DNA from: Thermodesulfobacteriota bacterium
GTDB lineage: Bacteria > Desulfobacterota > WTBG01 > CAIYCZ01 > CAIRTM01
Assembly: GCA_028282925.1 (NCBI GenBank)
Contig: JANQGV010000314.1
Span: 1-49,721, forward strand
Direction: 5' to 3'
DNA length: 49,721 nucleotides
Below are positions 1 through 49,721 of the stretch, one piece after another. The translations under genes and the position numbers were made by a program. The number at the start of each line of letters is the position of its first letter. Positions within the stretch are counted from its first letter, which is position 1. Under the pieces are notes generated by a model. That model did not search any database. It had not been told where the DNA came from and was given only the letters and a program-made list of their open reading frames with translations.

Positions 1-56
1 TACTTTTCTTTGGGGCGAACAAAGAAAAGTAGGAGAAGACGCGCAGCGTCTTATAA
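1..56 (+). repeat. Family 1 repeat, 3' part (cut by window start)
   Basis: This is the right-hand end of a structured repeat seen in full at 8428-8686 and 9973-10231. Positions 1-12 and 20-31 form a perfect 12-bp hairpin stem around the loop GGGCGAA. A second small hairpin follows at 37-53 (AAGACGC/GCGTCTT). The loop and the TTTTCTTTG arm match the other copies, but the base of the stem differs on both sides together (TA/TA here, CCTCC/GGAGG and CCCC/GGGG elsewhere). That is compensatory change. Confidence 0.85.
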
Positions 57-167
57 CCGCACCCTGCCAGAATTGCTCAAAGCTTTTCGGTTAGCGCTTT
101 ATAGTACGTGGTTTACAAGCTTTCTAAGCGCAACGCAGCAGATAGATATTAACCGGCAGACTCCCAA

Positions 168-208
168 GCCCGAATCAAGCGAGGGTTCTTCGCTTGTTTT
201 GGGCCTAA
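168..208. repeat. Family 3 repeat, short palindromic form
   Basis: An imperfect inverted repeat runs from CCCGAATCAAGCGA to TCGCTTGTTTTGGG around a loop of 7 bases. The right end reads GGGCCTAA. On the minus strand this supplies the TAG stop codon (205-207) of the DUF1015 gene. The same arm sequence occurs at 8349, 22592, 35406, 35588 and 49613. The hairpin could also act as a transcription terminator, although no T-run follows it. Confidence 0.75.
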
Positions 209-1548
209 GGAACGATTTTTCGGCACTCAAGATAAAACCGCTTCTCATCGGCCTCGCCCATGGAAAAGGTTTTACGCGGCAGGGCACCGTCAAAAATGAT
301 TGTTTTGAAAAGATCATGCTTTGAGATGGGCTCCAGGAAAAACCCGATATTGTCGGGTTTCGTTCCCAGGTCACTTACCACATCGTCGCCGTGAATATAG
401 TCGATCCCGGCCTTGGGCCGTTCCTTCAGGTAGTGGTCGAGAAACGCCTGCAGGGTGGCGACTTCAAGGGTATGGGACGGATCGGCAACGGACATCAGAC
501 CATAGCCTTGTGCCGTAACATAGGATATGCAGTGACACCGGGCCGCCTGAAGTTGCTGAGCTTTGCTGCGGGCCTCTTCCAGGTCGGCACAGGCCTGCAG
601 GGAAACCGACGATCCCTGCCCGCGATAAAAGCTTTCCATGTGCGGCTTCATATCCTCAAGCCGGGCATTGAAAACAAGGCGGTGGATAGGCTCAAACACA
701 AGCCCGGGATCGTGAACATTGACCAGCTCAACCAGTGCATAGCGCGCCGGATGCTGCATGATAGCCTGCTTGTCCGAAGCCTCACGCTTGAATTCTTCCC
801 AGATAACTTTTGCGGTGGCAAGGGAATGGTTGCCGTCGCCCATGGCATACAAAAGAACCGGCGTGTCGGAAACACCGTATTTTCTGCTGAACGTGCCCGG
901 GTCAGCCAGCCCGGCCAGGCTGTTCGCAACAGACTGTAGCGCCGCCTGATCATCGACTTTGAAGCCCTGCACCCGCCCACTGTCCATCATCAATTCCACA
1001 TCATATATTTTTTGCAGTTCTCTTTCAAAAAGCGGTTCGATAACGGTGCTGTCCGGATCATCGATCAGCACCATGATATGGGGCGTCTCAATGGATGCCT
1101 GCTTGCGCACACGTACACGCGGAGGTAGGCGGTCGACAATGGTGCCCTCGGTGGCCCGTATGAGTGACTGCGCTCCGGGCCGGTAATCATACTGCTCAAG
1201 GTCCAGGGCAACAATCAGTCCTTTTCGCGAAGGGGTATGGGATGTTTCCCGGTCAACCAGCACAAACCCCGGTTGCCCGGGCATCAGGATACTTTCATCG
1301 AGATACCGTTTCATGCTGACGGAAATCGTTTCGACAACGGCCTGCTCCTGGTCCGACTCAAGGTACACTTCCGGTAAAACAAGATTCAGGGCCGAAGGCT
1401 GATCCCCCACAAATGACTTCACCGCTTCCCAGTAATCGGGCTGGGAGGTATACTGATCGCAGGCAACAACCGCCCATCGCTGCAAATCTATTTCCGTGCC
1501 CGGCAAAAGAATCGTCGGCACCAGTAATCCAACCTGTTCAAACGTCAT
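205..1548 (-). CDS. DUF1015 family protein
   Basis: The 447-residue cytosolic protein matches the DUF1015 family along its whole length. Visible family marks are the RATEGTI...RLPPRVRVRK block at about residues 131-149 and the GDGNHSLATAK motif at 237-247, a variant of the GDGHHR-type motif common in the family. The biochemical role of the family is not settled. The start ATG at 1548 has an AAGGAG ribosome site about 8 bases upstream. It is the last gene of a likely three-gene minus-strand operon behind the YciO-like and TrmN6-like genes. The stop codon TAG lies inside a family 3 repeat, so the natural C-terminus may have been set by repeat insertion. Confidence 0.85.
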   Translation of the reverse strand: MTFEQVGLLVPTILLPGTEIDLQRWAVVACDQYTSQPDYWEAVKSFVGDQPSALNLVLPEVYLESDQEQAVVETISVSMKRYLDESILMPGQPGFVLVDRETSHTPSRKGLIVALDLEQYDYRPGAQSLIRATEGTIVDRLPPRVRVRKQASIETPHIMVLIDDPDSTVIEPLFERELQKIYDVELMMDSGRVQGFKVDDQAALQSVANSLAGLADPGTFSRKYGVSDTPVLLYAMGDGNHSLATAKVIWEEFKREASDKQAIMQHPARYALVELVNVHDPGLVFEPIHRLVFNARLEDMKPHMESFYRGQGSSVSLQACADLEEARSKAQQLQAARCHCISYVTAQGYGLMSVADPSHTLEVATLQAFLDHYLKERPKAGIDYIHGDDVVSDLGTKPDNIGFFLEPISKHDLFKTIIFDGALPRKTFSMGEADEKRFYLECRKIVP

Positions 1549-1575
1549 ACAAACATCTCCTTTTTTGCACAGCCC

Positions 1576-2334
1576 TCAAATCCTTTTAAAAATCTCCTGC
1601 ACTTCATCAGTGTACTCGCCGTTTTCATCATACAAAATCAGCGGTTGCAGAATCTTTGCTTCCACACCGGCCCCCTTGACCCCTTCAACCAGCACCATCA
1701 CCGCCGGGCCGTCCAGGCTTGAATGCACGAAGCGCAGCGTTTTCGGTTCAATGTTTTTCAGCCGCATCTCGGCGATGAGATCCACCAGCCTGCCGGGCAG
1801 GTAGACCGCAAACAGTTTTCCGGTCTGTTTCAGCAGGTATGCCGCGCCGGTAATAAAATCATGGAGCGTTCCGAAAAGCTCGTGCCGGGCAACGGCATTC
1901 TGGTTGTCGGGGTTGATACGCCCCGACCCCTCCCGGTAAAAGGGAGGATTGGTTATAACCGTATCAAAACATTCAGCAGCAAAATGGTTCCGGATGTGCT
2001 TTATATCGGTATGCACAATCGACACTTTTTCGCCGAGCCGGTTATAGTCGACATTCTGGCGGGCCAGGGCGGCAAGCTCGGCCTGAATCTCGATGCCGAC
2101 GATACCGGAAAGATTACCGGTTTTTGCCAGAATCACCGGCAGGATACCGCTACCCGTACCCAGGTCGGCGACCGCCCCGGTGGCCCGCTCGGCCGCAAAA
2201 CGGCCCAGTATCACCGCATCGATGGAAAAGCGGTAGCCTTCCTTTTGCTGGTACAGGCGCAGGCGGCCGTTGAACAGTTCAACCAGTTCTGTTTCCCGGT
2301 CCGCGGCAGGAATGTCATTTGCAGGCTTTGTCAT
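1576..2334 (-). CDS. tRNA1(Val) adenine-N6 methyltransferase-like protein (TrmN6/YfiC family)
   Basis: A class I SAM-dependent methyltransferase of 252 residues. The SAM-binding motif I is DLGTGSG at residues 57-63. The catalytic motif NPPF at 129-132 is typical of N6-adenine and N5-glutamine methylation. The N-terminal LYQQKEGYRFSIDAVIL block (27-43) is the hallmark of the TrmN6 group, whose E. coli member methylates A37 of tRNA1(Val). No RNA-binding extension is visible. The gene sits 21 bases behind the YciO-like gene, so the two are probably co-transcribed and both may concern tRNA. The ribosome site is weak. The family call is firm; the exact tRNA target is inferred. Confidence 0.85.
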   Translation of the reverse strand: MTKPANDIPAADRETELVELFNGRLRLYQQKEGYRFSIDAVILGRFAAERATGAVADLGTGSGILPVILAKTGNLSGIVGIEIQAELAALARQNVDYNRLGEKVSIVHTDIKHIRNHFAAECFDTVITNPPFYREGSGRINPDNQNAVARHELFGTLHDFITGAAYLLKQTGKLFAVYLPGRLVDLIAEMRLKNIEPKTLRFVHSSLDGPAVMVLVEGVKGAGVEAKILQPLILYDENGEYTDEVQEIFKRI

Positions 2335-2355
2335 TGTATAAATAGATTCTACACA

Positions 2356-2958
2356 CTACAGTTGTATTTCTCCCTTGCCCTGCCGCACAATAAAAAACTC
2401 CTGGTCGGTGCAGTCTACAACCGTCGACGGTTCTGAAACCAGCGTTCCAATATCCAGAACCATATCAATCTGCTTTTCAAAATAGTCATGAATCGCTTCA
2501 CCCGAATTTAAAACCGTCTCTTTCCACAGGGGCACACTGGTGGAAATGATCGGGTTTCCAAGCTCCTCCGTCAGCACCCGGCACACATTGCTTTCCGGAA
2601 CCCGGATACCGATGTGTTTGCGCTTAAAAAGCATGTACCGGTTTACTTCACGCATGGCAGGCAAAATAAAGGTAAAGGGACCGGGCAAATGTTTATTCAT
2701 CAGGCGATAAGCCCTGTTGGATACCTTTGCATAGGTTGCCACATTGCTTAAATCCGGAGAAATAAAGCTGAGCGGGCTTTTTTCATCCATCTGCTTTATG
2801 CGGAAAATTCTTTCCAGCGCCTTTTTATTGTGCAGGTCACATCCCAGGCCGTAAATTGTGTCGGTAGGGTACACGATCAGTCCCCCGGACTTAAGCACAT
2901 CCACTGCAAGCCGAATCGCCCTGAGCTGGGGATTCTCTTCATACACTCGGATAAGCAT
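2356..2958 (-). CDS. Sua5/YciO/YrdC family protein, YciO-like
   Basis: The 200-residue protein has the YrdC fold signature YPTDTIYGLGC at residues 30-40 and the TPGxxTFIL-like block PGPFTFIL at 92-99. Overall it resembles E. coli YciO more closely than TsaC, including the RIKQMDEKSPLSFI region. TsaC/Sua5 makes threonylcarbamoyl-AMP for the t6A tRNA modification. YciO shares the fold but its cellular role is less clear, so the enzymatic call is tentative. There is no C-terminal Sua5 domain. It heads the minus-strand operon and diverges from the S10 peptidase gene. An AAAGGT ribosome site precedes ATG 2958. Confidence 0.85.
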   Translation of the reverse strand: MLIRVYEENPQLRAIRLAVDVLKSGGLIVYPTDTIYGLGCDLHNKKALERIFRIKQMDEKSPLSFISPDLSNVATYAKVSNRAYRLMNKHLPGPFTFILPAMREVNRYMLFKRKHIGIRVPESNVCRVLTEELGNPIISTSVPLWKETVLNSGEAIHDYFEKQIDMVLDIGTLVSEPSTVVDCTDQEFFIVRQGKGEIQL

Positions 2959-3041
2959 GCTGGAATACCTTTAAAAAATCAGCTATCTGTATACTTTTAT
3001 ACAATAGTCACGGCTTTTTACCGTTTGTGTCTTGTGTACAC

Positions 3042-3047
3042 TATAAT
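3042..3047 (+). promoter_or_regulatory. Candidate -10 box for the S10 peptidase gene
   Basis: TATAAT at 3042-3047 is a perfect -10 hexamer in the 173-base divergent intergenic region, 84 bases before the chosen ATG at 3132. I find no good -35 at the standard distance (TTTACC at 3017 would need a 19-base spacer). The assignment is therefore weak. Confidence 0.35.
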
Positions 3048-3131
3048 AATCTTTGCCTTGATTCTCAATACTTTTCTTTATATGGTAAGCCTGTGCATAC
3101 AAACGGCATCTCAATAACAAAGGACAGCATT

Positions 3132-4652
3132 ATGAAAAAGCAATCATTGTGTTTCAGCATCCTCATGTGTATCATCCTTGCCGGCATACCTCTGGGGCAT
3201 GCTGCAGACAACAAAACCGGTTCTACTAAAAAAACCTCTGAAGAACGTATTGTAACCACAGAGCACCGTTTAAAAATTAACGGAAAAACCATCAATTACA
3301 CTGCTTCTGCCGGCCGGATGAACATTGCCGTCGACGACGGCGAGCAGCAGGCCCGTATTTTCTTCATGGCTTACGAGCAAAAAACAAAGGCCGGGTCTCC
3401 CCGTCCGATCACGTTTGCCTTTAACGGCGGTCCCGGGTCTTCATCGGTTTGGCTGCATTTCGGCGCCATGGGCCCCAGGCGAATTCTTTTAAGCAACAAT
3501 GGCGCCCCGTTGCCGCCCCCGGCCCAAATCATAGACAACGCCTATACCTGGCTGGCATTTACCGATCTTGTTTTTATTGATCCGGTGGGAACCGGCTACA
3601 GTCGCGCCCAGGGAGAAAAAAAGGAGAAGCCGTATTACGATTTCAAGAAAGACATAGAAACCGTAGGGGAGTTTATCCGACGCTACCTCAGCAGGTATAA
3701 TCGCTGGGCCTCACCCATCTTTTTAGTCGGCGAAAGCTATGGAACAACCCGGGCGGCAGGCCTGACCAAGCACCTTCAACAGCGTCACGGCATCACGTTG
3801 AATGGCGTTCTGCTCATATCACCGGTGCTTGACTTTTCCACCATTCTGTTTCACCCCTCAAACCACCTGCCCTATGTGCTGTTCCTGCCGACCTATACTG
3901 CGGCGGCCTGGTACCACAATACCCTGCCGAAAAAAGAACCTTCCCTGGCGACGGCATTACAAAACACCGAAAACTGGGCCATGCAGCACTACCTTCCCGG
4001 CCTGGCGCTCGGAACCGCACTTGATTCCCAAAAAAAACAGGAAGCGGCGGCACAGCTATCCTCCTGCACCGGCATTGCTGAAGACTATATTATAAAAAAT
4101 CGCCTGAGCGTACCGGTTTTCAGGTTTCGGAAGGAACTCCTGCGCAACAAACGGAAAATCATCGGACGGATGGATGCACGCCTGACCGGGACGGACACGG
4201 ACATCGCCGGTGAATCGACTTCATATGATCCTTCTCTGGACAGTCTCACCGGCCCGTTTGCAAGCGCCGCAAATCACTATATTAAAAACGACCTCCAGTT
4301 CGACAGTACCCTGCCCTACGAATATTTAAACCCACAGGTAAGCCGGCAATGGACCTGGCGTTCAGGCCTGCATGGCGGACAGGGGTATATCAACGTAGCC
4401 CCTGCCCTTACCGACGCAATGCACGTCAACAAGCATCTCAACGTTTTCATTGCTTCGGGCTATTACGATCTTGCAACGCCCTACTTCGCCGTTACCTACA
4501 CACTGAATCATCTTGAGCTTGAAGAACAATTGCGAGACAACATTACGACCTGCTTCTACCCCTCGGGACATATGATGTATATTGATCTGCCCTCTTTGAA
4601 AAAACTGACAAAGGATGTGGCGGGGTTTTATAAAAAAACACTCGCGCAATAA
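3132..4652 (+). CDS. Secreted S10-type serine carboxypeptidase-like protein
   Basis: A peptidase S10 family protein (alpha/beta hydrolase fold) of 506 residues. The start was moved from an upstream in-frame ATG to 3132, where AAAGGA precedes the ATG and a classic signal peptide begins (MKKQ, hydrophobic core, cleavage after about GHA, residue 24). The oxyanion block NGGPGSSSVW is at 98-107. The nucleophile is in VGESYGTTRAAG (Ser202). The acid is in YYDLATPY and the histidine in SGHMMYID near the C-terminus, so the triad is complete. Members cleave C-terminal residues or act as acyl hydrolases at acid pH; bacterial members are poorly studied. Probably periplasmic. It is alone on its strand and converges on the hybrid kinase gene. 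Confidence 0.88.
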   Translation: MKKQSLCFSILMCIILAGIPLGHAADNKTGSTKKTSEERIVTTEHRLKINGKTINYTASAGRMNIAVDDGEQQARIFFMAYEQKTKAGSPRPITFAFNGGPGSSSVWLHFGAMGPRRILLSNNGAPLPPPAQIIDNAYTWLAFTDLVFIDPVGTGYSRAQGEKKEKPYYDFKKDIETVGEFIRRYLSRYNRWASPIFLVGESYGTTRAAGLTKHLQQRHGITLNGVLLISPVLDFSTILFHPSNHLPYVLFLPTYTAAAWYHNTLPKKEPSLATALQNTENWAMQHYLPGLALGTALDSQKKQEAAAQLSSCTGIAEDYIIKNRLSVPVFRFRKELLRNKRKIIGRMDARLTGTDTDIAGESTSYDPSLDSLTGPFASAANHYIKNDLQFDSTLPYEYLNPQVSRQWTWRSGLHGGQGYINVAPALTDAMHVNKHLNVFIASGYYDLATPYFAVTYTLNHLELEEQLRDNITTCFYPSGHMMYIDLPSLKKLTKDVAGFYKKTLAQ

Positions 4653-4721
4653 CAACGTACCGCACGAATTATGAACTGTTCACATACACTCTTTGTGACG
4701 GCGGGTAACTGGCAGGGGCAT

Positions 4722-6845
4722 TTAGAAAATTGCGTTTTCACCAAGGGTGATATCATCATCGGGAAGGCTGTGTTTCTTCCGGGGTGCGGTAAGCTGCCGC
4801 TCTACAACTTCGATAAGCCGCTGCTTGTTGATGGGCTTTGAAATATAATCATCCATCCCTTCATTCAGGCAGTGCTGCCGGTCTTCCTTCATGGCATTGG
4901 CGGTCATGGCAATGATGGGAATATCATGATCCTTAACCTTTGATTTAGGGTTGCGGATAGCGGCCGTGGCCTCGAAGCCGTCCATTTCCGGCATCTGAAC
5001 ATCCATCAGCACCATATCAAACTCCTTGTCTTCCAGTGCGGCCAGGGCCTCCTTACCGTTATTGACCACCTCGACGACATACCCCACTTTTGTCAACAGC
5101 TTGACGGCAAGCTTCTGGTTTACCGGGTTGTCTTCGGCAAGCAGTATCCGTGCATCATGGTGTATCTCTGTGACGGTTTTGTCCTCCTGCGCCCTCTGGG
5201 CTTCGGCCAGGGAGTGCCGGGTAATGATCGGATTTTTGCCGGCTTGTGCAATATACTCTTCACTGAAAACAGTGGTAAAACAATCCTGCAGCAGTTTTAT
5301 TTTAATGGGCTTCGACAGATATGCGGCAAACCCTACCTGCTGTAAACGGGCCGGGTCCCCTCGCTTACCGAGCGAGGTAAGCAGCACCAGTTGGACACTG
5401 TTAAGTCTGGGATCTTCTTTAACCCGCTTGCCGAACTTTTCTGTTTGGGCATCAACGGTAATTTGATCAAAAACAATCAGTTCAAAGGGGCTCCCGGAAT
5501 CAACTGCTGTATTGAGGGCGGTAAAGGCATCATATTCATCGGAGACATCCTGGTAAAGGCAGCCCCAGGATTTCAGGTATGTACAAATGACCTCCCGGTT
5601 GGTACTGTTTTCGCCCACAACCAGGATGCGTTTGTTCTGTATTGATGCCGGTGTAACCGGGGCCACGTTTTGGGCGTCGGACTGTTTGTCCAGCACGGCG
5701 GTAAACCAGAAGGTCGAGCCGGTCCCTTTTTTACTTTCAACACCGATTTGTCCGTGCATCATTTCGGAAAGCTTTTTCGAGATGGCGAGCCCCAGGCCGG
5801 TGCCTCCGTATTTCCTCGTTGTTGAAGCATCGACCTGGGAGAAAGACTGGAAGAGCCGATTCTGGCCTTTTTTCGTAATGCCGATGCCGGTATCCTTGAC
5901 CTCGAATCGAAGCATAGCCCGCGTTTCTTCTTCCTTTTCAAGCAACACCCTGACCGCGATTTCGCCCTGCTCGGTAAATTTGACCGCGTTACCCACCAGG
6001 TTCCGTAGAATCTGGCGGATACGTCCCGGGTCTCCCTTCAGCCGGGAAGGCACGTCAGGGTTCATAAAACATATAAATTCAAGATTTTTTTCGTATACGC
6101 GATGGGCCAGTTCGTCGGAAACGTCTTCTACGGTCGTCCTGAGGTCAAAATCGATGTTCTCTATCTCAAATTTATTGGCTTCGAGTTTTGAGAAATCGAG
6201 AATATCATTGATGATTCGCAACAGCGAATCGGCACTTTTGTGCGCGGTCTCACAGTAATCACGCTGTTCTGCATCGAGCCCCGTGTCCAGCAGCAAATCA
6301 ATCATTCCGAGCACACCGTTCATGGGTGTCCGGATTTCATGACTCATATTGGCCAGGAAATTACTCTTGGCAATGTTGTCTGTTTCAGCCTTTGCCGCAA
6401 TTTCATTTGCCCGTTCGATGGTTTTTTCAAGCTGCAGGTTCAGATCTTCGGCCGACTGTTTGGACTCTTTCAACTCCTCTTCAGCCAGTTTGAAGCGGGT
6501 AACATTTCTGGCTATGCCTTTATAGCCGATAATGGTGTTGTCGCTGCAAACCGCAACAACATATTGCTCAAGCCACAGTTCCTCCCCCTGTGCAGTAATA
6601 ACCGGAAATTCAAAAAGGGTATTCTCTTTCTCGCATTCCTGCGACAGAACAAAATCCTGGGCCTGTCGCTTGAAATCAGGCCGTATAAACTCCAGAAAAT
6701 GCTTGCCGATAAATTCTTCTTTTTCATAGCCCAGCAGTTTCAGCCCTTCGGTATTGACGGAGGTAAAATATCCTTCCGTGTCCAATTCAAAAAGAATATC
6801 TTTCGTATAGCCGACAAATTTTTGAAAAAGCTTGCTGCTGTCCAT
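4722..6845 (-). CDS. Hybrid sensor histidine kinase (PAS-HisKA-HATPase-REC-REC)
   Basis: A 707-residue kinase without membrane segments. The order is one PAS/PAC sensor (about 5-120), a short coiled coil, HisKA with MSHEIRTPMNG (His169), HATPase with NLVGNA (282), DTGIG (318) and GGTGLGL (347), then two receiver domains. The second receiver (about 564-690) is intact: AEDN acidic pair, phosphoacceptor Asp615 in MDVQMPEMDG and Lys in SKPI. The first (about 405-520) is degraded: the acidic pocket reads VVGEN, and Asp460 lies in an atypical FDQI context. This BarA-like layout usually passes phosphate to an HPt protein, but none is encoded nearby. It is monocistronic, convergent with the peptidase gene. 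Confidence 0.92.
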   Translation of the reverse strand: MDSSKLFQKFVGYTKDILFELDTEGYFTSVNTEGLKLLGYEKEEFIGKHFLEFIRPDFKRQAQDFVLSQECEKENTLFEFPVITAQGEELWLEQYVVAVCSDNTIIGYKGIARNVTRFKLAEEELKESKQSAEDLNLQLEKTIERANEIAAKAETDNIAKSNFLANMSHEIRTPMNGVLGMIDLLLDTGLDAEQRDYCETAHKSADSLLRIINDILDFSKLEANKFEIENIDFDLRTTVEDVSDELAHRVYEKNLEFICFMNPDVPSRLKGDPGRIRQILRNLVGNAVKFTEQGEIAVRVLLEKEEETRAMLRFEVKDTGIGITKKGQNRLFQSFSQVDASTTRKYGGTGLGLAISKKLSEMMHGQIGVESKKGTGSTFWFTAVLDKQSDAQNVAPVTPASIQNKRILVVGENSTNREVICTYLKSWGCLYQDVSDEYDAFTALNTAVDSGSPFELIVFDQITVDAQTEKFGKRVKEDPRLNSVQLVLLTSLGKRGDPARLQQVGFAAYLSKPIKIKLLQDCFTTVFSEEYIAQAGKNPIITRHSLAEAQRAQEDKTVTEIHHDARILLAEDNPVNQKLAVKLLTKVGYVVEVVNNGKEALAALEDKEFDMVLMDVQMPEMDGFEATAAIRNPKSKVKDHDIPIIAMTANAMKEDRQHCLNEGMDDYISKPINKQRLIEVVERQLTAPRKKHSLPDDDITLGENAIF

Positions 6846-7091
6846 GGTTATCCCGTTTCCACCGTCCCGGATTTTTCATGAAGCGAGATGCATACGTACT
6901 TAATAAATCATAGAAAATTCTATGTCAATAAAGCCGGACAAACGGAACATCCCGCCCTTCATATTGTGTATATATCGGCAAATATTTATAAACATATAGA
7001 AAAACTTTATTAAATTAATATTTTTTCATTAGGTTGTTTTATGATACCCTGTTGAGTACCGTTGGAGTTTGTCGGAATACCTTCATAACAG
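6846..7091. other. AT-rich divergent intergenic region
   Basis: The region between the hybrid kinase (minus) and the crcB operon (plus) holds no convincing gene up to the repeat that begins near 7092. It is very AT-rich around 6960-7040 and should carry promoters for both directions, but I cannot pick a well-spaced pair of boxes. I looked for a fluoride riboswitch ahead of crcB and did not recognise one. Confidence 0.5.
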
Positions 7092-7217
7092 GAAGCTGAT
7101 GGAGAATGTTCAGACACAAGGCGCGCGATACCCTTCGTCACTGCGGCGTACTTGCTCGTACGCCGCAGTGACGAAGGGTGAACGCAACGCAGGAAATGGA
7201 CGTTCTCCGACAGCCTC
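7092..7217. repeat. Family 2 repeat with 22-bp perfect hairpin
   Basis: This is one of four near-complete copies of a 125-bp dispersed repeat (others at 16522, 20581 and 35282). Its ends are inverted repeats (left CTGATGGAGAA, right TTCTCCGACAG). The core has the GGCGTAC/GTACGCC hairpin found in every copy. In this copy the core is extended to a perfect 22-bp stem (7130-7151 with 7158-7179) around the loop TTGCTC. The repeat lies directly upstream of the crcB ribosome site, so it is in the 5' leader if transcription starts upstream. Confidence 0.85.
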
Positions 7218-7222
7218 CTTGG

Positions 7223-7230
7223 AAAGGAGA
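7223..7230 (+). promoter_or_regulatory. Ribosome binding site that sets the crcB TTG start
   Basis: AAAGGAGA lies 9 bases before TTG 7240. The open frame continues upstream into the family 2 repeat, which is not conserved protein. This site together with CrcB family length favours the TTG as the real start. Confidence 0.7.
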
Positions 7231-7239
7231 TCCACGCTT

Positions 7240-7626
7240 TTGCAGAAACTGCTCTACATAGCTGCCGGAGGTGCATGCGGCGCCGTCCTTCGTTATCTGA
7301 CGGCACAAACGGTCCATATGTTCGTCTCCAATGTCTACCCCTGGGGTACCCTGCTGGTGAACCTGATCGGATCGTTTCTGGCGGGATTTATCTGGTTTCT
7401 TACCGACAAAATCATGGTGGCTCCCCATGTGAAACTATTAATTATGGTAGGAATTCTGGGTGGTTTCACAACTTTTTCAACCTACATGCTGGAAACGCTC
7501 CATCTTTTACGCGATGGGGAAATACAGCTTGCTGTGGGAAACCTGTTGCTCAACAATGTGCTTGGGCTGGTTCTTGTTTTTTCCGGTTTTATAGCAGCCC
7601 ACTACTGCCTTAATCTTTTAAAGTAA
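7240..7626 (+). CDS. crcB: Fluoride channel CrcB/Fluc
   Basis: A 128-residue membrane protein with four hydrophobic segments, the normal size for a CrcB (Fluc) subunit. Family marks are GGACGAVLRY at 10-19, GTLLVNLIGSF at 36-46 with the conserved Asn41, and GGFTTFSTY at 74-82, the pore and sodium-site region. Fluc channels are antiparallel dimers that let cytosolic fluoride out. The start is TTG at 7240, chosen from the ribosome site; an upstream in-frame start would add residues encoded by the repeat. It is the first gene of a compact operon with a DUF190 gene 9 bases downstream, a pairing seen in many genomes. Confidence 0.92.
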   Translation: MQKLLYIAAGGACGAVLRYLTAQTVHMFVSNVYPWGTLLVNLIGSFLAGFIWFLTDKIMVAPHVKLLIMVGILGGFTTFSTYMLETLHLLRDGEIQLAVGNLLLNNVLGLVLVFSGFIAAHYCLNLLK

Positions 7627-7635
7627 GGAGCATTC

Positions 7636-7968
7636 ATGAAACTGCCGGAAAACGGAATGCTGCTGAGGATCTTCATTGGCGAAAGCGACACCTACAAGGG
7701 CAAACCCCTGTATGAGCAGATTGTTATAAAAGCCCGCGAACTGAACCTTGCCGGCGCAACCGTAACCCGCGGGATAATGGGTTTCGGTGCGGACAGCCGC
7801 ATGCATACTGCTAAAATTCTCTGTCTTTCCGAAGACCTTCCCATTATTATCGAAATAGTAGATACCGAAGAAAAATTAAACACCCTTCGGCCATTTCTGG
7901 ACCAGACGGTTGAAGAGGGCCTCATAACCATGGAAAAAGTAACCGTTGTAAAATACAGACACTCTTGA
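7636..7968 (+). CDS. DUF190 family protein
   Basis: The 110-residue protein matches DUF190, a small family with a PII-like ferredoxin fold. Marks are the N-terminal RIFIGESDTYKGKPLYE (residues 11-27), the GATVTRGIMGFG block (about 40-51) and the LPIIIEIVDTEEKL segment. TAAGGAG lies 7 bases before the ATG. The family often accompanies crcB and is thought to help fluoride handling or to sense a ligand, but its function is not established. The next gene follows after 20 bases. Confidence 0.9.
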   Translation: MKLPENGMLLRIFIGESDTYKGKPLYEQIVIKARELNLAGATVTRGIMGFGADSRMHTAKILCLSEDLPIIIEIVDTEEKLNTLRPFLDQTVEEGLITMEKVTVVKYRHS

Positions 7969-7988
7969 AAAAAGGAACATGAACAGCT

Positions 7989-8351
7989 ATGGACATCACA
8001 AAAACAATTGCCGAACTGAAAAAAGAACCGGGCTTTGCCGAAAATGTCGGCATGGTCCTGACCCACAATGGTGTAGTACGGGCATGGTCGCGTAAAGACC
8101 GCAGCCAGGTGCAATCCATAGAGGTAACTCCCGACCTGGAAAAAATAGAAGCCCTGCGCAAGGAATACGAGAAAAAACCCGGAATCTATAAAGTGCTGGT
8201 CGATGCAAAATCGGGGCTGCTCAAACCCGGCGACGATCTGCTCTTCATTATGGTTGCCGGAGACATTCGTGAAAACGTGAAACCGGTACTGGCGGAGTTG
8301 CTTGACCGCATCAAGGCCGAAGCGGTTTCAAAATCGGAAGCAACGATCTAG
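7989..8351 (+). CDS. MoaE-like protein (divergent molybdopterin synthase large subunit)
   Basis: A 120-residue protein that resembles MoaE in outline. It has an N-terminal GMVLTHNGVVRAWSRKD block (about 21-37) in the place of the MoaE G-V-F-x-G-x-V-R strand, a central acidic helix, and a C-terminal PGDDLLFIMVAGDIRENV region (about 77-94). MoaE with MoaD inserts sulfur into precursor Z. The usual MoaE catalytic lysines are not obvious to me and no moaD is nearby, so it may have another role. It is the third gene of the crcB operon. Its TAG stop (8349-8351) is the first part of a family 3 repeat end. Confidence 0.55.
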   Translation: MDITKTIAELKKEPGFAENVGMVLTHNGVVRAWSRKDRSQVQSIEVTPDLEKIEALRKEYEKKPGIYKVLVDAKSGLLKPGDDLLFIMVAGDIRENVKPVLAELLDRIKAEAVSKSEATI

Positions 8352-8388
8352 GCCAAAACCAAGCGAAGATTCTTAGCGAGGGTGCTGA
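8349..8388. repeat. Family 3 repeat, truncated left end
   Basis: TAGGCCAAAACCAAGCG followed by a GCGAGGGTGCTGAAA stretch matches the left end of the long family 3 copy at 49613. The similarity stops around 8388 and no right arm is found. The first three bases are the stop codon of the MoaE-like gene. Confidence 0.7.
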
Positions 8389-8427
8389 AAATCAAAAACG
8401 TCAATGCATGCAGCATTGAATATTTAA

Positions 8428-8686
8428 AGTATTTAACGTTGATTAGTTACGGGCTTTCTTAATCCCATTGCAACGCTGCCGAGCGCAGCGATTGCAGGAG
8501 GGGATGAGGGTCGACATGTTTGAGCCCCGTTTTTCTGGGGCGAGTTTGTTGACCCGCCGACTGAAATCGTGCCGCGAGGGTATCCCGTCTGTTAAGGCGG
8601 GACAAGTTGCAGGGCGCCTTTTCTTTTGCCTCCTTTTCTTTGGGGCGAACAAAGAAAAGGAGGAGAAGACGTGTAGCGTCTTATAA
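8428..8686 (+). repeat. Family 1 structured repeat, full copy
   Basis: This is a 259-base element about 85-90% identical by eye to 9973-10231. Predicted stems in order are: a long arm GGGTCGACA...TGTTGACCC enclosing GCCCC/GGGGC; TCCCGTC/GGCGGGA; the 14-bp stem 8629-8642/8650-8663; and AAGACG/CGTCTT at the end. In the other copies the stems change in pairs. The open frames across it are not conserved as protein. It fills the 412-base gap between the crcB operon and the MFS gene. It could be a non-coding RNA or a mobile palindromic element. Confidence 0.85.
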
Positions 8687-8763
8687 AAAACCTTCTTTTG
8701 ACACGCTAAATGCTTCTCGAATTGCAAAGCCATAGGCTTTGCGTTTAGAAATCAACTAATAAT

Positions 8764-9882
8764 ATGTCCACACGCGTCCCACCCTTCGTGACCGTTCTTA
8801 TTGCAGTTTCCGTTGCCGGATTCGGATTCGGCGTTGTGCTGCCGGTCACGTCGGTAATTCTGGAAAACATGCATGTGGCCACGCCCGTCACCGGACTTAT
8901 GGCTACGGTTATGTTTGCGGGTCTGGCCCTTGGAGCGCCGCTTGTCGGTCGCAGCATTGAATGCTACGGACTCCGCCCTACACTGACGGCCGGATTGTCC
9001 ATTACCGGTCTGAGCATGTTCCTGCTCAGCTTCGGGGTATCACTCCCGGCCTGGTTCCTGTTTCGCTTTATCATGGGTGTGGGTTTCGGGGCGATATTCA
9101 CATCCTGCGAAACCCTTATCAACCGGGTCAGCACCGAGCAAAACCGGGGGCGCAACCTGGGGCTGTACGGGTTTGCCTTTTCACTGGCCCTTATGGCGGG
9201 ACCGGTCGGGTTGTGGCTCCTGAAGTTCGGCACCTGGCTTCCGTTTACCACTGCCGGAGTACTCTCTTTCGTCGGCGCTGCTGCTGCCTTTACTACCATC
9301 CCCTCTCTGCAGGAGCATACACCCGATTTACAATTTAACCGTGCCTTTCTCAAACGCCTGCGGGTTTCGCTTACCGCCATGATTATGTGCGGCTTCATGG
9401 AGGGGGCATTAATCGCCCTGATCCCTATCTATACTCTTCGCCGGGGATTTGATGAGGTGCAGACCGGTATCCTGCTGTTTGCCTTCATGCTCGGTCACGG
9501 CGGGCTCACACCGCTTATCGGTATGCTTGGCGACCGTATCGGCCTCCGTAACATGATAAAGCTCACCTACGGGCTGGGCAGCTTCAGTTTCCTGCTGGTA
9601 TTGTGCATACCGGACAGCATGTGGCTGACCGCCCTACTGCTTCTTGGCGGCGCATCGGTCGGCGCACTCTACCCGCTGGGCGTCGGACTGCTGGCCGAAG
9701 TGGTTTCCCCTGAAGAACTTGCCCGGGGTAATGCCCTGACAACGTTTTGCTATGGGCTGGGCAGCATTATCGGCCCGCTGTTTCCCGCTGTTATCATGCA
9801 TATAACCGTTCCCGCAAGCCTGTTTGTCGTTGCAGCAGGCTTGTATGTATGCATACTCATGACCATGTTAAAAAAGGACTAA
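8764..9882 (+). CDS. Major facilitator superfamily transporter
   Basis: A 372-residue polytopic protein with about 11-12 hydrophobic segments, short for an MFS transporter. Motif A-like sequence occurs after TM2 (GRSIECYGLRPTLTAG) and again in the second half (GMLGDRIGLRN), the pattern of a two-fold repeated MFS fold. Proline and glycine-rich TM4-5 (IMGVGFGAIFTSCETLINR, GLYGFAFSLALMAGPVG) suits the drug or sugar exporter branches. The substrate cannot be told. The start ATG has only a weak ribosome site. It stands alone between two copies of the family 1 repeat in the same orientation, which could allow loss or duplication of the gene by recombination. Confidence 0.88.
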   Translation: MSTRVPPFVTVLIAVSVAGFGFGVVLPVTSVILENMHVATPVTGLMATVMFAGLALGAPLVGRSIECYGLRPTLTAGLSITGLSMFLLSFGVSLPAWFLFRFIMGVGFGAIFTSCETLINRVSTEQNRGRNLGLYGFAFSLALMAGPVGLWLLKFGTWLPFTTAGVLSFVGAAAAFTTIPSLQEHTPDLQFNRAFLKRLRVSLTAMIMCGFMEGALIALIPIYTLRRGFDEVQTGILLFAFMLGHGGLTPLIGMLGDRIGLRNMIKLTYGLGSFSFLLVLCIPDSMWLTALLLLGGASVGALYPLGVGLLAEVVSPEELARGNALTTFCYGLGSIIGPLFPAVIMHITVPASLFVVAAGLYVCILMTMLKKD

Positions 9883-10344
9883 CAGTCGCCGAAAGTGCTC
9901 AACAAAACACATAGGTGTTTACTACTGCTCCCAAGGGGACTTGGGAACCACTTTAATAATAGGGTGAGCAAAAGTATTTACTGTTAATTTGTTACGGGCT
10001 TTCTTAATTCCCATTGCAACGCAGCCGAGTGCAGCGATTTCAGGAGGAAACAAGGGTCGACATGTTTGAGCCCCGGCTTGCCGGGCGAGTTTGTTGACCC
10101 GCCGACTGAAATCGTGCCGCGAGGGTATCCCGCCCGCTTTTGGCGGGACAAGTTGCAGGGCGCCTTTTCTTTTCCCCCTTTTCTTTGGGGCGAACAAAGA
10201 AAAGGGGTGGAAGACACGTAGCGTCTTATAAGATTTCTTTGGTACCGAAAACTGAAAAACTTTTCGAGGTTCACTGCCATATACGGTGAGTTTTAAAAAC
10301 AGAGGACGAGTGTGGACCCGTAAGATGGGCGTTATCCGCCAGCC
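9883..10344. other. Gene-free region holding a family 1 repeat
   Basis: The 462 bases between the MFS gene and the convergent epimerase gene contain a small hairpin CCCAAG-GGGA-CTTGGG at 9931-9946, which lacks a T-run, and then the family 1 repeat at 9973-10231. From 10232 to 10344 I see nothing recognisable. Confidence 0.6.
9973..10231 (+). repeat. Family 1 structured repeat, full copy
   Basis: This is the second full copy. Compared with 8428-8686 the inner hairpin becomes GCCCCGGC-TT-GCCGGGC, the stem TCCCGTC/GGCGGGA becomes TCCCGCC/GGCGGGA, and the CCTCC/GGAGG stem base becomes CCCC/GGGG (10175-10187 with 10195-10207). The loops GGGCGAA and the linking sequence ACCCGCCGACTGAAATCG are unchanged. 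The orientation is the same as in the other two copies. Confidence 0.85.
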
Positions 10345-11271
10345 TCACCGAAAAATGTTTTGCAAGGCGGGAAATGCCTCCCGATACCGAAACGCAAATC
10401 CGGCTTCCTCAAGGCGTCGGGGCACGACCCGCTGCCCGGATAGCAGCACCTCTTCGGCAAACTGCCCGAGCAGCAGCCTGAGCATAAATCCCGGGGCATG
10501 CAGCCACGAAGGACGATGCAACGCCTTACCCAGGGCTTTAAAAAAACTTCGGGCCGTCAACGGGTACGGAGCGGTTATGTTGAATGGACCGCTCAGGTCC
10601 GGCCGCTCAAGTAAAAATCTGATGGCCCGAACTTCATCTTCGATATGCACCCACGAGAGCCACTGCCGCCCGTTTCCCAAATGCCCCCCCATACCCAGGC
10701 GAAACGGTGTCGCAACTTTTTTCAAAAATCCTTCACTGCGTCCAAGAACAATACCGGTACGAACATATACGCATCTAACACCGTGCGCCTGCAGGCTTCC
10801 AACCGATGACTCCCACTGCCGGGCAACGTCGGCTAAATACCCCTGTCCGCCCGGCGAAGATTCATTCAGAACCTCGTCTCCCCTGTTGCCGTAAAAGCCG
10901 ATTGCGGAGGACTGAATCAGAGTGTGGGGTTTTTGCCGGGCCTGCTCCACGGCATGTACTACGGACTGCGCAGCCTGCAATCTGCTCTGCAGTATTGCCT
11001 CTTTTTTACGTGTGCTCCACCCCACTCCCGATGCGATGTTTTCCCCTGCCAGGTTGACTATGGCAGAGGCCTGCTCAACATGGGTTTCCCATGCACGTGT
11101 TGTATCGGGTGGCCCCCACGGCACAAAAACAACGTCTTTATCAAACTGTTTCCTGTAAATATCCGGGTTTCTGCTCAGCACAGTCACTGAATACCCGTTG
11201 GCGAGCAACTCCCGGCACAGGGCCCTGCCGATAAATCCTGTCCCGCCGGTAATAAGTATGTTCTTTTCCAC
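10345..11271 (-). CDS. TIGR01777 family NAD(P)-dependent epimerase/oxidoreductase
   Basis: An extended short-chain dehydrogenase of 308 residues. The nucleotide site GGTGFIG lies at 9-15. The SSAIGFYG block at 121-128 holds the tyrosine of the TIGR01777 group (YfcH-like). The C-terminal DUF1731 region is visible as PSWLHAPGFMLRLLLGQFAEEVL...GQRVVPRRLEEAGFAFRY, conserved in this family. The family is widespread, and its physiological substrate is unknown; sugar-nucleotide epimerase activity is only assumed from the fold. It is a single gene, divergent from the rhodanese operon and convergent with the MFS gene. Confidence 0.9.
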   Translation of the reverse strand: MEKNILITGGTGFIGRALCRELLANGYSVTVLSRNPDIYRKQFDKDVVFVPWGPPDTTRAWETHVEQASAIVNLAGENIASGVGWSTRKKEAILQSRLQAAQSVVHAVEQARQKPHTLIQSSAIGFYGNRGDEVLNESSPGGQGYLADVARQWESSVGSLQAHGVRCVYVRTGIVLGRSEGFLKKVATPFRLGMGGHLGNGRQWLSWVHIEDEVRAIRFLLERPDLSGPFNITAPYPLTARSFFKALGKALHRPSWLHAPGFMLRLLLGQFAEEVLLSGQRVVPRRLEEAGFAFRYREAFPALQNIFR

Positions 11272-11361
11272 AACCGTTCCGCTCTCAAACTAAATGCCGT
11301 GTATACGCATGGTCAAAAGAGTAATGCATTCCAACTGTCTCATAGCATATTTTAAAAACAT

Positions 11362-11390
11362 TTGCATAAAACATTTCCGCTATATATACT
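11362..11390 (+). promoter_or_regulatory. Candidate sigma-70 promoter of the rhodanese-ResB operon
   Basis: TTGCAT at 11362-11367 and TATACT at 11385-11390 are separated by exactly 17 bases. Transcription would start near 11397, about 44 bases before the ATG at 11441. This is the only well-spaced pair I found in the divergent region. Confidence 0.6.
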
Positions 11391-11440
11391 TTCGTATAAA
11401 CAAAGTATGAATGAAATCTTTTGCACAGGAGGTTTGAACC

Positions 11441-12262
11441 ATGGGCCTGAAAGACTTTTTCACTCCCGTTGCTTCCATGTCTCCGGATGAAGCCCGCGCT
11501 TATATACAAAAGCATTCCGAGGGGGCATACACCATTCTTGATGTTCGGCAACCCAAAGAATATGAACAGTCACATCTGCCGGGTGCCCGCCTGGTTCCAC
11601 TGCCGCAGCTTTCAGAACGCCTTTCAGAACTTGAAAAAAACCGGCCTGCCATCGTGTATTGTGCCAGCGGCGGTCGCAGCCGCGTTGCCGCCCAGATGCT
11701 TTCCGGCAACGGCTTCACTGAAGTCTACAACCTGTCCGGCGGAATCAAGGCCTGGAGTGGACACACTGCTGCCGGACCGCCGGAGTCCCATCTCAATTTT
11801 GTTTCTCAAATAGAAAGTCCGGAACAGGTACTTGCGTTGGCCTGGCATTTTGAAAACGCTCAAAGCATTTTCTACCGGGAGTTGCAGGACAATACTACCG
11901 ACAAATCAATAGCCGGACTTTTTGAGGAATTGGCCGATTATGAAGAAAATCATAAAATGCACATTGCCGCGCTCTGCAGGGAAGCAAACTATTCCCAGGC
12001 GGAAATAGATAAAACAGCTTCAGAGATTATTGAAGGCGGTTTTGGCAAAAATTCGTTCCTGACCGGCAACCGGCAGCATCTGGACTCCGATATCGGCATT
12101 TTAAGTATCGCAATGATGCTGGAGGCCCAGTCATTGGATCTGTACATGCGCTTGGCCAGCGAAACAAAAAACGAAGCTGCTCAACAGATTCTTCTTAAAG
12201 TTGCACAGGAAGAAAAGCACCATCTTTTGTCACTGGCAACAATGCTCGAAGCCCAGTACTAA
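11441..12262 (+). CDS. Rhodanese domain - ferritin-like domain fusion
   Basis: A 273-residue cytosolic fusion. Residues about 10-108 form a rhodanese domain with DVRQPKEYEQSHLPGA (34-49) and the active loop CASGGRSR with Cys74, the residue that carries persulfide. Residues about 120-273 form a rubrerythrin/ferritin-like four-helix domain with candidate di-iron ligands in YEENHKMH, MLEAQSLDLY and QEEKHH. No rubredoxin module is present. The fusion recurs in sulfate-reducing and related bacteria, where a role in sulfur transfer or in peroxide and oxygen defence is suspected but unproven. AGGAGG lies 8 bases before the ATG. It is first in a run of five plus-strand genes. Confidence 0.9.
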   Translation: MGLKDFFTPVASMSPDEARAYIQKHSEGAYTILDVRQPKEYEQSHLPGARLVPLPQLSERLSELEKNRPAIVYCASGGRSRVAAQMLSGNGFTEVYNLSGGIKAWSGHTAAGPPESHLNFVSQIESPEQVLALAWHFENAQSIFYRELQDNTTDKSIAGLFEELADYEENHKMHIAALCREANYSQAEIDKTASEIIEGGFGKNSFLTGNRQHLDSDIGILSIAMMLEAQSLDLYMRLASETKNEAAQQILLKVAQEEKHHLLSLATMLEAQY

Positions 12263-12286
12263 CCTGCATACAAGAAAAAAGCGCCC

Positions 12287-13384
12287 ATGGCCCATTTAGT
12301 TTTGATCGGTGGAGGTCATGCCCACCTGACAATACTCGCAAACTGTTCCGACTATATCAACAAAGGACATCGCGTTATCCTCATCGGCCCAAACCCCTAC
12401 CATTACTATTCCGGCATGGGGCCCGGCATGCTCGCAGGAACCTATCTTCCCGATCAAATCCGCTTCCCGATCAAACAAATCATCGAGGCCCGGGGAGGTT
12501 CTTTTGTCGAAGACAGGGCTGTTCGTATTGATCCGCACACCAAAACCGTACTGTGCGCATCCGGAACCAGTATCGGCTATGACGTGCTTTCGTGCAACAC
12601 CGGCAGCACCGTTTCCTATGACCACCTTGGCAGCTCCGACGCCCTTTTTGCCGTAAAACCGATTGAAACCCTTCTACAGGCCCGGGAGCATATTCTCAAT
12701 CTCCTTCCCGGCAGCACCCCCGGCATTGTGGTAATCGGCGGCGGCCCGGCGGGCCTTGAGATGGCCGGAGCTGTGCGGCGACTTGTTGAGGACAATAACG
12801 CCCATGCGGATATTACCCTGATTGCAGGAACCGGACTCCTCAAGCGCTTTCCAGAAAAAGCACGGTACCTTGCTCGTTCCCGCTGTAAGGCCCTCAACAT
12901 TGCCGTCCGCGAAGACTGCCGCGTAGAGCATATTGAATCGCAAAAAGTCATTCTGAGCGACGGTAAACAGCTCCCTTTCGACGCCGCAATCATCGCCACC
13001 GGCATCAAGCCTTCTTCCCTGTTTGCTGCCTCTGGACTTCAGGCCTCTTCAGACGGCGGTTTAACGGTAAACACCTTTTTGCAGTCCGTAACCGCTCCCG
13101 AAATCTTCGGTGGCGGCGATTGTATTCATTTTCAGGACCGGCCTCTTGACAAAGTGGGCGTTTATGCCGTACGGGAAAGCTCTATCCTGCATAACAACCT
13201 TATGGCCGCCCTTGAAAACCGTCCCCTGGTCCCGTTTTTTCCCCAGGAAAAATATATGCTGCTCCTCAACATGGGTGATGACCGGGCTTTTTTTTGCAGA
13301 AACAAACGTGTTTACGAAGGCAGGCTTTTTTTCAAGCTAAAGGACTTTATTGACAGGTCGTTTATGAAGAAATTTTCACAATAA
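12287..13384 (+). CDS. FAD/NAD-dependent oxidoreductase, stand-alone TIGR03169-like (SelD-fusion type)
   Basis: A 365-residue flavoprotein of the two-dinucleotide-binding (NDH-2/sulfide:quinone reductase-like) fold. The FAD site is VLIGGGHAHL (5-14) and the NAD site VVIGGGPAGLEMAG (148-161). The FAD-binding end motif is FGGGDCIHF near 282. The H-A-H sequence after the first GGG is typical of the group that in other species is fused to the N-terminus of selenide water dikinase; no SelD domain is present here. The electron partner is unknown; quinone or a sulfur species is plausible from the fold. It starts 24 bases behind the rhodanese-ferritin gene and has a poor ribosome site, which suggests coupling. 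Confidence 0.82.
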   Translation: MAHLVLIGGGHAHLTILANCSDYINKGHRVILIGPNPYHYYSGMGPGMLAGTYLPDQIRFPIKQIIEARGGSFVEDRAVRIDPHTKTVLCASGTSIGYDVLSCNTGSTVSYDHLGSSDALFAVKPIETLLQAREHILNLLPGSTPGIVVIGGGPAGLEMAGAVRRLVEDNNAHADITLIAGTGLLKRFPEKARYLARSRCKALNIAVREDCRVEHIESQKVILSDGKQLPFDAAIIATGIKPSSLFAASGLQASSDGGLTVNTFLQSVTAPEIFGGGDCIHFQDRPLDKVGVYAVRESSILHNNLMAALENRPLVPFFPQEKYMLLLNMGDDRAFFCRNKRVYEGRLFFKLKDFIDRSFMKKFSQ

Positions 13385-13426
13385 GCTGGGTGTTTTTTTG
13401 CACAGCCGGCTTTAAGAAATAGTTTT

Positions 13427-14695
13427 ATGAAAAAACACCTTAAAAAAGCTTTGCATTGCGCTTCCTCAATAAACCTCACTATCATACTGCTCTGTCTCAT
13501 TGGCCTTCTTGTTCTCATTCAAAACAGCGTCCAAATAGTGCCGAAAGCAGCTACTGCCTGGCCTATACTTAAAAATCTTACTTCTTCAAATCTCTTTGTC
13601 GGGCTGCTGATTCTTTTTTGTGTCAATCTTCTCGCCTGCAGCCTCACTCATCTGTTGAGCACCATAAAAACGGCCAAAGCCGCCCGGCAGACACCCTATG
13701 ATGCGGCTTTGGAAAATATGCCTATAAAAAAAAGCTTTTCCTGCAATGCATCCGATACGGTTCTCGAGAGGTTAACCGCGAGTGTTTCTCGCCGCATTCA
13801 TGCGCCGGCATGCCATACCGATACAGATGGGGCAGACTGGATTTCCGTTGAACAGGGCCGCTTTGCTTCCATCGGTTTCTACCTTGCGCACCTCAGTCTG
13901 CTCTCCCTTGTTATCGGTGTTATCCTGTCGACCCAGGGATTTCACTATCTCATCGACATCGGCAAAAACCAGACAATTGATCCGTTATTGGTTGTCGACA
14001 ATAATAAAAACAGAATCAATCTTGGGTTCGGGCTTCACTGTGAAACGTTTTCAGTCCCGCATCAACCCGGCTCACAGGAAACCGTCGGACATCAAAGCAC
14101 TCTGAGCATTCTTGAAGATGGAAAAAAAACAAGGACCAAAACCATTACCTTCGGCAATCCTCTTAACTATAGCGGCATATCAATTTACCAGAACCGCTTC
14201 AGCCGTGAAATAAAACACGCCCGCATTGTGATTACCGCACCGGACAAGGGACAGCACATTGTAGAGGTAAAAAACGGACAGACTTTTACGGTGCCCGGAA
14301 CACGCATTCCTGTCCGGGCCACCTCCTTTAAAAAAGAGTCTTTACAGCTTATCAGCCTTGCCCCCCGGGCAAGGCTCTGGATATCCAAAAACACCGGCGC
14401 TTTTACTGAGCCTGATCTAAAAAAGTACAGATTCACCCTTCAGGGGTTTTTCACCAGGGAGATGACCAACCTTAAAATCATTAAAGACCCGGGCCGTATT
14501 CTTGTCTGGTACGGTTTTTTAAGCATGATTGCCGGGTTCGGCATTATGTTTTTTTATTCCCACCGTCGACTTCTTATAAAAACCACTTCCGGACCTGACG
14601 GCACGTCAATTGTTATAGGTGCTTCAGCAACTAAAAACAGGGCCGCTTTTAAAAAAAGGATTGCGCACATACAGCAGGATATTGAAAGGATATAG
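13427..14695 (+). CDS. resB: Cytochrome c biogenesis protein ResB (Ccs1)
   Basis: The 422-residue protein has the ResB layout: two N-terminal membrane helices (about 16-33 and 55-76), a third at about 150-170, a large extracytoplasmic domain, and a last helix at about 363-383 (WYGFLSMIAGFGIMFFYSHRR). GISIYQNRFSR (about 254-264) near the end of the soluble domain is typical. With CcsA it forms System II haem lyase, which carries haem across the membrane and attaches it to CXXCH motifs of cytochromes c. The ccsA gene follows after 2 bases. It is 42 bases from the flavoprotein gene, so the operon probably continues from upstream. Confidence 0.9.
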   Translation: MKKHLKKALHCASSINLTIILLCLIGLLVLIQNSVQIVPKAATAWPILKNLTSSNLFVGLLILFCVNLLACSLTHLLSTIKTAKAARQTPYDAALENMPIKKSFSCNASDTVLERLTASVSRRIHAPACHTDTDGADWISVEQGRFASIGFYLAHLSLLSLVIGVILSTQGFHYLIDIGKNQTIDPLLVVDNNKNRINLGFGLHCETFSVPHQPGSQETVGHQSTLSILEDGKKTRTKTITFGNPLNYSGISIYQNRFSREIKHARIVITAPDKGQHIVEVKNGQTFTVPGTRIPVRATSFKKESLQLISLAPRARLWISKNTGAFTEPDLKKYRFTLQGFFTREMTNLKIIKDPGRILVWYGFLSMIAGFGIMFFYSHRRLLIKTTSGPDGTSIVIGASATKNRAAFKKRIAHIQQDIERI

Positions 14696-14697
14696 GC

Positions 14698-15546
14698 ATG
14701 TACAATATTATCATCTATAACGTGCTCTGTTATATATACCTGCTGTGTACCCTCTTCTACGCCGGACATATTTTTTTCAGAAAAAACACCTTGGGCAAAG
14801 CCGCTACCGCCTTGACCTTTTTTGCATTAATCGTGCATACCGCCGCTTTTATCATCCGATGGGTTGAGTCGCATCAACTGGGCATCGGGCATTTGCCTAT
14901 TCGAGGGCCGTATGAGTGCCTGACCTTTTCCGCCGGCATTATCATACTGTTTTATCTGGGTATAGAGCGCAGCATCCGTACAAGAGCTTTTGGAGTCGTA
15001 ATCCTGCCTTTGGCAACACTCATGATGATCTTTGCTGCTCTCAGCTCAGAAATCGACCATGCAATTTATCCGATGCCTGAAGTACTGCAGGGCAACTATA
15101 TCAACTACCACCTATCAGCCTGTTTCGTCGGCTACGGGGCTTTTACCGTTTCATGCGTTGCAAGCATCATGTTTCTGGCAATTCAACAGGGAATTATTTC
15201 TCCCGCAAATATCCTTAAGCGCCTGTACCTGGCACGGGAAACCCTTGATGATATCAGTTACAAAATGATCGCTGTCGGTTTTATCATGTTCAGTATTATG
15301 ATTGTTACCGGCATGTTCCGATCAAAAATCATCTGGGGCCGTTACTGGGAATGGGACCCGGTGCAGACATGGTCGTTCCTGGCCTGGGTTGTGTATGCGG
15401 TTATACTTCATGGAAGATATACCTGGCGGTGGAGCGGCGGCTTGACCGCAGTTTTATCAATTGTGGGCTTTATTCTTTCAATTATCAGCTTCCTTATCGG
15501 GGCCGGTTTTCTTTCCAGCAGCATGCATTTTCCCATTACCGGCTGA
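14698..15546 (+). CDS. ccsA: Cytochrome c assembly protein CcsA/ResC
   Basis: A 282-residue membrane protein with about eight hydrophobic segments. The tryptophan-rich haem-handling motif (WWD domain) reads WGRYWEWDPVQTW at 213-225. Likely haem-ligand histidines lie in IVHTAA (His47), NYHLS (His138) and ILHGRYTW (about His241). It is the second half of the System II haem lyase with ResB. The start ATG is 2 bases after the ResB stop, so translation is coupled. Confidence 0.93.
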   Translation: MYNIIIYNVLCYIYLLCTLFYAGHIFFRKNTLGKAATALTFFALIVHTAAFIIRWVESHQLGIGHLPIRGPYECLTFSAGIIILFYLGIERSIRTRAFGVVILPLATLMMIFAALSSEIDHAIYPMPEVLQGNYINYHLSACFVGYGAFTVSCVASIMFLAIQQGIISPANILKRLYLARETLDDISYKMIAVGFIMFSIMIVTGMFRSKIIWGRYWEWDPVQTWSFLAWVVYAVILHGRYTWRWSGGLTAVLSIVGFILSIISFLIGAGFLSSSMHFPITG

Positions 15547-15557
15547 CAGGGGACCCT

Positions 15558-16445
15558 ATGATTGTTTTGAAATCTATGAAATCTAAATATATCTTCATTC
15601 TTTTGATGCTCTCAATTTCTGTCACAGGTACCGCTGCGGCAACTGACGACAAAACCACCGATACAACAAAACAACACCCGATACGGCAACCTGCCCGCAT
15701 GTGTGAAATGGGCTCACAGGAACTTGACGGCCTGCTTCCCGACTTACAGCACCGCCTCCCTGTTTTTAAAAAACGCCTTCAGGCAATCTGTGAAATGTAC
15801 ACCGGGTGCGGGCCTTACTGCAACGACCCCCTCCCCGATGAAACAAAAAACTGGTTTCCCTATCAAAAAACAAATTGTACCATGTTTGTTTTGTATACAG
15901 CCGCCCTTACAAACAGTACATCTTTTAACGAAGCACTGTGCCATATGCGCTTGCTGCATTACCGCAACGGGGAGGTACACTTTAAAAACCGCTATCATTT
16001 TACTACCGACCGAATTTCCGACCCTGCCAACAGCTACTTCACCGCCTGCACCGAGCAGTTTTCTGCCGACTCCGCATATCTTAAAAAGAAAACCCTGACG
16101 TTGAATAAAAAGACTGACGGTTCTTTTCTTTTCGATGGCAAACTGGGCGGATGGTTCAAAACCCTCACCATTCACTATATGCCCCGTGAAGGTTTTACCA
16201 TGGGCAGACTCAAACCCTTACCCGGGGTTGTGGGCATAGCCTTTGTTAAAAAATCAAACTGGGATATAGGCGTACTGGTGGGCCATGAGGGAATTCTGGC
16301 AAACGGCGACCTCTACCATTCCTCACCGGGCAAAGGGGTGAACGTTCAAAAGAACTACCTCCAGACGGTCTTTCCTGATTCCGACTGGGAAGGCTTTATC
16401 TTGTTCAAAATTAACCAGGTACCCCTGCCGTCTGAATATAAATAA
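15558..16445 (+). CDS. Exported DUF1460-like protein (NlpC/P60-type fold)
   Basis: The open frame continues upstream over ccsA, but the ATG at 15558 has an AGGGGA site and opens a signal peptide (MIVLKSMKSKYIF, hydrophobic core, cleavage near Ala28). The mature part resembles DUF1460 (amidase-like, NlpC/P60 superfamily): a candidate nucleophile Cys107 in KTNCTMFVLY, in the place of the family D-C-x-T, and a candidate His in DLYHSS near residue 262. Members act on peptidoglycan or peptides outside the cytosol. It is 11 bases behind ccsA, last in the operon. Why it sits with the haem lyase is unclear. Confidence 0.7.
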   Translation: MIVLKSMKSKYIFILLMLSISVTGTAAATDDKTTDTTKQHPIRQPARMCEMGSQELDGLLPDLQHRLPVFKKRLQAICEMYTGCGPYCNDPLPDETKNWFPYQKTNCTMFVLYTAALTNSTSFNEALCHMRLLHYRNGEVHFKNRYHFTTDRISDPANSYFTACTEQFSADSAYLKKKTLTLNKKTDGSFLFDGKLGGWFKTLTIHYMPREGFTMGRLKPLPGVVGIAFVKKSNWDIGVLVGHEGILANGDLYHSSPGKGVNVQKNYLQTVFPDSDWEGFILFKINQVPLPSEYK

Positions 16446-16521
16446 TAAGATAACAGCTCACCTAACCACGCTTCCATAGTACGGATTATTGCAGCAGCTT
16501 TCAAAATACTCTCTTGCCCGA

Positions 16522-16646
16522 AAGACCTATGGAAAATGTTCAGATACAAGGCGCGTGAAACCTTTTGGAGTGAGGCGTACTTGACTGTACGCCGCAGCGA
16601 TAAAAGGTGAGCGCAACGCAGTAAATGGATGTTTTCCATAGGTCGC
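16522..16646. repeat. Family 2 repeat
   Basis: This is a complete copy. Its ends are inverted repeats: GACCTATGGAAAA on the left pairs with TTTTCCATAGGTC on the right. The core has GGCGTAC-TTGACT-GTACGCC flanked by CCTTTT/AAAAGG. The ends and inner arms differ from other copies but still pair within this copy. It fills the gap between the DUF1460-like gene and the convergent exported protein gene. Confidence 0.85.
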
Positions 16647-16665
16647 TTATGGGATGGCCCTTTGC

Positions 16666-17166
16666 CTACAGGATGTTGATCGGACACAGGCTTATCTCCA
16701 GCGACCCGATAAGCGCAGCTTCCACGATACAGGTAACACCGTCACATTCCCTTAGCAGCGAAATCATAGTGTCGACCGCGCCGAGTATGCATTCGACCAC
16801 ATCAAAAACCCCCTGGCTCACCAGACCGCTCCCTGATACGACCTCTAGACCGGTATCCGGCGACCACGATACGAACGAACGCTCTCCGTCGGCAATAAGC
16901 AGCATCCGGTTTTCATTTCGAGCCATGCCCAAAGGCACACCAATGGTCACAGGTTCGCCTTCCGGCCCGGCAAAGGTTACCGTTTGAAAAACAAAACCCT
17001 GATGCACCTGCAGATCCTTCTCGGCTTCTGCCCCGGCTGAGTGCAAAAGCATTGCCAGCAGTCCGGCCGGCATCCTGTTCTGGTACTGCCCGGCATACAC
17101 AGTGCTGAAAAGGCTCACTGCAAAAAATGCTGCACCGAAAAATGTGAAAATGATTTTTTTCTTCAT
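16666..17166 (-). CDS. Exported hypothetical protein
   Basis: A protein of 166 residues that I do not recognise. The open frame extends upstream to 17361, but the ATG at 17166 has a GGAGA site 7 bases before it and opens a clear signal peptide (MKKKIIFTFFGAAFFAVSLFSTVYA, written as positions 1-25). The mature protein has a beta-rich middle (GFVFQTVTFAGPEGEPVTIG, about 60-79; MLLIADGERSFVSW) and a C-terminal part with four cysteines that may form disulfides. No catalytic motif is visible. It is probably periplasmic. It diverges from the LysM transglycosylase gene. Confidence 0.65.
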   Translation of the reverse strand: MKKKIIFTFFGAAFFAVSLFSTVYAGQYQNRMPAGLLAMLLHSAGAEAEKDLQVHQGFVFQTVTFAGPEGEPVTIGVPLGMARNENRMLLIADGERSFVSWSPDTGLEVVSGSGLVSQGVFDVVECILGAVDTMISLLRECDGVTCIVEAALIGSLEISLCPINIL

Positions 17167-17702
17167 GGCAAGTCTCTCCCCCGTTGGTTTGTATGTTGCT
17201 TTACACAGAACCTCTGTACATGCATATAAACCGTAATACACGGATAGAGTTTCACGGACAAAAATTCTTTCTCCCCTTCCTGAAAAGAAGGGAATGCCTC
17301 CCTTTACTGCACGTGTCGTTAGATCCGGGATGGTTTTTATTTTGTTAGTTTTTTCAAACATATAAAAGGTGTCGCGTCTTGAAAAAGAGCTTATTTTACC
17401 TTAAGTATCTCCAGATGCGTTACCTTGCTGCCTGTCGGCACCCCCCCATTACAGCGGACCGGTATGTCGGCATAGGATTTTTGGTGACGAACCCCGGGAG
17501 AAGGAGGGTGAATGAATGTACAATATATTGTGGTAAATTTTTATTGACACACAATTATTGTTAGCATATACTGCGTTCAATTAAAAAAATGTTAAAAATG
17601 CTTTAAAAAAGCGTTAAGAAGATCAAATTCTGAGTCATTACCCGGCATACTTTCCCGTACCCTATACATAAAAATAAGCATTAACTACTAAGAAAAAAGC
17701 CT
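17167..17702. other. Intergenic region with promoters, no convincing gene
   Basis: This 536-base divergent gap holds the promoter at 17544-17572. An open frame at 17379-17564 (61 codons) has no homologue that I recognise and a composition unlike the neighbours, so I do not call it. A strong ribosome-like site GAAGGAGGGTGA stands before an 11-codon frame starting at 17515. That could be a leader peptide, but there is no further support. Confidence 0.5.
17544..17572 (+). promoter_or_regulatory. Consensus sigma-70 promoter of the LysM transglycosylase gene
   Basis: TTGACA (17544-17549) and TATACT (17567-17572) are exactly 17 bases apart: a perfect -35 and a five-of-six -10. Transcription would start near 17579, giving a leader of about 124 bases before the ATG at 17703. 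Confidence 0.8.
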
Positions 17703-19223
17703 ATGCAAAAAGAGCCTGTAGACCATATGCTTGAAAAGCTTGCACCAGGCAGTAGACTTATCAGGGTAATCAGCAAGCTGTATACTGCCGCAGACGAAAC
17801 CCGCACCCAAACATATCAGAAAAAAATCGACTTCCTGCAACTCAGACATTCTCTCTGCGCCCGTGCCGGACGACTTGAACTCATCGGGGATCTCATAGCC
17901 AACACCGGCGGACAGTTAAGCCATAGAGAAATGAAAGCACTCAAATATCTTGCTGCAGACCTTGAGCGAAACCGAAACGGCTCCGCCCCGTTTCTCAATT
18001 TTACCATTGACTGTCTGACCCTGACCATCCGCCGGGCTACTGCCCGCAATACCGACACCACAAGCGTCAATAACGGATTGCCGCCGGTAGGCAAAGCCCT
18101 TCTGGCCCTCTCGCTGTCCGGCCTCCTTGTATCGGCCTGTACGCAACGCAAAGACTCTTTTGGCGCGTACCGGTCCGATGCCGAGCCCCTCCCTCCGGCA
18201 AAATCCGGCCTGGCACCTGAAACAACAAGCGAATCAACTGCACCGGCTGACGGAACCAGACCGGCGGACCGTCCCGTCCAGCCCATTTATCCGTCAACGT
18301 ACACCGTTCAAAAAGGTGACAGTATCCGCAGTATTGCCGGACGCTTCAAGATCGACCGCAAAAAACTGGTAAACATCAACGGCATTACCTATGACCGCAC
18401 TCGGGACTGGTATGTGCTGTATCCCGGCCAGGTGCTCATCCTGCCCGGCGTCTATACCGCAGAAGCTGTTGCGAAAAAAGCACAGCCGGTTGCCCCCCGG
18501 GAAAACAAAGCAATCGATCGCCTCGCCTTAAAGCAGTCCGCTAAAGACAATGCTTATACATACCACCTTATTCAAAAGGGTGAGTCGTTGTGGACGATTT
18601 CAAAAAAATACTCTGTTTCGATACAACACATTGCCGAAGCAAACAACATCGTCCGCGCCTCGAAAATCATTTTCGGCGATACGCTGAAGATACCTGTTTC
18701 CGGCACCCATGCCGCACAACCTGCAGTTGCCTTTCACGCCCTTTCCAAAGCTGAAAAAATCGCCTACCTGAAGAACCGAACCATAAAGGCCGGGCACCCC
18801 TATCTAGCCGACCTGGTTGATGTTGCCGAACAGTACAATATCGATCCCCGCCTCTATGCATCGCTGATATGGGAAGAGAGCTGGTTTGATGCCGATGCAA
18901 GATCACAGGACAACTGCCAGCGGCTGGCACAGCTTGATCCCCGCTTCCATACCGTAACCACAAACATAAGGGATAATTTTGTCAAAAGCCTGCGGTATCT
19001 CCGGCATGAGTTTTCATACTACCGCAATAAAGGTTTCGACATGAGGTCTGCAACGCTGTGCGCCCTTGCCGCCTATAATGGGGGGAATACCCGCATTCGC
19101 AGGTACATCAGGGACGGCCGATGGGACGGAAAAAATATCGAAACCATACCGCTGCAGGAAACCCGTGAGCACCTGCACAAAGTCATGCGCAGATGCCGGA
19201 ACACCTACCACGCTGTACTCTAA
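17703..19223 (+). CDS. LysM domain lytic transglycosylase, anchored, with cytosolic N-terminal extension
   Basis: A 506-residue protein. LysM repeats lie at about 199-249 (TYTVQKGDSIRSIAGRF) and 285-333 (YHLIQKGESLWTISKKY). A C-terminal SLT lysozyme-like domain at about 365-500 has the catalytic glutamate in LIWEESWFD (391/392) and AAYNGG at 456-461. This suits a MltD-like enzyme that cuts peptidoglycan glycan strands. The oddity is the N-terminus: a hydrophobic segment ending in the lipobox-like LVSAC (Cys146) comes only after about 130 polar residues. Either it is a single-pass anchor with a cytosolic domain, or the true start is later; I see no good later start. Confidence 0.85.
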   Translation: MQKEPVDHMLEKLAPGSRLIRVISKLYTAADETRTQTYQKKIDFLQLRHSLCARAGRLELIGDLIANTGGQLSHREMKALKYLAADLERNRNGSAPFLNFTIDCLTLTIRRATARNTDTTSVNNGLPPVGKALLALSLSGLLVSACTQRKDSFGAYRSDAEPLPPAKSGLAPETTSESTAPADGTRPADRPVQPIYPSTYTVQKGDSIRSIAGRFKIDRKKLVNINGITYDRTRDWYVLYPGQVLILPGVYTAEAVAKKAQPVAPRENKAIDRLALKQSAKDNAYTYHLIQKGESLWTISKKYSVSIQHIAEANNIVRASKIIFGDTLKIPVSGTHAAQPAVAFHALSKAEKIAYLKNRTIKAGHPYLADLVDVAEQYNIDPRLYASLIWEESWFDADARSQDNCQRLAQLDPRFHTVTTNIRDNFVKSLRYLRHEFSYYRNKGFDMRSATLCALAAYNGGNTRIRRYIRDGRWDGKNIETIPLQETREHLHKVMRRCRNTYHAVL

Positions 19224-19251
19224 TTTTCAGGGATACATCAGGAAGACTTTA

Positions 19252-19292
19252 CCGCCCTTTAACCGGGGTGTCCGTTTTTCCGGGGTAAGATC
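19252..19292 (+). repeat. Inverted repeat, left copy
   Basis: About 41 bases, with core AACCGGGGTGTCCGTTTTTC followed by CGGGGTAAGATC. They match the reverse complement of 20461-20500 at roughly 34 of 40 positions by eye. The two copies point towards each other across the beta-propeller lipoprotein gene. Confidence 0.75.
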
Positions 19293-19336
19293 ACCTGCAC
19301 GGGCTGTTGCCCAAATCAATTGAGTGATGATACTAT

Positions 19337-20449
19337 CTATTTAGTAAGCGTTGCCCGGCCGATGGCCCAAATTGTAAATGTTGATGAGGTCCCGTTTAGC
19401 CCGTGAAAATACATGACAAACGTATTGTTTTCCTCAAATACGCTTGGGGCCATTATGCCGCTTGTTGCCCAGCTTAAGCCTTTGTTTTTCAGCACAGGAT
19501 TGTTTGAATCTTTTGCCCAATCAATTCCATTATTACTGTAAGCTACACCTATATTAAAGTTACTATATTCATCATCAACTGCGGAATATTTGTCGCCGCC
19601 ATGATACCAAAGTATATATTGGTTATTATACTTAATAACACTTGGATCAATAACGTGGTAGCGATCCCATGAAGATGTGCTCCCTTCATGTAAAAGTGGA
19701 TTTTGAATCGCTTTTGTCCATGTTTTCCCATCTGTACTTATTGCGAGGCCGATACTATTAATCATTTCTCCGGCTGCCACCGATCCGGCACCACCATAAT
19801 ACATCCAGTACTCATTTCCAACTTCTATTATGCATGGCCCCTCTACTGCCCATGAGTCCCATAATCCTACATACGTATCTTGATCAGTCAATGGAGAAGG
19901 CTCTAAAACAGGATTGGCCGGATCTCTATTAAATGTTATGCCGTCATTGCTGACAGCCAGCCCAATTGATCCCAGAGTTGCTTTATCTCCACTAATCACA
20001 TCCTCTATTTTATCGGTGTCGTATCCGTAGTAGTATAGCCAATATTCACCATCAATCTTCTTGACGAAGGGTGTTTCTAACCCATAAGAATCCCAGGCGC
20101 TTTCGGAAGGATCTAAAATAGGATTATTCGGATGCTTTGTAAAAGCAATACCATCATTGCTTGTGGCAACGCAAATTCTGGTTTTTGGAGTTGGGTCAAA
20201 CGGTGCTGCCGCATCTATTTCTTCCTGCGTAACACCAACGCACGTGTAATATAATTTGTAGCCGGTATCATCTTTTAAAATACATGGATCACTTGCTGCT
20301 ACAATATCAATAATATCATTGCCATTATTGATAACCGGTGCCGTTGGATTGAACTGCCATTGTTCTTCTTGTTGTGAATCATCGAATTCTTCACGACCAC
20401 AACCTGAAAGGACCATAAAAAATAAGATAAAAACAATAGATTTAATCAT
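19337..20449 (-). CDS. Beta-propeller lipoprotein (GH43/GH32/GH130-like glycosidase fold)
   Basis: The start ATG at 20449 was chosen because AGGAGG lies 5 bases upstream and a lipoprotein signal follows (MIKSIVFILFFMVLSGC, Cys17). An open frame extends further up into the inverted repeat. The 370-residue protein has repeated blade units of the type GLAVSNDGITFNRDPANPVL, at least four times, interleaved with WDSYGLETPFV and WDRYHVIDPSV strands. This is the pattern of five-bladed propeller glycosidase families. Acidic residues at the pore side could be catalytic, but I cannot place them with certainty. The gene looks more AT-rich than its neighbours and sits between inverted repeats, which suggests acquisition. 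Confidence 0.75.
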   Translation of the reverse strand: MIKSIVFILFFMVLSGCGREEFDDSQQEEQWQFNPTAPVINNGNDIIDIVAASDPCILKDDTGYKLYYTCVGVTQEEIDAAAPFDPTPKTRICVATSNDGIAFTKHPNNPILDPSESAWDSYGLETPFVKKIDGEYWLYYYGYDTDKIEDVISGDKATLGSIGLAVSNDGITFNRDPANPVLEPSPLTDQDTYVGLWDSWAVEGPCIIEVGNEYWMYYGGAGSVAAGEMINSIGLAISTDGKTWTKAIQNPLLHEGSTSSWDRYHVIDPSVIKYNNQYILWYHGGDKYSAVDDEYSNFNIGVAYSNNGIDWAKDSNNPVLKNKGLSWATSGIMAPSVFEENNTFVMYFHGLNGTSSTFTIWAIGRATLTK

Positions 20450-20460
20450 TGTATCCTCCT

Positions 20461-20500
20461 GATCTTCCCTCAGAAAAACGGACACCTCGGTTAAGGCGCA
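20461..20500 (-). repeat. Inverted repeat, right copy
   Basis: Read on the minus strand it is CGCCTTAACCGAGGTGTCC followed by GTTTTTCTGAGGGAAGATC. It matches the left copy at 19252-19292 in inverted orientation. Its inner edge is directly next to the AGGAGG ribosome site of the lipoprotein gene, so the repeat lies in the gene's leader. Confidence 0.75.
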
Positions 20501-20580
20501 GCCATTACAGTGCGAAGCCCAGTAGATGGATGCTTTCCTTCAATTTCTTTGAAGCTTCCCGGCATACGCTGCTACCAGGA

Positions 20581-20708
20581 GGCGGTTGGAAAATGGTTCA
20601 GATACAAGGCGCGCGTTGGCCTGAGTAATGAGGCGTACTTGGCTGTACGTCGCAGTGACGAAGGATACGCATAACGCAGTAGATGGATGCTTTCCGGCAC
20701 CCCAACTC
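20581..20708. repeat. Family 2 repeat
   Basis: A complete but more diverged copy. The left end is GGTTGGAAAATGGTTCAG and the right end GATGCTTTCC. The core GGCGTAC-TTGGCT-GTACG(T)C is intact. It abuts the stop codon of ettA. Confidence 0.75.
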
Positions 20709-22392
20709 AATCACGGGTTAGTTGCCGATACTTAATCCTGTGCGGCTGGTCTGCCGCCGCCCCGAGCCTCTTCTTGCGGTCGGCTTCATACTCCGAATAA
20801 TTGCCTTCAAACCAGACCACCGAGCTGTCGCCTTCAAAGGCGAGGATGTGGGTGGCGATTCGGTCAAGGAACCAGCGGTCATGGCTGATGATGGCCGCGC
20901 AACCCGCGAAGTTTTCAAGGGCTTCTTCAAGCGCCCGCATGGTATTAACGTCGAGATCGTTTGTGGGCTCATCAAGCAGCAGCACATTGGCGCCCTCTTT
21001 CAGCATGAGCGCCAGGTGCACCCGGTTTCGCTCGCCGCCTGAAATGTGCCCGACTTTTTTCTGCTGGTCCGAACCTGAAAAATTAAACCGGGCCACATAT
21101 GCCCGTGAGTTCACCTCCCGGGTGCCCAGCCTTATGGTATCCTGCCCTTCGGAAATCATTTCCCAGATTGTTTTTTCCGGATCCAGCACGTCGCGGCTCT
21201 GGTCCACATAGGCAAGCGAAGCGGTATCGCCGACCCGAATGGTTCCCGAATCGGGCTGTTCCTGCCCCGTAATCATCCTGAACAGCGTTGTCTTTCCCGC
21301 GCCGTTGGGTCCCACAATGCCCACAATCCCCCCCGGGGGCAGTGCAAAGGACATATTTTCCATAAGCAGCGTATCCCCGAAACCCTTTCGCACCTGGTCG
21401 GCCTGGATGACGATATTACCCAGGCGCGGCCCCGGCGGTATATAGATCTCGAGATCCTTGGCCTGTTTTTCACCTTCCTGGGACAACAGGTTTTCATACG
21501 CTGAGATACGGGCCTTTGATTTGGCATGGCGCCCCTTGGGCGACATCCTGATCCACTCGAGCTCGCGCTCCAGTGTCTTCTGTCGCTGTCCTTCGGACTT
21601 ATCCTCCTGGCGGAGCCGTTCCTGTTTCTGTTCCAGCCAGGAAGAATAGTTTCCCTTCCAGGGGATTCCATGGCCCCGGTCCAGCTCCAGTATCCACCCG
21701 GCAACATTATCCAGGAAATACCGGTCGTGGGTAACGGCGATAATGGTGCCTGCATACTGCTGTAAATGGTGTTCAAGCCAAGCCACGGTTTCCGCGTCAA
21801 GATGGTTTGTCGGCTCATCAAGCAGCAGGATATCCGGTTTTTTCAGCAGCAACCTGCACAGCGCCACCCGGCGGCGCTCACCGCCCGAGATAACGTTCAC
21901 CGGCGTGTCACCCGGCGGGCACCGCAAAGCGTCCATTGCCATTTCAAGCCGCGCGTCGAGGTCCCATGCATCACGTGCGTCAAGTTTCTCCTGCACTTCA
22001 CCCTGTTTTTCCAGCAGCTTCTGCATCTCATCATCGGACATGGGCTCGGCGAACTTTTCATTAATACTGTTATACTCGGCCAGGAGGTCAACCGTTTCCT
22101 GCACGCCTTCCTCCACAATCTCCCGCACCGTTTTGGTATCATCCAGCTCCGGTTCCTGCTCCAGGAATCCGATGGTATATCCCGGGGAGACAGCCGTTTC
22201 ACCGTTAAACTCTTTGTCGACACCGGCAAGAATTCGCAGCAGTGAACTTTTGCCGGAACCGTTCAGCCCCAATACCCCGATCTTTGCACCATAGAAATAT
22301 GAAAGTGAAATATCTTTCAATACCGGCTTATTATTATAATACTTGGCAACCTTCATCATTGAATATATTATCTTGTTCGGCTCGTTACTCAT
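20707..22392 (-). CDS. ettA: Energy-dependent translational throttle protein EttA (ABC-F)
   Basis: A 561-residue ABC-F protein with two nucleotide-binding domains and no membrane part. Walker A motifs are GLNGSGKSS (42-50) and GPNGAGKTT. Signatures are VISGGERRR and HISGGERNR. Walker B regions end in LLLDEPTNHLDA and LLLDEPTNDLDV. The Arm insertion (EEGVQETVDLLAEYNSINEKF region) and the interdomain linker with the basic MSPKGRHAKSKARI stretch match EttA rather than Uup or drug-resistance ABC-Fs. EttA binds the ribosomal E site and gates the first elongation step according to ATP/ADP. AAAGGAG lies 11 bases before the ATG. Probably monocistronic. Confidence 0.95.
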   Translation of the reverse strand: MSNEPNKIIYSMMKVAKYYNNKPVLKDISLSYFYGAKIGVLGLNGSGKSSLLRILAGVDKEFNGETAVSPGYTIGFLEQEPELDDTKTVREIVEEGVQETVDLLAEYNSINEKFAEPMSDDEMQKLLEKQGEVQEKLDARDAWDLDARLEMAMDALRCPPGDTPVNVISGGERRRVALCRLLLKKPDILLLDEPTNHLDAETVAWLEHHLQQYAGTIIAVTHDRYFLDNVAGWILELDRGHGIPWKGNYSSWLEQKQERLRQEDKSEGQRQKTLERELEWIRMSPKGRHAKSKARISAYENLLSQEGEKQAKDLEIYIPPGPRLGNIVIQADQVRKGFGDTLLMENMSFALPPGGIVGIVGPNGAGKTTLFRMITGQEQPDSGTIRVGDTASLAYVDQSRDVLDPEKTIWEMISEGQDTIRLGTREVNSRAYVARFNFSGSDQQKKVGHISGGERNRVHLALMLKEGANVLLLDEPTNDLDVNTMRALEEALENFAGCAAIISHDRWFLDRIATHILAFEGDSSVVWFEGNYSEYEADRKKRLGAAADQPHRIKYRQLTRD

Positions 22393-22518
22393 AAAACGAC
22401 GACTCCTTTCCTGGGATGTCCTGCATATATCATTTCAATGTATTATAATAATATGTTTCAAAAAAGGCTACCAATTCCGCATCAAGGGATGATTAATCGC
22501 TTGATGTGAAATCTACTG

Positions 22519-22592
22519 TTCGCCGCAATGACGAAAGGGTAAATGCAATTCCGATAAAGTCGATAAAGATGGGCGTTCTCCAACAGTCTCCT
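22519..22592. repeat. Family 2 repeat, right-half remnant
   Basis: GTTCGCCGCAATGACGAAAG at the left and GGGCGTTCTCCAACAGTC at the right match the right half of the complete copies. The left half is missing. It is followed at once by the family 3 hairpin. Confidence 0.6.
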
Positions 22593-22635
22593 AGGCCCAA
22601 ATCAAGCGAAAATTCGTCGCTTGATTTGGGCCTAG
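22592..22635. repeat. Family 3 repeat, short perfect palindrome
   Basis: A 19-bp perfect stem, CTAGGCCCAAATCAAGCGA and its complement, closes a loop of 7 bases (AAATTCG). The right end supplies the TAG stop (22632-22634) of the minus-strand histidine kinase. It may double as a terminator hairpin for that gene, though no T-run follows. Confidence 0.85.
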
Positions 22636-25208
22636 TCTTCTTCCTTGGGTTCCAGAGGCAGCAAAAGGCTGACAATGGCTCCGAGAGGTTGCCGGTCATA
22701 TATTTTCAGAGCCCCTCCATGGGCCTTGACTATCTGGTCCGCCAGGGACAAGCCCAGCCCGGATCCCGTGGTTTTGGATGTATAGAACGGCTCGAACACC
22801 CGCTCCTTTTCGTGCTCCGCAATGCCCGGGCCGGTGTCTGCAACATCTATTTGCACTTTTTCATCAATAAGCGCTGTGCTTACCGTAAGCGTACCTCCGG
22901 TCTCCATTGCCTCAATGGCGTTTCGGATAAGATTGGACAGCACGCGGCGTATCTGATCTTCATCGAAGGGAAACCGGGGAACATCCGGATCAAGCCGTTC
23001 TTCCAGCTCAACACTCTGCTGCAGCATTTCCAGCCCCAGGAATTCACAGATACTGCTCAGGATGCTGTTGATGTCGGCCGCTTCAAAGGTGGGCGTAACC
23101 GGCCTGGTAAACGTCAGCAGGTTTCCAAGGATACGCTCGAGGCGGTCGATCTCACGGATAATAATCTCCAGGTATGTTTTATTCGATTCAACATCATCCC
23201 CCTTTTTAAGCAGCCGCCGGGCAAAACCGCCGATGGCGGTCATAGGGTTTCTGATATCATGAACAATCTGTGCGGCCATTTCACCGACGGCCGACAGCCG
23301 TTCATAACGAAGCAGCTTGTCACGGTTGACCTTCAACTCATTATAGGCACTGCTCAACTCATCAACCTTTTCTTGCAATCTCGCGTACAGATGTGCATTT
23401 TCAATTGCAAGGCTGGCATGGTTGGCAAAATCTCTCAACAGCCGCACATCAGTATCGGTTATTTCCTTTTGATTGATGAAATTATCCGCCAGCAAAACAC
23501 CCTGCACCTGCCCTCGCGATACAAGCGGCACCAGGGCAAAGCAGTCTGTTCCCAGGAGATATAAAAAATCCGTCTCGAGAGCAGGGTTGGAAAAACCGTC
23601 GACGACATTAAATGACCGTTGTTCCTGTACAACCTTGTAAAACATGCTCTTGGGATTATTCAGCGGTATATTCATCTGCGAAACCAGCCTGTTTATAGGC
23701 TCGTCTTCCTTGGGTATCTTTTCATCACCCAAATTAAACAGTTCTGTAATTGTGTGGTTTCGGCGTGCAAGTTCACCCCAGGTTTGGTACGCGGTTTTTG
23801 CATCCAGCGGGCCGGTTGCGAACTTGCCCTCAAGGGCGGACTCTGTGTCATCAAGCAGCAACAGAAACGCCCTGTTAAAACCGAGGCCCTGGTAGGCGGT
23901 TGCACCGATGAGAATCATATGCAAAATATCGTCAAGCGACCGGGTGCTTAAAAGAATTTCGCTGATTTCATTTTTTATGGAAAGATTGGCAATTGTGCGT
24001 TTCAGCTGTCCGTCAATACGTTCTTTTTCACGCTCCATCTCTTTGCGCTCACTGATGTCCCAGAAAGTGCCCAGGACACCCACAACTGCCCCACTACCGT
24101 CTTTAACCGGTGTTTTAACAGTGTTGACATACCGTTCCCGTCCGTTCACCACATAGCGCTCTTCAAGTTCCTCCATCACCCCCGATTCCATAATCCGGCG
24201 GTCATCGGCGCGGTATTTTTCCGCAAGGTCGGCATCATAAAAATCAAAATCCGTCTTTCCGGCTATCTCTTCCGAACGGATCCCCAGATCCCTGGCGTAG
24301 TTATCATTACAGGAAACATACGTCGACGTAACATTCTTGAAAAAAATCTTTTGCGGGACGTTGTCGATCAGCGTTTTATGTTTTGTTTCACTTGCCCGCA
24401 AGGCCTCAATCGTGCTGGCGCGCTCCAGTGCCCTGCCCAACTGGGCCGTTATTTCATTAATGAGGTTTCGCTCCTCTTTGAGAAACGGGCCTTCATCATA
24501 AAGAGGTTGCTCGCTGAGATAGCAGACCGCCAGGCTGCCTATCTCACTTCCATGGATACAAATCGGGCTTTCCTGCTTCCAGGGGGTATCCTTGAAATTG
24601 TCGGTTGTAAACGTTTGGCCTTCCATCACAATTCGGGCACAGGCACTTTCGGCAAACTGCCATGCCCGGGGAACAAGCTTTACAATCTCCTCCAGTGCCG
24701 CAGCAAGCGATTGTTTATACTGATCAAGAACTTTCGATATGCTGTACAGACAATCAAGCTCCTTCACTCGCTCGCGCAAACGCTCTGTCTGGGTTTTAAA
24801 ATCCCGCTCAGCCTGTTTTCGGTCGGTAATATCATTGCCCACACAAAGAATTTCCTTCACTGTGCCGCTTTGATCCCGAATGGCACGGTTTGTCCATGCT
24901 ATCCAGACCCTATCATCATTATACCGGCGGTTTTCATTCTCATTGGTTACATAGTTATCCGGTGCTTGCAGTATATCCTTGATAAGGCCGGCAAGGTCTT
25001 CTCCGGCCGTGTCGGTCAATGGAACAATGGTACCAAGCACATTTTTTCCCTCCAGCTCTCCATCCGGAAAACCGAAAAAACGAAGGCCGAATTCGTTTAC
25101 AAACAAAATATGCCCTTCAGCATCTATGCGCAGAATAATACTGTTGACCGCCTGTACCAGGCGTTCCCAATCCTCCCGGCCTGTCGCATCTCCGGCTGTC
25201 CGTGACAT
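22632..25208 (-). CDS. Sensor histidine kinase (PAS-GAF-PAS-GAF-HisKA-HATPase)
   Basis: An 858-residue soluble kinase. The order is a PAS/PAC domain (about 15-135), a GAF-like domain (about 146-275), a second PAS/PAC (about 285-400), a GAF domain (about 415-600), HisKA with VHDIRNPMTAIGG (His650) and HATPase with NLIRNAIEAM, ADTGPGI and GSGLGLS. There is no receiver domain and no response regulator gene beside it, so it is an orphan. The kinase core resembles the NtrB/AtoS-like group. The signal is unknown. The stop codon lies in a family 3 repeat. The next upstream gene on this strand ends 143 bases away. Confidence 0.92.
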   Translation of the reverse strand: MSRTAGDATGREDWERLVQAVNSIILRIDAEGHILFVNEFGLRFFGFPDGELEGKNVLGTIVPLTDTAGEDLAGLIKDILQAPDNYVTNENENRRYNDDRVWIAWTNRAIRDQSGTVKEILCVGNDITDRKQAERDFKTQTERLRERVKELDCLYSISKVLDQYKQSLAAALEEIVKLVPRAWQFAESACARIVMEGQTFTTDNFKDTPWKQESPICIHGSEIGSLAVCYLSEQPLYDEGPFLKEERNLINEITAQLGRALERASTIEALRASETKHKTLIDNVPQKIFFKNVTSTYVSCNDNYARDLGIRSEEIAGKTDFDFYDADLAEKYRADDRRIMESGVMEELEERYVVNGRERYVNTVKTPVKDGSGAVVGVLGTFWDISERKEMEREKERIDGQLKRTIANLSIKNEISEILLSTRSLDDILHMILIGATAYQGLGFNRAFLLLLDDTESALEGKFATGPLDAKTAYQTWGELARRNHTITELFNLGDEKIPKEDEPINRLVSQMNIPLNNPKSMFYKVVQEQRSFNVVDGFSNPALETDFLYLLGTDCFALVPLVSRGQVQGVLLADNFINQKEITDTDVRLLRDFANHASLAIENAHLYARLQEKVDELSSAYNELKVNRDKLLRYERLSAVGEMAAQIVHDIRNPMTAIGGFARRLLKKGDDVESNKTYLEIIIREIDRLERILGNLLTFTRPVTPTFEAADINSILSSICEFLGLEMLQQSVELEERLDPDVPRFPFDEDQIRRVLSNLIRNAIEAMETGGTLTVSTALIDEKVQIDVADTGPGIAEHEKERVFEPFYTSKTTGSGLGLSLADQIVKAHGGALKIYDRQPLGAIVSLLLPLEPKEED

Positions 25209-25351
25209 GTCCCTGAGCCTTTCTGTCGGGCAGTAGCGCGAGTTGCATTAAAACTGCATATAAAAACCGGTGTTGAGTTTGCAGGTGGGTAATATAGTAT
25301 GTATCTATCAGTAAATCAAGGCCCGTTTTAAAGGGGCGGTGGATGCGTATG

Positions 25352-26053
25352 CTATTTTTCAGGGAACAGGTACTGTAGCGATTCCAGACCGTCATCCAGT
25401 TCCATGGTCATAATTTGCGCAAGGGAGTTGAGAATAATAATGGCATTTTTATCCGCGTCTTTCCGGGAAACATTTTTAATTCGCTCAAAAAATCCCTTGT
25501 TTACTTCCTGGACCCGCTGATAGTGTTCGTTGAGGCTTTGCAGGTTCATGACGGGCTGAACGGCATTACCGTTTTTCTGTTGAAAGTACTGCCGCAAAAA
25601 GTGTACCGCCGACAGTCTCAGTACCGTCTCCTGGCTGGTTGCGAACGGCAGGTGAAAACGGGCCATGGGCCGGAACAGTTCCATATCCGGGCAATTGCTG
25701 GTGGCCATGATGATACCGAAAATGGAAAAAAGGCCCTCCTGGACATCGGTTTCTTTCATATAGGACCGTTCCGGCGTTGTGCACCACACCGTACACCGGT
25801 TAAAGGACGGCACATCTTTGAAAGCCTCCACCAGGTCGGCGATATTAACGGCGATAGGGCAATATAGTGTTGACTCGGGAGATAAGGAACAGCACGAACA
25901 CTGCCGGTATTCAAGTCGGGTCCATTCGGCCTTTTTTCGTTGCTCCGGCTGAATAATGGTCACCCTGTCCGGATCAAGCTCAATGCAAAATTCCTGCTTC
26001 GATCCGTCTTCAAACCTGAATTCATATGTAATAGAATATACTGGAGTACCCAT
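25352..26053 (-). CDS. Conserved hypothetical cytosolic protein with cysteine cluster
   Basis: A 233-residue protein that I do not recognise with confidence. It has no signal peptide or membrane segment. The N-terminal part is beta-rich (YSITYEFRFEDGSKQEFCIEL). A cysteine group follows: CSCC at about residues 52-55 and YCP at about 64-66, which could bind a metal or an iron-sulfur cluster. The C-terminal half is helical (FLRQYFQQK, FFERIKNVSRKDADKNAIIILN). It lies upstream of the orphan kinase on the same strand and might be co-transcribed with it across a 143-base gap, so a signalling link is possible but unproven. Confidence 0.7.
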   Translation of the reverse strand: MGTPVYSITYEFRFEDGSKQEFCIELDPDRVTIIQPEQRKKAEWTRLEYRQCSCCSLSPESTLYCPIAVNIADLVEAFKDVPSFNRCTVWCTTPERSYMKETDVQEGLFSIFGIIMATSNCPDMELFRPMARFHLPFATSQETVLRLSAVHFLRQYFQQKNGNAVQPVMNLQSLNEHYQRVQEVNKGFFERIKNVSRKDADKNAIIILNSLAQIMTMELDDGLESLQYLFPEK

Positions 26054-26160
26054 GGGCTCTTTTTAATGCGTCTCGCGGATTATCTAAAAGATAACAGACT
26101 GCTCCGTATTAAGCAAACGCACAAATGTATGGTTACCGCTTCGGCTCTACGCCACAGCCA

Positions 26161-28245
26161 TTACAGCAAATCGATAAAATCAGCCAGTATATGCCCGGTT
26201 TCGGTCAGCAGCGTATCGTCTTTGGTTGAATTATCATGCGGGAACAGAGGATCCGGTTCCGTTTCCGGCTCGATTTCTTCAAGGCTTTTTACCGGTTCAA
26301 GACCTTTGGCGGTACGCCGTTTGTTTTCAAGAGAGAGGCGTGCCTGTTCAGTCTCCTCCTGCTCCTGCTTGCGGACGGACTCTTTAAGTGAAATCGTTGT
26401 TTTGTCCCGGTTCGCATCGAGATACGCAATGAGTTCTGTGAGGTACGTATAATCGGGGTCGTTTTTAATACGCTGCGTATGCCGCTCTTGCAGCTTTGCA
26501 AGCATGCCCGAGATATCGGGCAGATCTTCATAGGTTACCGGCTCTATGTAATCCCAGAACAGTGCCTCCGGGAGCGCACTTTCTCCAATCTCATCATGGT
26601 TGTAGGGGCTGGGATACAGAATGTCCGGTGTTACACCCTTGTGCTGCGTACTTTCTCCCGTGACCCGGTAAAACTTTGCCAGGGTTGCTTTGAGCTGGCC
26701 CCGGCTCAGCGGGATAAGTGTCTGCACCGTACCCTTACCATACGTCTGTTCGCCCACGATGATACCCCGGTGATAGTCTTGAATCGCCCCGGCAAATATT
26801 TCAGAAGCCGACGCGCTCAGCCGGTTCACGAGCACGGCAAGGGGGCCGCGATAATAGATGTGCGGATCAGGGTCATACAGCACCTCGACTTTGCCTTTTG
26901 TGTCCCGAACCTGCACAATAGGGCCTTCTTCAATAAACAAACCGGTCAGAACGTTCACTTCCTGAAGCGCACCCCCGCCGTTGTTGCGCAGATCGATAAT
27001 AAGTCCGTCTATTTTTTCCCGGTTCAGCTCTGCAAGCAAACGCTGCACATCGCGGGTCGTGCTTTTAAAATCGTTCTTCCCCGACTGCAGCGCCTTGAAG
27101 TCCAGATAAAAGGTGGGTATTTCGATCACGCCGACTTTATAGGTACGCTTGTTGTGTTCCAGCGTAAAAATTTTCTTCTGGGCGGACTGCTCTTCCAGCT
27201 TGACCGTATTGCGGACAATCTCCACAATCTTCGTTTGGTGATCATCTGCGGCATCGGCCGGTATAATCTCCAATCGCACCACCGTACCCTTCGGACCGCG
27301 GATGAGCTCGACAACATCATCCAGTCGCCATCCGATAACATCCACAATTTCGCCGTCATCTCCCTGTCCGACCCCGATGATCCGGTCGGCCGGGCCGAGC
27401 TTTTTACTTTTGTCGGCGGGTCCGGCAGGAATAAGGCGCACAATTTTTGTATACTCCTGCTCTGCCTGGAGCACGGCGCCGATTCCTTCCAGGGACAGGC
27501 TCATGTGAATATTGAAATTCTCCGTCGCCCGCGGTGAAAAATACTGAGTGTGCGGATCGTAGTTCTGGGCAACAGCATTGATAAAAAGCTGGAAAACGTC
27601 CTCGTTCTTAACCTGATCAATGCGCTTTTGCTGGTTGCGATAGCGCTTCAGGAGAAGCTCCTGGGCTTCCTTGAGGGTCTTGCCGTCCAGCTTCAACTTG
27701 AGCACCCTGCTCTTCAACCGTTTACGCCACAAATCGTCCATTGCGGCCGCCGATTCCGGCCAGGGGCTGTTTTCGCGGTCGGTTTCAATCTCCTCAACTA
27801 CATCAAAATTCATAGAATCCAGGCCCTGTTCAAGCTGCTTAACGACAAAATCAAGCCGTTCCGCAAGGCGCAGCTGATACCGGTTGAATATTTGAAAAGC
27901 CGGTACCAGGTTTCCTGATCGGATCTGGTCGTCGAACGTGTAGCGGTACTGCTCGAACTCTTTGATATCCGATGCAACGAAATAGATCCGGGCCGAATCA
28001 AGTTCATCAAAGTAGCGCTGAAACACTTTTTCAGAGAGGTGGTCGTCAAAGGTAAGGTGCCGGTAGTGGCTCTGCTGGAGTTGCTTGACGATCTCTTTGC
28101 TTACTCTGGCATGTTCTTTAAGCGGCACATATCTCGACTCCGCATCTCCTGCAGGAGGCGGAGCTGTTGCACTGCTCTGTAATCCCGCGGTAAAAACCGC
28201 TACGGCAGTCAGCAACAACAATAAACCGAAAACTGCTTTCTTCAT
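26161..28245 (-). CDS. prc: Carboxy-terminal processing protease Prc/Tsp (S41A)
   Basis: A 694-residue periplasmic protease of full Prc length. It has an N-terminal signal anchor (MKKAVFGLLLLLTAVAVF), an N-terminal helical domain (about 40-240), a PDZ domain (about 240-335), the S41 protease core with SASASEIFAG (nucleophile serine, 477-486) and the base lysine in TYGKGTVQ (Lys504), then a C-terminal helical DUF3340-type region. The Ser-Lys dyad is intact. Prc degrades proteins with nonpolar C-termini and trims lipoproteins and peptidoglycan hydrolases. No partner such as NlpI is seen nearby. The acidic C-terminal tail (EEIEPETEPD) is longer than needed for the fold. Confidence 0.93.
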   Translation of the reverse strand: MKKAVFGLLLLLTAVAVFTAGLQSSATAPPPAGDAESRYVPLKEHARVSKEIVKQLQQSHYRHLTFDDHLSEKVFQRYFDELDSARIYFVASDIKEFEQYRYTFDDQIRSGNLVPAFQIFNRYQLRLAERLDFVVKQLEQGLDSMNFDVVEEIETDRENSPWPESAAAMDDLWRKRLKSRVLKLKLDGKTLKEAQELLLKRYRNQQKRIDQVKNEDVFQLFINAVAQNYDPHTQYFSPRATENFNIHMSLSLEGIGAVLQAEQEYTKIVRLIPAGPADKSKKLGPADRIIGVGQGDDGEIVDVIGWRLDDVVELIRGPKGTVVRLEIIPADAADDHQTKIVEIVRNTVKLEEQSAQKKIFTLEHNKRTYKVGVIEIPTFYLDFKALQSGKNDFKSTTRDVQRLLAELNREKIDGLIIDLRNNGGGALQEVNVLTGLFIEEGPIVQVRDTKGKVEVLYDPDPHIYYRGPLAVLVNRLSASASEIFAGAIQDYHRGIIVGEQTYGKGTVQTLIPLSRGQLKATLAKFYRVTGESTQHKGVTPDILYPSPYNHDEIGESALPEALFWDYIEPVTYEDLPDISGMLAKLQERHTQRIKNDPDYTYLTELIAYLDANRDKTTISLKESVRKQEQEETEQARLSLENKRRTAKGLEPVKSLEEIEPETEPDPLFPHDNSTKDDTLLTETGHILADFIDLL

Positions 28246-28340
28246 AGAATATGCCGCTTTCTTTCTAGCAGCCGTTAGAGGCTCTCAACCGTCCAGGGGT
28301 AAGGCCGTGGGCGGTTTCAACGATACTCATTCTTTATACG

Positions 28341-28393
28341 GCAAAAAAAACAAGCTGCCCGGGGTGCTTCTTTCCTGGCAACCGGGCAGCTTG
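28341..28393 (-). terminator. Rho-independent terminator of ilvC
   Basis: A perfect 12-bp stem, CAAGCTGCCCGG (28351-28362) with CCGGGCAGCTTG (28382-28393), closes a 19-base loop. On the minus strand it is followed by eight Ts (28343-28350). It lies 46 bases after the ilvC stop. This is the clearest intrinsic terminator in the window. Confidence 0.9.
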
Positions 28394-28438
28394 CGTATTA
28401 GGGCAACAATAAACGAGAGTATACCCGGTGGAACGCCG

Positions 28439-29539
28439 TTAGTTTGACTTCCTGCCGGCGATCCCCTTCGTGGCTTTTGTGGTTTTCTTAGCGGCCTCTT
28501 TCGGTCGGAGGCTCCGGGTTACCTTACCGGCTTGCCACATTTCAGAGTTTGCCATTTTAGAAAGCTCTTTCTGCAACTGCTCCTGGTAATTGGCCTTACC
28601 GCAGGAGGTAAGCACCCGGCGGGTTTCAGCCCCCGATTTAACCCGTGCATACAGTTCTTTGAACACCGGCATTACCGCTTTTTTAAATTTCGGCTTCCAG
28701 TCGAGGGCTCCGCGCTGGGCGGTGGCGGAACAGTTTAAATACATCCAGTCCATACCGTTTTCATCCACCAGCCGAATCAGGCTCTGGGTCAGTTCTTCTA
28801 CGGTTTCATTGAAAGCCTCGCTGGGGCTGTGACCGTTTTTACGAAAAACATCGTACTGGGCTTCCATAATACCGGCCAGGGCTCCCATGAGCACGCCGCG
28901 CTCGCCCGAGAGGTCGCTGTAAACTTCGTGCTCAAATGTTGTCTCGAAGAGATACCCGGAACCGATGGCGATACCAAGGGCGATACAGCGCTCACGCGCC
29001 TTGCCGGTTGCATCCTGGAAAACAGCAAAGCTCGAGTTAATGCCGGCGCCTGAGAGGAAATTACGGCGCAGCGATGTTCCGGAACCCTTCGGCGCACACA
29101 GTAGTACATCAATATCATCAGGGGGGATTACTTTTGTCTGGTCTTTATACACAATGGAAAAACCGTGTGAAAAATAAAGGGCATCGCCGGGATTCAGGTT
29201 CTTTTTCACCATGGGCCAGATCGCTTTCTGGCCGGCATCGGATACCAGCATTTCAATCACCGTTCCGCGCTGTACGGCTTCTTCAATATCGAACAGTGTT
29301 TTTCCCGGTTTCCAGCCGTCTTTAATTGCACGGTTCCAGTCCTTTTTGAATTTTTTCGACTGCCCGATAATAACGTTAAAGCCGTTATCCTTCATGTTCA
29401 GTGCCTGGGCAGGACCCTGGACACCATACCCGATAACCGCGATGGTTTCATTCTTGAGGACCTTTCGTGCCCGCGCCAGCGAAAACTCCGACCGCTTGAT
29501 TACTTTCTCTTTAACACCACCAAAATTAATGACTGCCAT
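28439..29539 (-). CDS. ilvC: Ketol-acid reductoisomerase
   Basis: A 366-residue KARI. The Rossmann motif GYGVQG is at 37-42 and the cofactor loop IGQSKKFKKDW at about 57-67 has the basic and serine residues expected for NADPH. The HGFS block, the metal-binding acidic residues in AIGSGYLFETTFEHEVYSDLSGERG, and the C-terminal helical domain are present. It makes dihydroxy acids for valine, leucine and isoleucine synthesis. The other ilv genes are not here, so it stands alone with its own terminator. The last 20 or so residues are a Lys/Thr-rich tail (KEAAKKTTKATKGIAG) outside the usual fold. AGGAGG lies 9 bases before the ATG. Confidence 0.95.
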   Translation of the reverse strand: MAVINFGGVKEKVIKRSEFSLARARKVLKNETIAVIGYGVQGPAQALNMKDNGFNVIIGQSKKFKKDWNRAIKDGWKPGKTLFDIEEAVQRGTVIEMLVSDAGQKAIWPMVKKNLNPGDALYFSHGFSIVYKDQTKVIPPDDIDVLLCAPKGSGTSLRRNFLSGAGINSSFAVFQDATGKARERCIALGIAIGSGYLFETTFEHEVYSDLSGERGVLMGALAGIMEAQYDVFRKNGHSPSEAFNETVEELTQSLIRLVDENGMDWMYLNCSATAQRGALDWKPKFKKAVMPVFKELYARVKSGAETRRVLTSCGKANYQEQLQKELSKMANSEMWQAGKVTRSLRPKEAAKKTTKATKGIAGRKSN

Positions 29540-29632
29540 GATTCAGTTCCTCCTGTTCTTGGATAAAATAACTATTTCAAATAAAATTGTCGTTAATTGA
29601 AGAAATTCAGAAGATGCATTATCAAACATATA

Positions 29633-29661
29633 ATAATATTATGTCACGCACAAGGATGCAA
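29633..29661 (-). promoter_or_regulatory. Candidate promoter of ilvC
   Basis: On the minus strand TTGCAT (29656-29661) and TATTAT (29633-29638) are 17 bases apart, about 90 bases before the ilvC start. The region is AT-rich throughout, so a chance match is possible. Confidence 0.4.
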
Positions 29662-29754
29662 GACAATTTCTTGAATTTACATGGATTTTTTAGAAAAAGA
29701 AAGCTTTTTTCAAACATTTGGGTTAAAAAATCACCATATTTCAACAGGCCCGGC

Positions 29755-30597
29755 TCAGCGCTTCTTTTGCTGCGGCTGGCATACCGGGCACACATGGGTG
29801 CTGCGCTGTCCTACGATAATGCGCTCAACCGTGGTTGAACATCGCGGACAGGGAAGCCCTGTGCGCCGGAACACGTTCAGCCGGTCGCGGTTGCGGCCCC
29901 GCCGCCGGGCGACGGAATAGAAGTTTGCCTGCCCGGTTCCAAGGGTTGTGCCGAGATTGCGCAGACCCCTCTTGAGCACCCGCGGAATCGCCCGGTGAAG
30001 CGCCTTGATTTCCCCTTCGGTAAGGTCTGCAGAGCTGCGGCAGGGATGCAACCCGGCCTCCCAGAGCGCCTCATCAACATAGATATTGCCCAGCCCGGCA
30101 ATAACGGTCTGGTCCAGCAAAAGGGGTTTCAACTGCCGTTTGCGGGAAAGAAGAAGCGTGCCCAGCACCGAAGCGGTAAATCCGGGATCAAGGGGTTCAG
30201 GCCCCAGGTTTTTCAGAATCTCGTCGGCGCTGCCGACGAGATATAACCGGGCAAATTTACGCGTATCGTGCAGGCGTAGCTGGCGGTCGTCGGCATAGTG
30301 AACGACTACATGCTCATGCTTGTCGCGCATGCTGTCGGCAGAAGCGACATGCAGCCGCCCGGACATCCGGAGGTGTAAAAGCAGGCTTGTGCCGCAGGCA
30401 AAATCAAATACAATATATTTTCCCCTCCGCCGAATTGCTACGGTTTCGCGGTTTCTGATTTTTTTACAGAACACCGTATGTGACGGGCGGGCAATGGAGC
30501 GCGGCCAGAAAACCTCGGCTCCGACGATTGTTTTCTTTTCAAATCCGGCGGCTATAAGGTCGTCGACCACCGTCTGTACTTCAGGTAACTCAGGCAT
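29755..30597 (-). CDS. mutM: Formamidopyrimidine-DNA glycosylase (Fpg/MutM)
   Basis: The 280-residue enzyme begins MPELPEV, with the catalytic Pro2 and Glu3. Lys60 in RRRGKYIVFD is the conserved active-site lysine. The H2TH region contains QTVIAGLGNIYVDEALW, and the C-terminus has the zinc finger CPRC-x16-CPVC (Cys250, 253, 270, 273). It removes oxidised purines such as 8-oxoguanine and nicks the abasic site. Between the H2TH helix and the zinc finger the RRRGRNRDRLNVF stretch replaces the usual YGR.G..C..C, but the finger is complete. Monocistronic as far as can be seen. Confidence 0.95.
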   Translation of the reverse strand: MPELPEVQTVVDDLIAAGFEKKTIVGAEVFWPRSIARPSHTVFCKKIRNRETVAIRRRGKYIVFDFACGTSLLLHLRMSGRLHVASADSMRDKHEHVVVHYADDRQLRLHDTRKFARLYLVGSADEILKNLGPEPLDPGFTASVLGTLLLSRKRQLKPLLLDQTVIAGLGNIYVDEALWEAGLHPCRSSADLTEGEIKALHRAIPRVLKRGLRNLGTTLGTGQANFYSVARRRGRNRDRLNVFRRTGLPCPRCSTTVERIIVGQRSTHVCPVCQPQQKKR

Positions 30598-30703
30598 AAA
30601 AAAATGGTATCTCCAGGCTATTACATTTTTACAGCATAATTCGTGAAGAGGCTCTCAACGCCACAAGGACAAAAGGTGAACGCCACGCAAGGCACCGGAC
30701 GTT
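30598..30703. repeat. Family 2 repeat remnant between mutM and the hybrid kinase
   Basis: AAAGGTGAACGCCACGCAAG and GGACGTTCT at about 30674-30702 match the right end of the family 2 copy at 7172-7206. The left part is not recognisable. GAGGCTCTCAAC at 30650 also occurs at 28277, just upstream of prc. The remnant reaches to the kinase stop codon. Confidence 0.45.
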
Positions 30704-33700
30704 CTACTCCTGTTGCGTGCATTCATACACTTTCTGTATAACATCATTCATCTTGAAAGGCTTGTTTAATATCGAGTGGACGCCGTTTTCCCGTATTTCG
30801 GTTGCATCGCTATCGACACTCCATCCGGTCACCAGCACTATCGGCACCGAGTCGTCACGGCTCTTAATTTCACGGGCCAACTCCCAGCCCGTCATACCGG
30901 GCATGCCCAGATCCGTAAAAACCATGTCATAGGTTCCCGGGGAAAATGTTTCCAGCGCCTTAAAACCGTCCGGTGCGGTATCAACCGTATGCCCTTCAAA
31001 CGTCAGTATATCTTTCAGCATGGCACACACTTCCTTTTCATCATCCACAACAAGAATTCGTGCTTTGTGCTGATGAAGCGGGGCCTGGTCTTCCTGAAGC
31101 ACGGCGGACGCCTTCTGCTCCGTGCTGGGAAAATGAATGGTGAAAGTCGTTCCTTGATCCACAATACTATTGATTTTTATGTTCCCGCGATGTCGGGAAA
31201 TAATTCCATAGGATACACTTAACCCCAGACCGGTCGACTTAACACCCTTGGTCGTAAAAAACGGGTCGAAAATCCTGTCCCGCAGGTCCTCGGGAACTCC
31301 GGTTCCGTTATCTTTAACCGTTACCACAACGTCCTTGCCTTCAACGAATGTTTTCAGGCAAATTTCACCGCCCCGGCTCATTGCGTCCACCGCATTGTTG
31401 ATCAGGTTGGTAAACAACTCGCGCAATTCAGACAGGTTGCCTTCCATAAAAGGCACTTCGGCATAGTCCCTGGTAATGGAGACTTCTATCCGCTTCGACT
31501 CCGAATCATCTTTCCATTTTGTCTTGGTAAACTCAACGGCATCATCCAGAACCTGGTTGATATTGACCGGTGAAAAATATGCGCTGTCGTCGTCCTGGTC
31601 TTTCCTGCGGGAGAACTCCTGAATTCTGCGCACTGTTTCCGCACCGTCAAGAGCCGCTTTTTCTATAATCAACAGACCTTCCTTCAACGTAGTAATAGAC
31701 TTTCGCCTTTCTTCCTGGTCCAGAGGGGTTTCCGTACACCTGGACAGCAACTGGGTCCGCCCCAGAATGGCCGCCAGTATATTATTGAAGTCATGGGCTA
31801 CACCCGCCGCAAGTTCTCCCAGGGAGCGCAGTTTTTCACTTTGCAGCAGTTTGCGTTCCATTTCTTTGCGTTCAGAAATATCACGCACCAGTGCGGTAAC
31901 AAAATATTCACCATGAACCTTGGAAGTATAGTAGGATATTTCGGCCGGAAATTCCCGGCCGTCTTTGCGCACCACCACCGCCTCCTTTGTAGCATCATAG
32001 GTGGCAATGTCTTCTTTCTGCGACAAAAAATCAAGGGCGCTGGACTGCGATTCCTTTTCGGACGGCCGCACAAGCTTCAGCACCGATTCCTCCAGTATCT
32101 CCTCCGCCGTATACCCGAAAATCTCCTGGGCCTTTTTATTCCAGTCGATGACCACTCCCTTGCGATTGATGGAAATAATTGCATCGTTGGCGTTCTCTAT
32201 CAGGCTGCGATACAGCTCTTCCGAGCGCTTCAATGCTTCCTCGGCCTGCTTGCGTTCCGATATATTACGGATACTGGCTACAGCCCGGAAAGGCCTGTCA
32301 TGTTCATCGTAGAGAAGCGACATATTAATCTCTACCGGAATACAGCTGCCGTCTTTTTTGCACCAGATACGCTCACCGAGCAGAATTGAGTCTATCTTCT
32401 CGGGGTTGGCCAGAATTTCTTCCTTTGAAAACCGCCGGTCCTGGACCCCTTCAGCAGCCAGCACGTTGGTATGCTGTCCGATAAGTTCTTCCCTGGCATA
32501 GCCCAGCATATTCGCGACCGATGTATTGGCCAGCGTGATATACCCGTCCAGATCACTCACCAGTATACCGTCAACAGAGTTATTGATGATGTTTTCAAGA
32601 AAATCTTTTGTTTCCTTTAATTCCTTTCCGGCTTTTCTGCGCAGGGTAATATCGCGGATAACCGATAACGCCCCGATAACAGCCCCCTGGGGACTGTGCA
32701 ACAGCACAAGATTCTGCTCAACCGGCACCAGCTTCCGGTCTTTTCGTATGACATAGGTTTCCCAACTGGTTATCTTTCCCTCTTCAAAAAGTTTGGCGGT
32801 GATATCAAAGGCCGCTTCGATATACTCTTTGGTAATCTGCACCATTTCTCCGGAGGTGCTCTCGTAGGTGCCCTCGTCCATAAAGGCAAAGGCGGCCGGG
32901 GTGTTACCCAGCACTTCCTCTTCTGTACAGTCGAGCAACTTAAGAAACGCCTTGTTCACCCGGGTAACATGTCCTTCGCTGTCACTGATGATGATGCACT
33001 CCAGCGAGCTTTCAATGATGTTATCCAGATAATCGTTTGTTTTTTGCAGCTCCTCCCGGGCGCGCTTGTTCTCCGTAATGTCACTGATACTCAGGTGTAT
33101 GACATCACGCTCCTGGTAGCGGATAATCGTCCCACTGACCTCTCCCGTGCGCAGACTGCCGTCCTTCCGCATAAAACTGAATTCACAAGAGTCTTCCTGT
33201 TCTTCCATCTCTATCAGTGCCAGCAGGTCCGTTGCCTGCATGTGCTCATCCGGACATACCAGGTCGGCAAACAGTTTTTTACCGGCAACCTCTTTCCGGC
33301 TGAACCCGAGCCAGTACTCTATATAGGAATTACAGTCGGCTATCATACCGGTACTGCCGTCTATCAGCAGAATAGTAAGATGTACGCCTTCCGACATGGC
33401 CCGGAATTTTTCCTGATCCCGCATCCGCACATAGTCAATGGCATTGCTGACCAGGCAGCTTAAAAAATCTCCCAGTAGTTCCATGGTCCGCCGGTTGCCT
33501 TCCGTGAAGGCCTCGGTCCGGCTGTGACTGATATTGATAACACCAAGCAGGCGGCCCTTGTCGACCAGGGGGGTACATAAAATAGAGCCGATCGGCACCC
33601 GGGTATCCTGCTCCAGGAACAGATCGCTTTTCTCGACATCATTTACGAGAATCGTTTTTTGCAAATCGGCGGCCTTGCCGCATACCCCCTGGCCCACCGG

Positions 33701-34054
33701 AAAGGTGATGTCGGAGTCTGCAATATCCGCATAAAACGTCAAGTCGCGGTTCCTCCCCCGGGCGGCCTTTACCACAAGCCTGTCGCCTTCGGAGTCTTTG
33801 ATCATAAACGAGCAATTTTCCGCGCTGGTCTCTTCCAGTATGATTTCAAGAAATTTTTCGCTGAAGCCCTTCAGGTCGAATATATAACGAACAATATCGC
33901 CGACCCTCCGCAGCAAAGAAAGCTCACCCACTTTTTCCTCAAACTGCTGCGTTGTTTTCCGCAACGCCTCAGCCAGGGGCGAATGCACCTGCTCGCTGCT
34001 TCGTTTTTTCATTTCTTCGCTCGATGTTTTACTCATTGACGTCTCGCTACTCAA
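30704..34054 (-). CDS. Hybrid sensor histidine kinase (GAF-PASx4-HisKA-HATPase-REC)
   Basis: A 1116-residue soluble kinase. After a coiled-coil N-terminus comes a GAF domain (about 60-210, [17 protein letters not shown]), then four PAS/PAC units (about 220-335, 345-470, 475-605 and 610-735), HisKA with [12 protein letters not shown] (His754), HATPase with [17 protein letters not shown] and STGLGLS, and a C-terminal receiver with VVDDEKE and Asp1048 in [11 protein letters not shown] and Lys in NKPF. The HDFNN box is typical of kinases with a fused C-terminal receiver. Its start overlaps the HDOD gene by 8 bases, so the two are translated together and probably work in one circuit. Confidence 0.92.
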
Positions 34055-34904
34055 TAGCGCTTAAAAACGATGTTGCCTTGTGTTCCTCTTCCTGCACCTG
34101 TTCCGCCATTGCATCAAGGTCTTCGGGTAAAAGCGCCAGCAGGTCCAGGGCCGCAGCCTGTATGGGCTCACCGCCCCCCTCGCCGCCGATGCCCGCCTGC
34201 CTGCAAATACTGTCGGCAACATGGACGACGGCCGTCATTTCCTTGTGCTCTTCCGACACCGGGCCGACGTCGTGGTGTCCACCTATGGGCCGGCTTAAAG
34301 CCGCGGGAAACTTCCACCGGTCGCACAGCCACATACCAGCATCGGCATGGGTAAAGCCCAGCAGGTCCCGCTCGGCAGCCGCTGTGCTTACGGCATCTTC
34401 GCCGACCTTTTTAAGCACCGCAGCATAGTCTTTACTGAAAAACATACTCAGAACAAGCTTGCCGATATCGTGCAGCAACCCGCCGGTGAAGGCAACCCCG
34501 GAATCAATGCCGGGCCTTTTTTCACAGAGGCTCCGGGTTGCCAGGGCTGTTCCGGCGGCGTGCAGCCAAAAATCCTTGATATCAAACCCCGAATCCCCTT
34601 GAAAAGCGGTCATTGCATCAAAAACCCCGATACCCAGCGACAGGCTTTTGACCTCCTCAAACCCTAAAACGATAATTGCCTGGCGCACCGTGGCAACATC
34701 TTTCATACAACCATAGTAGGCCGAATTGGCAACCTTGAGAAGCCGGCTCGATATAGCCGGGTCATGGGAAATAAGATCTCCCAACTCACCGGCTGTGGCA
34801 TTTTCTTCATCAACAAGGCTGAGGATCTTGTGCACTACATCCGGCAGTGTGGGTAGTCCGGAAACACTGGTAATAATAGTCTCTTTGACTTCAACAGCAT
34901 TCAT
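34047..34904 (-). CDS. HDOD domain signalling protein
   Basis: A 285-residue protein with an HDOD domain over most of its length: SGLPTLPDVVHKILSLVDEE (15-34), ISHDPAISSRLLKVANSAYYG (49-69) and GLLHDIGKLVLSM (about 142-154). The HD pair is present in HDIGK, but HDOD proteins usually lack phosphodiesterase activity and act as output or scaffold modules. The last part contains a second GGHHDV box and an acidic, helical tail. It is the first gene of a two-gene unit with the large hybrid kinase, overlapping it by 8 bases. No ribosome site is clear. Confidence 0.9.
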   Translation of the reverse strand: MNAVEVKETIITSVSGLPTLPDVVHKILSLVDEENATAGELGDLISHDPAISSRLLKVANSAYYGCMKDVATVRQAIIVLGFEEVKSLSLGIGVFDAMTAFQGDSGFDIKDFWLHAAGTALATRSLCEKRPGIDSGVAFTGGLLHDIGKLVLSMFFSKDYAAVLKKVGEDAVSTAAAERDLLGFTHADAGMWLCDRWKFPAALSRPIGGHHDVGPVSEEHKEMTAVVHVADSICRQAGIGGEGGGEPIQAAALDLLALLPEDLDAMAEQVQEEEHKATSFLSAIE

Positions 34905-35189
34905 TTTTTATACAGTATTTCTAAGGTGGTGTTAGTATTGCGGGCAAATCTTTATAATTATCGGAAAAAACAGGGAAAAATTTAGCAGCTTTTATTGTAT
35001 CCGTCGTTGTTTTCTATGTAATTTTACTAAAAAAAACATTATTGGCTAAAAATTACAAAAATCGGAATAGATCAAACACACAAATAACAAAGAAAAAACT
35101 GCGTGGCAGGTTCACCAGGCAGGCAATTCTTTGGAAGGCTTCCGGGCTATTTTTGAATGTGTGTGTTATCCGGTGTAATGGCCTGCACT
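34905..35189. other. AT-rich upstream region of the HDOD-kinase unit
   Basis: This part has A and T runs around 34960-35090 and no gene that I can support. It must hold the promoter for the minus-strand HDOD gene; I cannot choose between several weak -10-like sequences. The open frames here read into the repeats. Confidence 0.4.
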
Positions 35190-35228
35190 TTGATGAGGCT
35201 GGAGGGAGTACAGCCGGTAGATTCGCCC
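35190..35228 (+). repeat. Family 3 core fragment
   Basis: GATGAGGCTGGAGGGAGTAC followed by AGCCGGTAGATTCG is identical to the inner part of the long family 3 copy (35508-35541). No arms are found around it. Confidence 0.7.
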
Positions 35229-35281
35229 GCTGAATCCTCTCACATTGAAGGGCTAAAAACATTACTGACAGAACACGAGGG

Positions 35282-35402
35282 GACTTTCGGAGAATGTTCA
35301 GATACAAGGCGCGCGAAATCCTGAGGAGTGAGGCGTACTTAGTTGTACGTCGCAGCGACGAAGGGTTCGTGCAACACAGTAGATGGGCGTTCTCCGAAAG
35401 TC
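35282..35402. repeat. Family 2 repeat
   Basis: A complete copy. The end GACTTTCGGAGAA pairs with TTCTCCGAAAGTC. The core is GGCGTAC-TTAGTT-GTACG(T)C. It lies only 3 bases before the long family 3 copy. Confidence 0.85.
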
Positions 35403-35405
35403 GAG

Positions 35406-35588
35406 TTAGTCCCAAATCAAGCGGGGGTTCGTAGCGAGGATTTCGAAATGCCTGGAGATACAGGCTGCACGGACCGGAAGCCGAAGAGGCGTACTTTTCT
35501 GTACGTTGATGAGGCTGGAGGGAGTACAGCCGGTAGATTCGGGCATTTCGGAAGCCGCAGTAGAACTCTTCGCTTGTTTTGGGACTAA
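35406..35588. repeat. Family 3 repeat, long form
   Basis: The only complete long copy here. The outer arms are TAGTCCCAAATCAAGCG and CGCTTGTTTTGGGACTA. Inside lie a second inverted pair, CGAAATGCC and GGCATTTCG, and a core with GGCGTAC-TTTTCT-GTACG like that of family 2, plus a GGCTG/CAGCC hairpin. Both outer ends contain TA, which would suit a TA target duplication. The right end supplies the TAG stop of the small gene at 35585. Confidence 0.85.
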
Positions 35589-35854
35589 ATCTTTAATCTT
35601 CGCTGTTTTGCATAACTGTTAATAATCGTAGTGGCCTGATTAAGGCGCATCAGTTTCTGGTTCTTTTCCTTTATTGCCATGATATCTTCCAGCGGCACCT
35701 GCTCACCCCGGATTTCGCGCTGTACAATGCTTATCTGTGTCAGGATGGTCTTTAAGTCCTGGGCGGTATATTGCCGCAGGTTGGCCTGGGTCAAATGCAC
35801 CAAGCCCTTGGAAATATCATACGCCATCATCTTCGGGCTTCCGGAAATCGCCAT
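35585..35854 (-). CDS. Small hypothetical protein
   Basis: A protein of 89 residues from ATG 35854, which is preceded by AAAGGTGG; an upstream in-frame start at 35899 has no ribosome site. I do not recognise it. It is predicted to be mostly helical, basic and soluble (TAQDLKTILTQISIVQREI, LEDIMAIKEKNQKLMRLN), which could mean a coiled-coil or nucleic-acid-associated protein. The TAG stop is provided by the family 3 repeat. It is 64 bases downstream of the GT-C-like gene on the same strand. Confidence 0.6.
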   Translation of the reverse strand: MAISGSPKMMAYDISKGLVHLTQANLRQYTAQDLKTILTQISIVQREIRGEQVPLEDIMAIKEKNQKLMRLNQATTIINSYAKQRRLKI

Positions 35855-35917
35855 TCGGCCACCTTTACAAAGAAAAAAGGTTCTATTTCTAGAGGACATG
35901 CTTCAGTTCAAAAAACC

Positions 35918-37309
35918 TTACGCATTACACTCTCTGGATTCTCCATACAACTGATACGCCATACATAAAAGTGCCAGTGGTATAGTTATTATAAGCAACC
36001 GTGGAAAATCATACACCATTCCCGTCCACCAGGGAAAAGCAAATATATACGCGGCAAAGAGCAGGGCCACTGTATTAAAGAGTATCAGAAGGCTTAAAAA
36101 CCCAACCGGGAAAACCCCCACGTTCCTGGGCCTGCTGAGCAGACAGAGAACAAAGAGAAACCAGAAAGGCCCGTGGTGCCTGGTGGAAAAGAAAAGGGTC
36201 CCGCAGGCTTCCAGGAGTACCGGTAGTTTAAACAGGTTCCCGGCAAGCCGGGAAAACCGTAGCGCCGATAAAGAGAACTCCTTCTCCCAGGGCGGGACCG
36301 GAATCTGAGCACAATAGTAAAACCATGGCGCAAGCAGGACGACCGGCACTACAAGGTAGGCAGCAAAGAACAATCCCTTTCCTTTTGCCCGTTTCAGCAC
36401 AACCGGCAGGACCACCACAAAAGAGCACCCCCACAGCATAAGCCCCTCTTTCTTCGTGAAAACGGTAAAGGCCGCCAACAGGCCTGCCAGCCACACATCA
36501 CGATCCGTACCTTTTTCTATCCAGCGAATCAATGCAACAATCGCACTGAAATAAAAGAACGCCAGGGGCACATCAGCATATCCCGATGACGGGTTTCCAT
36601 GTACGTCCTGTATAAATACCGGCAGCATTGCCATACAGACGGTTAAAAGGAGTGCTTTTGTATCCGTAGTAAAACGCTTTTGCGCCGCATACAGGGCTGC
36701 AAGCACACCGGTATAAAAAAATACAAACAATACTTTTACCGTTGCGTCATCAACTTCTCCCAGGGCGGCATACACACAGCTTTCAAGCACCGGCACCATC
36801 GGCGGATAGGCATTGTGATAGATAAGCCGCTGGGCATCAAACAGCTCCTCGGCCCACACGGTTTTCTCATGGTAGTAGATTTTGGCCTTCAGGCCCCACT
36901 GTGCCCGGTCGTCGGCCAGATGCATTGGTAAAAACAGGGCACGAAACAAAACAAGCGCCATGCTTACTACAAGTACAGCAATACAGATTGCCTGAACAAT
37001 TCGCTGCCGGGGTTGCCCATTTGGTTTAGTTATAGTGGAACGCCCTTTTCGGACTTTCTTCACCATATCATACATAAACAGCGGAAGAAACACTCCCGAA
37101 AACAGCAGTATCGTTCTGAAGTCAATCGGCCCGCCCAGCAGTGATACATAAAAAACTCCCAGCCCCAGGGTTCCGGCTCCGAGCCCAAAAACAAGCGAAA
37201 GCCTGCCTGCCGTGCTTTCGCCGCCTGCCCGGTTGAAAAGGCGGGTATGCAGCACGGCACCGATGCAGTACACGCACAGCAGAAGGTATATGCATTTAAT
37301 TATGAACAT
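35918..37309 (-). CDS. Polytopic membrane protein, GT-C glycosyltransferase-like
   Basis: A 463-residue protein with about 10-12 hydrophobic segments. After two or three helices there is an extracytoplasmic loop with acidic residues and aromatics (MHLADDRAQWGLKAKIYYHE, about residues 130-149) and then YHNAYPPMVPVLES. Both blocks are typical of GT-C (family 39/ArnT-like) enzymes that take sugars from polyprenyl phosphates, with a D-D/E pair in the first loop. The acceptor is unknown. Its start overlaps the end of the upstream small membrane protein gene by 14 bases, so the two are coupled. It diverges from the radical SAM operon. Confidence 0.75.
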   Translation of the reverse strand: MFIIKCIYLLLCVYCIGAVLHTRLFNRAGGESTAGRLSLVFGLGAGTLGLGVFYVSLLGGPIDFRTILLFSGVFLPLFMYDMVKKVRKGRSTITKPNGQPRQRIVQAICIAVLVVSMALVLFRALFLPMHLADDRAQWGLKAKIYYHEKTVWAEELFDAQRLIYHNAYPPMVPVLESCVYAALGEVDDATVKVLFVFFYTGVLAALYAAQKRFTTDTKALLLTVCMAMLPVFIQDVHGNPSSGYADVPLAFFYFSAIVALIRWIEKGTDRDVWLAGLLAAFTVFTKKEGLMLWGCSFVVVLPVVLKRAKGKGLFFAAYLVVPVVLLAPWFYYCAQIPVPPWEKEFSLSALRFSRLAGNLFKLPVLLEACGTLFFSTRHHGPFWFLFVLCLLSRPRNVGVFPVGFLSLLILFNTVALLFAAYIFAFPWWTGMVYDFPRLLIITIPLALLCMAYQLYGESRECNA

Positions 37310-37796
37310 TATAGTTTTTTGACGCTAAGTCTAGATTATACATTTCCGCCACTTCACCGTTTTTCAAAGCGACTACCCTGTTAATGCCGTAGGGCACCGG
37401 GTATCGCATAACAATCCACGAAATATTTTGCTTAAGAAGGGCCTGCGTATCTATACTGCTTATTGCCGGCAAGGATTCCGGATAGGGGGCTTCTGTGTTG
37501 AGCAGGTAGAGCTTCCGGGGATATATATCATAATTGATATGCAGATCGGCACTGTTGATGTTGCTGGCCGCATTGGTAAGAAACAGCACGCCCGCACCTT
37601 CAGGTATAATTTGATTACACAGGGCGGCAAAAGCGTAAGGCTCACCCAGCAGGTGCCCCCTTTTCTCATGCACACTGGCGTCTTGCAACTGAAGAGTTTG
37701 CGCATAGGTATGATACAGCTCTCTTGCAAGGCCCCAAAGCCCGAAACAAAAGAAAAGAATAATTACAAAACCGGTAATGTAGTTCCTCTGTATCAT
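37296..37796 (-). CDS. Single-pass membrane protein of unknown function
   Basis: I chose ATG 37796 (166 residues); an alternative TTG at 37850 would add 18 residues and neither has a clear ribosome site. One membrane helix lies at about 9-25 (GFVIILFFCFGLWGL), and the rest is probably outside the cytosol. The soluble part has an alpha/beta look (GVLFLTNAASNINSADLHINYDIYPRKLYLL) like the C-terminal periplasmic portions of some GT-C proteins, so it may be a split-off domain that works with the overlapping GT-C-like protein. This is inference from position and pattern. Confidence 0.65.
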   Translation of the reverse strand: MIQRNYITGFVIILFFCFGLWGLARELYHTYAQTLQLQDASVHEKRGHLLGEPYAFAALCNQIIPEGAGVLFLTNAASNINSADLHINYDIYPRKLYLLNTEAPYPESLPAISSIDTQALLKQNISWIVMRYPVPYGINRVVALKNGEVAEMYNLDLASKNYNVHN

Positions 37797-38002
37797 GACG
37801 GAGTATGTTTTTTTCAGGGTTTCCCGGTTGCCGGAAGCAGAAAGGGACAAACATCGTTTCTGCAGGCCACAAGGCCGAACCCATCATTCAAAATCATACA
37901 AAGCGGCACTGCGCATTTCAATCAATTTTTCCGGGAAGTTTTCTGCTGCCGTAAAGGCTTTTACTTTGCAATACGGTCCTTTCATGATACAACTATTCAA
38001 CC

Positions 38003-38011
38003 TGTTATAAT
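38003..38011 (+). promoter_or_regulatory. Extended -10 promoter of the radical SAM operon
   Basis: TGTTATAAT is a perfect TGn-TATAAT extended -10. No good -35 is present, which is normal for this class. Transcription would start near 38018, only about 16 bases before the ATG at 38034. Confidence 0.55.
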
Positions 38012-38033
38012 TCCTTATACTAATCGGCTTTCC

Positions 38034-39017
38034 ATGAAACCGGACATAAGCATTATAATACCGCTGCACAACTGCGCCGACATCATAGACCAGGTGCTGG
38101 CGGCTGTTTTCAGCAGCGAGGATGTTGAAAAGGAGGTCATCCTGGTTGATGACGCCTCAACAGACAATACCCTTGAGATTGTCCGGCGTTTTCCCTGCCG
38201 GATAATTCCCTTGCAAACCCAATCCGGCCCCTCCCATGCCCGCAACAAAGGCGCACAGGCCGCCACTGCCGATATACTGATGTTTATGGATGCCGATGCC
38301 CTGATTGAAAAAGACACCCTGCAAAAAATCATGGTGGGCTTTACAGAGCACCCCGACGCGGCCTGCGTGTGCGGGACTTTTAAAAAAAACCCGGCCCATT
38401 CCTCGGCATTTGCCAGATACCGCGACCTGCAGTTGCATTACTGGCACCAGTCTACGACCGGAAACGCGTCCGTTTTCATTCTTACCGCCGGAGCAATAAA
38501 AAAAGAGGTTTTTTTAGAGGTAGGCGGCTTTGATGCGGCTTTCGGGCGCTTTGCAGACATTGAAGACTTTGAGATCGGGCACCGCATCAGCCGCGATCAC
38601 CGTATTATCGTAGACGATTCGATCTGTTTCCGGCACCTCGAACACGCCTCACCCATGCCGGTACTGATAAAAAAACTGTTCCGAAGATCACGGATGTGGA
38701 TGCCCCTTTTTTTTCAGCGCAAACGGTTTGAAAGCAATTACGCCACCTCCAACAGGGCCGCGGCCGTGCTCTGCGCCGGTGCTGCAGCAGCCTTGGGCAT
38801 TCTCGCCTTTTTTGTACCGGTTGTAGCAGTAATCGGGCTTTTCAGCCTGGTTTTATTTTTTCTGCTGGACCTGGGGTTTTACCGGTTTCTGAAAAAAGAA
38901 GGGGGGTTCGTTTTTTGCCTGTTTGCCGCCGGTGCCCATTTTATAATGAGCCTTGTGCTTTTTTGCGGCGCTGTTACCGGCTGCCTTGAAGCGGCATGGA
39001 ACAAACTAAAACCCTGA
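38034..39017 (+). CDS. Family 2 glycosyltransferase with C-terminal membrane helices
   Basis: The long open frame starts antisense to the neighbouring gene. The ATG at 38034 opens a canonical GT2 domain (MKPDISIIIPLHNCADI), giving 327 residues. LVDDASTDNT lies at 37-46, the nucleotide-sugar metal motif MDADAL at 85-90, and the acceptor-side block EVGGFDAAFGRFADIEDFEIGHR further on. Two or three hydrophobic helices at about 237-320 anchor it to the membrane. It probably moves a sugar from a nucleotide donor to a lipid-linked acceptor at the inner face. It is the first gene of the operon, 13 bases before the first B12 radical SAM gene. Confidence 0.88.
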   Translation: MKPDISIIIPLHNCADIIDQVLAAVFSSEDVEKEVILVDDASTDNTLEIVRRFPCRIIPLQTQSGPSHARNKGAQAATADILMFMDADALIEKDTLQKIMVGFTEHPDAACVCGTFKKNPAHSSAFARYRDLQLHYWHQSTTGNASVFILTAGAIKKEVFLEVGGFDAAFGRFADIEDFEIGHRISRDHRIIVDDSICFRHLEHASPMPVLIKKLFRRSRMWMPLFFQRKRFESNYATSNRAAAVLCAGAAAALGILAFFVPVVAVIGLFSLVLFFLLDLGFYRFLKKEGGFVFCLFAAGAHFIMSLVLFCGAVTGCLEAAWNKLKP

Positions 39018-39030
39018 CATATCTGTACAT

Positions 39031-40458
39031 ATGAAAGTACTGTTTATCTATAACTACAATTATATCGAACCCATCGGGCTCATGTACCTGTCAAGCTCCT
39101 TGAAACGGGCCGGGCATGAAACCTTTTTTTACGATATTGCCCTGAGCACAGGACTTGAGCGCTATGTCGATGCCGTCCGCCCCGACATCATCGCCTACTC
39201 CATTGTTACCGGCACCCATACCTTTTATGCCGAAATCAACAGCCGCCTGAAAAAACGGTTCTCTTTTCTGGCGGTGTTCGGCGGGCCCCATGCAACCTTC
39301 TATCCGGACTTCATTGAAGAAGGCGGGGTTGACGCTATTTGCCGGGGCGAGGGCGAAGGGGCCATGGTCGAACTTGCCGACCGCCTCCAACGCGGCGAGC
39401 AGGTACATGATATTCAGAACCTTTGGGTAGACGCAGGAGGCATCGTCCACAAAAACCCGCTGCGCCCCCTTGAGCCTTCCCTTGACGCACTGCCACTCCC
39501 CGACCGGGAGCTTCTGTACACCTATCCGGTCTATCGTCTGCGCTCCAACAAATATATCCTCACGTCCCGCGGCTGTCCGTTTGACTGCACGTACTGCTTC
39601 AACCATTCCCTCAAAAAACTCTATGAGGGCAAAGGAACTTTTTGCAGGAAACGAAGCATCGGGGGCGTGCTGCAGGAAATAGACGAGCTTTGCCGTATGG
39701 CACCGGCCAAAACCCTGCAGTTTTTCGACGATGTTTTTATCCTCGACAAGCAGTGGGTGCTTGATTTCTGCCGGGAGTACCGCAAAGAGGTGGGCCTGCC
39801 CTTTATCTGTTATGTGCGCGTCAACCTGGTTGATGAAGATATTATTGCCGCCCTGAAATCTGCCGGTGCGGTTACCATTACCTTTGCCGTGGAAACCGCC
39901 AACAACCACCTCCGAAACACCGTTCTTAAACGCAACATTACCGATGAGCAGATTTTCTCCACCGTCGCCCTGCTCCAGAAGTACGACATTCCCTATTTTA
40001 TCCAAAACATGATCGGTTTGCCCGGCGAAACAATTAACGATGCGCTTGATACCATGCGCTTGAATATCGGCTGCAAACCGTCTTTTGCCGTCGCCTCCCT
40101 GTTTCAGCCCTATCCCGGCACCGAGCTCACCGACTATGCCGTTGAAAAGGGATTTTGTGAAGAAAGCCTGGACATAAACCACCAGTCTTTTTATGAAAAA
40201 TCGGTACTGAAACTTGAAAACAAACACCTCTTTGAAAACTGCGCCTGGCTCTTTCCCCTGGCAATCCTGATGCCCCGCCTGGCCTCTTTTGTGTCATGTA
40301 TCATTAAAATTCCAGCGGGTCCCATCTATAAGATCATCTGGCATTTAAGCCGTTGCTGGGGATATTTTTTTCGTATATACTGGATTTCGCCCCGGGATGT
40401 CATACGATATGTACTGAGACGAAAACGCCAAGGAGGAAGCCCCTTTGTGGAAAAATAA
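39031..40458 (+). CDS. B12-binding domain radical SAM protein 1
   Basis: A 475-residue protein. The N-terminal cobalamin-binding-like Rossmann domain (about 1-140) shows GGPHATFYPDF (84-94) and CRGEGEGAMVELADRL but lacks the D-x-H-x-x-G lower-ligand motif, as is common in this class. The radical SAM cluster motif is CPFDCTYC (Cys182, 186, 189). The C-terminal 90 residues are rich in hydrophobic and basic segments (LFPLAILMPRLASFVSCII, IYKIIWHLSRCWGYFF), suggesting a membrane-bound substrate. Known relatives methylate unreactive carbons or form rings on lipids and natural products. The substrate here is unknown. Confidence 0.88.
   Translation: MKVLFIYNYNYIEPIGLMYLSSSLKRAGHETFFYDIALSTGLERYVDAVRPDIIAYSIVTGTHTFYAEINSRLKKRFSFLAVFGGPHATFYPDFIEEGGVDAICRGEGEGAMVELADRLQRGEQVHDIQNLWVDAGGIVHKNPLRPLEPSLDALPLPDRELLYTYPVYRLRSNKYILTSRGCPFDCTYCFNHSLKKLYEGKGTFCRKRSIGGVLQEIDELCRMAPAKTLQFFDDVFILDKQWVLDFCREYRKEVGLPFICYVRVNLVDEDIIAALKSAGAVTITFAVETANNHLRNTVLKRNITDEQIFSTVALLQKYDIPYFIQNMIGLPGETINDALDTMRLNIGCKPSFAVASLFQPYPGTELTDYAVEKGFCEESLDINHQSFYEKSVLKLENKHLFENCAWLFPLAILMPRLASFVSCIIKIPAGPIYKIIWHLSRCWGYFFRIYWISPRDVIRYVLRRKRQGGSPFVEK
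40431..40437 (+). promoter_or_regulatory. Ribosome binding site setting a TTG start
   Basis: AGGAGGA lies 8 bases before TTG 40445, inside the end of the preceding radical SAM gene. No ATG in frame fits better. Confidence 0.7.
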
Positions 40459-41209
40459 AAAGGTATCGGTTGTTCTTCCCACATACAATGAAAAAAAATC
40501 CATCCGCCGGGTGATTGAGGAGTTTTTTGCCACCGGCTATGTTGACGAAATAATCGTGGTAAACAACAACGCCGCCCCCGGCACCAGCGAAGAGGTAGAA
40601 AAAACCCGCGCCGTGCAGGTGTTTGAGACCCGCCAGGGCTATGGCTATGCCATGCAGCGCGGCATGCAGGAGGCCGCAGGCGACCTCATTATCCTGTCCG
40701 AACCCGATGGAACCTTTTCCGGCGACGACGTTTTGAAACTGCTGGCCTACTCCGATGATTTTGAGGTAGTGTTCGGTTCCCGCACCACACCGAAGCTGAT
40801 CGATTACCGTGCCAACATGGGTATGTTTCTGAGGGCCGGCAACTGGTTTGTGGCCAAGCTGATCGAGTTTCTCTTTTTAACCAACATTCTTACCGATGTC
40901 GGCTGCTCCATGAAGCTGCTGTCGCGCGGTGCCTACGAACAAATCAGGGGCCGCTTTACGGTGGGGACATCTCACTTCAGCCCGGAGCTGATGTGTTTGG
41001 TCATTCTTGATGATATCCGATTCATTGAAATACCGGTAAAATACAAAAAGCGCGAAGGCAAATCAATGGTCACCGGAAAGCGCCTGACCGCGATTGTTGT
41101 TGGGCTTAGAATGATTATGCTCATTTTCAAGTATCGTTTTGTAAACTTCTTCTCCAAGCGCAACAATATTAATCACCCCAATCAAGCCCTTGGTCACCAT
41201 GAAGACTAG
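40445..41209 (+). CDS. Family 2 glycosyltransferase, dolichol-phosphate-mannose-synthase-like
   Basis: A 254-residue soluble GT2 starting at TTG 40445 (overlap of 14 bases with the gene before). VSVVLPTYNEKKSI opens the domain, the donor-site block is SEPDGTFSGDDV, and the C-terminal EIPVKYKKREGKSMV stretch is typical of DPM/DPG-synthase-like enzymes. One region is unusual: VVNNNAAPGTSE stands where most GT2 enzymes have V-D-D-x-S-x-D. There is no C-terminal membrane domain. Enzymes of this group load a sugar onto polyprenyl phosphate, which GT-C proteins then use as donor, and this operon lies between two GT-C-like genes. Confidence 0.85.
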   Translation: MWKNKKVSVVLPTYNEKKSIRRVIEEFFATGYVDEIIVVNNNAAPGTSEEVEKTRAVQVFETRQGYGYAMQRGMQEAAGDLIILSEPDGTFSGDDVLKLLAYSDDFEVVFGSRTTPKLIDYRANMGMFLRAGNWFVAKLIEFLFLTNILTDVGCSMKLLSRGAYEQIRGRFTVGTSHFSPELMCLVILDDIRFIEIPVKYKKREGKSMVTGKRLTAIVVGLRMIMLIFKYRFVNFFSKRNNINHPNQALGHHED

Positions 41210-42266
41210 CAACTGGCTTGCCGCCGGCAGGTCGTTTTTCAGCGCATCGCCGCCGTACCTGATCTTTCAGGTAACCTCACACTGTAATGCCCGCTGCCGC
41301 ACCTGTTTCAACTGGGAAATTGTTGAGGCGGAAAAACATGATGATCTTACCCTGGATGAAATCGAAAAATGCGCAAAACAGTACGGCCGTCTCCTGCAGT
41401 TGACCATTGGCGGCGGGGAACCCTTCCTCAGGGACGACCTGTCCGAGATTTGCCGGCTCTTCAACGCCGCAACGTCCGTACAGCACATCACCATACCGAC
41501 CAATGCGTTGTTGCCCCAAAAAATCGACACAACCGTGAGAACCATCCTCAAGGACTGTAATGTAAACTATGTGCGGGTCGGGCTTTCCCTTGACGGAATC
41601 GGGGATGAGCATGACCGGCTTCGTAATGTTCCCGGAAATTATGAAAAGCTGCTGGAAACCTACCGCCTGCTGTGCGACATTAAAAAGCATCACTCCAACT
41701 TCGGTATCGAGATCAGCACCGTCTTGTCCGGTTTTAATAAAGACACTCTTAAAGATACCATCAAGCGCGTATCGCAGCTCTTTCCCGACATAGACAAACA
41801 TGCCGTAGTGCTTGCCCGGGGCAGCATGCCTGAACCCCGGCCCGAAGACATCGATGCCGAAACCTACCGGGAAACTATCCGCGAGCTTGTCCAGGCCAAC
41901 GCTACCCGAACCCCCCCCCTGCTTGCCCGGGGGTTTGAAACCCTCTACACCATGTGCACCGAAGCGGTGACACATCATATGGAAAAAGGGGCTCTGCCTC
42001 TTGAGTGCCTGGCAGGCCGACGGCTGATTGTCATAATGTCCGACGGCAGTGTCTTCCCCTGCGAAACCCTGCAACAAAAGCTGGGCAACCTCAGGCAATC
42101 CGGCTATAATATTCATGCGATTCTGAATAGCTCCCGGGCCCGGGAAATGAAAGCTTTTATTAAAAACAGGGGCTGTTCGTGTACGTTCGAGTGTGCCATA
42201 CACGCCAGCCTGATTTTCAACATGCGCCACTACCCGAAACTGGCGTATAAAATGCTGAAGCATTGA
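41199..42266 (+). CDS. Radical SAM protein with SPASM-like C-terminus
   Basis: I chose ATG 41199 (355 residues) over TTG 41190; it overlaps the previous gene by 11 bases. The cluster motif is CNARCRTC (Cys29, 33, 36). GGGEPFLRDDL at 71-81 is the SAM-binding motif. The C-terminus has the SPASM-like order ECLAG...SDGSVFPCETL...CSCTFEC, which could hold an additional iron-sulfur cluster. There is no cobalamin domain. SPASM proteins modify peptides, sugars or alcohols; no small precursor peptide gene is visible in the operon, so a non-peptide substrate is more likely. Confidence 0.87.
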   Translation: MKTSNWLAAGRSFFSASPPYLIFQVTSHCNARCRTCFNWEIVEAEKHDDLTLDEIEKCAKQYGRLLQLTIGGGEPFLRDDLSEICRLFNAATSVQHITIPTNALLPQKIDTTVRTILKDCNVNYVRVGLSLDGIGDEHDRLRNVPGNYEKLLETYRLLCDIKKHHSNFGIEISTVLSGFNKDTLKDTIKRVSQLFPDIDKHAVVLARGSMPEPRPEDIDAETYRETIRELVQANATRTPPLLARGFETLYTMCTEAVTHHMEKGALPLECLAGRRLIVIMSDGSVFPCETLQQKLGNLRQSGYNIHAILNSSRAREMKAFIKNRGCSCTFECAIHASLIFNMRHYPKLAYKMLKH

Positions 42267-42270
42267 CCAG

Positions 42271-42957
42271 ATGATGAAGCAGCACAATATTTTTGAAGAC
42301 ATGTTCAGCGAAAAAGAGCTGCAATCACGCCGGGCTCTCTGGCAGGTGCTGTGCGCCGACTTCTTCCAGCGCTATATTGCTTCGGGCGATACCGTGCTTG
42401 ATCTTGGCGCCGGTTTTTGCGAGTTTATCAACACTATTCACTGCAAAAAAAAGATCGCCGTCGACTGCAACAACCACACTGCACGCCATGCCGGACCGGA
42501 CGTCCAATGTTTTTCTGTAGATTCCTGCGCCCTTTCAGGCGTTGTTGCTCCGAATACGGTCGACGCCGTTTTCATGAGTAACTTTCTCGAACACCTGCCC
42601 GATGTGGACGCACTGACGGCAACCCTGGCCGAAGCAAAAAAAATACTGAAACCCGGCGGAAAGCTTCTTATCCTGCAGCCCAACATCCGCTATGCCTATA
42701 AAGTCTACTGGGACTTTATCGACCACCGCCTGCCCCTCAGCCACAAAAGCCTTTCCGAAGCCGTTATGCATGCCGGGTTTGACATTGTCGAACTGAAACC
42801 GAAGTTTCTGCCCTGGAGTACCAAATCGCATCTGCCCCAGCATCCACTACTGGTTAAATTGTACCTGAAATGTCCCCCGGCCCAATATATCATGGGCAAG
42901 CAGCTCTTTCTGTATGCACGGAAACCCGCAAATGAACCTTCACCGGAAGCAGGATAA
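42271..42957 (+). CDS. Class I SAM-dependent methyltransferase
   Basis: The 228-residue protein has motif I VLDLGAGFCEF (42-52), an acidic post-I region (IAVDCNNHTA), motif with MSNFLEHLPD (about 99-108), and LKPGGKLLIL (about 126-135), all in the order of the UbiE/small-molecule methyltransferase group. It is soluble. The cysteine-rich C-terminal third contains no known domain. It sits 4 bases after the SPASM gene and 3 bases before the next radical SAM gene, so it is part of the same pathway. O- or N-methylation of the glycan or lipid product is a guess from context. Confidence 0.88.
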   Translation: MMKQHNIFEDMFSEKELQSRRALWQVLCADFFQRYIASGDTVLDLGAGFCEFINTIHCKKKIAVDCNNHTARHAGPDVQCFSVDSCALSGVVAPNTVDAVFMSNFLEHLPDVDALTATLAEAKKILKPGGKLLILQPNIRYAYKVYWDFIDHRLPLSHKSLSEAVMHAGFDIVELKPKFLPWSTKSHLPQHPLLVKLYLKCPPAQYIMGKQLFLYARKPANEPSPEAG

Positions 42958-42960
42958 ACC

Positions 42961-44373
42961 ATGGCACGGATTGCACTGCTGCGAACTCCAAAAATGCTCG
43001 GGTATCCCTTCACCAACTTTCTCAGTTTCCCACTTGGGTTAATGTATCTTGCTTCTGCCCTGCGGCAGTCCGGCGGCCATACCGTTACCATTATTGACCC
43101 TAAACTGAAATACCTTTCCGACGAAGAGATTCTCCACAAGCTTTCCGAATTTTCCCCCGACTATATCGGCATCAACGGCATGACCTATGAGGCCGAGGAA
43201 ATACACCGTATGGCCCCCATGCTAAAAAAGGCGTTCCCCGGTACGCCCGTACTGATCGGCGGTGTGCATGCCTCGGTTGACCCTGAAGCGCTTATTGAAA
43301 ATCCCGATATCGATTATGTTGTTATTGGAGAAGGAGAGCGGACCCTGCCGCGCCTCATTGATGAGATTGAAAGAGGCAACTCCTGCCCCGACCTGGATGG
43401 CCTTGCCTTTCGTGGAGCCGTTGGAAAGGTCGTGCTTCGTCCGCTAACCGACATTATTTCCGACCTTGACACCCTGCCGTTTCCCGCCTGGGACCTCATC
43501 GACGTGGACCAATATTTCCCCAAGGTCAGGCAAAGCGTCATCTACGCCCAAAAGCGTTATATGACCATTTTTTCTTCCCGGGGGTGTCCGTATCAATGCA
43601 CGTACTGCCACCGGGTATTCGGCAAGCAGTTTCGGGCCCGCAGCCCCGAAAACGTTTTCCAGGAAATTAAACACTTATACGAACACTACGATATACGAGA
43701 ACTGCACATTGCCGACGACTGCTTTAATCTTGATATTGAGCGGGCCGAAGCGATTCTTGACCTTATCTGCTCAAACGGCCTTAAGCTCAACATCTCGTTT
43801 CCCAACGGTCTGCGGGCAGACCGGCTGACTCCCGGCCTGCTTCGCAAAATGAAGGCTGCCGGCACCTACATGGTCTCTTATGCCGTGGAAACCGCTTCGC
43901 CCCGCCTGCAGAAAGCCATTAAAAAGAATGCGCAGCTTGATAAAATCCTTGAGGTTGTGAAGGAGACCGACCGCCTGGGCATTATTGCCAACGGTTTTTT
44001 TATGATGGGGTTTCCCGGCGAAACCCGTGAAGAAATGGATATGACCATACAGTATGCCTGCCGCTCACGCTTTCATACAGCAAGTTTCTTTGTAGTAACG
44101 CCAAATCCCGGTACAGAGCTGCATGCAGACGTGCAGAATGCAATTCTCAAAAAAGCGGATAACGGCGGGCAGTTTCATTACTTTCATACCTATGGCATCA
44201 GCGAAGTTGACGACCGGACACTGCAAAAACTCCTTAAACAGGCAAACTACCGCTTTTACGGCAACCCGCGCAGAATGCTCCGCTTTTTATATCTGCTGCC
44301 CCACAAGCGCTGCCTGCCACAACTGTTTATGCGGTTTGCCAAACGTTCTTTTTTAAAAGGCTATGAAGACTAA
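42961..44373 (+). CDS. B12-binding domain radical SAM protein 2
   Basis: A 470-residue protein of the same class as the one at 39031 but clearly different in sequence. The cobalamin-like domain (about 1-160) shows IGGVHASVDPEAL (99-111) and VIGEGERTLPRLIDEIE. The cluster motif is CPYQCTYC (Cys209, 213, 216). The TIM-barrel segments NGLRADRLTPGLLRKMKAAG and FFMMGFPGETREEM are typical. The C-terminal 60 residues are basic (GNPRRMLRFLYLLPHKR). An 85-base gap follows before the next gene, the only sizeable gap in the operon. Confidence 0.88.
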   Translation: MARIALLRTPKMLGYPFTNFLSFPLGLMYLASALRQSGGHTVTIIDPKLKYLSDEEILHKLSEFSPDYIGINGMTYEAEEIHRMAPMLKKAFPGTPVLIGGVHASVDPEALIENPDIDYVVIGEGERTLPRLIDEIERGNSCPDLDGLAFRGAVGKVVLRPLTDIISDLDTLPFPAWDLIDVDQYFPKVRQSVIYAQKRYMTIFSSRGCPYQCTYCHRVFGKQFRARSPENVFQEIKHLYEHYDIRELHIADDCFNLDIERAEAILDLICSNGLKLNISFPNGLRADRLTPGLLRKMKAAGTYMVSYAVETASPRLQKAIKKNAQLDKILEVVKETDRLGIIANGFFMMGFPGETREEMDMTIQYACRSRFHTASFFVVTPNPGTELHADVQNAILKKADNGGQFHYFHTYGISEVDDRTLQKLLKQANYRFYGNPRRMLRFLYLLPHKRCLPQLFMRFAKRSFLKGYED

Positions 44374-44458
44374 ACTGCGCATACGGTGCAAAGGCTTTTT
44401 GGGAATAAATAGAGTTTTCGATTTTCGGCGGTGATATCGTTATTTTGGAGAAACACAG

Positions 44459-45916
44459 GTGAAGGTACTCTTTTGTGCCAAGGGCCAGGAAACACTGGCG
44501 ATTGAATATATATCAGCGGCCCTGAAGGAAGCCGGTCATCGGGTTGAGCTGCTGTTTGAGCCCGAATTTGACGGCGGCATGGGTTTTCTTCCGCCCTACG
44601 GCATGAAGCTGCTGCAGCGAAAAAACCGTTTTTTAGACGCTATAAAAACGTTTGATCCCGACCTGATTGCCTTTTCCTGCCCGCTGAATATTTACCCCTT
44701 TGTAAAAAAAACCGCCCGGCTGATCAAGCTGCATTTTTCCATTCCGATTGTTGTCGGTGGAGGGCACCCGACCCTTGCCCCGGACTACCTGATGCAAAAT
44801 CCTGATATCGATATTGTCTGCATCGGCGAAGGCGAAGAGCCAATGGTGGAGCTGGCCGATAAAATGGAGCGCGGCATCGATTACTCCGACACCCGCAATT
44901 TCTGGTTCCGGAAAAACGGGTCGCTCATTAAAAACGAGGTGCGGCCCCTGCTTGAAGACCTCGACCGTCTCCCGTTTCCCGACCGCGACCTCTTTTACCA
45001 TCACGGCTGCTTTGCCGGCAATCTCTATTTCGTCGCCGGGCGCGGTTGCCCCTTTCAGTGTACCTACTGCTGCCAGCATGCCTTCCAGCAGACGTACCGC
45101 GGCAAGGGAAAGTACGTACGTCTGCGCAGTGTTGAAAATGTTATCCAGGAACTTGAAGTATGCATCAAAACCTATGATGTACAGCATATCCACTCGGAAG
45201 ACGACACCTTCACCATTCATCACCAGTGGCTCCACGATTTCTGCGACGAATACAAAAAACAGATCAATGTCCCGCTCTACTGTCATGTTCGCCCGGGAAC
45301 GCTTTCGGCCGACCTGTTGCAGAGAATGAAAAAGGCCGGCTGCGAGGCTGTTTTTTTCGGCATTGATTCCGGCTGCGAAGAGCTTCGCAAATCGCTGCTC
45401 AAAAGAGATATCTCCAACGACACCATCTACAGCCAGGCGAAGCTTATTAAAGAAGCGGGCATCCGACTGGCCAGCGCCTCAATGTTCGGCCTTCCCGGTG
45501 AAACCCCGCAGCAAATGCATGAAACGTTCCGGATGGCCATTGATATTCAAAGCGATTTTGCCTACGACAGCATCTTTTACCCCTTTTACGGAACAGAGCT
45601 GTATGACTACGCCGTTCAAAACGGCTATCTGAACGAAAAAAACCAGCACGACATTAAAGAGGGGCTGGGATCGCCCTATCAGTATCCCCTGCTTACCGGC
45701 GAACACAATGATCTTGCCATGACCATGAAAAACTGCTTACCGGCATATGCCCGGTTTGCATCTTTAAGGCCGTTTCTTGATCTGGTGATAAAAAAAAGGT
45801 GGCTTAAGCTCAGCGGACTTGTTAACCTGTTGCTGACCCCGTTCAGCTATGCCTTTATGGGGCGCCTCAAGCGCAAAGAAATCCTGCAGACAATCCTGGG
45901 GTATTTTAAACCATGA
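44459..45916 (+). CDS. B12-binding domain radical SAM protein 3
   Basis: The GTG start at 44459 has GGAG 9 bases upstream. The protein has 485 residues. The cobalamin-like domain (about 1-150) includes VVGGGHPTLAPDY (98-110) and CIGEGEEPMVELADKM. The cluster motif is CPFQCTYC (Cys197, 201, 204) followed by a further Cys. C-terminal hydrophobic segments (LVNLLLTPFSYAFMG) suggest contact with membrane. It is a close paralogue of the next gene: the first 45 residues, the NFWF block and the LDRLPFPDRDLF block match almost residue for residue. The stop overlaps the next start by 4 bases. Confidence 0.88.
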   Translation: MKVLFCAKGQETLAIEYISAALKEAGHRVELLFEPEFDGGMGFLPPYGMKLLQRKNRFLDAIKTFDPDLIAFSCPLNIYPFVKKTARLIKLHFSIPIVVGGGHPTLAPDYLMQNPDIDIVCIGEGEEPMVELADKMERGIDYSDTRNFWFRKNGSLIKNEVRPLLEDLDRLPFPDRDLFYHHGCFAGNLYFVAGRGCPFQCTYCCQHAFQQTYRGKGKYVRLRSVENVIQELEVCIKTYDVQHIHSEDDTFTIHHQWLHDFCDEYKKQINVPLYCHVRPGTLSADLLQRMKKAGCEAVFFGIDSGCEELRKSLLKRDISNDTIYSQAKLIKEAGIRLASASMFGLPGETPQQMHETFRMAIDIQSDFAYDSIFYPFYGTELYDYAVQNGYLNEKNQHDIKEGLGSPYQYPLLTGEHNDLAMTMKNCLPAYARFASLRPFLDLVIKKRWLKLSGLVNLLLTPFSYAFMGRLKRKEILQTILGYFKP

Positions 45917-47379
45917 AAATACTCTTTTTTGCCAAAGGCCACGAATCCCTTGCCATTGAGGCCCTCTCGGCCATGCTGAAGCAGGCCGGGCATGAGGTTT
46001 CCTTGCTGTTTGACCCGGGGCTCGACAGCGTGCTTGGATTTCTTGATCTTGCCTGGCTCAGGCAAAAAAACGACCAGCGGCATATACGGTTCATCGATGC
46101 CTTTCAGCCCGATCTGATCTGCTTTTCCGCACTGACAAACCTGTATTCGTTTGTTGCCGAGAAAGCTGCGCTTATAAAAAAGCATTTTTCAATTCCCATA
46201 GTTGTGGGCGGGATGCACCCGACCCTGGTCCCCGAGTTCGTTCTCGCCAATCCGCATATCGATATGATTTGCCTCGGCGAGGGAGACGAAGCCCTGCTTG
46301 AGCTGGCCTGTGCCATGGAGCAGGGCAAAGATTATTACACTCTTCAGAATTTCTGGTTTAAGAAAGACGGCGCTGTTATTAAAAACCCGCTGCGCCCCCT
46401 TATTCAGGACCTTGACCGCCTGCCCTTCCCCGACCGCGACCTCTTTCATCAATACGGCACGTTTGCGGGAACACTCTATATCACCACCGGACGCGGCTGT
46501 CCCTTTACCTGCACCTATTGCTGTCACCATACCCTGCAGAAAATGTACCGCCACAAAGGGTGCTATGTCCGGCGCAGAAGCGTTGAGAATGTTATCCGGG
46601 AGCTTGAGCAGTGTGTCACCCGCTACACGGTCAAGTCTGTTTATTCAATGGACGACACCTTTACCCTGGATGAGGCCTGGATCGAGACCTTTGCCGACGA
46701 ATACCGCAAAAGGATAAAGCGGCCCCTGTATTGTCATGTCAGACCGGGCACCATAACCCGCAACATGCTTGACAGCCTGTGCAAAGCAGGCTGCACCGAT
46801 GTGTTTTACGGCATTGATTCCGGCAACGAAGAGGTACGGTTCAAACTGATGAACAGGAAGATCACAAACGAAACAATGCTACAAGACACACAACTCTTAA
46901 AAGACTACGGCATTTCCGTAACCACGTCGGCCATTTTCGGATTTCCCCACGAGACACCCCGACAGATGATGGAAACGGTTGAGCTGATAAAAACCATTAA
47001 AAGCGATTTTGCCTATACCTATATGTTTTATCCCTTTCCCGAGACCGATTCTTTTAACTACTGCAGGGAACACGGTTTGATCGACGAAGAAACAGTGGAT
47101 AAAATACTTACCGGCCATGGTTCCTTCCACCAGAAATCGCTGCTGAAATCAGACTCGGCCGACTTTGCCCTGCTGCTGAAAAACATGCTGCCGTTCAGCG
47201 TAACCTTTCCCCGCCTGCAGTGGCTTGCCGACATGCTGATTCAAAACAGGTGGTATACCCTGAGCAGGTTGATTTTCATTCTCTCTGCGCCCATTACCTA
47301 CGCCCAATACGGCCGCAATAAAATCCGCGAGCTTGTGTCCATGGCGCTGGCAAACATGCGCATGAGACTGCCCGGCTAG
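45913..47379 (+). CDS. B12-binding domain radical SAM protein 4 (tandem paralogue)
   Basis: A 488-residue protein sharing its whole architecture with the gene just before. VVGGMHPTLVPEF is at 98-110, CLGEGDEALLELACAM follows, and the cluster motif is CPFTCTYC (Cys196, 200, 203), again followed by a further Cys. Shared blocks include FRKNGSLIKN/FKKDGAVIKN, YCHVRPGT and GIDSG. The pair probably arose by tandem duplication and now carries out successive or alternative steps. It ends 30 bases from the convergent GT-C-like gene. I see no hairpin terminator in that gap. Confidence 0.88.
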   Translation: MKILFFAKGHESLAIEALSAMLKQAGHEVSLLFDPGLDSVLGFLDLAWLRQKNDQRHIRFIDAFQPDLICFSALTNLYSFVAEKAALIKKHFSIPIVVGGMHPTLVPEFVLANPHIDMICLGEGDEALLELACAMEQGKDYYTLQNFWFKKDGAVIKNPLRPLIQDLDRLPFPDRDLFHQYGTFAGTLYITTGRGCPFTCTYCCHHTLQKMYRHKGCYVRRRSVENVIRELEQCVTRYTVKSVYSMDDTFTLDEAWIETFADEYRKRIKRPLYCHVRPGTITRNMLDSLCKAGCTDVFYGIDSGNEEVRFKLMNRKITNETMLQDTQLLKDYGISVTTSAIFGFPHETPRQMMETVELIKTIKSDFAYTYMFYPFPETDSFNYCREHGLIDEETVDKILTGHGSFHQKSLLKSDSADFALLLKNMLPFSVTFPRLQWLADMLIQNRWYTLSRLIFILSAPITYAQYGRNKIRELVSMALANMRMRLPG

Positions 47380-47409
47380 CCTTTACTCTTTTTAATTGCG
47401 TATTGATAT

Positions 47410-49338
47410 TTAATGAAACAGCCCGCCAAAGGTAGCAAACACTGCGGGATAGCTGAAGAAGAGGGTCACGTTTTCAGGAGGATTCTTTAGCGTAATGAAG
47501 CCCACCGGATCCTGGTAAAAAAGGGTCGGTTCCACTGGAACTTCAGGAGTTGCCCGGAAATAGCGCGACCAGTGATAGGATATGATAACCGTGTCGTCCT
47601 CGGGCTGCACGTTGCTCAGTTCAATACGGCTCGGTCTTGCCGTGATTTTTCCGCTGCCCTTGAGAAAAAAGGTGCCGTTCCTCCGGGCGGTATACACATG
47701 AAAGTCTTCTATCTTTTTGCTTAGTAAAAACCGCTCGGGAGCACCGGAAAAAAGGCTTTTGGAACCTTCCGACCAGACAATGACCCACCGTATATTATAC
47801 AACTCTATATAGCGCCAGAGTTCATCAGCCGAAAAACCCGCAACATCCCGGCCAAAAAGCAGGCCGTCGGCGAAGCTGCTGAACTGGTCAGGGGTCGGTG
47901 TATAGGGAGAGTAATTGCCCAGGAATTCCCTGCCGGTTAACAGGGGAAACAGATACGACATATGGGTACCATAATACTGGTGACCGGTGGCAAAATCGGA
48001 ATTCTCTATCAGCACCCGTCCGTTCGGATCGGTATTGTCCTTCAGCCACTGGACCAGTTCCTCCAGGGGTTTCGGTACAGTTGTTTGCAGGCGAAAATCT
48101 TTCTTTACGAAAAGATGATAATACGGGGTGGCACAGACTGCAGCGACTATGCAAAAAACAATCACCCATAAACCGACCATGACTTTCCGTTTTCCGGATC
48201 GTTTGATCCTGGAAAACAGGGCACACAGCCCCACCGCCGCCGGAAACAGAAGCAGCATGTTCAGGAAAATGACAAAACGCAGCGGGGTCAGCCGTGCCGT
48301 AACATCCCAGAATGAACCGTAATAGGCCAGCACGAACATTGAAAAGGCGCTCGCACCAAACAGATACCCTGCTAGCTGCTGTCGGCGTAATACCAGACAG
48401 ATTACTCCTGCAATTCCGCACACAAGCAGCAACAGGTCTACAAACCCTGTTTTCTGAAACGGTATATTCATATACTCATTAAACTTCGGATTGAGCCGTA
48501 TATAGGTATTAAACGGTTCCAGAAGGGACTCGGTAACATAAAAAAACGATGGCGGAAAGCCTCCGCTTTCCTTAATCAGCGTCAGGCTGGGCAAAAGCCA
48601 CAAACTGTTACTCAGCAGCACAAACAGTGCTGCTCCGGCAATCAGCAGATGCTCCCGCACGGAAAGCCTTGCAATTGATAACCCGTAACAGACCAGGCCG
48701 GGCACAAGCACATGCACTGCGGTAAACACATGCACTGCAAAACCGTAGGAAAGCAGCAGGGCAAACCACAACACATCGAAAAATTTTTTATGTTTGGAAA
48801 AATGCACCAGAAAAGAAACGGAAAGGATGCTGAGATAACACGACAGGATATATGAAACGGTTCCCCAGTAGAGAAAATCAACACAAATGCTCACCTGCAA
48901 AAAGATCGTTCCCGCAAAGGCGCTCACAATCCCTTCGGTGCGGCCCAGGCCGAAATTACGTGCGCTGACATACAGAAACAGTGGTACTCCAAGCAGGGTC
49001 AGTAATATGTAGAGTTTATAGGCAAAACCCGTAGAGAACCATCCCAGCGCGGCGACAAAAAGCGCCCAGCCGTAATTATCAACCGACGTTACCGCCGTAT
49101 ACGCTGTTCCGGCCCGTAAAAAAGGATTATACGCAAACAGCATGCCGAAGTTCCGCAGATATCCGGCCTTATACAGGGCATCGCCGTAATGGATACTGTA
49201 ATCATCAGTATATACAGGATTTGAGGAAAACCACTCGCTCACCGGGATATAGCAGTGGGTAAAACCGGCCTGAAGAAAAACCAGCAGGGCAAGCACAAAA
49301 ACATGGTTTTTCTTTTGTCTTTGTTTTACCGGCTCCAT
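47410..49338 (-). CDS. Large polytopic membrane protein, GT-C/YfhO-like
   Basis: A 642-residue protein from ATG 49338, which has AAAGGG 11 bases upstream (an in-frame GTG at 49350 is less likely). There are about 12 hydrophobic segments in the first 430 residues, then a soluble extracytoplasmic domain of about 200 residues. The first loop has acidic and aromatic residues (NPVYTDDYSIHYGDAL, about 40-55), as in GT-C sugar transferases. The soluble part contains LVQWLKDNTDPNGRVLIENS and WRYIELYNIRWVIVWS, as in YfhO-like and related oligosaccharide-modifying proteins. It faces the radical SAM operon in convergent orientation and probably serves the same glycan. Confidence 0.78.
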   Translation of the reverse strand: MEPVKQRQKKNHVFVLALLVFLQAGFTHCYIPVSEWFSSNPVYTDDYSIHYGDALYKAGYLRNFGMLFAYNPFLRAGTAYTAVTSVDNYGWALFVAALGWFSTGFAYKLYILLTLLGVPLFLYVSARNFGLGRTEGIVSAFAGTIFLQVSICVDFLYWGTVSYILSCYLSILSVSFLVHFSKHKKFFDVLWFALLLSYGFAVHVFTAVHVLVPGLVCYGLSIARLSVREHLLIAGAALFVLLSNSLWLLPSLTLIKESGGFPPSFFYVTESLLEPFNTYIRLNPKFNEYMNIPFQKTGFVDLLLLVCGIAGVICLVLRRQQLAGYLFGASAFSMFVLAYYGSFWDVTARLTPLRFVIFLNMLLLFPAAVGLCALFSRIKRSGKRKVMVGLWVIVFCIVAAVCATPYYHLFVKKDFRLQTTVPKPLEELVQWLKDNTDPNGRVLIENSDFATGHQYYGTHMSYLFPLLTGREFLGNYSPYTPTPDQFSSFADGLLFGRDVAGFSADELWRYIELYNIRWVIVWSEGSKSLFSGAPERFLLSKKIEDFHVYTARRNGTFFLKGSGKITARPSRIELSNVQPEDDTVIISYHWSRYFRATPEVPVEPTLFYQDPVGFITLKNPPENVTLFFSYPAVFATFGGLFH

Positions 49339-49612
49339 CGAAAAATACACCCTTTCAGCGGAAACTACTCATACATCTGGAAAAATACTGTTTGGACACT
49401 ATACTACAAATAGTATTGGCAAAATATCACTTTTTTCGCAAATAATTGCACTCAAATTCCTGGATTTTCTACGATAAAAGTATAAAATCCTAATAAGTAA
49501 TACCTTGAAGCACAGATGCTTTCAGGTTAGAATGAATCGGTTTGAACAGGCCTGCCGGTTCCGGATTTTGATAAAGGCGGAAACTGACGGGCCTTTCACT
49601 CAACGACAACTA
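49339..49612. other. Upstream region of the GT-C/YfhO-like gene, with a palindrome
   Basis: There is no gene here. ATACTA-CAAA-TAGTAT at 49401-49416 is a perfect 16-base palindrome (6-base arms), and its edge overlaps a minus-strand TATAGT (49398-49403) that could be a -10 box. It might be an operator, but there is only one copy and no regulator gene nearby. From 49417 to 49612 I see nothing recognisable. Confidence 0.3.
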
Positions 49613-49721
49613 GTCTCAAATCAAGCGAGGATTCGTCGCGAGGGTGCTGAAATGCCCGGAGATTCAGGCTGCACGGACCGAAAGCCGAAGAGGCGTACTC
49701 ATCTGTACGTTGATGAGGCTG
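49613..49721. repeat. Family 3 repeat, long form cut by the window end
   Basis: TAGTCTCAAATCAAGCG begins a copy that matches the long element at 35406 for about 109 bases, including CTGAAATGCC, the CAGGCTGCACGGACCG block and GGCGTAC-TCATCT-GTACG. The right arm lies beyond the window. Confidence 0.85.

Follow-up and report, generated by a model that had tools for sequence, protein, structure and literature searches.

Why do four B12-binding radical SAM enzymes (B12-rSAMs) and a SPASM-type radical SAM enzyme lie packed among glycosyltransferases, and do these genes act together? The question is raised by the window, the whole 49,721-nucleotide stretch of a Thermodesulfobacteriota genome analysed here, in which a tight plus-strand run (38034-47379) comprises, in order, a family 2 glycosyltransferase (GT2), a B12-rSAM, a DPM-like GT2, the SPASM rSAM, a methyltransferase and three further B12-rSAMs, with GT-C genes on the minus strand at both sides. 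The initial annotation had described these eight genes between minus-strand GT-C-like genes, mostly with overlaps or gaps under 15 bases, and each gene indeed lies where it had been placed. GT2a (38034-39017) is followed after 13 nt by B12_1 (39031-40458), which overlaps the DPM-like gene (DPM, 40445-41209) by 14 nt; DPM in turn overlaps the SPASM gene (41190-42266) by 20 nt, or by 11 nt if the latter starts at its likely ATG at 41199. The methyltransferase gene MT (42271-42957) and B12_2 (42961-44373) follow at spacings of 4 and 3 nt, respectively. The 85 nt between B12_2 and B12_3 (44459-45916) form the widest same-strand gap and the sole exception, compatible with the word "mostly", while B12_3 and B12_4 (45913-47379) overlap by 4 nt. 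GTC_B (47410-49350, minus strand) is convergent with B12_4 at a distance of 30 nt; on the other side, ORF184 (37296-37850) and GTC_A (35918-37309) are both encoded on the minus strand. Divergent promoter-like sites occupy the interval between ORF184 and GT2a (37893-38011), one on the plus strand 5' of GT2a (37984-38011; 10/12 consensus matches, extended -10) and one on the minus strand 5' of ORF184 (37921-37893); they are consensus matches only, and their regional total is near the shuffle mean. No Rfam match to a cobalamin riboswitch was found within the window.

All four B12-rSAMs match the B12-binding family PF02310 (Pfam E-values of 8e-18 to 5e-23) and PF04055, and all four carry RGCPxxCTYC, i.e. 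a CX3CX2C cluster motif; Rossmann-like strands are present in the predicted B12-binding domain of the B12_4 model (pLDDT 91). By domains and motif, these enzymes are predicted to belong to the class 1 cobalamin-dependent radical SAM type, and would bind cobalamin and transfer methyl groups or radicals. The joint best structural matches of the B12_4 model are AprD4 and MgmA (Z 28; 28.0 over 400 residues for AprD4), and such matches support the fold only, not the function. The initial annotation would have been refuted by enzymes falling into known families with unrelated substrates; none of the four reaches any curated family, all scoring far below every subfamily cut-off, and the assignment of a named subfamily was dropped. 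In the rSAM tree three clades are separated: B12_1 stands in a clade of its own, B12_2 belongs to a second deep clade (clade II), and B12_3 and B12_4 are tandem paralogs. The duplication of the latter two is older than the split between the genus of the window and that of the related genome G004. Tandem duplication of rSAM paralogs occurs in the phylum. The B12-rSAMs have basic C-terminal ends, and in B12_1 this end is hydrophobic as well. In TokK and CysS, a tryptophan in the loop after strand 3 lies under the cobalt (TokK Trp76) (PMC13331322); the aligned residue is Gly in B12_1, Tyr in B12_2, and Asn in B12_3 and B12_4.

No other gene of the block is as well conserved as DPM (79% identity to its ortholog), which matches PF00535. 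DPM matches the DPM synthase and ArnC structures weakly (about 1e-6) and reaches no equivalog cut-off among curated profiles; we regard it as a putative polyprenyl-phosphate glycosyl synthase, with sugar transfer as its predicted activity. The SPASM protein matches PF04055 and PF13186 (30.3 bits for the latter, over a cut-off of 21.5). The canonical SPASM pattern is CX9-15GX4C followed by a second cysteine cluster; here CX12GX4C is present and the second cluster, CX1CX3C, is shorter than canonical. A relative of this protein adjoins GT2a and DPM relatives in G012 and B12_2-like genes in G047. MT is a class I SAM methyltransferase (PF13489/PF08241, Methyltransf_23/11) with a 55% ortholog in G004.

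GTC_B matches no Pfam family, and its reading as a GT-C enzyme is supported by structure prediction: the model is closest to the oligosaccharyltransferase (OST) STT3 (Z 23.5 over 469 residues), followed by AftA, DPY19 and ArnT, and residues 418-551 match the soluble domain of AglB-S2 (Z 8.8). GTC_B is thus predicted to fold as a GT-C enzyme with an oligosaccharyltransferase-like architecture. An acidic DD after TM1 is invariant in GTC_B and its aligned homologs; the WWDxG motif is absent from GTC_B and was not seen in ten aligned homologs. Among the 297 genomes of the phylum that were searched, homologs of GTC_B are confined to the class of the window.

The locus does not stand alone. A seven-gene core (B12_1, DPM, MT, B12_2, B12_3, B12_4 and GTC_B) is syntenic in another genus, at 52-79% identity (G004:C93, JAJRXD010000124.1; B12_1 57%, B12_2 64-65%, B12_3 61%, B12_4 61%), where the GTC_B ortholog (52%) lies within the same run and in the same direction as the rSAM genes. 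The arrangement is therefore beyond chance, and the doubt raised initially, that the genes might not co-occur elsewhere, is answered by this synteny and by further genomes. The three B12-rSAM clades are found together again, accompanied by DPM-like and/or GT-C-like genes, in two more families of this phylum: G083 has them alongside GT2a and a protein of the YfhO family, and G027 alongside DPM-like and MT genes and two genes for PMT_2 proteins. Omnitrophota and one Bacteroidota MAG hold part of the three-clade set with DPM-like and multi-TM genes. PMT_2 GT-C domains occur within 5 kb of 12 of the 57 related rSAM clusters, against 2.25 expected, an enrichment which upholds the association of rSAM and GT-C genes. 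By contrast, five radical SAM enzymes in one block, initially judged exceptional, are not so in this phylum: one 67-kb contig of a relative (G027:C111) encodes 18 B12-binding domains, and G047 has at least 7 related rSAM matches within 15 kb.

The left end of the locus behaves differently. GTC_A, a multi-TM GT-C-like protein of 463 aa, matches PMT_2 (PF13231) at 26.2 bits, barely over the 26.1 cut-off. ORF184, a single TM helix with a soluble domain, matches no Pfam family and probably represents a periplasmic domain split off from GTC_A, as its sequence pattern and position suggest. GT2a (PF00535, 8.5e-30) has three C-terminal TM helices; its listed reading frame opens at 37428, and 38034 is the likely ATG. 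In G001, a member of the same family (L211), a 38-39% ortholog of GTC_A overlaps a 35% ortholog of ORF184 beside a GT2a-like gene, and this set occurs there without rSAMs. GT2a relatives adjoin rSAM or DPM genes in G083, G012 and G047; in G004, no match to GT2a was obtained at E 1e-30. ORF184, GTC_A and GT2a thus look like a module separable from the rSAM core. Since this module occurs alone in G001 and GT2a is unmatched in G004, we rejected the interval from ORF184 to GTC_B as one unit: the core genes of the accessory block initially proposed do keep together in other genomes, but the block appears to consist of two modules.

What might such a core do? The initial annotation had suggested an envelope glycolipid or polyprenyl-linked sugar with unusual C-C modifications as the putative product, and its interpretation as a whole is supported in part. 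Our leading, still tentative reading, to which we give slightly less than an even chance, is that the core and the one SPASM-type rSAM make up a pathway for glycosylating the cell envelope. In this pathway, radical enzymes would tailor a sugar on its lipid carrier, either ahead of the transfer step or at about the time it takes place. The substrate of the rSAMs would most likely be a sugar linked to polyprenyl, or a glycolipid, which they methylate or rearrange and which a GT-C enzyme then transfers. DPM would load the sugar on polyprenyl phosphate at the cytoplasmic face; the B12-rSAMs would alter its carbon skeleton, C-methylation being most likely and skeletal rearrangement or deoxygenation possible; the SPASM rSAM and MT may contribute oxidation or epimerisation and O-methylation; and GTC_B would move the product onto an acceptor outside the membrane. 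A second glycosyltransfer module, made up of GT2a and the pair GTC_A/ORF184, would be joined to the core. The model builds on protein families, predicted folds, gene order, orthology, recurrence and GT-C enrichment; from these we infer what the rSAMs act on, which reaction each of them catalyses, how the steps follow one another and what the final acceptor is. The AprD4 and MgmA matches of the B12_4 model, the basic C-terminal ends of the B12-rSAMs with the hydrophobic end of B12_1, and the lack of a squalene-hopene cyclase in the four genomes searched also speak for it. Several observations count against it. The block holds no nucleotide-sugar biosynthesis genes, none of the three B12-rSAM clades includes a member of known substrate, and the position of TokK Trp76 is not conserved. 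In addition, no obvious GT-C gene lies next to the B12_2 relative in G042 (L215), and no rSAM lies near the DPM ortholog in G041 (L207).

The rSAMs might instead produce an atypical lipid or polyprenyl chain, bearing methyl groups, rings or cross-links, that the GT2 and GT-C enzymes merely glycosylate. This is unlikely, though it draws on the basic C-terminal ends, on a ladderane-type B12-rSAM profile that ranks with the better matches for the clades of B12_3/4 and B12_1, and on an Omnitrophota relative of B12_2 that adjoins a ketoacyl-ACP synthase III gene (L107), which would fit an acyl-chain substrate and speaks against the glycosylation pathway; yet every profile score is far under its cut-off, and neither the window block nor the G004 locus contains fatty-acid or isoprenoid genes. 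Squalene-hopene cyclase (PF13249) is also absent from the four genomes searched (G000, G004, G083 and G027, 90-96% complete); hopanoids, to which the initial annotation had drawn a parallel, are therefore an unlikely product, and this route was set aside. The window block lacks a flippase, polymerase, epimerase and nucleotidyltransferase and the core keeps its gene order between genera, which makes it rather improbable that the genes belong to a common type of O-antigen or capsule island, with every rSAM acting on its own nucleotide sugar or repeat-unit sugar and no single pathway formed. In favour of such an island are the extensive rSAM islands of G027, which include PMT genes, and an Omnitrophota locus (L108) in which a Wzx-type flippase lies near relatives of B12_4, DPM, B12_2 and B12_3, with further sugar and membrane genes.

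A RiPP-type cluster, with SPASM and B12 rSAMs modifying a ribosomal peptide or protein that is glycosylated afterwards, would agree with ApyD (a RiPP rSAM model) being among the best, though sub-threshold, matches and with MgmA, a protein glutamine methylase, being a top structural match. We consider it quite improbable: the run has no peptidase or ABC exporter, and the route was set aside after the three intergenic stretches checked, which cover precursors encoded close by, gave no convincing precursor ORF. Coincidental clustering of unrelated duplicated genes, for which the tandem duplications in the phylum could account, is very improbable given the cross-genus synteny of the core, the way the three clades reappear in other families and phyla alongside DPM-like and GT-C-like partners, and the PMT_2 enrichment.

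Returning to the glycosylation pathway, the related sets in distant microbes suggest a previously undescribed route by which radical enzymes remodel the carbon skeleton of a surface sugar borne on a lipid. Our literature search for B12-rSAMs with polysaccharide, LPS, glycosyltransferase or DPM found no such cluster described, many subscription papers being outside its coverage and novelty thus being unproven; the search on Omnitrophota returned a general metagenome survey only, and that joining radical SAM with YfhO and GT-C returned glycosylation papers without radical SAM. A wider proposal, which we hold to be doubtful, is a widespread undescribed envelope glycosylation in which enzymes of three B12-rSAM clades modify a polyprenyl-phosphate-linked sugar one after another. 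The resulting branched or ring-altered sugars would be joined to a surface acceptor by dedicated GT-C enzymes, here OST-like ones lacking WWDxG; the system would be found in deltaproteobacteria-like bacteria, in Omnitrophota and Bacteroidota, and perhaps also in archaea. Most known cases of radical sugar remodelling concern aminoglycoside and nucleoside antibiotics, and most B12-dependent radical SAM enzymes have, to our knowledge, no known substrate. If the DPM-like/GT-C linkage is functional, it would identify lipid-carried sugars as the likely class of substrate for a whole set of them and open the way to a direct assay, and many uncultured microbes would be coated with sugars whose carbon skeleton is remodelled at the lipid-carrier stage.

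Compared with known systems, the B12-rSAMs resemble the class 1 enzymes MgmA, TokK, CysS, OxsB and TsrM in having a B12-binding Rossmann domain ahead of the radical SAM barrel, in their CX3CX2C motif and in the whole-chain fold match, but reach no curated subfamily and carry Gly, Tyr or Asn where the methylases TokK and CysS have the tryptophan under the cobalt. AprD4, a radical SAM 1,2-diol dehydratase whose substrate is the aminosugar paromamine, retains the B12-rSAM fold without using the cofactor; although a joint best structural match, it has CX3CX3C (printed alignment) instead of CX3CX2C, and its profile (NCBIfam NF033070) gives 57-82 bits in the block enzymes against a 500-bit cut-off. 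Likewise, the HpnJ/hopanoid profile TIGR03471 is among the better matches (95-165 bits, 165 for B12_2), far from its cut-off of 577.6. GTC_B shares the GT-C membrane fold of the OSTs (STT3, AglB, PglB) and of ArnT, AftA/AftD, DPY19 and YfhO, as well as the acidic DD after TM1, and has, like AglB, a soluble domain C-terminal to this fold, but it differs from STT3, AglB and PglB in lacking WWDxG and from known GT-C enzymes in its low identity (about 9-14%). We know of no three-part system (GT2 loader, flippase, GT-C) with radical SAM enzymes, and the block differs from the YfhO-type ones in having no flippase; like these and the DPM/ArnC systems, however, it pairs a GT2 loader with GT-C enzymes.

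The initial annotation listed the genes of this interval correctly, and every one was located. Eight plus-strand genes (38034-47379) are flanked on both sides by minus-strand genes for membrane proteins: ORF184 and GTC_A on the left, the latter matching PMT_2 just above the cut-off, and GTC_B (646 aa) on the right, for which profile searches found no Pfam or NCBIfam family. The seven junctions within the run span -20 to +85 nt, all but one lying between -20 and +13. Pfam families are clear for all eight genes: two GT2 glycosyltransferases (GT2a and the DPM-like gene, DPM), four B12 radical SAM enzymes (B12_1 to B12_4), in each of which a B12-binding domain precedes the radical SAM domain, one radical SAM/SPASM protein (SPASM) and one class I methyltransferase (MT). 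The 183-nt divergent gap before GT2a holds a weakly supported promoter-like pair. The remainder of the window carries mainly housekeeping and signalling genes, and base composition gave no sign that the block is foreign within it. Large PAS/GAF-type hybrid histidine kinases lie nearby (22632-25208 and 30704-34054), with no evident connection.

The proposal that the interval is a single pathway block stands only in part. Deltaproteobacteria bacterium Dive96_bin3.122 (contig JAJRXD010000124.1; G004), from another genus of the same family, carries on one strand a SPASM gene, GTC_B, B12_1, DPM, MT, B12_2, an extra B12 radical SAM gene, B12_3 and B12_4. Seven of these are syntenic with the window (GTC_B, 52% identity; B12_1, 57%; DPM, 79%; MT, 55%; B12_2, 64%; B12_3 and B12_4, 61% each), but ORF184, GTC_A and a GT2a-like gene occur together without radical SAM genes in G001, a member of the family (L211). 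Since no GT2a counterpart was found in the G004 locus at the threshold applied, the SPASM proteins of the two loci differ (28%), and the ORF184 set looks separable, the interval appears to combine a core of seven genes with a second glycosyltransfer module. Among the matches listed from 84,980 species genomes, where the window's own record may be missing, only G004 besides the window genome has the exact core. In two genera, ORF184 (one transmembrane helix and a soluble domain) and GTC_A overlap (window 35918-37850; L211 8874-11853, where a GT2 gene follows the pair), and together they resemble a GT-C enzyme whose periplasmic part has become detached from its membrane part.

Beyond the family, it is the combination that recurs, and the finding is this recurrence rather than a count of five. 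A tree of 59 related proteins shows two deep clades, the first splitting into a B12_1 clade and a B12_3/4 clade (13 rows each), the second containing B12_2. Full support joins B12_3 and B12_4 each to its own G004 counterpart; their duplication therefore predates the two genera. All three clades are found together in two further families of the phylum, with GT2a and a YfhO-family protein in G083 (contig C72), and with DPM-like and MT genes and two PMT_2 genes in G027 (contig C111). B12_1-clade and B12_3/4-clade genes adjoin a DPM-like gene and a multi-transmembrane protein in a Bacteroidota MAG (L110), and B12_3/4-clade genes accompany DPM-like and multi-transmembrane genes in two Omnitrophota loci (L107 and L108), the former with a B12_2-clade gene in addition. 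A simple ORF caller supplied the genes at these other loci, mostly in draft or metagenome-assembled genomes, and several membrane neighbours without a Pfam match are labelled GT-C-like from transmembrane count and length alone. Independently of such labels, 12 of 57 radical SAM clusters (the window being one of the 12) have a PMT_2 domain within 5 kb, against 2.25 expected from density, and none of 100,000 simulations reached 12; the count covers 11 genomes picked for their B12_2 relatives, with matches transcribed by hand, and the expectation presumes uniform placement.

Five radical SAM enzymes, initially called exceptional, are surpassed elsewhere: the 67-kb contig of G027 (L083, L203, L204) has 18 B12-binding domains with five PMT_2 GT-C genes, contig C72 of G083 has six, and G047 has at least seven related radical SAM matches in 15 kb. 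The G027 island, far larger than the window's, also carries methyltransferase-like genes. Several neighbourhoods have features of their own. Tandem B12_2-type genes in G047 (C1:3184000-3199000; L205, L206) adjoin an alpha/beta hydrolase resembling haloalkane dehalogenases, and similar hydrolases occur in L085 and L083. In L110, much as with ORF184 and GTC_A, a 178-aa gene with one transmembrane helix adjoins a multi-transmembrane gene (16610-19235). A GT-C-like membrane part (weak PMT_2) fused to a sulfatase-family domain adjoins a B12_4 relative (L178 6262-9690). On an Undinarchaeota MAG contig (L111 10001-11455), a B12_4 relative groups with an Omnitrophota protein at full support, which suggests either inter-domain transfer or misbinning.

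The CX3CX2C motif is kept in all four B12 radical SAM enzymes, and none approaches a curated subfamily (best scores 97-189 bits against cut-offs of 360-750). AprD4 (Z 28.0, rmsd 2.9, 400 residues) and MgmA (Z 28.0, rmsd 3.1, 378 residues) lead the structural matches of the AlphaFold model of B12_4 (pLDDT 91), ahead of CysS, OxsB and TsrM. B12_4 thus has the predicted fold of the class 1 cobalamin-dependent radical SAM enzymes, and the match fits methylation and other chemistry alike. In solved enzymes, the residue under the cobalt, in the loop after strand 3, is Asn186 (OxsB), Arg69 (TsrM) or Trp76 (TokK) (PMC13331322). Where TokK has Trp76, the alignment places Gly in B12_1, Tyr in B12_2 and Asn in both B12_3 and B12_4; each G004 ortholog shares the residue of its counterpart, and more distant B12_2 and B12_3/4 relatives vary here (Pro or Tyr, Ala). 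OxsB Asn186 falls two residues before this position, so the comparison gives no more than a hint that the enzymes differ in cobalt environment.

What is established is the parts, their predicted folds and their linkage. Our best reading, to which we give slightly less than an even chance, is a polyprenyl-phosphate-linked sugar or glycolipid: DPM would load polyprenyl phosphate, the B12 radical SAM enzymes would alter the carbon skeleton of this lipid-linked sugar or glycolipid by methylation or rearrangement, further changes would come from SPASM and MT, and GTC_B would transfer the product outside. That the system instead makes an unusual lipid chain is doubtful, though favoured by a ketoacyl-ACP synthase III gene adjoining a B12_2 relative in the Omnitrophota MAG (L107 14550-15936), where a small possible carrier-protein gene is also adjacent. 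Evidence against the hopanoid parallel drawn initially is that four genomes, 90-96% complete, yielded no squalene-hopene cyclase. An ordinary O-antigen or capsule island is likewise unlikely and ranks just below the lipid chain, a peptide pathway is distinctly improbable, and a merely coincidental association of these genes is the least credible account.

The transfer step of the lipid-linked sugar or glycolipid reading would fall to GTC_B, whose family, in a search of 297 genomes of the phylum, turned up in the window's own class alone; G004 has a second copy (about 50%) apart from its radical SAM core (L192 504-2444, contig C157). In an alignment of ten homologs, the DD after the first transmembrane helix is invariant. 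The GTC_B model (pLDDT 77) matches yeast STT3 (Z 23.5, rmsd 4.1, 469 residues) as well as AglB, AftA, PglB, DPY19 and ArnT. Within the model, the stretch 418-551 matches the AglB-S2 soluble domain (Z 8.8, 111 residues), yet GTC_B lacks the oligosaccharyltransferase motif WWDxG. GTC_B thus probably acts in the manner of a GT-C enzyme, but the name oligosaccharyltransferase should not be used for it.
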